From the NCBI GenBank assembly GCA_963678705.1, contig OY783203.1, positions 29,122,535 to 29,186,534 on the forward strand: a stretch of 64,000 nucleotides of DNA, written 5' to 3'. The notes under the pieces were generated by a model, which saw only the letters and a program-made list of their open reading frames with translations, was not told where the DNA came from and ran no database searches. This DNA comes from Panorpa germanica (taxonomy: Eukaryota; Arthropoda; Insecta; Mecoptera; Panorpidae). How positions within the stretch are numbered: the stretch's first letter is position 1; each line of letters opens with the position of its first letter. Position numbers and translations under genes: made by a program. Of this stretch, positions 1 through 64,000 are shown piece after piece.

Positions 1-1803
1 TCGTATAGGATTTGTGATTATGAGAGTACATAATGAATTTATTTTAATAATAACCGAACCCAGAAAATATATCGCTTATCCAGGAATCGAATTCGAAGAC
101 AAAGCAGTCTGTTTATACGAGCAGTACGAGTTATACACTATACTGTATGCAGTAAATCATCGGTTGATTTTCCTCCATTCCTGGAGATTTGCGATGCCAG
201 TCTTGTCAATCATAAACTCGAGAATTGTTGTGTAGAAAATGGCATGTGTACGAGGAAGCTGATCGACCTATATTGATCACTGAAGTGTGTCCGTCCGGGA
301 TGTATGCCACACATCGTACTGTTACTGTTCACCGTTGGCATGTGGAAGTGCAATGTCAACGGAAATGCTCCCATTAGCATAAATGATCTAGACTACTGTG
401 TCGTCTGACGATCTATTAGAGACAGAATTTCATGAATATAAATTTTGTTGGAAATATCCTTCTTTTCTGCTGTCACCTCAAATTTCACAATTTAATACCA
501 CACAAGTTAATTAAAGCAGAGCCTTATCTAGTGGAAGTAATGCTCTAGCTTAAATTCCCCATGCCCTATATTAAATACCCGACGTCATGTTTTTAAATTT
601 CGGATGCGCTGTCTCAAATTCGATTGTACACGGCCCAGAACCCAAGACTTTCATATAATTCTCTATTTCTCTATAGCCTCGTATATGTAAATTCCCAATC
701 TGTCCCCTGTCCCCGGTATAAACATTCTAAAAATGTAGCTAAACAGCATTTAAACAACAAAAACAAGATGTTTATTTGACCTAACTTGACCTTAGCTGGT
801 TTTAGATTCATAACCTCAAATCGACATCTGATAAATACAAAAAGAATTTCAAATACTAAAATACCGTTGTACAACTGATAATTATTTATATTAGTTGTTA
901 GTTCATCCACGAGATGGCAAAGTTCTATTATTAAAATTGATAATTATTATAATTTCACTTTCTACGAGTATATAAATTAAAGCAAAGAGGAAATACGTCA
1001 TAAATTTATCGCAATAAGATTATCGCAAAAATTTCTCTTTTCAATTAGTTATTTATTAAATGAGTAAAATATAATCAGGTTATAAAAACAGAATTTAAAA
1101 TAACTGTATATTTTAAATTAATATCTGTGTTTAACATTCGTTTAAGAATTGATTATATCATTTGTGTAATTAAAAAGAAGTTGAATTAAATCATTCTTCT
1201 GGTGGCTTGGTTTAATTTATTCTATTTCTATTTTAATTTATTTTAAAAGGTGAAAGTAAACCAAATTATGTCAAAAAGTTCAAGCGCAAAATCATATTAG
1301 TGACTCAAGAATGATGTTGTGCACAATTACGATTATATGGAACGTCTATCGCGCAAGAAGTGTTGTATCTTTGGGTATATATAAATTCATCTTATCTTAA
1401 ATATATATGTATATATATAAAATGAGGCCACAGCACCATATATACTGCCAAATTTGTGAGACGTCGTCAATGATGGGACGGAAATCAGAACATCGGAAAT
1501 AGAACGAAATGAAGTAAAATTAATTTTAAAATTTTATTATAAACATAGACTTTATTATTTGAATATATTTTTGATAAGATTATGTAAATAAAACACGACT
1601 AGCTCGATATATTGAATATGTATATTATTCATGGGTCGAAATTGTACTTTGGCCGGCCCACAAGTCGAGTTATAAAATTAATTTAGCACAATTATTACTA
1701 AGAAAACAGAAATACTTAATGTAAGTTTATTCTATTACATGTAAAACGCGATTTAGTTTATCTCTCTATATCCAATAGAAATTGCCCACTAAATACAAAC
1801 ATG

Positions 1804-1807
<4 letters not shown>
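1..1807. other. intergenic DNA, no gene recognised
   Basis: AT-rich sequence with no open frame that looks like a known protein on either strand. A somewhat more GC-rich patch lies at about 240-420 but has no convincing reading frame. It could hold regulatory DNA or an exon of a gene outside the window; nothing in the sequence decides this. Confidence 0.5.

Positions 1808-1872
<65 letters not shown>
1808..1872. repeat. (TA)n microsatellite
   Basis: About 32 uninterrupted TA units. The tract abuts the left end of a mariner copy, which inserts at TA, so the element probably landed in or at the edge of a TA tract. A shorter TATA run follows the element's right end. Confidence 0.95.
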
Positions 1873-1873
<1 letters not shown>

Positions 1874-2449
1874 GAGGCATGTTTTTTAAGTAAGTACCGT
1901 TTTGCGTTTCCGCCTTTGCAGCGCTACGGTCGGCGTTCCGCTGGTTACCTACATCTCTTGTCTACGCACTGACGCCATTACAGTCTGATTCTTCATTGTA
2001 TACGTTGTTTACTGAGTGTTTAAGATGCCTCCGACAATCGTGAGTCCCGCCGATTGTGAAGTACGGGCTGTTATACAATTTCTTAGTGCTAAAGGCGTAA
2101 AACCGATCGATATTCATCGTGAGATCTGTGAAGTTTACGGACAAAACATTATGAGTGATGGAATGGTGAGGAAATGGGTGAGAGCATTTAAAGATGGCCG
2201 CACAAATGTGCATGATGAAGAACGGAGTGGGCAGAGTGATACAGTGGTTAACAAGTCAGGCGGCAGAATTTTATGAGGAGGGTATTCAAAAACTGGTGCC
2301 ACGTTATGACAAGTGCCTCAATATTCACGGAAATTATGTAGAAAAGTAGATTAAGGTACAGGCTTTCATGTAAAAATAAAATTATTGCGATATCTTTGCA
2401 CGTTTTTTTTTTAATTCCAAAACGGTACTTACTTAAAAAACACGCCTCG
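1873..2449 (+). mobile_element. internally deleted mariner transposon, copy 1
   Basis: The ends are inverted repeats of about 30 bp (left CGAGGCATGTTTTTTAAG, right its complement ending in CGCCTCG) with TA on both outer sides, as expected for Tc1/mariner. Inside are the start and the end of a mariner transposase with the middle missing. The 577 bp length compares with about 1.3 kb for an autonomous mariner, so this is a non-autonomous deletion derivative. A second copy lies at 13306-13871. Confidence 0.9.
2025..2349 (+). pseudogene. mariner transposase remnant (N- and C-terminal ends joined)
   Basis: From the ATG at 2025 the frame gives about 70 residues of the helix-turn-helix DNA-binding region of a mariner transposase, beginning MPPTIVSPADCEVRAVI and including the segment MVRKWVRAFKDGRTNVHDEE. 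After about 2245 the match continues one frame over as the transposase C-terminus (WLTSQAAEFYEEG to the TAG at 2347-2349). The central DDD catalytic domain is absent, so no active transposase can be made. The N-terminal frame itself runs to a stop at 2274-2276. Confidence 0.85.
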
Positions 2450-3129
2450 TATATATATATATACTACTTGAACAAAACCTAGTATTATTTAACATAAAAG
2501 AGCCTCAATTTTGTAAGAAATTTTAATCATTGCATCAACTATATTTGGTGGTAACTAAGATGTTAATTTTTTTATTCTATCGTGCGCTTTTTTACAAAAA
2601 TGTTGTCCCAACTTGTAGAATATCTAAGAGATAACATTTTTTGTAAAATTAAAACTTCTCTGTAAGTTTGTTTTATACAGTTATATTGAAATACTAAATA
2701 TAGTTCAAATTAAGAGATTTCGGCAGTGACTTATGCTTAAAAGAGGTTATAAAAGCCTTATAAATCTACTGATGAATGATGAAAAGTGACTATTAGCTCT
2801 TTCGCTTTAATATGTATCTAAAATATGTTAGTGGCACAGTGCCTTTTTATTGTATCGTAGATTTATAGTGCACAACTTGGTTTAAGCATGAATCACCGCC
2901 AAACGCAATTTGAACTATGTAATACAACTTTGGGTTTAACAAACGTTTACTACACCAAGAAATGTTGAAAGACGTTATAGGGCAACACATTCGTAACGAG
3001 CGTAAGGTTGTATGCATTCGGACGTTGTCGTCTGCAGTCGGAATCAGCACGCAACTTCTGTGATGCCGCTTGAGAACAGGATAGCGAATATACCGCCGGG
3101 TGGATTCTTTCTGTAGCCGGTACCAAACG
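2450..3129. other. intergenic DNA, no gene recognised
   Basis: AT-rich spacer. The part from about 2830 is more GC-balanced and may be the outer part of the dispersed repeat at 3130-3460, but no copy elsewhere in the window confirms this. Confidence 0.4.
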
Positions 3130-3460
3130 ATGCTAAAAACATCTTCCAACGTTAGACGCATCGTGTGGTCGATACTAGAACTAAGTGTGTGTAACGTCTT
3201 AACGTTGGAAGAAGTTCGGGCTGTTGTCAATCTTTTGACCCGCGTCAAAGGGATTTTCTACTCTCACCACATACTTGATCCACATGTCATGTACTGCTGC
3301 ACGAATCGTCCAACAAAGGAAGGTTTTATACTTGAAAGTTACTTTATTTACTTGAAAGTTTTTGTTAAATAGTGTCAGTGTGATCTAACATTCATTCCAC
3401 GGTGTAGCAGGAAACTTACCATGTCAATCTTCCAATATGTGACTAACATTTATCAAGAAT
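3130..3460 (-). repeat. dispersed repeat R1, copy 1
   Basis: It shares blocks with 9885-10135, 27463-28352 and 31540-31755: a CCAACGT-containing block, a 'GACCCGCGTCAAA' block, a 'CTTGATCCACATGTCATG' block and a 'CCACGGTG' block, in the same relative order. It runs opposite to the copies at 9885 and 27463. No coding function is recognised and the class of element is unknown. Long frames inside it are not conserved between copies. Confidence 0.6.
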
Positions 3461-3893
3461 CCTGGACCTGTGCTTCACTTCCACTCCCCTCTTAGCACCC
3501 CTGAGGACATCACTGCATGGGTGCAATACTAGTTTGCTAAAACCTATTAATATAAAATATTACAATAATAATATTACAAAAACAAGTGATGAGCTTCTCC
3601 GTGTTCCATTGCCGCTCTGTCTGTATTTGTTTTGCAGTCTGTATTTGTTTAGAATGTAAATGATCCAACTGACTACAGAATCAACATAATGTGCTTATGG
3701 TACTGGTCACTGTTGAGTGTTCGAGTGTTGAGTGTCACGGAGAGGATCCTCGTTTGTGAGGTGACATGATGGCATTGGCCTGTTATATTTATGGAAGAAC
3801 TTGTTTAATAAATTAATATTTAACATTGAAATAATCTTTGACTGCGTCATAAATTTAAGGACGGTGAATTTGTTGTTGACGGTGTATGTGTTA

Positions 3894-4280
3894 TGCCGGT
3901 TTTACACCAAAGAGACAGGTTTAAAAACAGTTTTGTTGTCAAAAAACAAAACAAAAACATGTTTTGTTTTATCGTAAAACAGTTCTGTTCTTCGAAAACA
4001 GATTGTTCACACTGAATAGACTGGTTTTGTATTTAATATTTTTCTGTGTGTTCCATAAAAATTAAAGCGCAAATGTTCACAAAAAATAAAACTGCGTGAC
4101 AAACCAAGCAGACTAATAAACAACAACAAACGTGTTTTCCTTTGATCTTACCAACTCCAGATGGGAATGTGTTTTGTTTACTAAAACAGCAACAAAAGAC
4201 AAAAATGTTTTAAGAACTGTCTCTATGGTGTAAACATTGGTGTTTTTGTTCAGAAAAATGAGTTTTTGTTCGTGTTTTAT
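3894..4280 (+). mobile_element. PIF/Harbinger-like MITE H, copy 1 (right end truncated)
   Basis: It begins TGCCGGTTTTACACCA after a TTA, matching the full-length copies at 20750 and 32238, and follows them to the 'TTTTTGTTCGTGTTTTAT' segment. There the match stops before the right terminal repeat, so the right end is lost. A TTA target site and terminal repeats of this kind fit the PIF/Harbinger group, but no transposase is present to prove it. Confidence 0.75.
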
Positions 4281-5059
4281 GGGTATTGTATGTTTCCTAG
4301 CCTTGCCCAGATGAATCACATTATGAATACGGACAGTGGTGTATTGATAAATATTAAATAACAAATTTTCTCTCTTGATATAACACACTAAAACGATTAA
4401 ACTCTACTGAAAAAGTCGAGTGTTGCCAGTAGTCTTTCACACAAACAATTTTTTTTTTAATTTCAATTTATAAATTACAATCTGTGCTAAGAAACATTCA
4501 TCAAATTTTGGTGATACATAAAAAAGTTGTGAGCTTGTCATCCAGTAAAATAGGTCACAAACGTTATATACTAGATAAATTCGATTACGTAACAGGTAAC
4601 TTTTATTACATTAATGTATGAGATACACATGAGGCATCTACATGCAAGTGACAAAAGTAAAATTCTTCAGAAAACGAGTTTAAAGTTAAGATCGTATAGG
4701 CGTTATAGTAAAATGTGTCCAAGTTTTCGCTTTGTGTCACTAAATAGTTTAGTACATCTTCTATCAAAGTTTCTAAATTTGTCTCTTACATCCCTTTGCT
4801 TCTAAAACCGTGATATATACATTTAGATTTACTGATACATTGACTTAGTTAATATTGTTATTGCATATTGAAGTTTCGCTGGACTATTTCCACATTATAG
4901 CATTTGTTTGTTATCAGGTAAAGCTGGAACTCGGATTAACCGATTGATTGATTCGCTAATTAATTTTCATTCCCAGAAGCAAATCATTTACGTAACTAGT
5001 ATTTGTTCGTAGGGTGAATGACCAGGTGGATTTACGTCACATGTTGCAACTGACATTCG
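4281..5059. other. intergenic DNA, no gene recognised
   Basis: AT-rich sequence without recognisable coding, RNA or repeat content. A 63-codon open frame at 4614-4805 has a composition typical of chance. Confidence 0.4.
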
Positions 5060-5520
5060 GAGAAATTCGAGGAAAATCAACGATGATTTATGTCAAATAC
5101 AAGACTACATCAGATGCAATACTCTTTGTTTGTTTCGATTTGTTTCCGAATTATATAACGCTTAGATAAGATACACCATGGGGGTGAAAATAAAAGCTCG
5201 GGGGTCGATGGAATACAATTATGAAACACCCAATAGGGCTTCCTGCAATTCTGGTGTGACGTTACACATTTAAACACTTTTTTTTAAATATTTTATTGTT
5301 CTTAGAATAAATAACTTTTTTCTTTTTTTTGGACCTCATGGAAATTTTAAATTTATTTAAGAAATAACGTTTTTCTTAACACTTTTTAACTAATAATTAT
5401 TACCACTCGCGGATTTTTTCTTTATGTTAAATTCTTCAACAATTGTTTTTTAAAACTATATTTTTTTTACAACTAATATTACATATTTTATGCTGCGTGT
5501 GACGCCACAACGCTTCAAAC
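5060..5520 (+). repeat. dispersed repeat R2, copy 1
   Basis: It resembles 10136-10385. Shared landmarks are 'GTCAAATACAAGA' with 'TACATCAG', then an AT-rich stretch, then 'TTTTATGCTG' and 'TGTGACGCCACAACGCTT' at the right end. No terminal inverted repeats or coding sequence are evident. It looks like a decayed element of unknown class. Confidence 0.55.
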
Positions 5521-5549
5521 TCCTCTCTCCTTTCTCCCTTGTCCCAATT

Positions 5550-5712
5550 TTTTTTTAAATTACAAAAATAGCATCACTAAAGCCACTGTAAATCGTAAGC
5601 TAATGGTCGGAATGTCATGAAATTTTGACACATATCGTTTGAAAGTTGGTACTATCCAAAACTCATATGGATGACATCTGTATGTCATCCTACGAACTTA
5701 TTGAGTGATGTG
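5550..5712 (+). mobile_element. half of a palindromic MITE
   Basis: The right part, with 'ATGTCATCCTACGAACTT' followed by 'ATTGAGTGATGTG', matches the right arm of the palindromic element at 12747-13039, and 'AAAATAGCATCACTAAAG' matches its interior. The left arm is missing. Confidence 0.6.
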
Positions 5713-6190
5713 TTATTTGAAATCATATTTTAAACCTAATTACATTTATGTAAGAATTAACTTAAGTAAAACCAAGTTACATTTCATCTAAAACATTGTA
5801 AATAAGGTTACTTTATTTCCCTTTAATCCTTAAAAAAAACTTCTTAAGATTTTATAATCGTTAAAACGGTCTACTTAAGAAATTATATGATTTATATTAA
5901 TGAACAAGGCAGAAGGTAGAATTATTTTTCATAAAACAGTAAAATAGGAAACAAAACGTTATATTGTTAACTTTTATTACGTTATATATGTGTTTAGCGG
6001 ATTATATATTGATATTAGTTCATTATATTGACCGTGCTATTACTTCTGATGATTAGGTATAGGTTGAATGAACACATAAGAGTTGAAATTTACTTTGGTA
6101 TTTTACATTGGATTCAACACATTAGTAATTCAGTAATTCCGTATAAACAAACATATTTAACAATGTGGTGATTATATAATGTTAAAGTTT
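5713..6190. other. intergenic DNA, no gene recognised
   Basis: AT-rich spacer with nothing recognisable. Confidence 0.4.
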
Positions 6191-6192
6191 GT

Positions 6193-6235
<43 letters not shown>
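6191..6235. repeat. (GT)n microsatellite
   Basis: About 22 GT units with one early interruption (TGTATG). Confidence 0.95.
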
Positions 6236-6238
<3 letters not shown>

Positions 6239-6414
6239 TGGTGTGTTGTTAAACCTAATCCTTGACTTTGTTAGCCAAGTACCGTAATGTTAATACAAAC
6301 AATTGAACAACTATTTAAAGAAATACAGTTTATTTCGAGGAATAAATGTTTGTTTAATGTGACAATCAGTTGGCTGTCATTTGTCCACTAGAGGTATTGG
6401 GGAAGGATGTGAAT

Positions 6415-7090
6415 ATGGTTGCTTGGTTTAGGCTGAGGAATGAGGAGAGAGGCAGTAGGTATTGGGGAACAGTAGAATAGAAATTATGCAGCATGTACCA
6501 CATTATTGTAAAATTAGAACCACATTAAGTATAGGTGTCAGGATAACGTGGAAAGTTAGTTAAGCTTGAAGGAGTTATTGCAAGGAAAGACTAGGACGAG
6601 TATAGGATGTGAAGTGAGCAATGCATTCATAGATTGAATTTTTGACAAATGCCGTAACGGGAGAGAGCAGTAAGATAGAAAGAGAAGTAAGAGTATATGA
6701 AGAGAAAATACTATGTTAGGAAGGATAGGGAAAAGATAATAGAGGGTTTGTCGAGAGGAGTCAAGGAAACTAAGAGGTGAGAGACGGAGGTACAGGAAAC
6801 GTGGAGAATAAAGGGTAGCGAAAGTAAGGAGAAGGAAAACTGAGAAGGAGGAGAAACTTTGTAGGCAGAGGGGGGAGTCTGGAGGAACGATTACAAGAGA
6901 AGAGAAGAAAGTAGATAACAAAGCAGACGAACATTGAAAAAGACGAAGCTAATTTAAAAAATGTTAAAAATTTGTAAATGAAAGGATCCGTGTATAGGAT
7001 AACACTAACTCGGAATGTATTAGTAGAGACACAGTGCAGGTTCATACTCCACTTTCGATAGAAATGTAAAATTTGGTACAATGATAGAAT
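6415..7090 (+). pseudogene. degenerate non-LTR retroelement tail
   Basis: The + strand at about 6415-6480 reads (W)FRLRNEERGSRYWG before a stop. This resembles the short motif (R)FRLxNEExxSRY that often lies just before a CxxC segment at the C-terminus of insect non-LTR reverse-transcriptase polyproteins. The same motif appears on the minus strand at 50164-50397. The purine-rich DNA that follows, to about 7090, gives Arg/Glu/Lys-rich fragments in broken frames, as in decayed ORFs of such elements. Long minus-strand frames here (6556-7081) are complements of this purine bias. Confidence 0.35.
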
Positions 7091-8057
7091 TTAATGAGTA
7101 GAGAATGAGTGTTTATGCCAGATTGAAAATGGGATATCTAAGGAACCACTTAAGGGAGGACGGTGGTCTAGAGCTCGAATATTTAAGGTATTTTGAGGAT
7201 TGTTTTTTTATAATAAAAATAATTAAAAGGATATTTTTATTTCTTAGGCTTATTATTACACTTCTTCTACATACAAAAAAAACATTTTTCGAAATTAAAA
7301 AATATTGTTAAACATGTTAAAAATGACGCTGAAGTAGATCCTGTCAAAAAATTGGGCCTGGGCGATTTTAGTTCTTCTATTTATCTGATAAATAAAAATC
7401 AAGAAAATTATTTATTAGTATGGGTACAGTTATTGTCGGAACTAGACCATGCCGAAAAAAGTAATTTTGAAATAAATAAGATTAAAGTTTTAAGGATGCT
7501 ATTTATAAGTTAATTGCAGTTTTATTAAAGAAAAGAACTTTTTGAAAATCTTAGGTTGGTCTAACCTCTTCAAAAAGTAGTATCTCCCATGTGCGCTAAG
7601 ACTTAAATGAAAATAAATGAAAATGTTTTCAAAATGTACATCATCGTTTCTGACATTATAAACTTAACTATAGTAAAATGTCAGATTAGAGTAGAAAGAT
7701 TACTGTCAGAATATATAAATGTTGGTGTTCTTAGATGTTGAAATATTAAGGGTTTAAGGGTACTTAGAAATAAACAAAGGATACTGATACAGCTATCCTT
7801 TTAGAATAGAATATACTGATAATTATCAAAGTATTCTATAAAGTTATTCTAAACTAATTATCTCGACACCTTTGAACTTTTTGAACAAGATTTAGTTGTA
7901 GATGATGTAAGTGCTAAAAACCGCAACTCTCTTACTACGCAGAGGCGGATCAGACACTGTGCGCTACAATCATTATTGAATTTCTGGAAAGTCATGATTC
8001 GTTTCTGTTACTACGGTCTATGAGTAAATGTAGAAGTTACAAAAGTAAGACGTATTA
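7091..8057. other. intergenic DNA, no gene recognised
   Basis: AT-rich spacer with no recognisable coding or repeat content on either strand. Confidence 0.4.
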
Positions 8058-8315
8058 TGCCGGTTTCACACCAGAGATACAGTTCAATAAAACACGAACA
8101 AACACTGTTCTTTTTTAACAAAAACACCAAAGAGACAGTTCTTAAAACAGTTTTCTTTTGTTGCTGTTTTAGTAAACACGTTTGTTGTTGTTTTTTAGTC
8201 TGCTTGGTTTGAACACGCAGTTTTGTTTCTTGTGAACATTTTCGCTTGTCAGTTGTTGCTTATCATGTTTATAATTTTTATGGGACACACAGAAAAACAT
8301 GAAACTGGCACTAAA
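8058..8315 (-). mobile_element. PIF/Harbinger-like MITE H, copy 2 (truncated)
   Basis: It begins TGCCGGTTTCACACCAGAGA after TTA and continues with the complement of the family consensus, including 'GTCTGCTTGGTTTG', 'GTGAACATTT' and 'ATGGGACACACAGAAAAAC'. It stops in the middle, so the other terminal repeat is missing. It is inverted relative to copies 1, 3, 4 and 5. Confidence 0.7.
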
Positions 8316-8867
8316 CATCTTTTGGCGCACCCTATATACGATATACTTCGTGGCTATCACGAACCTCTTAAATCCGTCTCCGATACTGCTTTTATTACAA
8401 ACTGCAATATTTCTTTACGTGAATACACATTACTTAATTTCATAATTCCAAGAAATTTACAAAAATATAGAATTACCCATTTCAAACAAAAAACTTTAGC
8501 AATTAAATTAAAATGTTGCTAAGTTTGAAAAGTTTATTTTTGTTGTACGAGAATTATTTGTTTACACGGCATATTACTTACATATACCACTCTATACCTG
8601 TACAGTGTGTACTGTGTAGTGTACATTGTTTCTATGCTATAACGAACATATTATATCCCTCCCTGTATTGTAATTTAAACAGTCTGGTACGGCGTAGTAG
8701 TACAATGCAACGAAAAATCGATTTAACAAAACATTGCGCTTGTTACAGCAATCAAATACTCGTAAAATTTAGATACAAATCTAAATATTTATATTTACAT
8801 TTCGATGAAATTGAAATTATGTTCCTAGGTAATTCAGCCATGCTTAATGTTTGGTAGACTACACAAT
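8316..8867. other. intergenic DNA with a short dispersed repeat
   Basis: No gene recognised. The piece at about 8485-8560 ('AAGTTTGAAAAGTTTATTTT', then 'TACGAGAATTATTTG') resembles about 13185-13260, so it is a fragment of a dispersed repeat. The 114-codon frame at 8513-8857 has no recognisable domain. Confidence 0.4.
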
Positions 8868-9846
8868 CACTGGCGTAGCTAGGTATGGGCGAATCGGTGC
8901 AGTGCACCGGGGCCCCCAAGCTCAGGGGGCCCTCGGATTTTTATAACTTATATTTATATTTTAACGGTTTCACAGTGAAGTAATACTCTTAGTAAATAGT
9001 TATTCCGAGAGAGTGTATTCATACTTCATATTCATATTGAGAGATATAGAGAGTGTATTTCATACTCACTTATGTACAAATTTATCGCTGAACATGAGGG
9101 AGGGGGGAAGCATGGACCGGGCAAGGGTCTAAGTCTATTACGTAATTCTCTCAGGCAGAGGTACGCATTGTAGAGTTGTTTATGTTGAGATTAAGCTCAA
9201 ACAAAAGTAGCTGCAGGATTGTACTTAGAGTCTTAGAGCGTAATATCGCTAACAATATACAGAAAAGGCAGATGTTTATTTCCTTTGGTCTACTATTAAA
9301 ACATCATAATAATTGATCTGGATAAGATAGAAGGAGTGACATAAGTGCACATAATTTGGTGCAAAAAAGTATACCCGCTAGTGAAGAAAGTAGGATATTC
9401 CAGTTCGCGTGTTTGCCACCCTTGCCTTCGGATAGGGGTCAGTTTTACACGCGGGTTGAAATGTCTTACTTTCTTCCCTCGGTGTGTAATATACTATTAA
9501 TGTTTTATGTATAATAAATGTTTTACATACATACATGCATACATCTTTTGATTTACTTCGTTTTATTGATTAATACCAATAATATAAATCCAAGTATACA
9601 TTCCTAAACTCTTCACCTAGGCGATCACTAAAGCTCACACAAGACACACATACACATACATGTAGTAAGTAGTTTTGCTGTGCTATGCAGTGTATGGTAA
9701 AGAGCTGATGATAAACTAATAGCTTTGTACCTTTAAAGTATTTATACATATATATTTATATCTGACTTGAAAAACCTAAACAGTTTAGTTAGGGGCCCAG
9801 ATTCTTTTTTTGCACCGGGGCTCTTGGTTACCTAGCTACGCCACTG
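8868..9846. mobile_element. non-autonomous hAT element (979 bp)
   Basis: The ends are inverted repeats CACTGGCGTAGCTAGGTA (left) and CAGTGGCGTAGCTAGGTA (right, read inward), each followed by a 'GCACCGGGGC' type block. The element is flanked by a perfect 8 bp direct repeat, TACACAAT, at 8860-8867 and 9847-9854. The 8 bp target site and the CAxTGGCGTA terminus are typical of the hAT superfamily. No transposase is encoded inside. The intact target duplication argues for a fairly recent insertion. Confidence 0.92.
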
Positions 9847-9884
9847 TACACAATACAATGAGTAAGACGTAATAAACCCGGCTC

Positions 9885-10135
9885 CAAACGATATGGTGAA
9901 CGTTTGATTCAAATGCTTTCCTCCAACGTGTTATGCGAATATTGGAAGATTGAAATGGCAAGTTTCCTACCACACGGTGGAAGGAATGATTTATTTATTT
10001 TGTTAATTTGTTGATATTATTGTGTGTGTGGTGGGGGCTGAAAAATTGACGCGGGTCAAAAGACCGACAACAGCCCGAACGTTGGACACGCTTAGTTCCA
10101 GCATCGAGCACACGATGCGTCCAACGTGTCATGAT
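9885..10135 (+). repeat. dispersed repeat R1, copy 2
   Basis: It begins near 'ATATGGTGAACGTTTGATTC' and includes 'CCACACGGTGGAAGGAATG', 'GACGCGGGTCAAAAGACCG' and 'AGCATCGAGCACACGATGCG'. It shares order and orientation with 27463-28352 and is the complement of 3130-3460. It abuts a copy of repeat R2. Confidence 0.65.
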
Positions 10136-10385
10136 TTATGTCAAATACAAGAGTACATCAGGTGCAACACTTTTCAAGAAATTACATTTTTTAATTTATT
10201 TTTTTTAAATAATAATTATATTACCTCTAGCGGAATTTTTTTTATGTTAAATTCTTTCACAAAATTATTTTGTTTTTTGAAACTATATTTTTCTACAACT
10301 AATAATATATATTTTATGCTGGCTGTGACGCCACAACGCTTTAGACCCCTCTCCCTTACACTTTATCTTGGGAAGCTCTTGTGAA
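10136..10385 (+). repeat. dispersed repeat R2, copy 2
   Basis: It matches 5060-5520 ('GTCAAATACAAGAGTACATC' near the left, 'TGTGACGCCACAACGCTTTA' at the right) but lacks a central section. It directly follows R1 copy 2, so R1 and R2 may be parts of one longer element. Confidence 0.55.
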
Positions 10386-11115
10386 TTTGTACCAACTCCT
10401 AAAGATTCTAGTTCAACATCAAAGAGCACACCGGCCTACGTCGTTTTAGCAAAGTTGAAATTTCGGGAATATATTCTGTAATATGTAGATAAGAACCTAG
10501 CAGGCTAGTTTTTATATATTTTCTACAGAATATTGTTAAAAATTAACGTTCACTATTGCCAGGCCTAAAGTTCCGAAACCCCCCCCCCCCCTCCTATCTA
10601 TCCACAGGTCTACTTGTAACCGTTTTATTATTACACAATTTCTATTTGACGATAAACAAACGTTTTCCTTGATACTTATACTAGCATACTGTATACTGTA
10701 TACCTTGTACTATACGTTACATATATGTATAATAAAAAAAGGACAGGAAACAGCAGTTTGAAGAAAATAAGATCCATCATTTTTGAAGGATTTTATATTG
10801 TTAAATAAACAATATTCTATTAATCTTTATTATTTGACAAATAATATAGGAAAATACAATAACACATGAACCGTAAAAATAACCTAGAAACATGGATAAA
10901 ACTACCGGTCCGTGCTACATGGTCCGAGCTCTGTGGTCCGTGTCTTTTTTGCTAAAAGAAATTTTATAAACTACAATAAAAAAAACGTTTGAGACATGTC
11001 GCGTTGTGTCGAATAATGTATTTTCTTTTCAAGAAACTATGACATGTGAAATATAACAAGTTGATTTTTTATGTGTATTTAATATTTTGATGTTTTGATG
11101 TCAATACATGTCTCT
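10386..11115. other. intergenic DNA, no gene recognised
   Basis: AT-rich spacer. It contains a run of 13 C at 10579-10591, which is prone to length error in sequencing or assembly. Nothing else is recognised. Confidence 0.4.
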
Positions 11116-11119
11116 TTAA

Positions 11120-11875
11120 GGAGGTACAGGACGTTAACGTAAATGATGAACACGTTGTGAAATTTGTAGGGTCGATACAAATAGTTAAAATACATGCTGT
11201 CTCAAAATTTTAGAGACCTAGGGTTCATAGTTTTTTTTTATACATGATTAAAAATAGTCATTTTCCATACAAATCATAATTTTTAGCTCAATTTCACCAC
11301 ATAATATAACTTTTAACTATAAAAAAATAGTGACACGGCTTTCAAAAACTAGGTGTATATAAAAGAATCTTTTCTGTAACTATTGCAAAAAGAAAATTAT
11401 CAAAAGATACCTATTTACGAAAATATTTAAATAAAACCAGTAAGAAACAGTAAGTGTAGGTTATAAGCCGGCAACGTTGCAAATCCCAATTTGAGCGGGA
11501 AATTCAAAATCGGAATAAATATTATATAAAATATAACAATTTATTGGTCAAATAACCAAATCACGCATGCGTCAACACACGTAAATTTGCAGCGCTGCAA
11601 AATGTATTTGTTATTCCTTTTTTAAAATATTTAATTTGTATTTAAATTGAATTAATATAAATTTGATATTAATTATAGGTAATTTTTAATTTATTATACT
11701 ATTATATGCATAAAAAAATCATTTTAACAAGCAAAAAGCAGTTTAATAGGGAATTGAAAAATTCATTTTCAAAGGTACAGTCCCAATATATGCTCGTCCC
11801 TCATGTACTTGGTATTTTGCATTTCGTATTACCGAGAGATAAACTTTTTGCATTGACGATACGTCCTGTACCTCC
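11120..11875. mobile_element. piggyBac-like MITE with TTAA target sites
   Basis: Terminal inverted repeats GGAGGTACAGGACGT and ACGTCCTGTACCTCC enclose 756 bp and are flanked on both sides by TTAA (11116-11119 and 11876-11879). A TTAA duplication is the signature of piggyBac transposases. The terminal bases differ from the CCC start common in piggyBac, so superfamily placement rests on the target site. No transposase is present. Confidence 0.75.
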
Positions 11876-11879
11876 TTAA

Positions 11880-12746
11880 GGGGACGTAAGGATTCAATTT
11901 TTTTTTTTCATTTTTTTGTAATTTAGTTATATTAATGTACAACATATTAAGTTTATTGTGTGAAAATTTGAAGTCGATTGGAGTAAAACTGTCAGAGATC
12001 TCTCGGGTCTGGTTTCGTCCTACTTTGAAACTTTTAAAAGCGTTTTTCTCACAATTAACTTTTTCAGAGTCGGTGTCCTCTCTAGCAGAAAATCTACTGC
12101 ACCGATCCTTTTGAAATTGAACGCTGTAGAGTTTTTTTTTTAATTTTAACGTATTTTAAAATAGAAAAGTTTCTGATTTTAGTCAAGACTCCTAAGAGCT
12201 GTAAAAATTGTGAAGTAAATAAAAAAAATTCGTTAGGGTTACCTTTAGAAACTTATCACCTAATGAAATCATTTTGGGTTTTTGATTTCAAATAGTGATG
12301 AGTGATGAGTTATGAGGGACACCGCATTGAAACTTTTCTTGTAACGTCTGCGAAAATTCGTTGTCAATGCCAGTAATTATAGAAATAATTATATATTACC
12401 TGTGTCGTCAACAAACATAATCGAAAATATGCTTTTTTTGTATTGATGTGATTTGTTTTCTATTTTTTATACAACGCTTTAGGATATTTATTTCATGAAA
12501 ATTCCGTAGCTAAACTTTTTTAATCATTCTATTCATTTTCTATATTATTTGAACGTTTATTTTTAAGTTTCAAATTCGTGTTAGACGCAAATAGTTTGCG
12601 TCGTATATACGAATATGTTCCAAGTGAGATAGAAACAATGCGACGTATTTTATACGAATTGAAAGTAGCCGTAATTTTATTAGGCAGGGGTGTACTTTTT
12701 TTTCAAGATTCATTCATTGTCTTTAGCAAAAGTTTTTTATATAGAT
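11880..12746. other. intergenic DNA, no gene recognised
   Basis: AT-rich sequence with poly-T runs. No coding or repeat structure is recognised on either strand. Confidence 0.4.
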
Positions 12747-13039
12747 CACATTACTCAATAAGTTTGTAGGATGGCATATAAATGGCGCCACTTCTAACAA
12801 ACCTACTTTTGTAATTTTCACAGTGGCTTCATAAGTGTAAGTAGGACTCGGAACTTTTTCCTATTAAAATGCAATGCTTTATCAATACAATAAATCAATA
12901 AAAATTTTCCATTGTTTTCAAAATTACAAAAGTAGCGTCACTAAAGTCCCTATAACTGTTGGTATTATCTAAAAATTATATAAATTTGTCAATAGTGGCG
13001 CCATTTATATGTCATCCTACGAACTTATTGAGTGATGTG
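12747..13039. mobile_element. palindromic MITE (293 bp)
   Basis: The left arm (CACATTACTCAATAAG, then 'TAGGATGGCATATAAATGG') and the right arm are inverted copies over about 45 bp, with three mismatches. The interior also contains inverted pieces with 'AAAAGTAG' motifs. It has no coding capacity. A half copy lies at 5550-5712. The transposase that mobilised it cannot be inferred. Confidence 0.8.
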
Positions 13040-13305
13040 CTATGAATAAGTATCTTTATCTATTTACATAATAAGTAGTATGTACGCAAGTGTAAACAGT
13101 TACAAATTGTGTTAAGTATTGTATCTAGATATTGAATAAAATTTATCATTTTATTTAATTTCAAGAAAGTTAAAGAAATATAAATAAAAACTTTGCCAAT
13201 TAAATAAAAATATTACTAAGTTTGAAGTTTATTTTTGCTGTACTAGAATTATTTATTTATCAACTGTTCAGCTTGTGGTTTTACTTCTATCTCTACTCCA
13301 ATATA

Positions 13306-13871
13306 CGAGGCGTGTTTTTTAAGTAAGTACCGTTTTGGAATTAAAAAAAGCCGTGCAAAGATATCGCAATAATTTTATTTTTACATGAAAGCCTGTACCT
13401 TAATCTACTTTTCTACAGCCATTACAGTCTGATTCTTCATTGTATACGTTGTTTACTGTGTGTTTAAGATGCCTCCGACAATCGTGGGTCCCGCCGATTG
13501 TGCAGTACGGGCTGTTATACGATTTCTTAGTGCTAAAGGCGTAAAACCGATCGATCTGTGAAGTTTACGGACAAAACATTATGATGGAATGGTAAGGAAA
13601 TGGGTGAGAGCATTTAAAGATGGCCGCACAAATGTGCATGATGAAAAAAGTCAAAACAGTTGTGATACAGTGGTTAACAAGTCAGGCGGCAGAATTTTAT
13701 GAGGAGGGTATTCAAAAACTGGTGCCACGTTATGACAAGTGCCTCAATATTCACGGAAATTATGTAGAAAAGTAGATTAAGGTACAGGCTTTCATGTAAA
13801 AATAAAATTATTGCGATATCTTTGCACGTCTTTTTTTAATTCCAAAACGGTACTCATTTAAAAAACACGCC
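13306..13871 (+). mobile_element. rearranged mariner, copy 2, with extended inverted ends
   Basis: It is related to copy 1 at 1873-2449 and carries the same transposase start (13470-13650) and end (about 13675-13775), with further small deletions. Its left end differs: about 115 bp (13306-13423) are the inverted copy of the element's own right end, including 'CATGAAAGCCTGTACC' and the terminal repeat. This gives terminal inverted repeats near 115 bp instead of about 30. TA flanks the left side; on the right the last bases of the terminus are lost before TATATA. Confidence 0.85.
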
Positions 13872-14063
13872 TATATATATGTAGTTAGGTAACTATTTTG
13901 TGTTTCCGTCTCTCCGTCCCGTTGCATCCGTAAGAATATTTATATTTATCATGCAACAGAGTATCGTCCGATGTAATGAACTGCGTACCATTAAAATATA
14001 AGCGTCAAAACATGAAACCTCGTCTAATTCATAAATTTACTACAGAATTCAGTGACCGAGAGA

Positions 14064-14930
14064 CTGAGGCTGGTTTCACACGGCATTGTACTGCACGTTT
14101 CTTTGCGCATACATTTTATATATGTGTTTGTTTTTTTGCAGCACAAACGTCGTGACAATAGTTCTATATACAGGGTGTCCCAATATTCAACGATGAGCGG
14201 GCACCAGAGGGTGGTCCTGCTCATTACTACACGAGAAAAAAAGAAAAAAAAAATTTTTTTTGGAAAATTGAAACACCTCAAAATGTTTTTATGGGCACAA
14301 TTTTTCATATATTTCTGATTTTTTTTTTGTATCGGCAACCTAAATAGCACTGATATCCACCACAAACATTAAAAATCCCAGAATGCTAATAGTTTTTTTT
14401 TAAATCAATCGAAATTATTTTTTTCCTTGAAATTTTTAAAGATTTTTACTTTCAGTCCATTATAACTCATCGTGGTGTAAAAAAAAAGTATGAACACTAC
14501 TATGGCAAGTTTTTTTAAAAATTGGCGCAACTCTTCAGGATTCCAAAATGGTATAATACGAAGAAAACTAGCAATAAAAAAATTATGCATACTATTTCTA
14601 AACAAGAACCAAATTTCATAAATTGTTGTTGTTGATAGTTATCTCTTTTACAATACCCAAAATAGGTTTTTTATAGTTGAATGAATTAAAACAAATGGTA
14701 CAAACAATTTTTATTCGTTTTATAAATTTATTGCATTATTTACATTACAGTAAATGTTCAAATTGTTTCCCACCGGCATTAACACGAGTTGTAGTCATGA
14801 GCAAGACCACCCTCTGGTGCCCGCTTATCGTTGAATATTGGGACACCCTGTGTATAAAATGTTTATTCGATAATATACTGCAATACTGCAAACAAACGTG
14901 TAATACAATGCTGTGTGAACCCAGCCTCAG
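14064..14930. mobile_element. outer palindromic MITE interrupted by another element
   Basis: The ends CTGAGGCTGGTTTCACACGG and CTGAGGCTGGGTTCACACAG (read inward) continue as inverted copies for about 45 bp, through 'CATTGTA' and 'CACGTTT'. The arms at 14064-14170 and 14851-14930 together make about 187 bp. They are separated by the 680 bp element at 14171-14850. No coding capacity. Confidence 0.8.
14171..14850. mobile_element. inner MITE with CAGGGTGTCCCAATATT ends
   Basis: Inverted ends CAGGGTGTCCCAATATT, extending through 'CAACGATGAGCGGGCACCAG' and a GAGGGTGGTC block (about 50 bp with few differences), enclose 680 bp. A TA precedes the left end and TGTATA follows the right end, compatible with a TA target. 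It lies inside the outer MITE, so it inserted later. No transposase is recognised in its AT-rich centre. Confidence 0.8.
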
Positions 14931-15577
14931 TGTTTTCGATTCCCGCACCAGTTAAATTTTCTGGATGTTAACTATATTTCGTTAAATATAATATATTTAT
15001 AAAAATTTATTTGGCAGCGTTGTTGTTCACATTGAAAACTGACAATACTCGATGAAGGTCATCATTAATAAGAGTAATATAAATTATAAATAAATATCAT
15101 TCTCATTATAAACAAGTTCTGTCTCAAATTTTTGATATTGACAATGTTTTTAAATATATCTAATATTATCGACTGAAGGTTATGAACTTTCAATAAATAT
15201 AAAAAAAATAAAAGATTTAATTTACAAATATGAGCAAATCCATGTGATTTATTGACTATTCAAGGTTTCGTGCGTAGAGATGCTTAATCTATGTGTTTTA
15301 GTTTTCGTTTCGCAACACTTGATATATGAGTTACATGACACATGCAAACCAAAATTAATTTGCTTTAGGTCTTTTGATCTTAAAATTTTACTAAAAAAAA
15401 AAGTTTAATGCAAAACGTAAACTTATGTATTATTTGACGTAATATTTTTTACCTAACGTAATTTACCTAATTTTTTTATCGAAATTTCATCTACTTGTTT
15501 TAGTGTAGATTTGAGATTTCTTATTTTCAGTTGTTTTTATTTTAATTCTTTTGTTAACACCGCTGGGGTATGTTCAA
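14931..15577. other. intergenic DNA, no gene recognised
   Basis: AT-rich spacer with nothing recognisable. Confidence 0.4.
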
Positions 15578-15977
15578 TGCCGGTTTCACACCAGAGAGAC
15601 AGTTTTGTTACCAAAAACAGAACAAAATAATATTTTGTTTTATTTTAAAACAGTTTTGTTTTTCGAAAATAGACTGTTCACTCTGAACAGACTGGATTTG
15701 TTTTTAGTGTTTTTCTATGTGTCCCATAAAAATTATAAACATGATAAACAACAACAGACAAGCGCAAATGTTCACAAAAAACAAAACTGCGTGTTCAAAC
15801 CAAGCAGACTAAAAAACAACAACAAACGTGTTTTCCTTTGATCTTACTGACTCCAGATGGGAATGTGTTTTGTTTACTAAAACAGCAACAAAATGTTTTA
15901 AGAACTGTCTCTTTGGTGTAAACATTGATGTTTTTGATCGAGTTTTATTGAACTGTCTCTCTGGTGTGAAACCAGCA
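15578..15977 (+). mobile_element. PIF/Harbinger-like MITE H, copy 3
   Basis: Both terminal repeats are present: TGCCGGTTTCACACCAGAGA at the left and the complement, ending CCAGCA, at the right. Flanks are CAA and TAA, one mismatch from a 3 bp target duplication. Internal landmarks 'CAGACTGGATTTG', 'ATGGGACACA' (complement) and 'AAACCAAGCAGAC' match the other copies. Confidence 0.85.
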
Positions 15978-16259
15978 TAAAACTGATGATAAACTAGTTT
16001 TGTTTTATTTATACCGCTAAACACAAAACATGGATACTACCATACATTTAATTTAAAAGGGTTTTATTTTATTATTTTATTTATAGCTATTATTATATTA
16101 TATTATTACTTATTAATTCGTACTACTGACAAAGGATGCCGATGTATTTAGTTACATGTTACTTTACATTGGACGTCTTGGGCAACCTCTTCCAACAAAT
16201 GTTGGATGTCGCACGTTTACGTATTACGTTCTCACAGCGCGAGGTATGACAAACTTATA

Positions 16260-16490
16260 GAGTAAATAGTGTGATATGTAGTTAAGAACATATGCGCACT
16301 TGCTAGCTTGAAAGCAGGCCTCTCTTACAGCTTATAGCTTAATTTTTTAAGAGTGGTCCAACCATCATACTTTCACGCAGGTGAGAGAAGTTTATACATA
16401 CTTTTTGCACCTGCTACCTGTAAATGGACCCCGCTTTCAAGCTAACAAGTACGCATACAATCTTAACTACATATTATAATATTTATTCTC
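16260..16490. mobile_element. palindromic MITE-like element (about 230 bp)
   Basis: The arms are inverted copies: 'GAGTAAATAGTGTGATATGT' to 'CTAGCTTGAAAGC' on the left and its complement ending 'ATATTTATTCTC' on the right, over about 55 bp with scattered mismatches. The centre is unique. It could fold into a long hairpin. No other copy is in the window. Confidence 0.6.
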
Positions 16491-18563
16491 TGTATTGTAA
16501 CTTTACTGACGTCGTATATCTGGGGGTTCTGGGATCTTGAACTATAAGTGTAACAGCCATACAATCTCATACAACGCAGCTCATGAACTAGACTCGTCAA
16601 GCCACACCAGATTCGGTGTACATTCTGGGCTCGACATCGACCTTGGTGACACTATGACATTACACCTGTCACCTACCTTTTCAACCTGAACACAGAATTA
16701 TTAGACTTTTGACCTATTACTTACGATACGAGTATTGTGATATTGAAGTATCCCCAGTCATAAATATAATCAAGAATTCAGTTGGCGTGCGATTGTCGTT
16801 ACCATATATTATAAAAGAGACAGCGATATTATTCGCCCCACATGCCACAAAAACTAAATAATATGTTTAAATGGTTTAAGGCCATTTATTAATCACTTCC
16901 CATATATAGTTTTACTTTCTAAATAAACGAATAAGTATTGATATAACTTTTTAATTCACATAACCTCGAAATAAATCACGGACAGTGCAAAGTTATTGTT
17001 TATATTATAATGCAGAGCAAATTAAAAAATATATATATTTTGCAGCAGTTCTTTTATAAATCAATTTTTACTGAATAAGTTTTTACTGCCGGCTGGTTCG
17101 TCGTTATTTTAATACAGTTGCTCTTCAGCACTATTTACTAAAATGACAGGTTGGGTTCACACGGTTTTTTCACAGTAAAAAACTTATCAAATAAATAGTG
17201 GCACCCATAACAAATTCCATAATCTAAATTTGTAATTCTGTTTTGTATATTAATAGGATTACGGCAATTAATAATAACACACGAGAGTAATGGTCCAATT
17301 AGTCATCTTTGTAAGGGCTACAGGCTAATTAGTAATTTATTTGAAACACACTACAAACTGACCCAACTTAAGGGCTTGTAACATACCGTTAACAAGCCCT
17401 AACTTGAGAAACATTGCCCTAAATTCCACCCCCGTGTTTCAAAAGACCTTGAACTTTCTTGGGCAATTTGTCAACTGAAACCATCATACCTACAACCTAC
17501 TCTCTTCTCATGTTCTTCATCACAGGTTATACTCGCATTTCAGAACAAAAACATGTTTGAACATGTTCATGTTAAAGGACGTCTCCACTAACATAACTTA
17601 CATCCACAAGTACAAGTTTAGTTTTAAAAGGGAACCTCAACCATTTGTGATTCATATAATAACCCGTATCAACTATATATAGTATACCAGAGGATCTTAC
17701 ATTGTCCCACTGCACCGATATTCTTTCTTTCTAAATAATCATGCATTAAAACATAAAAACAGACTCACCAGCAAAGCACCAAATCTAAAGATTCCACTGC
17801 ATTATTTTATTAGGTTATATGTTTTGAATTTGACACTTAAATTGCATTGCACATATATGTTGGCAAGTTGATCACTGTCACAAAAAAGGTTTGTACCTTA
17901 GCTAAGCTTATTGCACTTTAAGAAAACTTTTAAATAATTGAAGAAGTCATTATTGTTTACATATCTGCTTAGATATTATATAATTTGTTATAAATAATTT
18001 ATATATTCTAGCACTTCAGAAATATGTAAATCAACTACATTTGAAACTATGCAACATCTACGTTTGTATACAATAATCTAACCTACAATGTCACAAAACC
18101 ACAACACAAACTATGACACAATTATTATAAAATTTCACGTTAATTAATTAAATAACTTAACACTATTTTAGAAAATACACTGTAAATACAAAATACAAAT
18201 CAAAACTTAAATTACCAGGTAGATCACAGTGTTTGACAGAAGCCACTTGTTACAACTTGTAAACAATTTTATTGTGTTGCCCACGCAAAATCTATTATTT
18301 CAACACGTCCATTGTATATTAGTTTTCAATGTAAAACATTTTTTATAGTAATTAGTTTAATATTTTCGACAAAATTTGTTTTTATATATTGCACATTCAC
18401 ACGAAAAACGTCAAGACCGCGCTACGCGAAATGCACTGTGGATAATTAGTAAGGCGTCTTCTTTATTGTTTTTGTTTTATTATATAAACACTAACGCCAT
18501 CTTTCTTGCAATATATGTAGCTCAATGTAATAATAAAATGTAAATGAATTTAAATATAAGTAA
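16491..18563. other. intergenic DNA, no gene recognised
   Basis: About 2 kb with no recognisable transposon, gene or RNA. 'GTTGGGTTCACACGG' at about 17149 resembles one terminus of the MITE at 14064 but has no partner end. A distant enhancer or exon could be missed here. Confidence 0.4.
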
Positions 18564-19180
18564 TGGGCTTGTGTCCTATGTCTTAATTTCTATAAAAGTG
18601 TACTATATATTGATAAAGTGGGTTACTAGAGCCTCAAGGGTTCAATTATTTTTTAATAGCTCCTTATATGTTAAGAGATATTAACAATTAAAAAAGTCAT
18701 TTTGTCTCTTTAATTATTAAAGTGATTCAACGTTGTACACATTCCAAATGCATGTGACATCATAACCGCTACCAACCATACAGCTCATAAATCTCTGGTA
18801 TATGTATTTATATATCAAATATTATTTACAGCTATGTCAAGGAACAATAAAATTCCAATATTATGTCTGCCTTAGCAGGGTTAAATAATATAAAAACTTA
18901 TTATTCTTTGATTTGACTTTATTATTTGACTACCAACAGCTACGAAACATTACCACAGCAGTAACCTACTCAACAAATAACTGACGTTAAAATGCATTTC
19001 ACGCCATTCATATATGGTCGACCAATTCTAGCGCTAAAACTACAATTCAAACTTTTAATTGCTATATCTCCGTTAACATTTAGATATTTAATAAAATAGA
19101 CGCGCCAATACACATTTATTAACATCAATTTCAATCAACAATTGAAAAATCGACCACTAAAAAATGAGGACACAAGCCCA
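18564..19180. mobile_element. MITE family G, copy 1 (complete)
   Basis: The ends TGGGCTTGTGTCCT and AGGACACAAGCCCA (with 'AAAATG' just inside the right end) enclose 617 bp, flanked by TAA and TTA. Internal landmarks recur in five other copies: 'AAGTGGGTTACTAGA' near the left and 'AGCGCTAAAACTACAATTC' and 'ATCTCCGTTAACATTTAGAT' near the right. Non-coding. The superfamily is uncertain. Confidence 0.85.
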
Positions 19181-20749
19181 TTAAATTTGATATATAGAAT
19201 TAAATTAAAAGTGATAACCTTTATATTATTGTTGCAGTAAAATGTTCCATGTACTACAAATAGAGACGGTCCTCTAGGTACTCTACATTTTCAACATTAT
19301 TCTAATTGGTTTCAAATATCAGTTTGAACGTAACACTATATAACCGTTATTACCTGTATCACTTTGATGATATAAGTACCATTATGTCATCCTTCTCTCT
19401 CTAACAAATAACAGAACATATTTTACGTCTCATAATTACAAAATATAACGAATATATTAATGTGATAATAATGTTAGGGAACATAAAGATTCATTTCAAA
19501 ATAACGATTAACCTTTTCTTCGTTTACAACGTTTATTTCACTATACCGGTCATAATATATTATTAATTAGCATTTTTATTATTCATTTATTTTAATGGGG
19601 TTTATAATTTAAATATTTCCAATAAATAACACGGTCCTAGACAGATTTCAATCCATATCGAAGGTTATGAGAAATACCGATTATATAATAATGTTGTACA
19701 GTGCTGTATTAGCTGGGGTCCACTAGTGGGATACCTTTAGGGCCCTAACAGAGGATCTACGATTTTCAATAAACATTTTGAAGTCAGTTTGACATCATAT
19801 TGAAGATGCGTATGATTTTTGACAAACACCGTACCGTATACAATGAAGTTGGAAATAAATCATTGAAGTATAACAGAGACCGATATATTTTGTTTCTTTT
19901 TCTGCGATATTTTTAAATGTAAAAGAGACAACAACTATATCTCCATTTAAATGTATGATGTTGGAAAGAGAAAGAATATTCTTATAAAAAGAATTGATTT
20001 CTTAACTGAAACTTTACCTAGTTATGTCATTTGTAAGTCCGTCACTGACGTTATCGAAATCTTCTTCACGCACAGTGACATTTCCTGGTGCCTGGACTAG
20101 TTTATTTGTTGTTGTGTACCACGTGGTTCCGTCAACGAGAGCTGCCTGATTGACTAACGATTATATAAGGTTTATGGGAGCGAGGCGCGGCGCGAAGTTA
20201 TGTGACATGTTGTTTTGCAAATCAGGAAAGGAAACTGACAATGTATAACCGGATTGCTGTGCCTAGTGGCTGTGGGACAAATAATATTGCGGTTTCTATT
20301 CCCGAACAGTTCTCCACTATTCAGGATCAAGGAAGTGCCGGTCAAATAAGGGAACAAGTGGTCCAGTAGCTCTAGGGATATAATCAGGTGAAGAATACAA
20401 GATGAGAAGTAGAATTGTGACTAGATGAAAAAGAATTTAAGATTATATATGGAATTTAATTCGCTGGTATACAATTACTAATCTTTTTCTACCCTAGAAC
20501 CTCCTGCATCCCAATTAAGGTCATTTAGAATCCGTTGCTGAACTCATAGTTATCAGAAAAGTTAGTTAACATAAGTTAGTTAACGTAAGGGCTCTCTCAT
20601 ACGCATCAACTACTAGCGACGTCGACCTTAGAACGTGCTTCTAAAAATCTTACTCAAATTATAATCAGGCTATTAGACAGTAATAAGATACGAAAAAATG
20701 TTTGTAGGGAGACAATCTATGTATAACATCTTCATCGTTACCTATCTTA
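19181..20749. other. intergenic DNA with one GC-richer patch
   Basis: Mostly AT-rich unique sequence. The patch at about 20080-20400 has more G and C than its surroundings. It carries a frame open from about 20169 to the TAG at 20367-20369, with an ATG at 20241 (MYNRIAVPSGCGTNN...), on the + strand, and another open frame on the minus strand. I recognise no protein. It may be an exon, a retroelement scrap or chance. Confidence 0.35.
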
Positions 20750-21174
20750 TGCCGGTTTCACACCAAGGAGACAGTTTTGAAAATAGTTTTGTTGTCAAAA
20801 AACAAAACAAAATCAAATTTTGTTTTATTTTAAAACAGTACTGTTTTTCTAAAACAGACTCTTCGCACTGAATAGACTGGTTTTGTTTAAGTGTTTTTCT
20901 GTGTGTCCCATAAAAATTATAAACATGATAAACAACAACTGACAAGCGCAAATGTTCACAAAAAACAAAACTGCGTGTTCAAACCAAGCAGACTAAAAAA
21001 CAACAACAAACGTGTTTTCCTTGATCTTACCAACTCCAGATGGGATTGTGTTTTGTTTACTAAAACAGCAACAAAGACAAAAATATTTTAAGAACTGTCC
21101 CTTGATGTTTTTGTTCAGAAAAACAAGTTTTTGTTCATGTTTTATTGAACTGTCTCTCTGGTGTGAAACCGGCA
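20750..21174 (+). mobile_element. PIF/Harbinger-like MITE H, copy 4 (complete)
   Basis: A full-length copy of 425 bp, with left TGCCGGTTTCACACCA and right TGGTGTGAAACCGGCA, flanked by TTA at 20747-20749 and 21175-21177. Perfect terminal repeats and target duplication make it a good family reference. Small open frames on both strands recur in every copy because the DNA is conserved, not because they code. Confidence 0.9.
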
Positions 21175-21953
21175 TTATAGTCACAATTTATTGAACAACA
21201 ACCGTCTTCTTTACCTAATTTTTTTAATAACTTTAAAGCGACAATTTTTTCTTCTGGTAACACTCTGGTTTAGTTATCAACAAATTCAGTAATTCATTTA
21301 CTTTTAAATTACGATGCACTTTTATAAAAACTTAAAGAACTACATGTATACATATACATATAAAGAGTATATTAACCTAGAAGTTTAACAATAAGCAATA
21401 TCGAAAACTCTGAAGTAGGTACAATCAACACAAAAATAACCATGTTGGCAAACAAAGTACGCAGTTTGAAGTACTTGTATATTGTTTATGCTGATATTAA
21501 ACGTGATGTTCATATAAGGCTACAGAAAGTAAAAAACATGGAAATAGAATTTGTTAATGCGATTATAAAATGATATAAACAAAAGAAAGTTTTATCAGGT
21601 GTTGTACTCCTATTCAAATGAGGAACTAGAACCATATAAGTGCCACGCGTTTCAAGTCGTACGTACAATAAAAAGTAAATCTACTCAACCGTGCATCATC
21701 GGCATCGCATACCCGTAACGTTGAGTCATATTGTGTCAGCATATTTGTTATTTATTTACTTGTAAATTGGGTCATATGATTCAAACCTATGCACATGAAT
21801 CGGTTTGTATATGGTACTTACAAGACAACGGGAATATACGAGATGTGTTCAAATAAAAAACATTGGAATTTATCATTTTAAAAGTCCCGCGCTTATTAGT
21901 TTAAAGAAGTGTTTTTTTTTTGTCAGTTGGTAGCATTGTACTGAGCAAGATCT
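21175..21953. other. intergenic DNA, no gene recognised
   Basis: AT-rich spacer. 'ACGAGATGTGTTCAAAT' at about 21839 looks like one terminus of a mariner-type element but no opposite end was found. Confidence 0.4.
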
Positions 21954-22256
21954 GGGGCGCTATTCCTGAGTTTAATCGAATCGTAAACTCTTCTTCTTTC
22001 CGTAAAACTCACTCGATTTACTCAAAAGTGCTATTCCTGAAAATTTTCGAAAATTTACGAGCAGAGAAATCGAGCAAAAAAGTGAACATTTGCACCACAG
22101 ACTATACTAACAGACAGCCAACTCGGAGTAAATTTTATTTAAATTTATTGTATCTGTTGCCAAGTTCTGACCTAATAATCTTCTGTCTCTTTTACTCACA
22201 CTATCTCTTTCTCTCATATCTCTGTCTCTTTCTATCATCTCTCTTTCTCTCTCTTT

Positions 22257-22257
<1 letters not shown>

Positions 22258-22295
<38 letters not shown>

Positions 22296-22298
22296 AAT

Positions 22299-22331
<33 letters not shown>

Positions 22332-22334
22332 AAT

Positions 22335-22409
<75 letters not shown>

Positions 22410-22411
22410 TA
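22258..22411. repeat. (TA)n microsatellite with AAATA interruptions
   Basis: About 150 bp of TA units broken at intervals by 'TAAATA', next to a pyrimidine-rich CTCTTT tract at 22185-22256. It lies inside the P-type element. Long Ile/Tyr frames across it are artefacts of the repeat. Confidence 0.95.
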
Positions 22412-22540
22412 AATACATACATGCAATAATTGTGAAGTTGAAATAAAAATAAAATTAATTTATTAAAGTAACATTTATTAATCTTTCACAGTAAAAATAC
22501 ATTTTTATACAAAAATTTAACTTACCTATTAATTTTTTCT

Positions 22541-24470
22541 TTAACGTTTATTTTTACAAAAATCATTAATCCAAACAGCTAATGTTCTATCAATAATTAT
22601 GGATTTAACTGATTTTGAATGCTTTGGGCAATTTATTCTTAAATCTATCTGCAGTTGATTAAATAAAATACTATAATCAAATTTACATGCAGTTTCTTCT
22701 CAATATTTTAAAATAATGCCGGCTGCCTTTTCTACAAATTGGATTAATTCTTCAGATGGATACGTTAGGGATTTTCTTCCGTCTACATTTTCTTTAAAAA
22801 CTATGTATATGTTATTAGGATCGTTTACTGAACCAAAAAGATCATTTTTAAATACCGCAACCAGAAGACTTCAAAGGTTTCGCAATAAATCCTGCTACAT
22901 AAGCATATCCTACCTTTTCGAAATGAGTAGTAAAATCTTCCTCATTGATGTTAAAATCCCCAAAATTTTATACAGTTGTATTTAATTCTGGTAACACTTT
23001 TTCCAAATTCTTATTATTAGTATTTTTATGTCCCATAATGAATTCTTTAAAATTAATCAGTAAATCATTATTATCATCAGAACAATTTGATGTTTTAGTA
23101 TGTGCTGTTAGTTTATGAATTAAACATACTTTTAAGGAACTAATGAATTGGTTGCACATGGGCATAATATAGCGACCTCCAATTTGACGAATTTGTCCAA
23201 ATAAATTTTCTATAGATCATATATTCCTCTACTTTTAAAATATTCAGAAACTTGAATCATGCCCTTCAAAGCATCAACCCAACCATTTATACATTTTATT
23301 TTCTTTCCAGATATTTTAACTTTCGGGTTTTCCGGACTATAAAATTTCGACAAAGGCATTTTTTTATAATATTGCGCCAAAATTCTAAGTGTTCCGATTC
23401 TTTGGTTACTTTTTCTCGTAGAGGTTTCATACTAGCAGACATAGTGCCATTTACACTGTCAAATAATTGGTCCATCCACTGTACGAGTACAAATTCTGAA
23501 GTGTAAATAGAATCCTGAATTAGAAATAGAATATTGTTCGTTCCAGGACTGTTTATTAATGCCATGGTTTGAATCATAACAGCTGTAGAATTGCTCAGCT
23601 GCTTTGCTGCAATACCAACTCTCATTTTCATTCTAGTGTTTTCTCTGATTTTCGTAAAATGTTCCTCCTTAAGGCTAAACATCAATTTAACACGCCTCAT
23701 TTGATCGCCTTGAAATGTCTTAACTAAATGTGACCATTTGGCTCTCTTATACGAATTGTCTGGATCGAATTGAATATCTTTATTTAAGAAATTGTTCCTT
23801 AAATTTTTAAATAAATGTGGAGGATCTGCAATATAAATTACATTTTCTCCATTTACTTTAAAAGATTGTTTCCCTGCGCGCAGCTCTTTCATAGCTCCGA
23901 TAGAGTGACCTCCTTGGTCGGACACTAAAACTACTACAGTTATTTTGGTTTTCTGCAATTATTCTATTACATTTATAATAATCCTTTTTAATACGGCCTT
24001 AGGAACTGTTCTCTTTGTTAAGTAATATGAAATTTAGCTCTTTCTTCGTCCTAATTAATTCTTCATACAGCTTTAATTTTTCGGGTGACAAATCGCGCTT
24101 GTGCGATATATTCATAAAGCGCAAAATGCTTCTATTCCTGAATAGTTTTTTACCTGAAAAGTATAATATAGTTAAGCATTTACAGTAATGCAAATAATTG
24201 TTGTATAACTTTAGTCATGTCAAACACAAACAAATATACCTGCAGCATTAATATTCCGTATTGACGATAATATTGACGATGAAGATGTTGCAGATGCCGT
24301 AGTTGTAGCTCTTTCTGTGTAAAATGTATACAAGAGTCAATACATAAAATGCATTTCTAAAAATACAAACAAATAACAAAACGAACCTGTGGAGATAGTA
24401 TTTCGTATTAACGGCATTTCAGAACTCCCCAACAAATTAACCTTATGCATTGTACTAGATTGTGTAGGCA
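22541..24470 (-). pseudogene. P element / THAP9-like transposase remnant
   Basis: Read on the minus strand. Pieces at about 24470-24380 and 24325-24239 are Ser/Thr-rich with exon-like borders. A piece at about 24170-24003 reads KLFRNRSILRFMNISHKRD and ends at a stop. The main frame, 23958-23296, carries SDQGGHSIGAM and IADPPHLFKNLRNNF, the pattern of the P-type DDE core, in which DQG and the DPPHLFKN motif hold or flank catalytic acids. Further pieces are IENLFGQIRQIGGRYIMP (about 23220-23160), VGYAYVAGFIAKPL (about 22915) and a tail ending CKNKR at the stop 22541-22543. The order and motifs match P-type transposases, which cut and paste DNA using GTP as cofactor. Stops and frame changes between pieces show the gene is dead, although some breaks could be introns. 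Confidence 0.75.
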
Positions 24471-26164
24471 ATAGCAAAAAACTAAATGAATTTAAGAAAA
24501 AAACATTTTTGCGTTACCTATAAGACGTTATCCACAACTAACTAAATCTCTGCATCATTCTGAAAGCTACGAGACAATGTATTGTATATTGTATATTGTT
24601 TCGTAGTTTTGCCATTGGAGTGACATATAAATACTGAATTCTGCAATACAAAATTTTAATATTAGATAATAAGCATATTGGTTATTAAAATGTTTTGTAA
24701 TAATAAAAATAAGATCTGATCCCATTCTACAATATCCTTGCTATTTCTGAATGAAAAAATTATCCTCAGTACTGCTGCTTGGAGTCTGAGTACTATCCTT
24801 GGAGTTAATTTGATTTATCTCTGCATCCAATTCTATAGTATAAATTAAAACAGACGTATTAATTATTCTGTTAATAAATAAGTTTTATAACCCCAAAATT
24901 ATTTTACCATAATTGTAAAGCAATAATTATACTTACTCTATTTGAAAATTAAAACTAACACCATAAACAAACAGGCACTTTTATTAATGATGTCTTAATG
25001 ATAACTAATTAGGAAATTTAATAAATAATTAATAAATAAAAGTAAGTCCATATTTAAAACACAAACACATTATTTGACGTTTAGTATAGTCTGTGATGTT
25101 TGGAATAAGCAAAATAAGATGGCGCTAGCTGGTTAAATTTTTTTTATTTGAAATTGCCGCTTAAAATAGTTTTGTTGCCTACTTCTGACCTAATCGATTA
25201 TTTGGTAAATTTCTGTAGAACAGAGTTGGACCCCTGTGATTTGCACGTCAACTATTTAGCTTGCGAATGTACGATCGAACAGTAAATTTTAGTGATTTTT
25301 ATTAGTTATCACTGCTTCAGGTAAGAATATTTAGTAAAATTAGTGCTGCTTGTTCTATTTTTCTGATGTCAATTTTTTTATTTTTTGAAATGTCAAAGAA
25401 ATAAATATTTGTTGAAGTTAACCTAAAATTCTTCTATTATTTTTTATTGCGCTTTATATTAATTTAATAAAAATGACATCTCTAAGAAGTATGGCTTTAA
25501 ATAATTTAGCTACGCTTGAAGAAACGGAGTTAAATTATATGGAAAATGAAATACAGTTAAGAAAATACAACCATTAGAATCAGAAACTAGACGTAGCCAA
25601 AACACTTAATTAATAGATCTTATTTATAATAGATTATACTGTTTATTTATTAATAAAATTAGAAACAGTATATTGTGTTTATTCTTAAATATACTTATTA
25701 AAATAAATGCTGTTTTTTTAATCTATCGTAATTTAACAAATATAATGTATTCTAATATTCTATTAATGCATATAATTCTTAAAATTCAATTGTGAAATGA
25801 TTAAAAGTTCTATAAAATTAATAAATAGGAGAATATATAAATTATTATGCAAACTCTGTATTCAATATTAAATTTGTACTACACTAAGACAAATGCTTCT
25901 TTTAAAATCCAGAAAAACGGTAGAAATAATAGTTTTACCAGATAATCATATCAAAATTACAAAAAATATTTAAATTAATTTAAATTTCCCGCATTTTGCT
26001 GGTCTACAAAACGTTCTACACAATATATTCAATCGAATGGAGAATGTTAGTTTCGATCGTATTCAGGAATAGTGTTTAGAATTGTGATCGAATCTTACTT
26101 CACTCGTTTCGATCGAATCTGTTCGATTGCGAACATTGCTCGCAAAATTCAGGAATAGGGCCCC

Positions 26165-26710
26165 TGGTTGAATCAGTCAAAGAAAACTTACAAAATCAGG
26201 GTCTAAATTTCAACTTTATATTATCCATCCGATTTATATTATAAACCTCCGCTAAAGTTTATCACTAAATAGCGACCCTTGCAAAACTTACTAACCATAA
26301 ATGTTAAAGAAATATATTATATTGTTTCTTAAAGTATAGACCCTTGCCTCGCTTATAAATAGAATTATAAATTTACATACGATAGAATGAAATCTAAGAT
26401 TTTATCTGAGAAAAGGTCACCATTTTAGGTATTGTACACATAAGATTTACCTCGCATCCCATGTATGTTTATTACATATATAAATATTAAATAACTTTAT
26501 ATTAATAAATGCAAGTATGTGTAATCATTTGCATAGAATCTGTGCTATTCGAATCTGCATTTGTAACAACGTCAACCCTTACCTCAACCCTTTACTTTAT
26601 TCCCCTCACCTCACCCATCACTACTAGTCAAGCTAATGCCACACTAGTGCGGATTCACATTCATATATTTTAATCATAATTTGACGTTTCAGAGAAATGC
26701 GTATACTAAA
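26165..26710. other. intergenic DNA, no gene recognised
   Basis: AT-rich spacer with nothing recognisable. Confidence 0.4.
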
Positions 26711-27178
26711 TGGGATTGTGTCCTAAGTCTTAATTTCTATAAAACTGTACTATATATTGATAAAGTGGGTTACTAGAACCTCAAATGTCTAATTATTTTT
26801 TTTATAATTTCTTATATGTTAGGAGATATTGACAATTAAAAAAGTCATTTTGTCTCTTTAATTATTAAAAGGATTCAATGTTATAGAACATTCTAAGACA
26901 TGTGAGATAGCATATTCAACACAGAACTGTTATCCATAGAAAAAAACACTGATTTACCCTTAATAGTACAGACATGTTACGTCATAAACATGGCCGACAT
27001 TAGTAGCGCTAAAACTACAATTCGAATTTTTAATTGTTATATCTCCGTCAACATTTAGATATTTAATAAAATAAAAACGCCAATATACATTTATTAACAT
27101 TTATTTCAATCAACAATTGAAAAATCAACCCCTAAAAAAGAATAATATTATAATAAAAATAATTAGTACACAAACCCA
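26711..27178. mobile_element. MITE family G, copy 2 (internally shortened)
   Basis: Left end TGGGATTGTGTCCTAAGTC and right end CACAAACCCA, each with one change from copy 1. About 150 bp of the middle are missing and a short AT-rich insert precedes the right end. Landmarks 'AGTGGGTTACTAGAACCTC' and 'AGCGCTAAAACTACAATTC' are kept. Confidence 0.8.
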
Positions 27179-27462
27179 TTGCCAATTTACTAAAAACCAA
27201 TGCCACATTTATATAAATATATGCTATTCTTTAAAACTCGACGACGCATTCGAGTATTTTTATTATATTCTGCTTTACCGACTATTTGTCGTGAACGCAA
27301 AATCCTTTGGAAACTATAACGTGCGTTATTTTACATGGTACATGGAACTGAGACTCGAAAAAATTAAATAAATAAATTCTTTTGTGGACTTTTATTCCTA
27401 AATTTATTAATTTTTCTAAACATACTTAACGACAAAAATGGAAGTCGATGTATTAAAAGTTG

Positions 27463-28352
27463 TGGTGAACGTTTGAATCAAATCCTTGCCTACAACGTGT
27501 GAGTCAAATATGGGAAGATTGACATGGCAAGTTTCGTACTACACGGTGGAACGAATGTTTCATCCGAATGATTTATTTATTTTATTAATTTCTTGATATT
27601 ATTGACACTGACACTGTTTAACAAAAACTTTAAAGAAAATAAATGAACTTTCAAATAAAAACCTTCCTTTGTTAACGATTCATGCAGCAGTGCATGACAT
27701 GTGGATCAAGTGTGTGGTGGAGTAGAAAAATCGCTTTTGATGCGGGTCAAAGAATCGACAACATGACATTGGACACACATAGGTCCTTATTCTGTAACTT
27801 TTAAAAAAATCGACCTTATTTTTTCAGCGGTGGAAATATTTAATTTTTTCACCACTCGAATAAAGTCGCTGTATTTAAAATATCTAAAGTGGTATTCTGT
27901 ATGCAAAATTTTCCATCGCCCTTATAATATACAGCGGTGAAAAAGTTTAGTGACGTATTTTAAGATGTCATCAATTTTAAAAATATTTAACCAATCACGG
28001 CATTCAGAATATTCAAATATTTAAAAATTCAAACACTGACAAGTACGAATACATGTCAATTGACAAGCAACATAACCTCACTTTCTGATATATTTATATT
28101 TGTATATTCATATGACAATACATATACTGTGTATTAAAAAATTTGTACTGAAATTCAAATTATAATTCGAATTGTTTAAGAGTTCTAAAAAATACAGCGA
28201 TGGAAAATTTTAAAGTCACCGCTAAAGCCGACCTTATAATTTGGTCGATTTTTTTCCAGCGACAAAAATACAATCGATGGAAATACTTTACAGAATAAGA
28301 CTCTTAGTTTCAGCATCGACAACACGATCGTTCAACCATCAAGCGTCCAACG
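27463..28352 (+). repeat. dispersed repeat R1, copy 3, split by a MITE
   Basis: The left part, 27463-27783 ('GTGGTGAACGTTTGAATCA' to 'ACATTGGACACACATAG'), and the right part, 28306-28352 ('TTAGTTTCAGCATCGAC' to 'CGTCCAACGT'), are together colinear with 9885-10135. The 522 bp between them is the MITE at 27784-28305. The left part also keeps the 'CATGACATGTGGATCAAG' block seen in copies 1 and 4, so this is the most complete copy. Confidence 0.7.
27784..28305. mobile_element. MITE with CTTATTCTGTAA ends
   Basis: Left end CCTTATTCTGTAACTTTT and right end (read inward) TCTTATTCTGTAAAG. The interior contains several inverted pairs built on 'CAGCGGTGGAAA' and 'TCGACCTTAT' motifs. It interrupts repeat R1, and TAG on both sides may be a 3 bp target duplication. 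The uninterrupted R1 copy at 9885 serves as the empty site. Confidence 0.75.
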
Positions 28353-28365
28353 TTTACTTAGGTTA

Positions 28366-28557
28366 GTGTTGAATGTCACATTGATGTGGACAACGCGTAA
28401 GGTATTCTGTTACAAGCTCGTCATGTTTGATTCACGTAATATATTGGATATGCCTGTCTATTCAAGTCGTACAGGAAACAAGTTACACGTTGCTTTAGAC
28501 AAGACAAGACCAGACGAAGTAGGATTTCAGGTGAAAGTGATTTCCGTCGTTACGTAG
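28366..28557 (+). CDS. unidentified open frame, possibly an isolated exon
   Basis: A 63-codon frame whose central part has ordinary amino-acid composition, unlike the AT-driven frames around it: it includes DMPVYSSRTGNKLHVALDK and TRPDEVGFQ. It ends near a CAG followed by GTGAAAGT at about 28531, which could be a splice donor, and an AAG/GTATT at about 28401 could be an entry point. I recognise no family and see no neighbouring exons. It may be an orphan exon, a retroelement scrap or chance. Confidence 0.15.
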   Translation: MLNVTLMWTTRKVFCYKLVMFDSRNILDMPVYSSRTGNKLHVALDKTRPDEVGFQVKVISVVT

Positions 28558-28719
28558 CGGCCTGTTGTGGTGTGATTAATATATAATTTAATACATATCC
28601 TAAACAAACGGGTTTTTCTTACTCTTTTTCAAAAACTGTGTACTTATTGTAAACAGAATTCACTTGTGCCATTTTCGTTTTTTTAGTTCAGAGCTTGATC
28701 AACTTTCTGAGTTTTACCC

Positions 28720-29282
28720 TTAGAGCATATATATATGGAGAGAGAATTCTGGACCTGAAAGTGTGTCCAAAATGTGTGCAAGAGAGAAAGGTATATGTTC
28801 CTATTTGTTCTCTATGCGCATGCGTCGAAAGTAACAGTTGTAAAGTCAGAGCGATCTAGATATAATATGTGACAGTTGTTAAATATGACATTATATTGAT
28901 GTAAACTAATGTAGATATGAATAAATATAAATAAACTATACATAAATATAACTAAAAACGTGAGTTCTGTCCACTCCAAATATCAACTGTGTTGGCCATT
29001 ATCCCTACACCGACATCTATGGCGTTCATGAGTATATGTTTTCACTGAACGTTCACTGTTTTACTGACATACGAGCTTTGTACCAACTAAAGAAATATAA
29101 TTTCTTTACATATTGCATATTTATTATATCTTAATAGATTATTAATATTTATTATATTTAGACAGCTGTCACTTTCGACGCATGCGCATAGAGTACAAAT
29201 GGGAACATATACCTTTCTCTCTCGCACACTTTTAATCTATAGGAAACATAGGCTATTCACACTCCATATGTATATGCTCTAA
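28720..29282. mobile_element. MITE with long inverted ends (563 bp)
   Basis: Left TTAGAGCATATATATATGGA and the complementary right end TATATGCTCTAA. Further in are strongly matching inverted blocks: 'AGAGAAAGGTATATGTTCC' and 'CTATGCGCATGCGTCGAAAG' on the left pair with their complements at about 29160-29225. The centre is AT-rich. It is flanked by nearly identical 'GTTTTACCC' on both sides, which may be an imperfect longer target duplication. Non-coding. Confidence 0.75.
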
Positions 29283-30019
29283 GGTTTTACCCCAAATATA
29301 TTATTTCAAAATATAATTATTTGAAAATCTCAGGGTTTACTTCCAAATGGGCTCGAATGTGCACTGGTATGACGCGAGAGTATATTTCTCAATACTTAGA
29401 ACTCTAACGTTATACTTGAATTTAATAAATTAAATTAATTATTCAGAATTTTGTACTAGTAACTTTAAATGTTAATTTTAGCGAAACCACAATTATCATT
29501 AATTATTTAAAATTACAAAACTATGGTAAATGTAATCAACATATTAATTTATTGTTCTTAATTAGTGTTAATGATTAACAGATGCATAATCTTGATTATG
29601 CTAATAATTAATATATTACACACAAGTATTATACATTTTTATTTAGCTTTGTGTTTTTAGTCGCTTCATGTGACAAATACTTTTCAGCAACGTTTGTATT
29701 TAATGTGTCGTACACATTGGTGCGACTTAAACATGCGACACTAATAAAATCCTTACTTATGTTATTTTATAAAATTCTAGGTAGTATTTTTACGAAACAA
29801 AAATGTTTCAAGCCTTCGGCGATATTTCTAAAAGGATTGCGATTTAGTATTAGAATCAGATTTTCTTTTTTCTAAAGCAGGTTGAAGAATTCGTTCGAAT
29901 TATGAAAGCGTCCGACGTATTAAGCTTCATGCCGCTCTAGTGTGTACGTGTTGTACTTCTTCAACAAATGTTGGATGTCGCATGTTTACGTCGCACGTAT
30001 GTGTACAGCGCTTAACTCA
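29283..30019. other. intergenic DNA with a short dispersed repeat
   Basis: No gene recognised. The stretch at about 29952-30010 ('CAACAAATGTTGGATGTCGC', then 'GTTTACGT') resembles about 16192-16240, so it is a fragment of a dispersed repeat. Confidence 0.4.
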
Positions 30020-30395
30020 TTTTTTAGGGGTCGATTTTTTAATTGTTGATTGAAATAGATGTTAATAAATGTTTATTGGCGTTTTTATTTTATTAAATAT
30101 CTAAATGTTGACGGAGATATAGCAATTAAAAGTTTGAATTGTAGTTTTAGCGCTAGAAATGTCGGCCATATTTATGACGTAACATGTTGCACTATTAAGG
30201 GATAGACAGTTATTTGTTATATGAATAAGAGTTCTGTGTTATAAAAGAGATAGCAACTTAGCGTACGTCAACTTTACATGTCTTGGAATGTTCTATAACG
30301 TTGGATCCCTTCAATAATTAAAGGAAAAAATGATAAGTTGTTAATATCTGCTAAAATATAAGAAATCATTAAAAAAAAATTTGGTAGTCAAATAT
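30020..30395 (-). mobile_element. MITE family G, copy 3 (both ends damaged)
   Basis: It reads as the complement of copy 1: 'TTTTTTAGGGGTCGATTTTT', then 'ATCTAAATGTTGACGGAGAT', then 'TTGTAGTTTTAGCGCTAG'. The terminal TGGGCTTGTG and the opposite end are not preserved. Confidence 0.7.
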
Positions 30396-30721
30396 ATAGT
30401 GTTTTTAAATTAACGTGCATTTTACCGTTGGTATACTCGTACTTTAAAACAACTCAATTAAATATAAGCAATAATTTCATTGACATATATCGATTAGTAT
30501 TAATACAAAATTGCTCATATAGGAGTAAGGAGTAACCGTAGTTCCGAGCGGAATGTCAAGTATGAAGTACTCGTACTAGTACTCGTACGAAGTTCGTGAT
30601 ATTTTTGCTCAATTATCGGTTGCTTTGTCAGTTTGACATTTATAACTTTTCTTGGAAAAGCCTTTCATGTCAATTTATTTTCTAACATAAAATATATAAG
30701 TAATACTAGACTGGGCGCTAG

Positions 30722-31306
30722 AGGTAAGGGAGTATGCAAAATATGAGGACCGAATTCCACCAATAGATTTAAGTTAAGAAAAAGTCAAAAATTAATAATG
30801 CGGATCTTGCCGGTCAAATATTTGGTCCATTTTTTTTACCCCTCTACTCTTATTTGTAAAGGAAATGTATTGAGTACAATCTACAAAATCATTTTAATGA
30901 TTATTTCAGTAATAATTTATACTTTTTTCTAATGGTGAAAGTGAGGATGGATTGTTAAATGAAAAAAAAACAAGTTGTAATTTATTTTGAATGTTTGCAA
31001 GAAAAGCTCAGAAAAAATCAGCAGGAATTTTTGTTGAATGACTTGAAATTATGACATTTTTAATAATTTGGTCTTTACTCCGTAACTTTGACTCCAAAAA
31101 CTTTATAGAAATATCGTGTGAGGGAGGGGATGTGAAGGGAGCGGGAAGGGACCATCACAGCTGGTGGCAAAATGTGTTTTGTTATTATTTGGGGTCTTAG
31201 GTATAAGAATCCGACCATAGTTTTTTTTTTTTTTTTATTATAGATTTTTGGGCTTCGTAGGCACGTAGCCTTTTATCGCCCCTCACATTTTGCATACTCA
31301 ACTACC
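30722..31306. mobile_element. MITE with AGTATGCAAAAT inverted ends (585 bp)
   Basis: Left AGGTAAGGGAGTATGCAAAA and right (read inward) AGGTAGTTGAGTATGCAAAA, followed by 'TGTGAGG' or 'TATGAGG'. The ends match over about 27 bp with a few changes. No coding capacity and no clear target duplication. It is the only copy in the window. Confidence 0.6.
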
Positions 31307-31344
31307 TATACCGTCAACACCGTCATGAGAGACTAAAAAGAACC

Positions 31345-31535
31345 CTACAAATATTTTTTCGTATCGTAGTAATGTCAAATAGCCTAATTAAAATTTTAGT
31401 AAGATTTTTCGAAGTACGTTCTAAGCCACAGGTAGAAAATATATTTGGATACGTTCAGGAACAGAAATTTCGTATTTAAAGCCAAAAATTTATACCAACG
31501 ATGATATAGGGTGACTTATGGACAACAACAAAACC
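31345..31535 (+). repeat. dispersed repeat U, copy 1
   Basis: It matches 35440-35660: 'CTACAAATATTTTTTCGTAT', 'GTTCTAAGCCACAGGTAGAA' and 'AGAAATTTCGTATT' occur in the same order. Its right edge 'GTGACTTATGGACAAC' appears inverted at the right edge of the other copy, so one end has been flipped or the element has inverted ends. Confidence 0.6.
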
Positions 31536-31539
31536 GTGT

Positions 31540-31755
31540 GTAAAAGGATTTTTCTACCCGCACCACACACTTGATCCACATGTCATGCACAGCTGCACGA
31601 ATCGTCCTACAAAAAAAGGTTTTACACTTGAAAGTTTTTATTAACCAGTATCAGTGTAATACTAATAATGTATACACTTATTACACATTGTGTGTAATAA
31701 TAATAATATCAACAAATTAATAAAACTCACACGTTGGAGCAAACATTTGAATCAA
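31540..31755 (-). repeat. dispersed repeat R1, copy 4
   Basis: It has the 'CACTTGATCCACATGTCATG' block, the 'CACTTGAAAGTTTTTATTAA' block and 'CACACGTTGGAGCAAAC', in the order of copy 1 at 3130-3460 and the complement of copy 3. It directly abuts repeat U copy 1. Confidence 0.6.
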
Positions 31756-32237
31756 TCGGCCACGCTGAGGACAAACAAAATTTATATCTTTCTTTAGTTT
31801 GAAGTTTTTTCAAAGGGTTCGAATAGTTTGGTGCAGCCCCTTAAATCATTCATTGTCAAGGTAATTTTCTGTACAAGTCATGCAGACATTGTTAAGATGC
31901 GATAAGAACTATTGTTTTGTAATAACTATTGTGAAATAGAAATATTGTTCTGAGACATAATTAAATAATAGTATTGTATTGAATAACTATTTTAATTATT
32001 TTTATCAACAGTAATTATTTTTCTACAATTAAAATAATTAACAAAGTCAAGCTAATAATTAAAATTATTATTAACTGTTAACAAAAATGATGAAAAGATA
32101 AGAGTTACAGCATAACGTGGCTTTAAACGCAAAAGTCAACTGTAAATATACACAGTACTAGAATTGCATTTAGGCGTAGGCTTGATAAACCTAGGGTTGC
32201 CAGATTTTAATTTAGGTGTCGTGAGACAAAAGTGTTA
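31756..32237. other. intergenic DNA, no gene recognised
   Basis: AT-rich spacer with nothing recognisable. Confidence 0.4.
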
Positions 32238-32669
32238 TGCCGGTTTCACACCATATAGACAGTTTTGAAAACAGTTTTGTTGTCAAAAAACAAAACAAAT
32301 ACATGTTTTGTTTTATTTTAAAACAGTTCTGTTTTCGAAAACAGACTGTTCACACTGAACATACTGGTTTTGTTTTTAGTGTTTTTCTGTGTGTCCCATA
32401 AAAATTATAAACATGATAAACAACAACTGACAAGCGCAAATGTTCACAAAAAACAAAACTACGTGTTCAAATCAAGCAGACTAAAAAACAACAACAAACG
32501 TGTTTTCCTTTGATCTTACTGACTCCAGATGAGAATATGCTTTGTTTACTAAAACTACAATAAAAGACAAAAATGTTTTAAGAACCATCTCTTTGGTGTA
32601 AATATTTGTGTTTTTGTTCAGAAAAAGAAGTTTTTGTTCGTGAACTGATTCTCTGGTGTGAAACCGGCA
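32238..32669 (+). mobile_element. PIF/Harbinger-like MITE H, copy 5 (complete)
   Basis: A full-length 432 bp copy with TGCCGGTTTCACACCA at the left and GGTGTGAAACCGGCA at the right, flanked by TTA at 32235-32237 and 32670-32672. It is very similar to copy 4 throughout. Confidence 0.9.
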
Positions 32670-32789
32670 TTACCGTTACCTTTTTTTACAATATAAAAAT
32701 TTTAATTAGGCACTTTTTATAGTTTGTATTTTTACCGTTTAGCCACTCGGCAATCGTATTTAACCTACGCCGAATTCGGATGTAAATCA

Positions 32790-33166
32790 GCGGCTTGGTT
32801 GAGGGGTTAGAACTCTCAGAGCAAACCGACTCCTGTATTCTTTGCATGTGTTGTATTACAATAAGTTAACTTGTGTACTATAGGGTGCATTGGAGTTGTA
32901 CATAATTTATCATGAGAGCAAGCTTTTACTTAAATTTTTATCGATACACCACTGTTATGAAAGAGACTATTGCATTCTCTTTCCTCTTCCTTCTAGTGTA
33001 TTCATTGGGTTCCTTTCATGTATTCGTTTAGTTAAAATTCGCTGACATACGCTTCCAGAATGAGAGCTACGTAACGCCCGTATTCTGACGGCTTTGTCGC
33101 TTGCAGTGCACTACGGTTCATTGCATTTACAGGGTTCGGATAGGTAACGCGTAGTAGCGTGCATAC
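32790..33166 (-). repeat. MITE family V, copy 1 (fragment)
   Basis: It shares 'GGGTTAGAACTCTCAGAGC', 'TTTATCGATACACCACTG' and 'ACAGGGTTCGGATAGGTAA' with 54125-54582, and the latter blocks in complement with 49254-49923. 'GTGGTTAGA'-type sequence in copy 3 and 'GGGTTAGAA' here, followed by 'CCGACTCCTG', vaguely recall tRNA A and B boxes, but the match is too weak to call a SINE. The right side is cut by the element at 33167. Confidence 0.6.
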
Positions 33167-33504
33167 GGCCGTCTGCACATGGGTCGACTGATTGCAAACG
33201 TCAACTGTGTTGTTAGTGAGAAAACGCACGTGTATACGAGTGAGAGAACACACACGGCACGAACGAAACTAAACCGATTTAAAATTGGTTTTGATCGGCT
33301 GTGTTTTTTGGTCGCAAGACAATTACGTTGCATGCTATTGATGGTGACATCCTGAGCGATGGTGACACAATAAAATCCCCTATTATACTATTGTTAAAAA
33401 TTCTATAAAGCCACAAAACACGGCTCGACATGGTTCTTTTACGTTTTGCTTGAAAACTTCGTTCGCGGCTAGTTTGCAATCAGTCGACCCGTGTCCAGAC
33501 GGCC
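33167..33504. mobile_element. MITE with GGCCGTCTG ends (338 bp)
   Basis: Left GGCCGTCTGCACATGGGTCG and right (read inward) GGCCGTCTGGACACGGGTCG continue together through 'ACTGATTGCAAAC', an inverted match of about 33 bp. It sits at the broken edge of MITE family V copy 1, so it probably inserted there. No coding capacity. Confidence 0.75.
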
Positions 33505-33777
33505 TAAGAATATTTAAATTAGATAAATAATAGGAGCCCCTAAAACTAAATTGCCACAATTAATACTTTGTATTTATACGTAATTAAACTGACTGTATTT
33601 TCCGAACTAGCTACAGCATAGCATAGCATACTTCCTATGACTATGTTTCCGTTTTAAAGGAAATCAAAACCACTTTTCATATACAGACAGCTGTATCCAT
33701 TATTTCCGCCATGTTAAATTTTCATTTTATTTCAAATCAAATATACTTTTGTGATTTTGATTCCGAAGTAGCACACA

Positions 33778-33778
33778 G

Positions 33779-33828
<50 letters not shown>
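33778..33828. repeat. (CA)n microsatellite
   Basis: About 25 CA units. Confidence 0.95.
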
Positions 33829-33830
<2 letters not shown>

Positions 33831-34314
33831 CCACAACAACGCGTGTTCTTATTTTGTCATTTAGTTACTGCATCTGGCGCACTGTCATGTTAGTACTGTG
33901 GCGCTCGTATCGGTAGTAGAGATAACCAAAAAAATATTTGCCATAGTAAAACGATAAACTATTATTTAAATCCCAAAAAATAAAGAGAAAAACTAAACTA
34001 GATTTTTACATTTTTGTAACGTAAATAACATAAAAATACTAGGACTAGATTGTTTTTAATAAATTTCATAAAATATTGAGAAAAAAACATAGCATGAGTA
34101 TTTATTAATATTATCCCAACATGGACTTGGGACCTTGGTATATACTACTCACATATTTTTGGTTGTTTATTAAAAATGTTTCAACTTATTATTTTATTAA
34201 TATGTAAAATATAAGTTATATGCCACTTAATCACCGTTAAACAATTCTGTATCAGATAGGAAGTGAAAAATTGTCATTGCATGTAAATAAATTTGGCAAA
34301 GACTGTGACTGTAA
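33829..34314. other. intergenic DNA, no gene recognised
   Basis: AT-rich spacer with nothing recognisable. Confidence 0.4.
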
Positions 34315-34735
34315 TGCCGGTTTCACACCAAAGAGACAGGTCAATAAAACACGAACAAAAACACTAATGTTTGCACCAAAGAGACAGTTCTTAAAACATT
34401 TTTGTCTTTTGTTGCTGTTTTAGTAAACAAAACACATTCCCATCTGGAGTCAGTAAGATCAAAGGAAAACACTTTTGTTGTTGTTTTTTAGTCTGCTTGG
34501 TTTGTACACGCAGTTTTGTTTTTTGTGAACATTTGCGCTTGTTAGATGTTGTTTATCATGTTTATAATTTTAATGGGACACACTTACAAAAACACTAAAA
34601 CAAAACCAGTTTGTTCAGTGTGAATTGTCAGTTTTTGAAAAACCAAACTGTTTTAAAATAAAACAAAACATGATTTTGTTTTGTTTTTTGACAACAAAAC
34701 TGTTTTCAAAACTGTCTATCTGGTGTGAAACCAGT
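34315..34735 (-). mobile_element. PIF/Harbinger-like MITE H, copy 6
   Basis: Inverted relative to copy 5. It starts TGCCGGTTTCACACCAAAGA after TAA. The right end reads CTGGTGTGAAACCAG and lacks the last two bases. An inner 'CACCAAAGAGACAGTTC' lies about 55 bp from the left end, as in copy 2, so each element carries a second, subterminal copy of the end motif. Confidence 0.85.
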
Positions 34736-35439
34736 AGAATTTAAATAACAGAATATGAGGCTCAGTACTGTCTCACGCATTTTACTATAGAGTGAAAAAG
34801 ATATAATATTCACAATGGTATCGTATTAGTTACCGGAAATCTCTCATAAATTGAACTATAGTAATGTACTGTCTCAAAATCGAAATTCATTTACAAGTAA
34901 TATATACAGATTCTGCATAAAATATTATTTATTTTATTTTTAATTAAAATTCAAACTTTCCCGCTGAAAAAGTAAAGTCACTAATAGTAATTTACTTTCA
35001 AACGACGGAAGGCCCACGGCTAAATGGCCAGCGATTAAAAGGGCTACCCCGGAAATGCTAAACGATGTACGGATAAGGAGGGGGCCCCCTGGGTCGCTAA
35101 AAATATGTTACACATTACACAGTGTATGAAAAAACTTGTGTTGTATCGAAATGTTCGATCAAATATTTTATGTAAATCCTAAATATTATATTTATATGTT
35201 AATTATAAAAATTCCTAAAGCTAGTCATATAACTGTCAAAATAATATATGTATATTATATAAATATATATGTATGCAAATGTAACAAGCTGTTTAACATC
35301 TGCTTTAATTTATATTACATAATAAAATAATTTAAATAAATAATCCACCTCAAAATATTTAAATAGATTTATATTTAATTTAACTGAGTCCTATCACCGA
35401 CAACCACCTACAATGTTGACAGTATTTATGGTGTCGTGC
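34736..35439. other. intergenic DNA, no gene recognised
   Basis: Mostly AT-rich. A GC-rich patch at about 34997-35095 ('GGCCCACGGCTAAATGGCC', then 'GGAGGGGGCCCCCTGGG') stands out from the surroundings but has no recognised identity; it may be a transposon scrap. Confidence 0.4.
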
Positions 35440-35660
35440 TCTACAAACATTTTTTCGTATCATAGTAATGTCGAACAGCCTGATTACAATTTAAGTAAGA
35501 TTTTTCGAAACACGTTCTAAGCCACAGGTAGAAAATATATTTGGGTACATTCAGGAGAAGAAATTTCGTATTTTAAAGCTTAAGTTTATGGAGTGGGGTA
35601 ATGCATTTTTGCTTCTGAAACTTTCGCCTCCAATGTCTTTTTTTGTTGTCCATAAGTCAC
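35440..35660 (+). repeat. dispersed repeat U, copy 2
   Basis: Partner of 31345-31535, with the shared blocks in the same order. Its right edge ('GTTGTCCATAAGTCACC') is inverted relative to copy 1. Confidence 0.6.
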
Positions 35661-36833
35661 CATACATCGCCCAAATGTCGATTCCAGTTAGATCAAGTCT
35701 AGAGACCAATCAATCCCCCCTTTTGCGAGGGCCATGGTTTCAATATTTATATAATAAGGTTAATTGCCACTGAGTCATTAAATTTTGTTGTAAAATCTTT
35801 TAGTCATTAATTTTTTTTCGGTGTCAAATACGTAACTTTCATTTTTGGAACAAATGTTGTTAATTAAGTTAAACAAATAAAAAGAAAAAAATATAATTTA
35901 AGAGACATGTATACATTTTTTATGTTATGTTTTGCAATTGTGCAAGAATTATAATATGACATAATAATATTACAATATATAAACAATAAAAGAAAACTAT
36001 TATAAAAAGTATTATATGTACATATATAATAATATCGTGTGAACATAGCAGCGGTATGTACTCGTATACAACACCAGCTGTCAGACGGTGGTGCCAGAGT
36101 TGCCGTAATAGACGATATCTGAAACATAACCTATATTTTATTATGCATATTGTAAAATTGAAAAGCATAAATTAAATTAGTTGACATATTTCAGGGGGGT
36201 GGTGATCTGCATATAGTTTTGGTAGATGTGAGATTAGGGAGTTAAAGAGGAGAGAGAAGGGTGCCTTGAACATTTACATACATGTAAAACAGAATAGAAC
36301 AGATGACAAATTATAATTTGACTCTCATTCCTGTTTATAATTTATATTCAACCTAAATAGTTTTTGAATTATAACTGTTTTTGTGTTTTAGATATTTCAG
36401 TGTCACTTTTGCATTGAACAAATTTATAGAATACCTAGATTTAGTTAGGTTAGTTTAGTATCAATTGTATCTAATCACAAATGGCTCATTGAAAGCCGGA
36501 AGCACAGACACCCTGTGCGTCTGTGATTAAATCCGTTGCTGACAGTAATGGACATTTCGTTTCAATTATTTAACAATTATCAATTGATATAAAATTCCAG
36601 TAATTGTTAATTACAAATTCCGTATAAAACATCAAACATATAACACGCATGTTTCTACATATATATCATACACGAGTGCGACATGTGCTGCCATCTATTA
36701 AGTATAACCCAAATTATTTCATTACATATCAACATTCTAATTTAAATTAATTAAATAATGAAATTCATTTCATTATACAATTTTGAAAATGTAACAAATT
36801 TTTATTATCTGTTACAAACAAGGAGAAGCTACA
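35661..36833. other. intergenic DNA, no gene recognised
   Basis: AT-rich spacer. Overlapping minus-strand frames at 35864-36168 have no recognisable domain. Confidence 0.4.
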
Positions 36834-37493
36834 TGTTAAGGTACGCGTGCACTTTTCAGCATTGAAGTCATTGGTCACATTGTATCAAACGAATTCAATA
36901 ACAATACCGCGTGGAATCGGCAAAGATACCTGTCAGTGTATAAGAGGAAACTTCTAATCGAACCGCTGCTCCTGGCTTGGTTGATTGGCGGTGAGATAGG
37001 GAGTAAGCAAGCAGACGCTACGCTTGGCTAGAAAGAGACACAGAGGACACTCGGCAGCTATCTCTCTTGCGCACTCTATTCTCATACCTTTATGATATAC
37101 GACCTTTATGATAACTTAATACGACGTTGAAAAGTAGATGCGTACCTTTAATAAGAATATTTAATTAAAATATTTGATTGTATTTTAATTGAATTATATA
37201 TTAACAGCTATGTATCCCTTTGTGAATTTATGTAAATGAAAATGATCGACTCTTGAAACACGGAGACACGGAGATTCGGAGAGCAAAAATTCATTTTACG
37301 TGGAATTATTAATAAAATAAATCATTGAAAATTAGTGACCTGCGAATTTGTGGGCGTCGATTATTCAAGTGGTACGTGTTAGTGGTTCGTGCCCCTTGGT
37401 CCGTCTATTGAGCCTCCTTTGATGATCGATGCCAGCTGGGAGGGGGCGGCTTATCTGAGAGACAGAGGCAAACTAGATACCTCCCAGTAAACA
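36834..37493 (+). mobile_element. possible LTR of a retrotransposon
   Basis: The segment starts TGTTAAGGTACGCGTGCAC and ends CCCAGTAAACA, giving the TG...CA borders of an LTR over 660 bp. An AATAAA-type signal lies near 37315, followed by a GC-richer stretch, as at an R/U5 boundary. Right after it comes 'TTTGGTGAAGTGCCC', which begins with the TGG expected of a tRNA primer-binding site. No second LTR and no gag or pol sequence follow. The call rests on these features only and could be chance. Confidence 0.3.
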
Positions 37494-38570
37494 ATTTGGT
37501 GAAGTGCCCTATTTGGTGAAGTTCGAGTCACTCGTACAATTCTATTCTAACGCTTTACAAGTTCTCTACCTGTCACAGATTTTGTGTTAGTAGTTAGAAT
37601 TTTTTCATAATAATATTCTTTCTTTTTCCAACATCATTCATTAAGTATTTCTGTTTCTTTCCCACATGGATATATTTTTTTTAAGTTCACTTTCATCTCA
37701 TTTATTCCAAAGTGAGAGAGAAACGAGATGCGGTTAGACAAGTAAAATATATTTTTCACCGTTACACTGTATACTTGTATAGTATTTTGTTCAGTACAGT
37801 ATGCTTAAAGTATATGCTATCCTTTTCAACAAATATTTCTTTAATGGTAATAGACAGACGCTATCTCCCTCAATCCCCGAATATAATGTATATAAACGAA
37901 GATAGTATCTAGCGATGGTAAGACAGAGGTTTTAAACCTAACGCAGACCTGCCGATCGTGGATTTTTGAATCACCAAAACAATGTAAAAAACTAATATAA
38001 CGAGTATTGTTGAAGATGAATAATATTCATTAAAAAAATCACGATCCGTACTAAAGATTACATCTATTTATTTCTTCATTTAAATATTTATATTTTGCAG
38101 ACTCTAAAAAGTAGAATTCCATTAAGTTTTATACCCCTGCCATCCCTGCTAGTGTCAAGTTTATAACTCCGGTCATAAATCATAAACCGACTCCGCTTTT
38201 AATTCAGCAGTGAACCGTCGTTGCGATCTCTGTAGGTCATAAAAAGGGCCTTTCCTATGCCAGACAAAAAACTCATGATATGTAATAGAAATAAAGTAGA
38301 ATTTACTCCAAAATGTTTACTGGGCTGGCATTACAGTTATTCTTAATGAAAAAGTAAATAATGTGTGTGAGCACTGGTATGTGCTTACATAACCAGTGCT
38401 CATGAGACCCACTTCCTAGCTAAAATAAAATTATCATAAGAAAGAACTAAAAGTTTAGATTGTCAACAAAGTTAACAATCAAACCCACAATACATAGCGC
38501 TCATAGTCACTGCACCACGTTTTCTTCCTTTGCTAGTGATATATATAATGAAAAAATATACTATATATAT
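37494..38570. other. intergenic DNA, no gene recognised
   Basis: Spacer with no recognisable coding sequence. If the LTR call is right, the first bases are the leader of a lost retrotransposon. Confidence 0.4.
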
Positions 38571-39480
38571 TTCTAGAGACATCTATGTTATTTATTGTAA
38601 CTAACTAGCAAGCATTGAATTAATATTCATAGATGGCACAAGTTGTTCTTTCTTTAAATAGACATTAAAAATGGGGTTGTGTCCTATATCTTAATTTCTA
38701 TAAAAGTGTACTATATATTGATAAAGTGGGTTACTAGAACCTTAAATGTTCAATTATTTTTTAATAACTCCTTATATGTTAGGAGATATTAACAATTAAA
38801 GAAGTCATTTTGCCTCTTCAATTATTAAAGGGATTCAACGTTGTACAACATTCGAAATACATGTGACCTCACAACCGCTATGTTGTTTCTCATTTATACA
38901 ACAGAGCGTAAAAGAGATATATTCTTGACAGAACTGTCAGAGTTACAGGTTACCAACCTTACAGCTCATAAATCTCTGCTAAATGTATTTATATATCAAA
39001 ATATCAAATATTATTTACACCTATTTCGAGAAACAATAAAGTTTCAATAATATGTCTGCCGTAACAGAGTTAAATAAAATAAAAACTTATCATTCTTTGC
39101 CTTGACTTGATTATTTCACTACCAGCAGCTACAAAACATTACCACAGCACTGACCTACTCAACAAATAACTGACGTTAAAATGCATTTCACGTCATACAA
39201 ATATGGCTGACCATTTCTAGCGCTAAAACTACAATTCAAATATTTAATTGCTATAACTCCGTCAACATTTTGATATTTAATAAAATAGACACGCCAATAT
39301 ACATTTATTAACATCAATTTCAATCAACAATTGAAAAATCGACCACTAAAAAAGGAGTACACAAGCCCATTGCGTATAACTAAAAAAAACACTTTTTAAT
39401 ATGTGATTCTAATTATCAGATGTAAATAACTCCAGGCCTCCCCGCCGCCACATAATTAGATTAGATTCAGGCATATATTA
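38565..39480 (+). repeat. segment paralogous to 40765-41045, split by a MITE
   Basis: 'TAGAGACATCTATGT', 'AGATGGCA' and, after the MITE, 'TTTTTAATATGTGATT' and 'TAATTAGATTAG' occur in the same order at 40765-41045. There the sequence is continuous, so it marks the empty site of the family G insertion. Confidence 0.5.
38672..39369. mobile_element. MITE family G, copy 4 (longest copy)
   Basis: Left TGGGGTTGTGTCCTATATC and right CACAAGCCCA enclose 698 bp. It keeps the landmarks of copy 1 plus an extra segment at about 38875-38960, containing 'ACAGAGCGTAAAAGAGATA', also present at 56900 in copy 5. It is therefore closer to the ancestral length. Confidence 0.85.
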
Positions 39481-41487
39481 AACAGTTACATAACCTAAAA
39501 ATCTTTATATTAAATTCGAAAAATACTACAAATACTTTATTTTACTTTATAAAAAGTGTTATTTAATTTACTTCCTAATACGTCTCTGGCTAGATTGCTG
39601 GATGGCACCTTCCCCACGACCACGATAGCTATTTCACAACCCTTGGTCATAATGAAAACATAAAGGTCATGTTGAGTTCGTATTTCCTGTAAAATAAACG
39701 ATTGGAATTCATGTTACAAACACTTCGAATTCGTGTGGATATCAAACTTGATTCACACAGCTTTATTTAAATGTGTGACCGCGATACAATTTTCACTTAT
39801 ATTGTTTATTGTATGTTGATTTTTGATCCATGATTGCTGATATAAGAAAAATATATATATTTCATTAAGAAAATAATATAAGAAATATTACACAAGAATA
39901 ATTGAATATTATGAATATATTTATGCGTTAATTATTTAAATATATTTAGTATTATGTAAAATGTTTCCTGCATGTAATTTTTTATGGTTATTATTTGAAT
40001 ATACATATAACAAATATATCTAACTTGTTTCAGTCGGGGTCTGTTAATATATAAAATATTTTGCAAAGGCGATAGGATTTATTTGTGCAGAGGACCGTTA
40101 AAAATAACTGACCTCTGATCCCTTATGTTTTAATAGGCTGGTAAAAATTACATCCTAATCGATAGCATTGATAGCGTATATTATAAATTTTATAAGCATA
40201 ATAAAAAATGGTTTCCATTACTCCATTACAACATCAATGCCTCTATTATTTCGGAAATCACACCAATACCGATGGATTTTTCGATCGATTCTTATTCTTC
40301 TAAAATAATAAAAACGGCTGTAGAGAAAAAATATAACGTTGAAAGCTAATGAATTAAGTTAAATTAAGTTCCCATGCAACTAATAAATAAGTTTTTAATT
40401 TATTGTATCTTCTTGTAGTTCCAACAAAATCTTCCGCCTCGGTTATTTATGTATGTCCGGGAATTTATATATGTACAACTTGTTATAATCAATTGATCAA
40501 TTAATATCTTAAGAGCACTTGGTTATCAGTGGGACTGGTGAGGATAAGGACTCTTCATCAATTCGTAACAGTACTTTAATTATAATCCCTAAATAATATA
40601 TACTCTAGGGTTAAGTCACCTTGAAAACCCCGTACTTACTTAGATCGATAAAGATTTAATACACGACGTAATTCTTTCGTAATAAATTCAAATGATATAA
40701 ATTAAATAATTATATTTATAATCTGTAGAAAAGGAAAATATGTAATATAAAATTCTAATATTTGTAGAGACATCTATGTGAAACTAACAATACAACTTAG
40801 GCAAACATCAACGACAGATGGCAGAAGTAGACATTTTGTTTCACTAGTTTCCATAGTTGTCAAATGTTAAAATGTTTTTAAATTGTCTTTATTTATGAAT
40901 TTTACCTAATCATTTAAAATTAGTAAACAATAAAATATGTGGAAGTTATATTATATTTTTTAATATGTGATTGCTTTATTCGAATGTAAATTATCCACCC
41001 CAAAGAATAATCCACCTACGTAATTAGATTAGGTCTATTTATAAATTTCCTGTGATAACAGTTTCATTATATTTTGCTGAAGTTATGCATTTATTAAATT
41101 AATGATTAATTACTCATTACTTAGTTTTCTGTTTGTGATAATGTGCGCGATATATTTATGAAATATTTTATAGCTGATTATTTTAGAATAACTAGAAATT
41201 GCTCTAACCTAACATTATGTGACGGTTGCTTGGTCAGAAGAATTTATTAGATTAAATTTAGTGTCATGAATACAACACATTTGTGATATTCTTTCAATTC
41301 AATTATTTTCTAATTGAAACTCTTCAAAAACTGATATAAAGTCTTTAGTTGCGCATAGAGATAATAATTAAATTATTTTAATTTCGTCTATTTAAGGTAC
41401 TTACCTTATTCATATCTACTCATTTGATTTTAATTTTTATGAGAAACGGTATTTGCATTTCAGTTTATGAATATTTCGTTGTTTCAG
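39370..41487. other. intergenic DNA upstream of the GH27 gene
   Basis: No coding sequence recognised. Includes the paralogous segment 40765-41045. Two possible splice acceptors lie just before the GH27 start ('GCATTTCAG' ending at 41463 and 'TTGTTTCAG' ending at 41487), so a non-coding first exon and the promoter probably lie in this stretch; I could not locate them. Confidence 0.4.
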
Positions 41488-43628
41488 ATGTTACTGCGTT
41501 CAATGTTTACCACTGTATTACTTATTCTGGGAGCAGTAACTACTCTAAACGCACTTGAAAATGGGCTTGCAAGAACTCCACCGATGGGGTGGCTCTCATG
41601 GGAAAGGTTTAGATGTAACACAGACTGTGAAGGAGATCCGGAGAACTGTATAAGGTGTGAAATATATTTTTTACCTTCTCTGAAAAATGAATGCAGCTTC
41701 TGCAAAATGATAGTCATCGTGTGATCTATTTTTAGTGAAAGGCTATTTCGTACTATGGCAGATCTTGTAGTATCCGAGGGCTATGCTGCAGCAGGATATG
41801 AATACATTAATGTAGATGACTGTTGGCTGGAAAAATCTCGAGGACCAAGAGGAGAATTATTAGCAGATGCTAGAAGATTTCCTCGTGGCATGAGAGCACT
41901 TGCTGATTATGTAAGACCATTTATATAAAGAAAATTACTTATAAATAATTAATAATATATTAATCGGATTTAATTCTACTCTCACATAAAATGATTTCAG
42001 TAATTAATTATGCAAAAATTAATCTCTCTCTATCACATAAAATAATTCATAAACAATTTATTTATTTTAGGTACATTCTAAAGGTCTTAAGTTTGGAATT
42101 TATGAAGATTTCGGTAATTATACTTGTGCTGGATATCCAGGAGTTCTGGGATACTTGCAGTCAGGTATATGTCAAAACGTTCATCTTATTTATGATCTGT
42201 TATTATTGCTGTTATTAAGAAGTTCTTGCAATTAGAATACTTCAAGTTATACTATTTGACCAGATCGAATTTTTAAAACTAAGTATTCTTAAAACTTTAT
42301 GGTAAGAAATAATTCAACTATTTTGTTTTTAGATGCTGAGTTATTTGCGTCATGGGATGTTGATTATGTGAAATTAGATGGATGCTATTCCTTGCCAAGT
42401 GAAATGGATAGTGGATATCCAGAGTTTGGAAGGCATCTTAACAATACTGGACGTGCCATGATTTATTCTTGTAGTTGGCCAGTTTATCAAATTTACGCTG
42501 GAATGCAAGTAAGTAATTTTACAAATATTTTCTAAAGCGACATATTTCCGATGTTAGTGCTATCACCACTGACAACTAGTTTCATTTACCGATAATAATT
42601 TTATTAATACATTTTTTGCAGCCCAATTTTTCATCAATTATTCAGCATTGTAATTTATGGCGTAATTATGATGATATTCAAGATTCATGGAGCTCTCTAG
42701 AAAGTATAATTGATTACTACGGTAACAATCAAGATGGAATTGCTCCCAACGCTGGTCCAGGACATTGGAACGATCCAGATATGGTGAGAAGTCTAGACAG
42801 TTATATTATTTGTTTATTTATTTCGATTTTATTTGAATTTATTCATTATTTTTAGTTAATTATTGGAAACTTCGGATTAAGTTATGAGCAAAGCAAGACA
42901 CAAATGGCACTGTGGGCTGTTTTAGCTGCTCCTTTATTAATGTCAGTTGATTTAAGATCAATTAGACCTGAATTTAAAGCTATTTTACAAAATAGAAAAA
43001 TTATTGCTGTTGATCAAGATCCCCTTGGAATTCAAGGAAGAAGAATATACAAAGTAAATAATAAAATGAAATGAACTTTTATATTAATTAATTTTGAAAG
43101 ACATAATTAAATAGTTCTTCTATTTTTATAGCATAAGGGTATTGAAATATGGTCTCGCCCCATTACTCCCTTATATCAGAACTTCTACTCATACGCTGTA
43201 GCATTCGTAAACCGCCGTACAGATGGAACTCCTTCTGACGTGGCTGTAACTCTCAGAGAATTAGGACTTTCTGCACCTGCAGGATATCGTGTTGAAGTAA
43301 GTCATATTTATAGTCACTTTTCTATATGATTACTTAATAAGTGAATTAAATGTAAAATGGTTTTTTTTTGAATTTTTTAGGATTTGTATGAAGATGTAGA
43401 TTATGGAGTACTTAGTCCCAATACCAAAATTAAGGTCAAAGTGAACCCTTCAGGTAACATTCTATTTCTATTTCTCACATTGTATTATTTTCAAATGAAT
43501 AAAATAAATTAGTAATTTTAAATATTCATTTCTTTTTAGGTGTTGTCATTCTTCGAGCAGATGTTCAACCAAGTTATAATTCTGTTGGCCGCACTCCATA
43601 CAATCCACTTGGAGTATTCAGACTGTAA
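41488..43628 (+). CDS. alpha-N-acetylgalactosaminidase-like GH27 glycosidase
   Basis: Nine exons: 41488-41654, 41736-41910, 42071-42164, 42333-42508, 42622-42783, 42856-43053, 43132-43296, 43381-43453 and 43540-43628, all with GT-AG introns and a continuous frame of 432 residues, the family's usual length. A hydrophobic signal peptide (residues 1-22) precedes [13 protein letters not shown], the mature GH27 start. The enzyme should remove terminal alpha-GalNAc or alpha-galactose from glycoproteins and glycolipids, in the lysosome or secreted. The nucleophile is the Asp of KLDGCY and the acid/base Asp lies in [14 protein letters not shown] binds substrate. The specificity loop reads YSCSWPV: Ser as in alpha-NAGA, but Val where NAGA has Ala and alpha-galactosidase has Leu. 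[14 protein letters not shown] and [10 protein letters not shown] also favour NAGA. An in-frame ATG at 41467 would add seven residues, but TTTCAG just before 41488 suggests a 5' splice site there. Confidence 0.95.
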
Positions 43629-43808
43629 CGATTATAAAAATACAATGTTATTGTGTAAATTTTATCAAAATTTAGAAAACTATATACGTCAGTTTAGTAT
43701 ACGTAATTAGATTTTTAAGAGTAAAACATACGATTAAAATTAAGAACATTTTATATTGTATACATATGGTGTGTAAATATATTAAAATTACGTTCCTTAC
43801 AAATTATA

Positions 43809-43814
43809 AATAAA
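43809..43814 (+). terminator. likely poly(A) signal of the GH27 gene
   Basis: First AATAAA after the stop codon, 180 bp downstream. Other AATAAA motifs follow at greater distance. Confidence 0.5.
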
Positions 43815-45220
43815 CCTTAATTCATACATGGTTATTTAAAGATCTATCTAATAATTTCTTTATTTTTAATTTGTATAAAGTTAACTGTTGTACGTAATCA
43901 ATGTTGTAACATCTCTAGATGCCCAAATCAATTAGATACTTTTAAAATATATGAATACGTATCTAGGAACAAAATGTTCTAACTTTGTTAACTATTTAAC
44001 AGAATATCGGCATTAAGTAGCTTCATTTATATTTAGAATGTAGAATGTAGACTTTCTATTTCAGTTTGCAATATGTGTTGCATGTTTTACTTCTTAAGTA
44101 TCAAATATTTAATATATTAATTTTAGATAAAGGTATTTACAAGCATATTACTTGTGTCATATTTTTTTTTGTAATGTTAGATAATACATTCATTCCATTC
44201 AGTGACGAACTTGTACAATTAATGAACTCCTTGAAAGTAAAGCAATCCAACACGAAAAATTGTTCATCCTCCTCCTTACGAAAACTTTTTAGATTAATTT
44301 TGCACTCATTACCTTTGTGGTATACCTGACTATATTGACACAAGGGCACGAAGTAATTTGGATATTTAATATATTATCCGACTGACTATCTGCCCATTCC
44401 TGTAAAATTAAAATATGTAATATGTTTTTTTGCAATTTTAAATTTACATTTCTAATTATATTCAAATTGAATTTGTATTTATGATAGACTAAGAATGTTT
44501 TAGATATTTAATATTGTATAAATACAGCCAATAAATTCTAGCAAATATTTTGTAATTAGTTACAACATATCAGCCATTGTTTGTATGTACAATTATCATT
44601 TATTTTCTCATAAAATAGTGCAATAATTTCATTAGTTTGTGTAATGTATGTTTCTAAAGATTAAATATTTTTTCCATTCTTTTAACATGTAGCCTACATT
44701 TCTTCACCTTTCTAAGAACCAACATTCTTGTTGTTAATAAATATTGTGTTTGGAATTATTTTATTTTGAGATATTTTTTATTAAATATAATATTGTATGT
44801 TCTCTGTTTTAATTTAAAAAATGTAATTTTGAATAACAGAGATATTTATTTTCTGTAAATATTTAAGTATTTTTTTACAATATAAGTATATAAACAATAA
44901 ATGAGTTTTTTTTAAATTTCTTTCTTTTTATTATTTTTTGTTTTACTCAACCTTATTTTTGTAAACACAACTGTAATTTAAGTAATATTTATGTAGGAAA
45001 TACAGTAAAAGAAAAATTATGCATAACTATTACATAATTGTATATGTGGGTTTTATCTTTTTTAGGGCAAAAGGTTTGTCACTCCGTAGTTAAAAGTTTG
45101 TAAATAAGTATTTGCTTTTGTTAAATTTTTTTGTATGATTTATGAGGAAACTATCCAATACATTTTAATAAATGTTATTCTTTTATTATTGAAATTCTTT
45201 TGTTCATTGATTTTATTATC
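43815..45220. other. intergenic DNA between GH27 and sushi gene A
   Basis: AT-rich, with no recognisable gene or transposon. The last part leads into a segment conserved upstream of both sushi genes. Confidence 0.45.
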
Positions 45221-45221
45221 T

Positions 45222-45300
45222 TTTGTAAACATGGAATGACCTTGGTTCCTTCCTATAACTGAAATCTGAGCATGCTGCAAATTCTGCTCGTTTTTAAGTA
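45222..45300 (+). promoter_or_regulatory. upstream segment shared with sushi gene B
   Basis: 'TTTGTAAACA', 'TGACCTTG', 'AGCTGAAA'-like and 'TGAGC..TGCT.CAAA.TCT' occur in the same order and spacing here and at 59031-59100, each 35-110 bp before the ATG of its gene. This is the 5' untranslated region or core promoter carried along when the genes duplicated. No TATA box or initiator can be singled out. Confidence 0.4.
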
Positions 45301-45334
45301 TTCAAATTCAAAAGTTTATCGTCTAATCGCCAAC

Positions 45335-47938
45335 ATGGTTCTGTGGCCGTTACTGTTTTTATATATAATCTGTTGTTTTCCTTGTAGTAAGTAGATATAT
45401 TTTATTTATTTGTTTTTTTTTTTAATTACCACAATCTCTTGTAATATTGGTTGTCATATGTGAGTAAAATCGGTATCTAATGCTAGTTTTGTATAATGAA
45501 ATAAACAAAGCGAAAATTTCGGACGCTATTGCACTTTAATTGTAGTATTCATCAACTTTTATGTTGCTTGGATTCTGACAGGTGAAGTGGTTTCGCCATT
45601 TGACTGTGATGGCAAAAATTAATAGATTTAAATAAATATTATTTCGATTGATTTAAACTGTGTTCTATTATACTTAATATTATTTGCAGAAATGCTTACC
45701 TTTATAGATTCTAATACCGCTGGAATACGTCACTGAATGATATATATTACGTAACATTTTTTAAACTACGTGGAATGTTCCCTATATTAAATAAACCTTA
45801 AATACACGGTGTCTGTCATGTTTAATTGATTAGACTCAATATTATTTTCAGGATTAAGCTGTCAGTATTTGCCGGAGTCATGCTTTAGATCTTGTGAAGT
45901 GAATGTGTGTAATTCGTGAGTATTCTTTCTTATAAATAATATAATATAATAATATATAAATGGTTGTCCATTACGCCCATGACTCCATGGTTAATAAATA
46001 AATTAAAACTCAACCTTCAGCGAATGCATCTTACCCAATCAGCCACCAAATGGTAAATACGCAGTGATTGGGACCGCACAAGGCGCCACCCCTACACCAG
46101 GAAGCAGGGTTCGCAACTCCACTGTGCTATACTTTACCTGCAATTCCGGTTACAGACCAATTGCTGCTTCTACTGCAATCTGTTTAGAAAGTAAATGGGT
46201 CACAGATTTTCGTTATTGTGAAAGTGAGTGTTCTTTTGTTGTATAGATACCAGTATTTGGTAATTTTTTAAACCTTTTAAATTCTTTTTCTCAGAAATCA
46301 AAGAATGCGTTCTTCCTCAACTTCCACCGAACGGAGGGTACAATATTGTGGGATCCCCTAATCAACCAAATCCTGGAACAGAAGCAAAGGAATGGACAGC
46401 GCTGACGTATTTCTGTGATTCTTCGTTTACATTAGTTGATCAAGCAACTGCTGTTTGTCAAAGTGGTCAATGGTCATCAAATCCACCATATTGCCGGAAT
46501 TCCAGTTTGTTCCATAGCATTTTGTGCATTATTATATTTGAAGTAATATTTCAACGAATTATTGTATTTCAGAAACCGTTACGTGTGTTCTACCAGAACA
46601 ACCACAAAATGGCCAGTATACAATTGCAGGATCGTCAATTTCACCAGTTCCTGGACAAACCGTTAGTGATTCCACATCATTGTCATTCGGTTGCTCGGCA
46701 AATTTCAAGTTAATTGGGGAATCTGTTGTGAGTTGCAGTGAAGGTTCATGGTTGAGAACTTTTCCGACCTGCGTAGGAGCTGGAAAATCTTGTACTCTAC
46801 CAAAACAACCTAGGAATGGTCAATATGCAGTTGTTGGATCCTTGATCGATCCAATCGCGGGACAATCTGTTCCTGATTTAACAGTGTTATACTTTTACTG
46901 CTATAGCACCTTTGAATTAAGTGGAGGTGGGGTAGCTGTATGTTCTCAAGGACTGTGGCTAAATGGTATACCGGTATGCAATGGTAAGTTTAGTAAACCA
47001 TGTAATAAAATGAACATAACTATTAGTAAATTACTGCAGATTCATTAAAGCTACAGAACCTTGGTTTCTTTCATGTTATGGTTTTCTGGGTTTCTAATTC
47101 TGGTTAAAATTCTCGTTATAGTTATAAAGTTCTCGTAAAGTTATAAAATACTTTGTATTCTTCTCGGGTGTATTCCAATATTTATCTTAATTTTATATTT
47201 CAGTAAACTGGCAATGTTCTTTGCCTTTGTTTCCGGGAAATGGAACTTATATGTTGTTAGGATCAGACGATTCCGTATTACCAGGATTTGACGTAAGTGA
47301 GAAGGAAACCATTCAATTCAGTTGCTCGCCGCAGTTCCAGTTGGTTGGCACAGAATATAGTACATGTTATAAGGGATCATGGACTTCTGCACCTCCCGTT
47401 TGTGTTGGTAAGAAATTACACGTTTTTCTGTGTATATGATTATTATTGTTCAATGACCATGCTGTAATAATCACATATATAGCTTATCCTAAATTCTTTG
47501 ACGAGTGACGTCAGAGAAATGGCGGCTATACTTCGGTTCTAATTACGAAATGTGCAATAGATACTTTTATATTTCTGTAAAAGTGAGCATATCTCTTAAT
47601 AAAGCTTCTAAATGCCCAATAAAAAGAAGTGATTCACAATCTGCTAAATGAAATATGCCGCCATCTCCAAGAAGCTATAACTTTCCTAATAAATGACTGA
47701 TTACTTGATTGTTTTAGAACGGAATGGCTGCGTAGTTCCTCATGCACCATTTAAAGGAAGCTTGTCATTAGTTGGCTCTACAAATTCTCCTATTGCTGGT
47801 TCAGTAGTAGGTGAAAACCAGGTGTTGATATTTACTTGTGAGCCAGGATATAAGTTGTACGGTAATGAGAGTGTCACGTGCTCTGAAGGAGTGTGGACGG
47901 CCAAAGTTCCACTTTGTACAGATGGAGTCATATTTTAA
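45335..47938 (+). CDS. sushi (CCP) domain protein A, six domains, secreted
   Basis: Seven exons: 45335-45386, 45852-45915, 46021-46223, 46295-46504, 46573-46983, 47204-47407 and 47718-47938, giving 454 residues. Exon 1 is a signal peptide (MVLWPLLFLYIICCFPC). Exon 2 is a short Cys-rich head (YLPESCFRSCEVNVCNS). Then come six sushi domains of about 65 residues, each with four Cys, a Pro-rich start (CxLPxxPxNG), a GSxxxPxPG turn and a Trp before the last Cys. Such domains bind proteins or glycans outside the cell, as in complement regulators and insect cell-surface or clotting proteins. No transmembrane segment follows; it ends CTDGVIF. NST in domain 1 is a possible N-glycosylation site. Exon 5 encodes domains 3 and 4 without the intron expected between them. 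Domains 4-6 match domains 6-8 of gene B. The ligand is unknown. Confidence 0.9.
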
Positions 47939-48261
47939 TTACATTTATTTAACGTGCATTTGACGTTTTAAGGTGTATAATACCTTTCATTGCATGATCC
48001 TAAGGATCAACTACATAAAATAAGTTTATAAAAAATTAAAAATAAATTATGATTTATTGTTATAAAATGAGTTTTTATTTAATTAAATGAGTAAAATAAT
48101 AATCCACTAAGAAGATAATTTATCATAAAGTTTAATAATAAAAAGGTAGGCCGCCTAAGTTCTAGAAAAGATGAAATGTATCGACGGAGGAATGGAATGC
48201 TTAATGGCAAAAACATTAAAATGAAATATTATAATAAATATAAACATACTTATTGTGAATT

Positions 48262-48292
<31 letters not shown>

Positions 48293-48570
48293 GTATTTTT
48301 TGAAAAAAGAAAAATGAACGTCACCAAGCAGATATTTTTGTAAATTGATTCACAGCAATAACAAAAGAGGTGTCAGTCGGCATCGTAGTCAAGAACATGT
48401 CAATAAATCTGACAACAGCACATTTAAATAGTTGTTGAACCTATTGTTAGCAAACAGTTCTTCAATTGATTTAAGGAATAAATTATTTAAAGTAAATGAT
48501 TATAAACGCAGTTCGTGATTTGTCTCATTAAAGTTAATTTGCTAACACGATTGCAAGAAATCTTCCCAGA
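47939..48570. other. spacer with (TC)n microsatellite
   Basis: 3' region of sushi gene A, then AT-rich spacer. A (TC)n tract of about 14 units lies at 48262-48289. The last 100 bp are the presumed 5' flank of the first ANP32-like gene copy. Confidence 0.6.
48041..48046 (+). terminator. likely poly(A) signal of sushi gene A
   Basis: AATAAA about 100 bp after the stop codon. Confidence 0.5.
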
Positions 48571-49254
48571 ATGGAATATCGAAACAAAGGTGTAAGACAG
48601 TATGACAGAGTTGAAGAACAGATTGTTCTGAACGGCGTCAATTCTTCCAATGAAGATCAAGCAAGAATATCACCTGACCTAGTTAAATTACCCCAGAATG
48701 GACTAGATATTAAAGTGGATATCACCGAATTAGAGAATGAGCTGGCAGCAAACGCCATTGGATTTCGAGATCTCTTATTTGGACAAACTATGGCTGAAAG
48801 GATGCAAATTATTAGAGAAACCCATTTTCTTGATCGAATAGTATGTTTAGACTTGGCTCATTTTCGAAGCCATAGAATTGTAGGAGTAACCAATGAATTC
48901 GTCAGTTTTAGAGAACTGACTTTGAATGAATGTGAACTTACTACCCTTCAAGGTTTCCTAGAATAACCTAACCTGCTGGCCGTGTCGCTGGAGCTAAATT
49001 ATATAACAGGTGAACTTCATTTGCTACAGAAGAGTCCCTTACTTCGGATTTTGGATATATCACGTAACCCTATTTCGAATTTCAATGAATTAATTCCGCT
49101 AGCAAGTTTTGAACACCTACGCTATTCAGACATTCATAGAATTTATGTATACGATATAGCAATGTGCAGATTAGAAGTTTTCTATGCTATACCCCAATTG
49201 TTATACTTGGATATGTTTGATAGAGCTATGGAAAAAATGGCGAGGGACTTTTAG
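48571..49254 (+). pseudogene. ANP32-like leucine-rich repeat gene, copy 1 (broken)
   Basis: One intronless frame of 228 codons, interrupted by a TAA at 48964-48966. Before the stop it reads an N-terminal region of about 65 residues, then MQIIRETHFLDRI and VTNEFVSFRELTLNECELTT, the first leucine-rich repeats. After the stop the same frame continues LRILDISRNPISNFNELIPL and ends LYLDMFDRAMEKMARDF. The alignment with copies 2 and 4 is continuous across the stop, so it is a nonsense mutation, not an intron. The last codons of the family (DLGF/DLGY) are replaced by a MITE inserted at 49254, whose TA target supplies the present stop. The ATG at 48571 is the only in-frame start before the conserved part. 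It may still make a short N-terminal peptide. Confidence 0.8.
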
Positions 49255-49923
49255 GCCTGTCTCAGTATGGCACCGTATTTAAGCGAATTTCTGCCGGACG
49301 TATTCGGGCTACTACGCTTTACCTATACGAACCATGTAAATGTAATGAGATCGCTCTGGAGCTCTCAGACTGCACGCTACAAAGCAGTTCGAATACGGGC
49401 GGCACTACCTCGCACATTAGAACCGAATAAAGGCGAATTTTATCCAAGCGTTACCACTACTACAACGATACCCTATCCGAACCTTTGTAAATGCAAAAAG
49501 CCGCCTCAGACTGGAGGGGATACCTAAGATCGCCTTTTGTTACGCTGCAATACGGGTCAAATGAAATCTATCGGCGACATGGGTATGTTCTGCATGCAGT
49601 TTATGTTTGCATTTCAGTGAATCATGGACACGGATACCGATACCAATACGATAGAACTAAATTTAAATTCACGCCCACCAGAACTCAGATATATAATAAA
49701 TGCTAAAGTCCCTTTAATACCAGTAGTGTATCGATAAAAATTAAAGTTAAAGTTTGCTCTCATAATAAATTATATAAGTGCTAAAGAACTCCAATACACC
49801 CCCTATTACACGACTACAGACATCTGTGACACACATAGGCGGTTTGCTTTGTAGCTCATTCAATCCGCCGATTTACGTCCAAATACGCCGTCGCTTAAAT
49901 ACGGTCCCATACTGAGACAGGCC
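49254..49923. mobile_element. MITE family V, copy 2 (complete, TA flanks)
   Basis: Inverted ends GGCCTGTCTCAGTATGG (left, then 'CACCGTATTTAAGCG') and the complement at the right enclose 670 bp, with TA on both sides, indicating a Tc1/mariner-like or similar transposase. The interior contains 'CGGGCTACTACGCTTTACC' and 'TTTTTATCGATACACTACTG'-type blocks (complement) shared with copies 1 and 3. It inserted into the 3' end of the ANP32-like copy 1. Open frames inside (49267-49706) are not conserved. Confidence 0.8.
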
Positions 49924-51004
49924 TAATTCTTTCTGTAGAGTAGACTACTGAATTTGGTTATAAATGTAATAATTTTGTAACTTATGACTGTAAAATTAAA
50001 TTTTCATATAAATTGAATTGAAATGAATTGAATATTATTTATGTCTCTAGGCCCATTTAATATCATAATATTACTATAAACATTTGTTATTTTACTAGCT
50101 ATACAGTTTCATCTCTCTTGCCGTTATTTTCCCTTCTTACACTACTAACACCATTCATCTATTTTATACCTTCTTCTTTCCCTGCAGGATTTCTATCAGG
50201 TATACTTCGCTTTCCACCTTCTTCCTACATCTAATCTTAATATACTCTAATGTTTCCTCTGCGTTGCCACACATCCTGCCTGCATCGTTTCTCATCCCCC
50301 GCTCACAATACCTACTGTCCTTTTCTTCATTCTCTAGTCTAAACCTCACGATCTTTTTCTTTTTTTTAACACTGTGTTTTTCTAGGTATTGCGGCAATTT
50401 CCATTTAAATAAATAAATGTTATTATTAAAGTTAAAGTGTGAGTCGAATTCTAAAAAAAATAAAAAATTTCAAAGACAATTTATGAACTTTTATGAAGAT
50501 CGTAGTCTTAGTCAATGATAGACAATGTTCTATACTCGTTATACCTAAGGTGTAAATATTTAAATTATTACGAATTTGATAGCATTATGATATTCATATA
50601 ATACTCGAATTATAATATTGATTACAATTTTATTGTTAGCAATAGTAAATGTACAGTTCAATAAAATATTTGATTAGTGGTTTATAAGCTGTACAAAATC
50701 AACACCAATGAATAAAAGATTTTTGTTGATTCAATTTAATCAATATGCGAGATCATTTCGGTGCTTTTGAGTTCTGTTGTTGATTTCTATTTACGAGGCA
50801 GTAGTCGGGTACGACAAAAACCTTTTGAAATAAAGCAATAATTGTGCCTTTACTGTTGGTGTTGAACTAAATAAATATGGCAATACCAGCTCGTCATTTC
50901 ATTCAATAAAGTTAAAGTGATAAGAGTCGTGAGTGCCCAGTTAAGTACTTGTTTTCTAGTACTTGTGTATTATTTTGGAAGTGACATCTAAAGATCTTCA
51001 CAGC
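49924..51004. other. spacer with a retroelement fragment; start of duplicated block
   Basis: AT-rich spacer containing the retroelement fragment at 50164-50397. From about 50646 ('AATAAAATATTTGATTAGTG') the sequence is closely repeated at about 54710, marking the left edge of the block that duplicated to give ANP32-like copy 4. No gene of its own. Confidence 0.6.
50164..50397 (-). pseudogene. non-LTR retroelement C-terminal fragment
   Basis: The minus strand reads RFRLENEEKDSRYCERGM followed by MCGNAEETLEYI and a Cys, resembling the conserved Arg/Glu-rich and CxxC...E motif at the C-terminus of certain insect non-LTR reverse-transcriptase proteins. No upstream reverse-transcriptase core is present. 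A similar fragment, on the other strand, is at 6415-6480. Confidence 0.4.
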
Positions 51005-51706
51005 ATGGCGGGTAATGGCGGATTTCATGACGAGGACAATTTTTTCCCCAACCGCAGAGGAAATCGAAATGAAGAACACGAAAATGTTGATCCAGACTTA
51101 CAAAATGGTGCAGTAGCCTTTCGAGTTGAAATCAATGAAAACAGAATTGATTACATAGCTATTCCAGAGGCGGAGGAGCATCATTATCTGCCTTCCATTG
51201 CTAGCAGAATGGAAGTTATTAGGGAAGAAAATGTGATTGAAGAAATGTTAAGTTTAACTTTGGTTGGTTACGAGGGTAGTTCACTTAATGGAGTTATAAC
51301 CAGACAATTCATAAATCTTATGGATGTTAATTTGCATGGTGTCCAACTTACTACTCTTGAGGGTTTTCCAGCGTTGCCTAATCTTAGGAGATTAGATTTG
51401 AGCCTTAATTTACTGTATGATGGCTTTGAACTATTATTGAACTGTCGTCTACTTCAATTTTTAGATATTTCCCAGAACTTAATTCATAATTTTGATGATT
51501 TACTTCCGCTTCGAAATTTAAGGATCCTTCAATATTTATGCGTTCTTCCACGTCGATTACGTGCTCCAGATGAGTTCCACGACAGGTTGCCGGACGCTGT
51601 TTTTAATAGTTTAGTGCACTTACAATATTTAGATATGCGCGATAGAAACGGAACCGAAATAGAAATGAAGGATATAGAAGAAGATCTTGGATTTAAATTT
51701 GTTTAG
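51005..51706 (+). CDS. ANP32-like leucine-rich repeat protein, copy 2
   Basis: An intact intronless gene of 233 residues. Residues 1-70 are acidic and Asn-rich without a recognised domain. Residues 75-205 are leucine-rich repeats: ITRQFINLMDVNLHGVQL, FPALPNLRRLDLSLNLL, LLQFLDISQNLIHNF and LRNLRILQYL, then a capping VFNSLVHLQYLDMRDRNG. The order, spacing and cap match the N-terminal domain of ANP32 (acidic nuclear phosphoprotein 32), in which the repeats bind proteins such as histones and PP2A. The long acidic tail of ANP32 is absent; the protein ends DLGFKFV. There is no signal peptide, so it is probably intracellular. The ATG at 51005 follows CAGC, as in copy 4, and starts the paralogous alignment. 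It is close to copy 4 in sequence. The function is inferred only at family level. Confidence 0.85.
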   Translation: MAGNGGFHDEDNFFPNRRGNRNEEHENVDPDLQNGAVAFRVEINENRIDYIAIPEAEEHHYLPSIASRMEVIREENVIEEMLSLTLVGYEGSSLNGVITRQFINLMDVNLHGVQLTTLEGFPALPNLRRLDLSLNLLYDGFELLLNCRLLQFLDISQNLIHNFDDLLPLRNLRILQYLCVLPRRLRAPDEFHDRLPDAVFNSLVHLQYLDMRDRNGTEIEMKDIEEDLGFKFV

Positions 51707-51799
51707 AATATTACTTTGATTAAATATGTATATAGTTTGATTATAGAGTTATTGAATTTGTAAATTAAAATTGTAAAGTAAATGTAAGTTATTTAAGTA

Positions 51800-51805
51800 A
51801 ATAAA
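51800..51805 (+). terminator. likely poly(A) signal of ANP32-like copy 2
   Basis: AATAAA 94 bp after the stop; the same motif lies at 55866-55871 after copy 4. Confidence 0.5.
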
Positions 51806-52423
51806 TTGAGTAATATTAATTAACACAAAAGTGCTATTTAAATGTGTAAAAGGAAAGCTAAGGTGGAAGTTAAGACGCATTTTACTGATGTAACCTTTCT
51901 TCATATTTTATTTATAAATTGTTGATTATGAGTCACTTTATCTCAATCGACATCAAATAGAAACGTTCTGCTCCTATCTGCAACAAAAGTATCTTCATTT
52001 CTTACACTTAAATTGGTATTTTATATCATCGTTCGAAATAAATGTTTGAAGTTGCACCAGTGAAGAAGCTCCATTAAATTTTGAGTTTTCATTTACTCTG
52101 AAAATATAGTTATTGTGAATTTAACATTATTATAAATTCCTTTGCTTATAAATTTTTAAACTATAGACTTATTGTAAAATGTGAACAATCGTCTCTTAAC
52201 AAAATAGTTCAGCTTTATTAAATAAACACTTTTGTTGATACAATTTTACATTATAAAAGTTTATTCTTTACTTTCAATTCAATTCTTCATTTTGTAAGAC
52301 TAGTAACAAGTTACAAACCGCACGCTGTCGGTCTGTTCCATCAACGTTCAGCTGAAGCACCACGCGGACACGTGGGATTAATTGTGTATTGTGGAAATAG
52401 TGTTTGTAAAAAATCTACTAATC
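51806..52423. other. spacer between ANP32-like copies 2 and 3 (duplicated at 55900-56350)
   Basis: Non-coding. Long blocks such as 'CCATTAAATTTTGAGT' and 'TTATAAATTC' plus 'AACTATAGACTTATTGTAAA' recur at 55996-56335 in the same order, showing that copies 2 and 3 moved as one block. It holds the presumed promoter of copy 3; the GC-richer stretch at about 52318-52375 is a candidate transcription start area. Confidence 0.6.
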
Positions 52424-53053
52424 ATGGATAGGGACGATATTCCCTTGGAGACCAGTGAAGAGGAAGGTTTTGTAGTAATTAAAAGGGCATTCGAGCCTTT
52501 AATCGATAAGATAGACGAGAACGAAGGCCCTCTCCCTTACCTAGAAAAAAGTATGGCAGAAGCAACGACTATTGCTAGAAGTTGCAAACATATTAGTGAA
52601 GTGACAGCTTTAAATTTAAACATGTGTCGCAGTGACAACATAAGTGGACTGACTAATGAATTTACACATCTTCAAGATCTTTGTCTTAATGATATTGGAC
52701 TTCAAAGTATCATAAATTTTCCGTCATTGCCATCTCTCAAAAGGCTCTCACTGAGATTTAACAATCTAACTACTGGACTTAAAGCTTTAAAGTCGTGTCA
52801 CTCACTCATGTTTCTAGATTTATCTGGCAATCCATTGAGTACCTTCGACGCATTAACACCACTTCAGTCTTTAAAGACACTAAAGTATTTAGACCTTTTC
52901 AATATTAAATTACGTAATATTTTGCTACACAGAGATAAGGTATTCAAACTTATAGAATCATTACGTTACTTGGATACGTTCGACAAAAATTTGGTAAAAG
53001 TAACACGGAAAAAAATAATAAAAGATCTTCAATTTGAACCTATTGGGTTATAA
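52424..53053 (+). CDS. ANP32-like leucine-rich repeat protein, copy 3
   Basis: An intact intronless gene of 209 residues and the clearest ANP32 relative. After an acidic N-terminus (ETSEEEGFVVI) and about 60 further residues come LTNEFTHLQDLCLNDIGL, FPSLPSLKRLSLRFNNL, LMFLDLSGNPLSTFDAL and LKYLDLFNIKL, then RDKVFKLIESLRYLDTFD, which parallels the ANP32 cap (YLDLFN...VFKLLPxLTYLD). The usual acidic tail is missing; the protein ends DLQFEPIGL. There is no signal peptide or membrane segment. The ATG at 52424 is the first Met in frame after a stretch open from 52382. It is divergent from copies 2 and 4 and has its own decayed duplicate at 56351. The lack of introns suggests origin by retrocopying, which the sequence does not prove. 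Confidence 0.88.
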   Translation: MDRDDIPLETSEEEGFVVIKRAFEPLIDKIDENEGPLPYLEKSMAEATTIARSCKHISEVTALNLNMCRSDNISGLTNEFTHLQDLCLNDIGLQSIINFPSLPSLKRLSLRFNNLTTGLKALKSCHSLMFLDLSGNPLSTFDALTPLQSLKTLKYLDLFNIKLRNILLHRDKVFKLIESLRYLDTFDKNLVKVTRKKIIKDLQFEPIGL

Positions 53054-53305
53054 AACTTGCCGTAAATCGATTTAAATAAGTATATAGTGATGGTAAACCT
53101 GTCCGAGAAAGAACACTTGTGAAGTCATTTATTTGAACTAGGATATAATTACTACGAGCTGGAAAGATGAACCTATGAATAGCATCATTATCAAACCAAA
53201 ATTTTCAAACATATAATTTTTTTATTTATATTTTATTTGTACTATGTATCAGTAAACATTTCAACTAAATTTGGGTGGAATCCTTACTTTTCGGTATTTA
53301 CTGTC

Positions 53306-53311
53306 AATAAA
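53306..53311 (+). terminator. likely poly(A) signal of ANP32-like copy 3
   Basis: AATAAA about 250 bp after the stop codon. Confidence 0.45.
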
Positions 53312-54124
53312 ATAAGATCAAATACCATGTATTAAACTGATAGAAACAAAATTATTAATTTAAATACATTAATTTATAAAGAAAAATATTGAGTTTTATT
53401 TGTAATTTATAAGAGGAAATTTTCGTATCAACCTTTCTTCAAAACTAGTTTTGCTACTACAACTAAGATCTGGACCGATGGTGACACCAGGAGACTACGA
53501 CCAGACCCTTCTGCGCAGACCACCGTGACCCTGCTACGCAATAACACTTTATAATAATTATATAAAAGTGATAAATATTTCACTTGCCTCACCGATTCCT
53601 TGATGCATTACCAGGCCCGGATTTGAGGGAGGGCAGGTGGAGCTACTACCCCGGGACCTCCACAATAGAGATAAAAGCAATAGATTTTTGAAAGACTTGA
53701 CGGAAGAAATTGCTCCTTTATTCGGAAAATAATTAGGGGCTAGTTGCTTCTCAAAAAACATAAACTCATGTATTATTTAACGTAATATTTTTTACTTAAC
53801 GTTTCATTTGGTTATTTACCGAAGTTTAACATAATTCTGATATATTGTCAGTAAATAAATACTTTATTATTATTAAATTATTTAATCTTGAACAGTTTCA
53901 CGCTTGCTAGCTTGCCTTGACCTGATTGCAAGGTTCGTTTTCTATTTCTCAAATAGAAATTGTCTTGCCGTGGAAATGTCACACTTGTTAGCTTACTACA
54001 ACCTAATTAAAGTTACATTGACACTGAGAACATTAGCGGCTTAGAAAGATATTTTACAACGTCAAAAGACATAAATTTCATCAAAAATAACTTTAAATTT
54101 TGTAGAAGAATTCCTCTTAGTATC
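53312..54124. other. spacer with one possible hAT-type end
   Basis: No gene. 'CAGGCCCGGATTTGAGGG' at about 53611, followed by 'CCCCGGGACC', looks like the terminus of a hAT-type MITE, but no partner end was found. Confidence 0.4.
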
Positions 54125-54582
54125 TGTAACTTAGTGGTTAGAATTTTCAGAGCAAGCCGACTCCTGTGTGGTTTGCATGTGTTGTATGACAATACATACC
54201 ACGTACTGATACTACAGTACGCCAAGTCAAACTTGTGTACTGCAGGGTGTATTTGAGTTGTTTTGCTCTAACATAATTTATCATGAGAGAACACTTTTAC
54301 TTTAATTTTTATCGATACACCACTGTTATGAAAGTGACTATTGCAGTTCCTTCCAGTTTGAGACGGCTGATTGCATTTACAAGGTTAAGATAGGTTTAAC
54401 GTTGTAGCATGTATTTGCTGGGATAAAATTCGCTTAAATACACTTCCAGTATGAGAGCTACGTATCGCTCGTATTCGGACGGCTTTGTCGCTTACAGTGT
54501 GCGAGGGTTCATGATATTTACAGGGTTCGGATAGGTAAAGCGTAGTAGCGCGTACATGTCCGCTTGTAATGTGCGACAGGCC
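54125..54582 (-). mobile_element. MITE family V, copy 3
   Basis: It shares 'AGTGGTTAGAATTTTCAGAG', 'TTTATCGATACACCACTG' and 'GGGTTCGGATAGGTAAAG' with copy 1, and ends in 'CGACAGGCC', matching the terminus of copy 2. The opposite terminus is not evident. It lies between the two duplicated ANP32-like blocks. Confidence 0.6.
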
Positions 54583-55005
54583 TTTGTTACATGACATACA
54601 ATATTAACAGTTTGCACTTGTTGCATCTACATATAGGAAGTATACTTTATATTATTATTGCAATTAAATGTTGGAAATATTTAAACATAATTATTACTGA
54701 TACAATCATACAATAAAATATTTGATTAGTGGTTTATAAACTGTACAAAATCAACATCAATGAATAAAAGATTTTTGTTGATTCAATTTAAACAATAGGC
54801 GAGATCATTTCGGTGTCTCAGAGTTCTGAAACGCAGAGCCCGTGTACGTTTAAAGCGTAGTGATTGCCTATCCCATAATTGTGCATTTATTGTTGGTGTT
54901 GAAGTAAATAACAGCTCATCATTTCATTCAATATTGTTAAACAATCGTCAGTGCTAATTTCGTGATCATTTTGTGTATCAAGTGATAGAAAAAAATCCTA
55001 ACAGC
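54583..55005. other. 5' flank of ANP32-like copy 4 (duplicate of 50646-51004)
   Basis: From about 54710 it is strongly similar to the flank of copy 2, including 'GTTTATAAACTGTACAAAAT' and 'CGAGATCATTTCGGTG', up to the ATG. It probably carries the promoter and 5' untranslated region shared by both copies. Confidence 0.6.
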
Positions 55006-55737
55006 ATGGACCGTAATGACAGATGGAATGACGACGTTCCTTGTTTAGAGAACTACGACGATGAAAATAAAGAGAAAATCGACTTAAGTGTGGCCGAAGG
55101 AAAAACCGAAGTCGTAGGCAAAAATGACAAGGAAATACTCATTCTAGTAAATGGCGTGAGAATAAATGACGCCAATCAATCCGAACCTAAACGCAAAGTA
55201 ATTACATTCCCGAGATGGGTTGATAGTTCGCCTTCCTTGAATAGAAGATTGGAAATAATTAGGCAAGAATATCTGATTGAAGAAACGACAAAATTAAGTT
55301 TCTTAGGCTGTCGCGGTACTATAATTCCGGACCTACTCAATACATTCGTAAATCTTATGCATCTAAATTTGCAAGGTGTCAACCTTTCTGTTCTTGTAGA
55401 TTTTCCGGCGTTGCCTAATCTCCGACGACTCAATTTGAGCAATAATATACTTTGTAATGGCTTTCAATCCTTATTGAATTGTCCTCAACTTCAATTTATA
55501 GACATTTCACGAAACGCTATTACTACTTTTGAAAACTTACGTCCACTTGGATTTTTAAGAAACCTACAATGTTTAGGTCTTATTCCACAACGCATGCCTT
55601 TTACATATGAGACCCTCGATGAATTGCATGATACCTTGTTCGATATTATGCCACATTTACAATATATAGATAAGACGAGTAGAATTGGCATTATAATGTT
55701 ACCAGAGATAGCAAACGATCTTGGATATTTAGTATAA
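55006..55737 (+). CDS. ANP32-like leucine-rich repeat protein, copy 4
   Basis: An intact intronless gene of 243 residues, paralogous to copy 2. A charged N-terminal region of about 85 residues precedes LLNTFVNLMHLNLQGVNL, FPALPNLRRLNLSNNIL, LQFIDISRNAITTFENL and LRNLQCLGLIPQRM, then a cap with IMPHLQYIDKTSRIG. It ends EIANDLGYLV, with no acidic tail. The N-terminal region differs from that of copy 2 far more than the repeats do, so the two have diverged unevenly. The ATG at 55006 lies at the position equivalent to the copy 2 start. Intracellular by absence of a signal peptide; the molecular role is unknown beyond a protein-binding repeat domain. Confidence 0.85.
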   Translation: MDRNDRWNDDVPCLENYDDENKEKIDLSVAEGKTEVVGKNDKEILILVNGVRINDANQSEPKRKVITFPRWVDSSPSLNRRLEIIRQEYLIEETTKLSFLGCRGTIIPDLLNTFVNLMHLNLQGVNLSVLVDFPALPNLRRLNLSNNILCNGFQSLLNCPQLQFIDISRNAITTFENLRPLGFLRNLQCLGLIPQRMPFTYETLDELHDTLFDIMPHLQYIDKTSRIGIIMLPEIANDLGYLV

Positions 55738-55865
55738 CCTTTAATATAATAATAATATTTTAATAATATTTTAAGTATATAATGAATGATATATTTATAA
55801 ATTCACTATATAATATAATGAATTTATAAATTAAAATTTTAAAATAAATTTACGTTATTTAAGTA

Positions 55866-55871
55866 AATAAA
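55866..55871 (+). terminator. likely poly(A) signal of ANP32-like copy 4
   Basis: AATAAA 129 bp after the stop, equivalent in context to 51800-51805. Confidence 0.5.
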
Positions 55872-56350
55872 TTAAGTAATAATAATTGACAGAAAAATCC
55901 CATTTAATGTATAAAAGGAAAAGCTAAGGTGAAATGGTACGTGTTTCATATTCTAGTGAGAAATTGGTCATTATTCGTTATTTAATATTTATCCATATCA
56001 AATAGAAACATGCTTTCTGCTCCTAACTGCAACAGAATTATCTTCATTTCTTACACTAAGGTGTATTTTATATCATCGTTCTGACTAAATGTTGGAAGTT
56101 GCATCACTGAAGATACTCCATTAAATTTTGAGTATTCATTTACTCTAAAAATATAGTTATTGTGAATTTAACATTATTATAAATTCTTTTACTTATACGT
56201 TTTTAAACTATAGACTTATTGTAAACAATTGTAAAATGTGAACAATCATATCTAAACAAAATAGTTTAGCTTTATTAAATAAACACATTTGTATTTTTAT
56301 TAAATAAACAATTTTACATTATAAAAGTTTATTCTGTAGATCTTCTCATC

Positions 56351-56541
56351 ATGAATAGTGACAGTGTTCTATTGGAGTCCAGTGAAGAAGACGACGGTTT
56401 CTTAGTAGTTTACCATGTAGCCAATCTATGCCTAATCAGGCAGACAAACAGGAAGTATCCATAGCTGACGCAATGGATACTGTTAGGAGAATCCAATATA
56501 CTCGTCTTAATGAATTTAAACATCTTGATTACGTTTAGCTA
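56351..56541 (+). pseudogene. ANP32-like copy 5, decayed duplicate of copy 3
   Basis: The start MNSDSVLLESSEEDDGFLVV parallels the N-terminus of copy 3 (acidic SEEEGFVVI motif). After a small deletion and frame change a second piece reads SIADAMDTVRRIQ, parallel to KSMAEATTIAR, and the match ends at about 56541. All leucine-rich repeats are missing. The flank at 55996-56350 matches the flank of copy 3, confirming origin by block duplication and later deletion. Confidence 0.75.
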
Positions 56542-56666
56542 GGTTTAATTTTTTTTAAATATATTTTTATCTCATTTTATTTCTAAAGCATAGTAGGTGT
56601 GAATGACTCTTTAGTGTTTCCGTTTAATGGGGATTCCAAATTTGATGATGCGACACTGGTAATGCA

Positions 56667-57095
56667 TAGGTTTGTGAACCATCCCTTAATTTCTATAAAA
56701 CTGGGTAATTAAAATAAAAATATTGATAAAGTTGGCTATCAGGACCTCAAATGTTCAATTATTGTTTAAAAACTCGCTATATTTTACCAGATATTAACAA
56801 TTAAAAAAGCGTTTTTTCCCCTTATTTAATCCAACGTTATAGAAAATTTCAAGACACGTAACGTCACGCCCGCTACATTGCTATCTCTTTTATATTACAG
56901 AGCGTAAAAGAGATAACATACTTAACCCAGAACGCTTATCCTTATAATAAGTAACTCACCTATACCTCAATAGTGTGACATGTTGCGTCATAAATATGGC
57001 TGACATATGTAGCGCTAAAACTACAATTCCAATTTTTAATTGCTATATCTCCGTCAACATTTAGATATTTAATAAAATAAACACGCCAATATACA
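56667..57095. mobile_element. MITE family G, copy 5 (right end lost)
   Basis: It resembles the left four-fifths of copy 4, with 'CTTAATTTCTATAAAACTG', 'ACAGAGCGTAAAAGAGATA' and 'AGCGCTAAAACTACAATTC', and stops at 'CACGCCAATATACAT'. The left terminus is degenerate. Confidence 0.7.
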
Positions 57096-58147
57096 TATAC
57101 TAGAGTGTACCACCGTCTTTTTGGCGTGTATGATTTGAATCCAATAAAATAATTCGTAATTACATTTCATATTTAACTCTATTTTTAAATTGATATAATA
57201 AACTCGCTCAATAATAAATTGACTAAGAAAATATATTTTTTTTATCAAAATAAAAAATATTTTAAATTTATGCGTTATTTGACCAACTTTTTTTCAAAAT
57301 TTGGGATTTTTTTTTTCGATTCGTAAATAAGTTACCAAGGTTAGCCTATATACAAAATTTCAACTTTCTAGCACAATTTTTACTCTCGGCATATACTGCC
57401 CCCAAATAAAATTTTGAAATTTTGAATTTTTTTTATTAATAATATACTTAATTATTCTAAAATCCAGAATATGAACTTTCTCCAAAATTCCCTACCGGGC
57501 CCCCAAATTTCTTCAACTTTTTCAATTTTTGAATCTCTAATTTTTGAGAAATGTCAGCATTGGCAATACCTTAATACTAATATAAATATCTGGTAAACAC
57601 AGTTACAAATATTTTACGTAGGAAATATTATAGGTTATTAGATAATAAAAGAATTATTAAAAACGTAAAATATTTGACATAAATAATACATGACATCACA
57701 TAAAAGACATGAATAAAAGTACAGCAAAAGTATTGCCGACAACACTGCTTCTTGCTGTCAATCTTAACGTGTAAGTTAAATTATTAAAAGCTGTAAAATG
57801 TTTCTCCTGTAGAAACAACACATCTTAAAGAATTAAAGATGTTTGTTTACTGCAGATTGAAACATTATTACAAACTTTCTAGCATCTACAAAGCTAGTAG
57901 TTTGGTATACGACAAATCTACTCTCATCATGCAGATGTACCATTTTGGATTCAAATGATAATTATAAGCTTTGTACGAATATGAGAAGACAATCGGTGTT
58001 AGTGAAGCTATAAATTGTCACTTAATAGAAGCTATATGATAGAAGCGCCAGCCGGCAATGGTTTTACTTTTTAAATTGTTTATGTAGTGTCATTAACAAA
58101 TTACCATTGCCAACGGGGTGCCATAACGCAGTGCTGACATCTGTTAA
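57096..58147. other. 1.05 kb spacer between inverted family G copies
   Basis: AT-rich; no gene, transposase or terminal repeats recognised. It is bracketed by truncated copies of family G in opposite orientation. Confidence 0.4.
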
Positions 58148-58505
58148 TGGGCTGTCCCCATTTTTTAGTGGTCGAGTTGATTGAAATTGATGTTAATAAA
58201 TGTGTATTGGCGTGTCTATTTTATTAAATATATAAATGTTGACGGAGATATAGTAATTACAAATTTGAATTGTAGTTTTAGCGCTAGAAATAGTCAACTA
58301 TATTTGTATGACGTCAAATGCATTTGAACGTCAGTTATTTGTTGAGTAGGTAATGTTTTGTAGCTGTTGGTAGTCGACATAATTAAGTCAAGTCAAAGAA
58401 TAATAAGTTTTTATTTTATTTAATCCTGTTACGGCAGACATACTATTGGAATTTTATTGTTCCTTGAAATAGCTGTAAATAATATTTGATATTTTGATAT
58501 ATAAG
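58148..58505 (-). mobile_element. MITE family G, copy 6 (left end lost)
   Basis: Complement of copies 1 and 4: it begins TGGGCTGTCCCCATTTTTTA and contains 'TTGTAGTTTTAGCGCTAG' and 'AATAACTGACG' (complement). It breaks off at about 58505. Confidence 0.75.
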
Positions 58506-58669
58506 GAGGTATTTTTGATGATAATTGACGAGAAATAAAATTATATATTGAAAGTTTTATAAAAGTTACCAAGCACAAAGATGACAAATATTAATGATGA
58601 TAAACTAAGGTACATGAATACCTTAAACGAAGACGCAGTGATTCAAGGCGCGAGATTCAAATAGATATA

Positions 58670-58782
58670 TAGTAATGAATTTTTCTACTTGGGTTGTTGC
58701 GCGAGAATGCGAGGCCCCTAAAAGAGCGAGGCCCCGGGCGGTTGCTCAGCTTGCCACCCCCCCAAAACTACCTCTGGTGATG
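58670..58782 (-). mobile_element. single end of a hAT-like element
   Basis: 'GCGAGGCCCCGGGCGGTTGC' followed by CCCCCCC and 'ACTACCTCTGGTG' resembles the terminal region of hAT MITEs, whose ends often read CAGAGGTA or CAGTGGCGTA and then a GC-rich stretch. No second end found nearby. Confidence 0.35.
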
Positions 58783-59030
58783 GGAAAGGTTGATAAATGA
58801 AATTATCCTTAATAAACCTTAATATATTATCTAAAAAAGATCTAAAAAAGGTATTTGTATTTAAGGTAATATCTATACTTTATGTTTAGCGGATATAATT
58901 TACGAAAGGTTCTAAAATTCTAATATAGCAAAATAGGAACCTACCCAATTCACATTTTATTAAAATCTATTAAACATTCTTGTTGTTCCATTATTTTGTT
59001 AAAATTCCATTCTTTTGTTGCTTTTGAAGC
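58783..59030. other. upstream DNA of sushi gene B
   Basis: AT-rich, with no gene. 'ATTCTTTTGTT' near 59007 has a counterpart upstream of sushi gene A. Confidence 0.4.
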
Positions 59031-59100
59031 ATTTGTAAACACAGTGTGACCTTGATGCGTTGTTCTTCTAGCTGAAACTTGAGCTGCTACAAACTCTACA
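59031..59100 (+). promoter_or_regulatory. upstream segment shared with sushi gene A
   Basis: Counterpart of 45222-45300: 'TTTGTAAACA', 'TGACCTTG', 'AGCTGAAACTTGAGCTGCTA' and 'CAAACTCT' in the same order before the signal-peptide exon. Probably 5' untranslated region or core promoter. Confidence 0.4.
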
Positions 59101-59150
59101 GGGTTTAAGGCATTCTAAGGCATTTTAAACATTACCGTCTGTTCTTCAAC

Positions 59151-62100
59151 ATGCTTCTTTGGCTGTTGCTGTTTTTAGATATATTTTGTTGTTTTCCGAG
59201 CGGTAAGTAGATATTTTATTGTACTCTAAATAGTGTTTATTATTTTATTGATGCAAAACGTTTTAACAAATATTTTCAATTCGTAACGGTTTGAGAACTA
59301 AGTTAATTACGAGTATTTAAATAAAAGCATTTTACAAAAACATTTATTTACTGGTTTAGATTTTAAAATAATTTCATGTAAATAATCGCATCTGGACTTT
59401 TAAATAAGTATATTTAGATTTTAATAATCCTAAAAATGGATGATTACCTTTTACCTTATGATTTTAGTAACAATAAATATTACTTGCAGGATTAAGCGGT
59501 CAGTATTTGCCTGACACTTGCATTAAATCTTGTGAGGTCAATGTGTGTAATTCGTGAGTATTCTTCTTGGTTTTCCATTACGCATATGACGTCATTGTTA
59601 TTAAATAAATTAAAATTCAACCTTCAGGGAATGCATCTTGCCCAATCTGCCACCTAATGGTAAATACATAGTAACCGGAAGCGCACAAGGCGCCGTCCCT
59701 GTACCAGGAAGCAAAGTTCGCAACTCCACTGTGCTATACTTTACCTGCAATTCCGGTTACAGGCTAGTTGGTTCTTCTACTGCAATTTGTTTAGAAAGCC
59801 AATGGATCACAGATTTTAGTCATTGCGAAAGTGAGTGTTTAAAATATCTTTTGTTGTATAGATATCAGTAGTTTCTAACACTTTTAATTTCCTTTTCTCA
59901 GAAATCAAAGAATGCATCCTCCCCAAACTTCCAGAAAACGGAGGGTACAATATTGTGGGATCCCCAAATCAACCAAACCCTGGAACAGAAGCAAAAGAAT
60001 GGACAGCATTGACATATTTCTGTGATTCTTCGTTTACATTAGTTGGTCAAATGACAGCTGTATGTCAAAGTGGTCAATGGTCATCAAATCCACCATATTG
60101 CAAACGCCAAAGTATATTTTATAGTTGTTTATGCAAAACATAATTTGATGGTATAAATAAATGAGTTACTATATTTCAGAAACTCATAAGTGTATTCTAC
60201 CCGTACCATCACAAAATGGTCAGTATGTAATTCTAGGATCACCAAACGCACCAGTTCCTGGCCAAATTGTTACCGATTTGACAGCGTTGTCCTTTACCTG
60301 CTCAGACAGTTTCACGTTGATCGGAGAATCTGTTGTTATTTGTAGTGAAGGATCGTGGTTGGGGAGTTTTCCAACATGCAGTGCCGGAGGTATGAGAAAA
60401 CGTTAAACTATTTTTAGTTATATTAATACATGAATTTTTCATTGCATCTAGGAAACCAAAAATGCGTTTTACCGAATTTTCCGCAATACGGAAATTACAT
60501 AGTGTTAGGATCAGCAACTACTCCAGTACCTGGATCTTCCGTTAATGACAGAGATACCTTGCAATTTGTATGCATGCAAGGATACGAATTAATTGGTAAA
60601 GAAACCAGCACGTGTTTGAGTGGCGAATGGACCTCAGATGTTCCTCATTGCTCACGTAAGTGTAACAAGCAATTTTATAAATAATTTGTAATGATTTTAT
60701 TGTACAGCGTCAGTTTAAGTTAACATTTAATAAATTAAACATTCTATAGCTCCAAAAACTGACCACTGCGTAGTGCCCAATCCACCTATAAATGGAAATT
60801 ATTTTCTCGTTGGCTCAGTTACACCTCCTATCGCTGGTTTAATTGTAGATGAGTCAAGTACTCTGAAGTTCTCCTGTGAATTTGGATTCCAACTGGTTGG
60901 AAATTCTAGCAGCACTTGTTTCGCAGGAAAATGGACTCCTGAAATTCCACGCTGTGCTGGTAAGCACGTTACAGTTTATAATTTCTTTCATACTTTTCGC
61001 GTGAAGCTTACTTATATTGTAACGATGACTTTTCTGAATTAGAAACTACAAAATCTTGTTTGTTACCCGACCAACCAGAGAATGGTGGATTTGGAATTGT
61101 TGGTTCCATGATCGATCCAAACACTCCACAATTGGTTCCGGAATTAACAGTTCTGAACTTCTTCTGCAATTATAACTTTGAATTAAGCGGAGGTGCGATA
61201 GCTGTGTGCGCCGGAGGTCTCTGGTTGGGTGGTATACCTATATGCAATGGTAAGATGCACACTACTTAAGACTTCTCATTTTGGCTGTTTAATAAATTCG
61301 TCCATAAAGTCAAATTCACAATTATTGTTACTTTTTCAGAAGTGAAGCGATGTACTTTCCCTTTGTTTCCTGGAAACGGAACATACACGATGGTTGGATC
61401 AGTTGAACCTGTAATGCCAGGATTTAGCGCAAAGGAGAAAGATACCATTAAATTTAGCTGCTCCTCTCAGTTCCAATTGGTTGGCACAGATTGGAGCACG
61501 TGTTCTAATGGATTATGGACCTCTGCTCCTCCCGTTTGTGTAGGTAAGACAAATACTGTTCTTCTTTTTTGTACTAAAGTCCAAGTACATGACAGTTATT
61601 CCTTATTTATAACATTATATAATAATTTATTGATTTAGAACGTAAAGGATGCGTGGTACCTAATGTCCCAGATAAAGGAAGCATGTCTTTAGTTGGGGCT
61701 GCCAACCCTCCTGTTCCTGGTTGGACTATTGGCGAACAGCAAACGCTAATATTTACTTGTGATCCAGGATATCAATTAATTGGCAAAGACAGTATGACGT
61801 GCTTTGGGGGAGAATGGACAGCTCAAGTTCCATATTGTGTTGGTAATATATAACTATCAAATATAAAAATACTAAAATATAAAAAACTGTTTAGTTATGA
61901 ATACATTTGACAATAATTATTCAATGTAATAAAATACAAACACAACGTTTCTCTGCTGTTTATCTCTGCTAACATTATTACCAATTGTTTTAGAAAAGAA
62001 AGGTTGCGTTGTACCAAATCCACCAGATAATGGAGGTTACTTAATAATTGGGTCACCAAATCCACCATCACCTGGTGTAATTGTAAACGAGAAGGAGACC

Positions 62101-64000
62101 TTGCAATTTACCTGTCAACCCGGGTTCCAACTTCTTGGTAAGGAGTGGAGTACGTGTTCCGGAGGAAAGTGGACATTTGGAACACCAGTTTGCAGAAGTA
62201 AGACATGGAAAATAATGAAAGACAAGCAGGACAAAGTAACTTTTATAATACATTAATCAATTTTTATACTTTCAGAAATTAAATATTGTACTTTACCCGA
62301 ATTCCAAGACAACGGCAGTTATGTGATTATTGGTTCTGCAAATACTGCAATACCAGGCTCCGCTGTAGAAGAGAAGGAAACTATCAAATTTGTTTGTAAT
62401 TCAGGATTTAAGTTGGTGGGCAGCGATAGTAGCACTTGCTTTAATAACATTTGGACGAGCGAAGTTCCTAAATGTGTAGGTAAGGAAAATGGTTAACACT
62501 CTTATCACTTATCTTCTGGACGAGATAAGATGCATAACAAGTGTGTCTTATAAATAAATACTTACTTAGTAAAATGATGTATTTTCAGATTCTAGAGTCT
62601 GCGTTATTCCTGATCCTCCGGAGAAAGGTTGTTATAAGTTAGTTTTATCGGCAACTGGTTCAAATGCAGGATCCAGTGTTGGTGCGGGAAGTATTTTAGA
62701 GTTCACTTGTCAAGATGGATTTGTACTAACGGGTGACAAAACTAGCACATGTGTAGGAGGAAAATGGACAACCAAAGTTCCACTATGCTCTGGTAAATAT
62801 CGAATATATCATCTATAAAATTGGAAAACAACTAAAACATACTTAGGACTATCCACGTTACAAATTATAAAACTACAAAATTACGTTTATCCATTCTAGA
62901 AATATAATCTGCATTAATCAGTAACGTAAAAAACGTAGTTGTTATTTAATTATTACGTATATATTTATTACATCTTCAAAATAGTAAAATAACAATTTAA
63001 TGTATTAGCAAAACTTTCAAAAATATTTGTTTATTGTAGAAAAAACAGGTTGCGTTGTTCCTGAACCACCAGCAAAGGGAATTGTTGCTCTAGCTGCATC
63101 TGCAACTCCCTTAACACCTGGATCTATTCTTGGTGATTCCAGCATAATACAGTTTACTTGTGACTATGGATTAGTTTTAATTGGAGAGGCGCAAAGTACA
63201 TGTTCTGGTACACAATGGTCGTCAGAAGTTCCAAAATGTGAAGGTAAGACAATATCAACATTTTACAGATTAACGGGTGACAAAACTAGCACATGTGTAG
63301 AAGGAGAATAAACAACCAAAGTTCTACGATGCTCTGGTAAATGTCGAATATATCATCTATAAACTCAGAAAATAACTAAAACATACTTAGGACGAAAAAC
63401 TATTTGTTCTTATTTTTGTTAAAAATTTTATTTAGTAACGTATCCACGTTACAAATTATAAAACTACAAAATTACGTTTATCCATTCTGGAAATATAATC
63501 TGCATTAATCAGTAACGTAAAAAACGTAGTAGTTATTTAATTATTACGTATATATTTACTGCATCTTCAAAATAGTATAATAATTATTTAATATATTAGC
63601 GCAAATTTTCAAAAATATTTGTTTATTTAAGAAAAAACAGGTTGCGTTGTTCCTGAACCACCAGCAAAGGGAATTGTTGCTCTAGCTGCATCTGCAACTC
63701 CCTTAACACCTGGATCTATTCTTGGTGATTCCAGCATAATACAGTTTACTTGTGACTATGGATTAGTTTTAATTGGAGAGGCGCAAAGTACATGTTCCGG
63801 TACACAATGGTCGTCAGAGGTTCCAAAATGCGTAGGTAAGACAATAACAACATTTAACAGATTTGGTAGATTATTTGAAGATGTTATCTTAAATCTGGTC
63901 TTATTGTTGTAGAAAAAAATACTTGTGTGATCCCTAATCCACCAACTGATGGAAAAATTGTGTTAATCGGATCAACATCCGTTTCCAAGCCAGGCGATGT
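59151..64000 (+). CDS. sushi (CCP) domain protein B, at least 14 domains, 3' end outside window
   Basis: Exons: 59151-59202, 59490-59553, 59628-59830, 59902-60111, 60180-60389, 60452-60655, 60750-60959, 61043-61249, 61340-61543, 61639-61842, 61994-62197, 62276-62479, 62589-62792, 63040-63243, 63632-63835 and 63913 to beyond 64000. Exon 1 is a signal peptide (MLLWLLLFLDIFCCFPS) and exon 2 the Cys-rich head (YLPDTCIKSCEVNVCNS) shared with gene A. Each later exon is one sushi domain of 203-210 bp bounded by phase-1 introns, so exons can be added or lost without frame change. Domains carry four Cys and a conserved Trp; typical pieces are CVLPNFPQYGNY and STCLSGEWTSDVPHC. The protein should be extracellular and bind proteins or glycans. 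Domains 1-3 and 6-8 match gene A domains 1-3 and 4-6; domains 4, 5 and 9 onward are extra. Domains 12 and 13 are nearly identical copies. A membrane anchor or other C-terminal domain may lie past the window. Confidence 0.9.
63269..63345 (+). pseudogene. broken tail of a duplicated sushi exon
   Basis: It repeats the last part of exon 62589-62792 ('TAACGGGTGACAAAACTAGC' to 'TGCTCTGGTAAAT'), but a GGAGAATAA here puts a stop where the parent reads Gly-Lys-Trp. It lies in the intron after exon 63040-63243, lacks a splice acceptor of its own, and is the left edge of the tandem duplication that created exon 63632-63835. Confidence 0.85.

Follow-up and report, generated by a model that had tools for sequence, protein, structure and literature searches.

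A family of intronless, tail-less ANP32 relatives with a new N terminus on the X chromosome of Panorpa germanica

Two clusters of ANP32-derived genes

The X chromosome of Panorpa germanica carries at least 13 intronless loci derived from ANP32, arranged in two clusters and retrieved as the same set by both genome searches. Seven of them, W1 to W4 and M5 to M7, have no acidic tail, begin with an added N-terminal extension and form one clade in the tree (support 93/97, slightly below the star level of the tool), so that the new family proposed in the initial annotation from tail loss and local expansion is supported as a distinct seven-gene group of ANP32 relatives. ANP32 proteins are regulators of histones and of phosphatase 2A and are named in part for their acidic tail. 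The ANP32 gene of this species that has introns and an acidic tail is located on chromosome 6.

The window, that is, the whole 64,000-nucleotide stretch of X-chromosomal DNA that was analyzed, contains five linked copies (W1 to W5), of which W2, W3, and W4 are open, as had been described from the sequence (three intact copies and two broken ones). The local expansion noted at that time extends further, with a main cluster of nine intronless copies (M1 to M9) on the opposite strand at a distance of 180 kb. The window cluster is an inverted, displaced copy of a three-gene block of the main cluster, with an extra tandem duplication.

All five window copies lie on the forward strand. W1 (48571 to 49254), an ANP32-like copy with an N-terminal extension whose partner is the open M7 (L011:5293-6039), is interrupted by a single in-frame stop in the middle of the frame (48964 to 48966), and its last residues are replaced by an inserted element starting at 49252. 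This transposon-like insertion (49252 to 49925, no strand assigned) has inverted ends of about 35 bp (97%) and a TA at each border. W2 (51005 to 51706) is an open intronless ANP32-like gene of 233 amino acids without an acidic tail, paired with M6 (L011:2567-3325). W3 (52424 to 53053; 209 amino acids), also open and intronless, is paired with M5 (L011:889-1749) and shows the ANP32 leucine-rich repeat (LRR) domain and cap more clearly than any other window copy, in line with the first reading of the sequence. W4 (55006 to 55737; 243 amino acids), open and intronless as well, is the sister of the W2/M6 pair.

The tandem duplication (51190 to 56410, forward strand) repeats the W2-W3 unit as a W4-W5 unit, with 72% identity between 51190 to 52270 and 55230 to 56338 and a value reaching 93% in one segment of 150 columns within the far 3' flank. 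W5 (56353 to 56541) is a remnant of a W3-type copy, comprising the start of the N-terminal extension; it was recognized from its place in the duplication and from 71 bp that align with the beginning of W3 (56340 to 56410 versus 52413 to 52480; 75%, E value 1e-6), and genome searches found no LRR domain in it. AATAAA signals occur at most 400 bp downstream of W1 to W4; they were left unused as evidence, since by our rough estimate they are expected by chance in such AT-rich DNA.

Relationship to ANP32

The link to ANP32 that had been drawn from the LRR motifs held in comparisons of both sequence and fold. Against solved structures, the first eight matches of each of W2, W3, and W4 were ANP32 proteins (best E values, 4e-10, 8e-25, and 4e-10, respectively), and ANP32 also came first for M4, the one main-cluster copy compared in this way. 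Furthermore, the first eight Foldseek hits of the predicted model of W3, the sole copy modeled, were ANP32, with a moderate model confidence (mean pLDDT of 57.5, with block means of 67 to 80 in residues 81 to 160).

It is highly improbable that the clusters belong to another LRR family, such as U2A', SDS22/PPP1R7, or LRRC. U2A' (U2 snRNP A'), likewise an LRR protein of small size, has a comparable cap, and Pfam gave only the generic LRR_4 above its cutoff for the three open copies, with LRR_9, which we take to be the U2A'-type model, below its own; NCBIfam returned only LRR matches, weak and far under the cutoffs. Against this reading, both the sequence and the fold comparisons put ANP32 at the top, and the better match to U2A' or to some other LRR family that could have overturned the assignment was absent from the top eight hits of all three open copies. 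Moreover, the U2A'-like gene of this genome, named from an LRR_9 match and from background knowledge, is a separate locus on the same chromosome as the clusters (C21:46.01 Mb), stands in the tree as a long, very distant outgroup and was not among the matches in the genome search with W3 at an E value of 0.01. Membership in U2A' or another LRR family was rejected on these grounds, within the reach of these tools. A single scan of viral contigs with W3 gave six pattern matches and zero relatives.

Loss of introns and of the acidic tail

In the chromosome 6 ANP32 gene, the LRR domain is interrupted by three introns, after residues 16, 70.7, and 141.7. All three are absent from the 13 of 13 X-linked copies that are open or nearly open (W1 to W4 and M1 to M9), which bears out the intronless state first reported for the window: the intron positions are empty in W1 to W4. 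Because every copy lacks all three introns, we infer that a reverse-transcribed ANP32 mRNA gave rise to the original copy on the X. In the LRR domain, W1 to W4 are 33 to 40% identical to the ANP32 of the species itself, and the X-linked copies overall show 33 to 59% identity to the chromosome 6 gene; at such an age, traces of a poly(A) tract or of a target-site duplication are not expected. In the tree, the chromosome 6 gene falls in the unresolved base with a branch length of 0.

The 13 X-linked copies differ from ANP32 in having neither LRR-domain introns nor the long C-terminal acidic region, and seven of them also in the added N-terminal extension, while the N-terminal LRR domain and cap are shared, with the best match in the sequences of W2 to W4 and in the modeled fold of W3. 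No run of five or more D/E residues follows the LRR domain in any of the 13, in agreement with the missing tail first noticed in the window and borne out for W1 to W4; outside the subfamily, M4 and M9 retain a short acidic end, where D/E account for 16 and 14 of the final 30 residues, respectively. Likewise, a search for a C-terminal nuclear localization signal found no basic run downstream of the LRR domain in any of the 13, apart from an RKK in W3; a KKRK is present in the likely last exon of the chromosome 6 gene, the splice junction being provisional.

The N-terminal extensions of the subfamily span 43 to 112 residues and vary in acidity. In the window they measure 73, 64, 43, and 77 residues in W1 to W4; the addition itself stands, but not the range of 60 to 85 residues initially assigned to it. 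In the acidity comparison, 0 to 19 of 523 overlapping null pieces (612 for W3) were equally acidic, and the extensions of W1 and W4 are weakly acidic. M8 has a separate extension, which is basic. In all seven subfamily members, the start codon context has an A at -3 and a G at +4.

Selection and mosaic history

In the LRR-coding parts, comparisons of W2 to W4 revealed 3 gaps in 1516 bp, none frame-breaking, versus 16 of 22 frame-breaking in 1409 bp of flanks (p 9e-6), these counts including gaps on the M side as well. The reading frames are protected, which argues against plain decay. With substitutions only, the neutral chance of remaining free of stops is 0.024 for W3, 0.010 for W2, and 0.00015 for W4, and at half the branch length it is 0.15, 0.10, and 0.005.

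The relaxed dN/dS that the initial annotation had named, together with missing transcripts, as a sign against its proposal, should it affect all three intact copies, was found in part: the terminal-branch values are near or above 1 for W3 (0.95) and W4 (1.93), W2 is at 0.42, and frame conservation opposes plain decay. Among the seven terminal branches, none differed from 1 except, weakly, W2 (2dlnL 4.55, p about 0.03 before correction for seven branches). The grouped terminal branches (0.84 for W and 0.70 for M) did not differ from 1 either, and the internal branches gave 0.37 to 0.40. Since W2, M6, and W4 have a mosaic history of similarity, the rate estimates, including that of W2, are disturbed. 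Differences are spread evenly over codon positions in W3/M5, W4/M6, and W1/M7, with a weak excess at third positions in W2/M6 (p 0.05). The site-model test for positive selection was not significant (2dlnL 2.94, 2 d.f.), the model placing a 7% class of sites at an omega of 2.6.

Possible roles

It is possible to hypothesize, at odds close to even, that W2 to W4 and M5 to M7 are fast-evolving germline regulators of histones or phosphatase of the LRR type, the role itself being a guess. These genes would be expressed as quickly evolving proteins, most likely in the germline; the ANP32 LRR scaffold would be kept and used like the LRR domain of ANP32A/B, and the N-terminal acidic stretch may take over part of the binding of basic proteins by the tail, with W1 and W5 as presumably dying copies. 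Published work reports that the LRR alone suffices for PP2A inhibition and nucleosome assembly, the tail not being needed (PMC8082267). Counted in favor of this reading are the frame protection of the LRR-coding parts, the low neutral chances of staying free of stops, the internal-branch dN/dS, the start codon context, and the N-terminal acidity; counted against it are the terminal dN/dS of W3 and W4, near or above 1, the grouped terminal values, the even codon positions, the mosaic history, the no-stop chances at half the branch length, the weak acidity of the W1 and W4 extensions and the basic extension of M8. The ancestral X of flies, which are relatives of Mecoptera, has its homolog in the X of the congener P. 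cognata. The P. cognata study reports 5.34% ovary-specific genes on the X versus 2.09% on autosomes, 7.54% testis-specific genes, not different from autosomes, and few male-biased genes (6.1% versus 11.9%) (PMC10715201); the ovary-specific excess was counted for the germline reading and this scarcity against it.

Doubtful, though a serious competitor, is the alternative that the duplicated block in the window is in decay, with only M1 to M9 functional and W2 to W4 young pseudogenes open by chance. The broken state of W1 and W5, the dN/dS of W3 and W4, and the lack of codon-position bias in W3/M5 and W4/M6 would fit it, but the zero frame-breaking gaps of the LRR-coding parts against 16 in the flanks, the improbable survival of the W4 frame under neutrality even at half the branch length, and the perhaps constrained W2 do not. 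Changes at family-conserved positions are also no more frequent in W3 than in M5 (3 versus 5) and only slightly more numerous in W4 (5 versus 3) and W2 (4 versus 1), in contrast to W1 (6 versus 0). An unlikely explanation is genetic conflict, either sex-chromosome drive or defense against an intracellular parasite, in which multiplying, fast-changing copies would surround ANP32 targets as decoys or suppressors. X linkage and repeated duplication are consistent with it, as are the 7% site class, the mosaic similarity, suggestive of exchange between clusters, and coding divergence close to that of the flanks in W2/M6 (identity of 79.5% in LRR coding versus 80.1 and 87.4%) and W4/M6 (68.5 versus 67.8%); W3/M5 is contrary (85.2 versus 63.2%), and the nonsignificant site test weighs against it. 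To our knowledge, Panorpa has no described drive phenotype. Unlikely as well is an X-linked retrogene family in which the acidic arm shifted to the N terminus from the C terminus and whose members, driven by sex-chromosome conflict, have histones or PP2A as their germline targets. The role of decoy or partner of ANP32 targets, as initially put forward, is speculation.

Significance

Human ANP32C and ANP32D, derived from ANP32A, are intronless copies of ANP32, as are the Panorpa loci; the human genes are two, whereas P. germanica has at least 13 X-linked loci in two clusters, with new ends in seven copies. The human pair is described as smaller and as possible pseudogenes (PMC2936576). Among the papers retrieved on ANP32 or mapmodulin in connection with retrocopies, gene family evolution, and insects, none describes the Panorpa family in its title or abstract opening. 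Stellate of Drosophila and Slx of the mouse are sex-linked, multicopy, fast-changing germline families; the Panorpa clusters resemble them in the first three traits. A natural family with the LRR scaffold, a lost tail and a gained N-terminal arm would test which ANP32 functions require the tail. Should the shift of the arm under conflict prove true, a histone-chaperone architecture would have been rebuilt on the X. In Mecoptera, X linkage, multiplication, and rapid change make these genes candidates for a part in sex-chromosome conflict or in the regulation of germline chromatin.

ANP32 relationship of the window copies

The initial annotation had related the copies in the window, W1 (48571-49254, +), W2 (51005-51706, +), W3 (52424-53053, +) and W4 (55006-55737, +), and the N-terminal remnant W5 (56353-56541, +), identified by DNA comparison, to ANP32. 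This link was borne out, with W2, W3 and W4, the three intact copies, all ranking ANP32 sequences first. In particular, the first eight matches of W3 in the sequence search against solved structures were all ANP32 (E 8e-25 to 3e-23), and the same eight entries came first for W2 (E 4e-10 to 1e-5) and W4 (E 4e-10 to 1e-8). The sequence table lists one of them as LRRcap domain-containing protein, and its entry is titled chicken ANP32A. Furthermore, the W3 model, built with the three window proteins, reached moderate confidence (mean pLDDT 57.5, pTM 0.57; mean pLDDT 28.5 to 42.3 in four other models of the same set), and Foldseek returned ANP32 for all of its first eight hits (TM by target 0.73 to 0.78). 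Among the Pfam models, LRR_4 was above the cut-off in W2, W3 and W4, and LRR_9, which we take to be the U2A'-type model, was under it. The window and main-cluster copies are relatives of ANP32 by descent and fold; judged by the tail, they fall outside the family definition, and therefore we name them ANP32-derived, not ANP32 proteins.

Genomic distribution and origin

Since the contig carrying the window agrees in length with the 47.99-Mb chromosome identified as X in Table 2 of the P. germanica genome note (PMC11464959), the window (29,122,535-29,186,534 of that contig, C21) is assigned to the X of P. germanica, the German scorpionfly (Mecoptera); contigs C5, C6 and C14 (24.80, 24.53 and 16.30 Mb) also agree with that table. 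The genome searched comprised 464,208,970 bases in 249 contigs, the genome note counting 254 scaffolds, five more. Whole-genome searches with M4, a main-cluster copy, and with W3 gave the same 13 X-linked loci, a lower bound in both (at least 13), as well as the two LRR exons of one chromosome 6 gene; besides a chromosome 3 piece described below, the other matches were weak, one with M4 (E 0.004) and four with W3 (E 0.002 to 0.009). Nine loci, recognized as open reading frames, form the main cluster M1 to M9 (28,967,511-28,991,198 of the X contig, - strand), about 180 kb from W1. A 31-residue piece on an autosome, chromosome 3 (G000:C3:15279049-15279141, -), matched in the W3 search only and 81% identical to the W3 C terminus, is by its sequence a stray family fragment. 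Between M3 and M4 lies a 1264-aa open frame (+ strand, 22-3816 of the main-cluster sub-region L010) that has, by inspection, the look of a polyprotein from a Copia-type retrotransposon. Chromosome 5 carries dozens of LRR matches, mostly at 1 to 14 Mb and for the most part in open frames some 300 to 800 aa long; they represent a large, apparently intron-poor set of LRR genes. Judged by the M4 and W3 whole-genome searches, with one weak match, this set does not belong to the ANP32-derived family.

On chromosome 6, the gene has the standard ANP32 make-up: its introns follow residues 16, 70.7, 141.7 and 180.3, the acidic tail is long, and KKRK occurs in what is probably the last exon. The LRR domain lacks introns in all 13 X-linked copies, which points to one ancestral reverse-transcribed copy behind the family. 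The nearest published parallel that we found is human ANP32C and ANP32D, described as intronless too (PMC2936576).

DNA comparison showed W1-W2-W3 to be collinear with M7-M6-M5, flanks included (main pieces 77, 76 and 86%); it follows that these three genes were copied into the window as a block, inverted and displaced. W4-W5 represents a tandem duplication with W2-W3. In the LRR-domain tree, where 4 of 12 inner branches reached the tool's star level, the pairs were W1 with M7 (99/98), W3 with M5 (100/99) and W2 with M6 (94/91), with W4 outside the latter; all seven subfamily genes (W1 to W4 and M5 to M7) formed one clade (93/97), the chromosome 6 gene sat at the unresolved base with a branch length of zero, and the U2A'-like gene was a long outgroup. 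The site-pattern comparison of W2 (50563-52270), W4 (54614-56338) and M6 (2040-3722 of the main-cluster sub-region L011), flanks included, favored W2 with M6 in the LRR-coding part (106 agreeing sites versus 43 and 44) and the 5' flank (69 versus 19 and 28), no clear pair in the N-terminal part (W4 with M6, 34; W2 with M6, 26; W2 with W4, 21), and W2 with W4 in the 3' flank (105 versus 49 and 19). One reading of such a mosaic is that the two clusters, 180 kb apart, have exchanged sequence by gene conversion.

The window cluster is flanked on the same strand by seven open reading frames that match sushi (CCP) domains (46264-47048, 47693-47938 and 60734-63311, +). The cluster fills a 12.8-kb gap between them, the other gaps being under 0.8 kb, and therefore it may be located either within an intron of one sushi-domain gene or between two separate ones. 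W1 is truncated by a transposon-like element (49252-49925) with inverted ends of about 35 bp and TA at both borders, partial copies of which occur at 54245-54562 and 32873-33171. An open reading frame at 23299-23958 (-) has a match (E 1e-9) to PF21788, the TNP-like GTP-binding insertion domain, and is presumably a P-element/THAP9-type transposase remnant.

Terminal regions of the subfamily

The residues preceding the position of the first Met of the chromosome 6 protein number 73 in W1, 64 in W2, 43 in W3, 77 in W4, 112 in M5, 84 in M6 and 78 in M7. As a null for acidity, the first 44 kb of the window was translated in all six frames, and 523 overlapping open pieces (612 for W3) were taken; these were 43 to 45 residues long, shorter than most extensions, and may include transposon-coding DNA. 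Pieces as acidic as the extension numbered 10 for W1, 2 for W2, 1 for W3, 19 for W4, 2 for M5, 3 for M6 and 0 for M7, so that the acidity is weakest in W4 and W1. M8 has a separate N-terminal extension, which is basic. In all seven subfamily genes the start codon is preceded by A at -3 and followed by G at +4, and CTTCACA occurs upstream of it in four (W2, M5, M6 and M7).

In place of the acidic tail, six of the seven genes share, loosely, a short C-terminal pattern (IIKDLQFEPIGL, DIEEDLGFKFV, EIANDLGYLV, EIMERDFTFI and DIAKALGFQPI, M5 being the same as W3 there); the C terminus of W1 is cut off. Outside the subfamily, M4 and M9 keep short acidic ends, where D/E account for 16 and 14 of the final 30 residues.

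Frame conservation and selection

Gap patterns favor selection: W2, W3 and W4 differ from their partners in the LRR-coding parts by 3 gaps in 1516 bp, none of them frame-breaking, versus 22 gaps in 1409 bp of flank, 16 of which would break a frame (Fisher p 9e-6). The W3/M5 flank aligns poorly (63%), M-side gaps count too, and the 22 exclude the flanks of W1/M7 (4 of 5 gaps frame-breaking) and W2/W4 (6 of 8). The single odd gap in the W1/M7 coding comparison comes from a segment boundary set one base short. Considering substitutions only, the neutral chance of no stop was 0.024 for W3, 0.010 for W2, 0.00015 for W4 and 0.075 for W1, becoming 0.15, 0.10, 0.005 and 0.28 with half the branch length and 0.010, 0.005, 0/10,000 and 0.045 with other branch lengths.

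Selection is also favored by the dN/dS of 0.37 to 0.40 on internal branches and, where computable, 0.26 to 0.35 for older pairs inside the main cluster. Evidence against it comes from the terminal branches, which gave 1.47 (W1), 0.42 (W2), 0.95 (W3), 1.93 (W4), 0.54 (M5), 0.78 (M6) and 0.57 (M7); of these seven tests, that of W2 alone gave a difference from 1 (2dlnL 4.55). Grouped, neither the W (0.84) nor the M (0.70) terminal branches differed from 1. Pairwise values for the W pairs were 0.56 to 0.95. Differences were spread evenly over the codon positions in W3/M5, W4/M6 and W1/M7; in W2/M6 the third position had a weak excess (p 0.05). The preference of the site model for a small fast class was not significant (2dlnL 2.94). 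Changes at family-conserved positions, compared with the partner, were 6 versus 0 in W1, 3 versus 5 in W3, 4 versus 1 in W2 and 5 versus 3 in W4. Judging from these sequence comparisons, W2 is, of the window copies, the one most safely taken as functional, and W3 and W4 are probably functional copies. We read the ANP32-derived family as a fast-changing one that has kept its frames, with W1 and W5 broken.

Possible function

According to the account of gene content in P. cognata (PMC10715201), the X, compared with the autosomes, carries more ovary-specific genes, as many testis-specific genes and fewer male-biased genes, and for this reason germline expression of the ANP32-derived copies is a fair guess and no more. 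As reported for ANP32B, the LRR domain inhibits PP2A, and nucleosome assembly relies on the same domain, the acidic region aiding binding via H2A-H2B (PMC8082267). It is therefore plausible that a tail-less ANP32 LRR protein would be an active module, and it is possible to hypothesize that the acidic N-terminal arm could stand in for part of the tail's binding.
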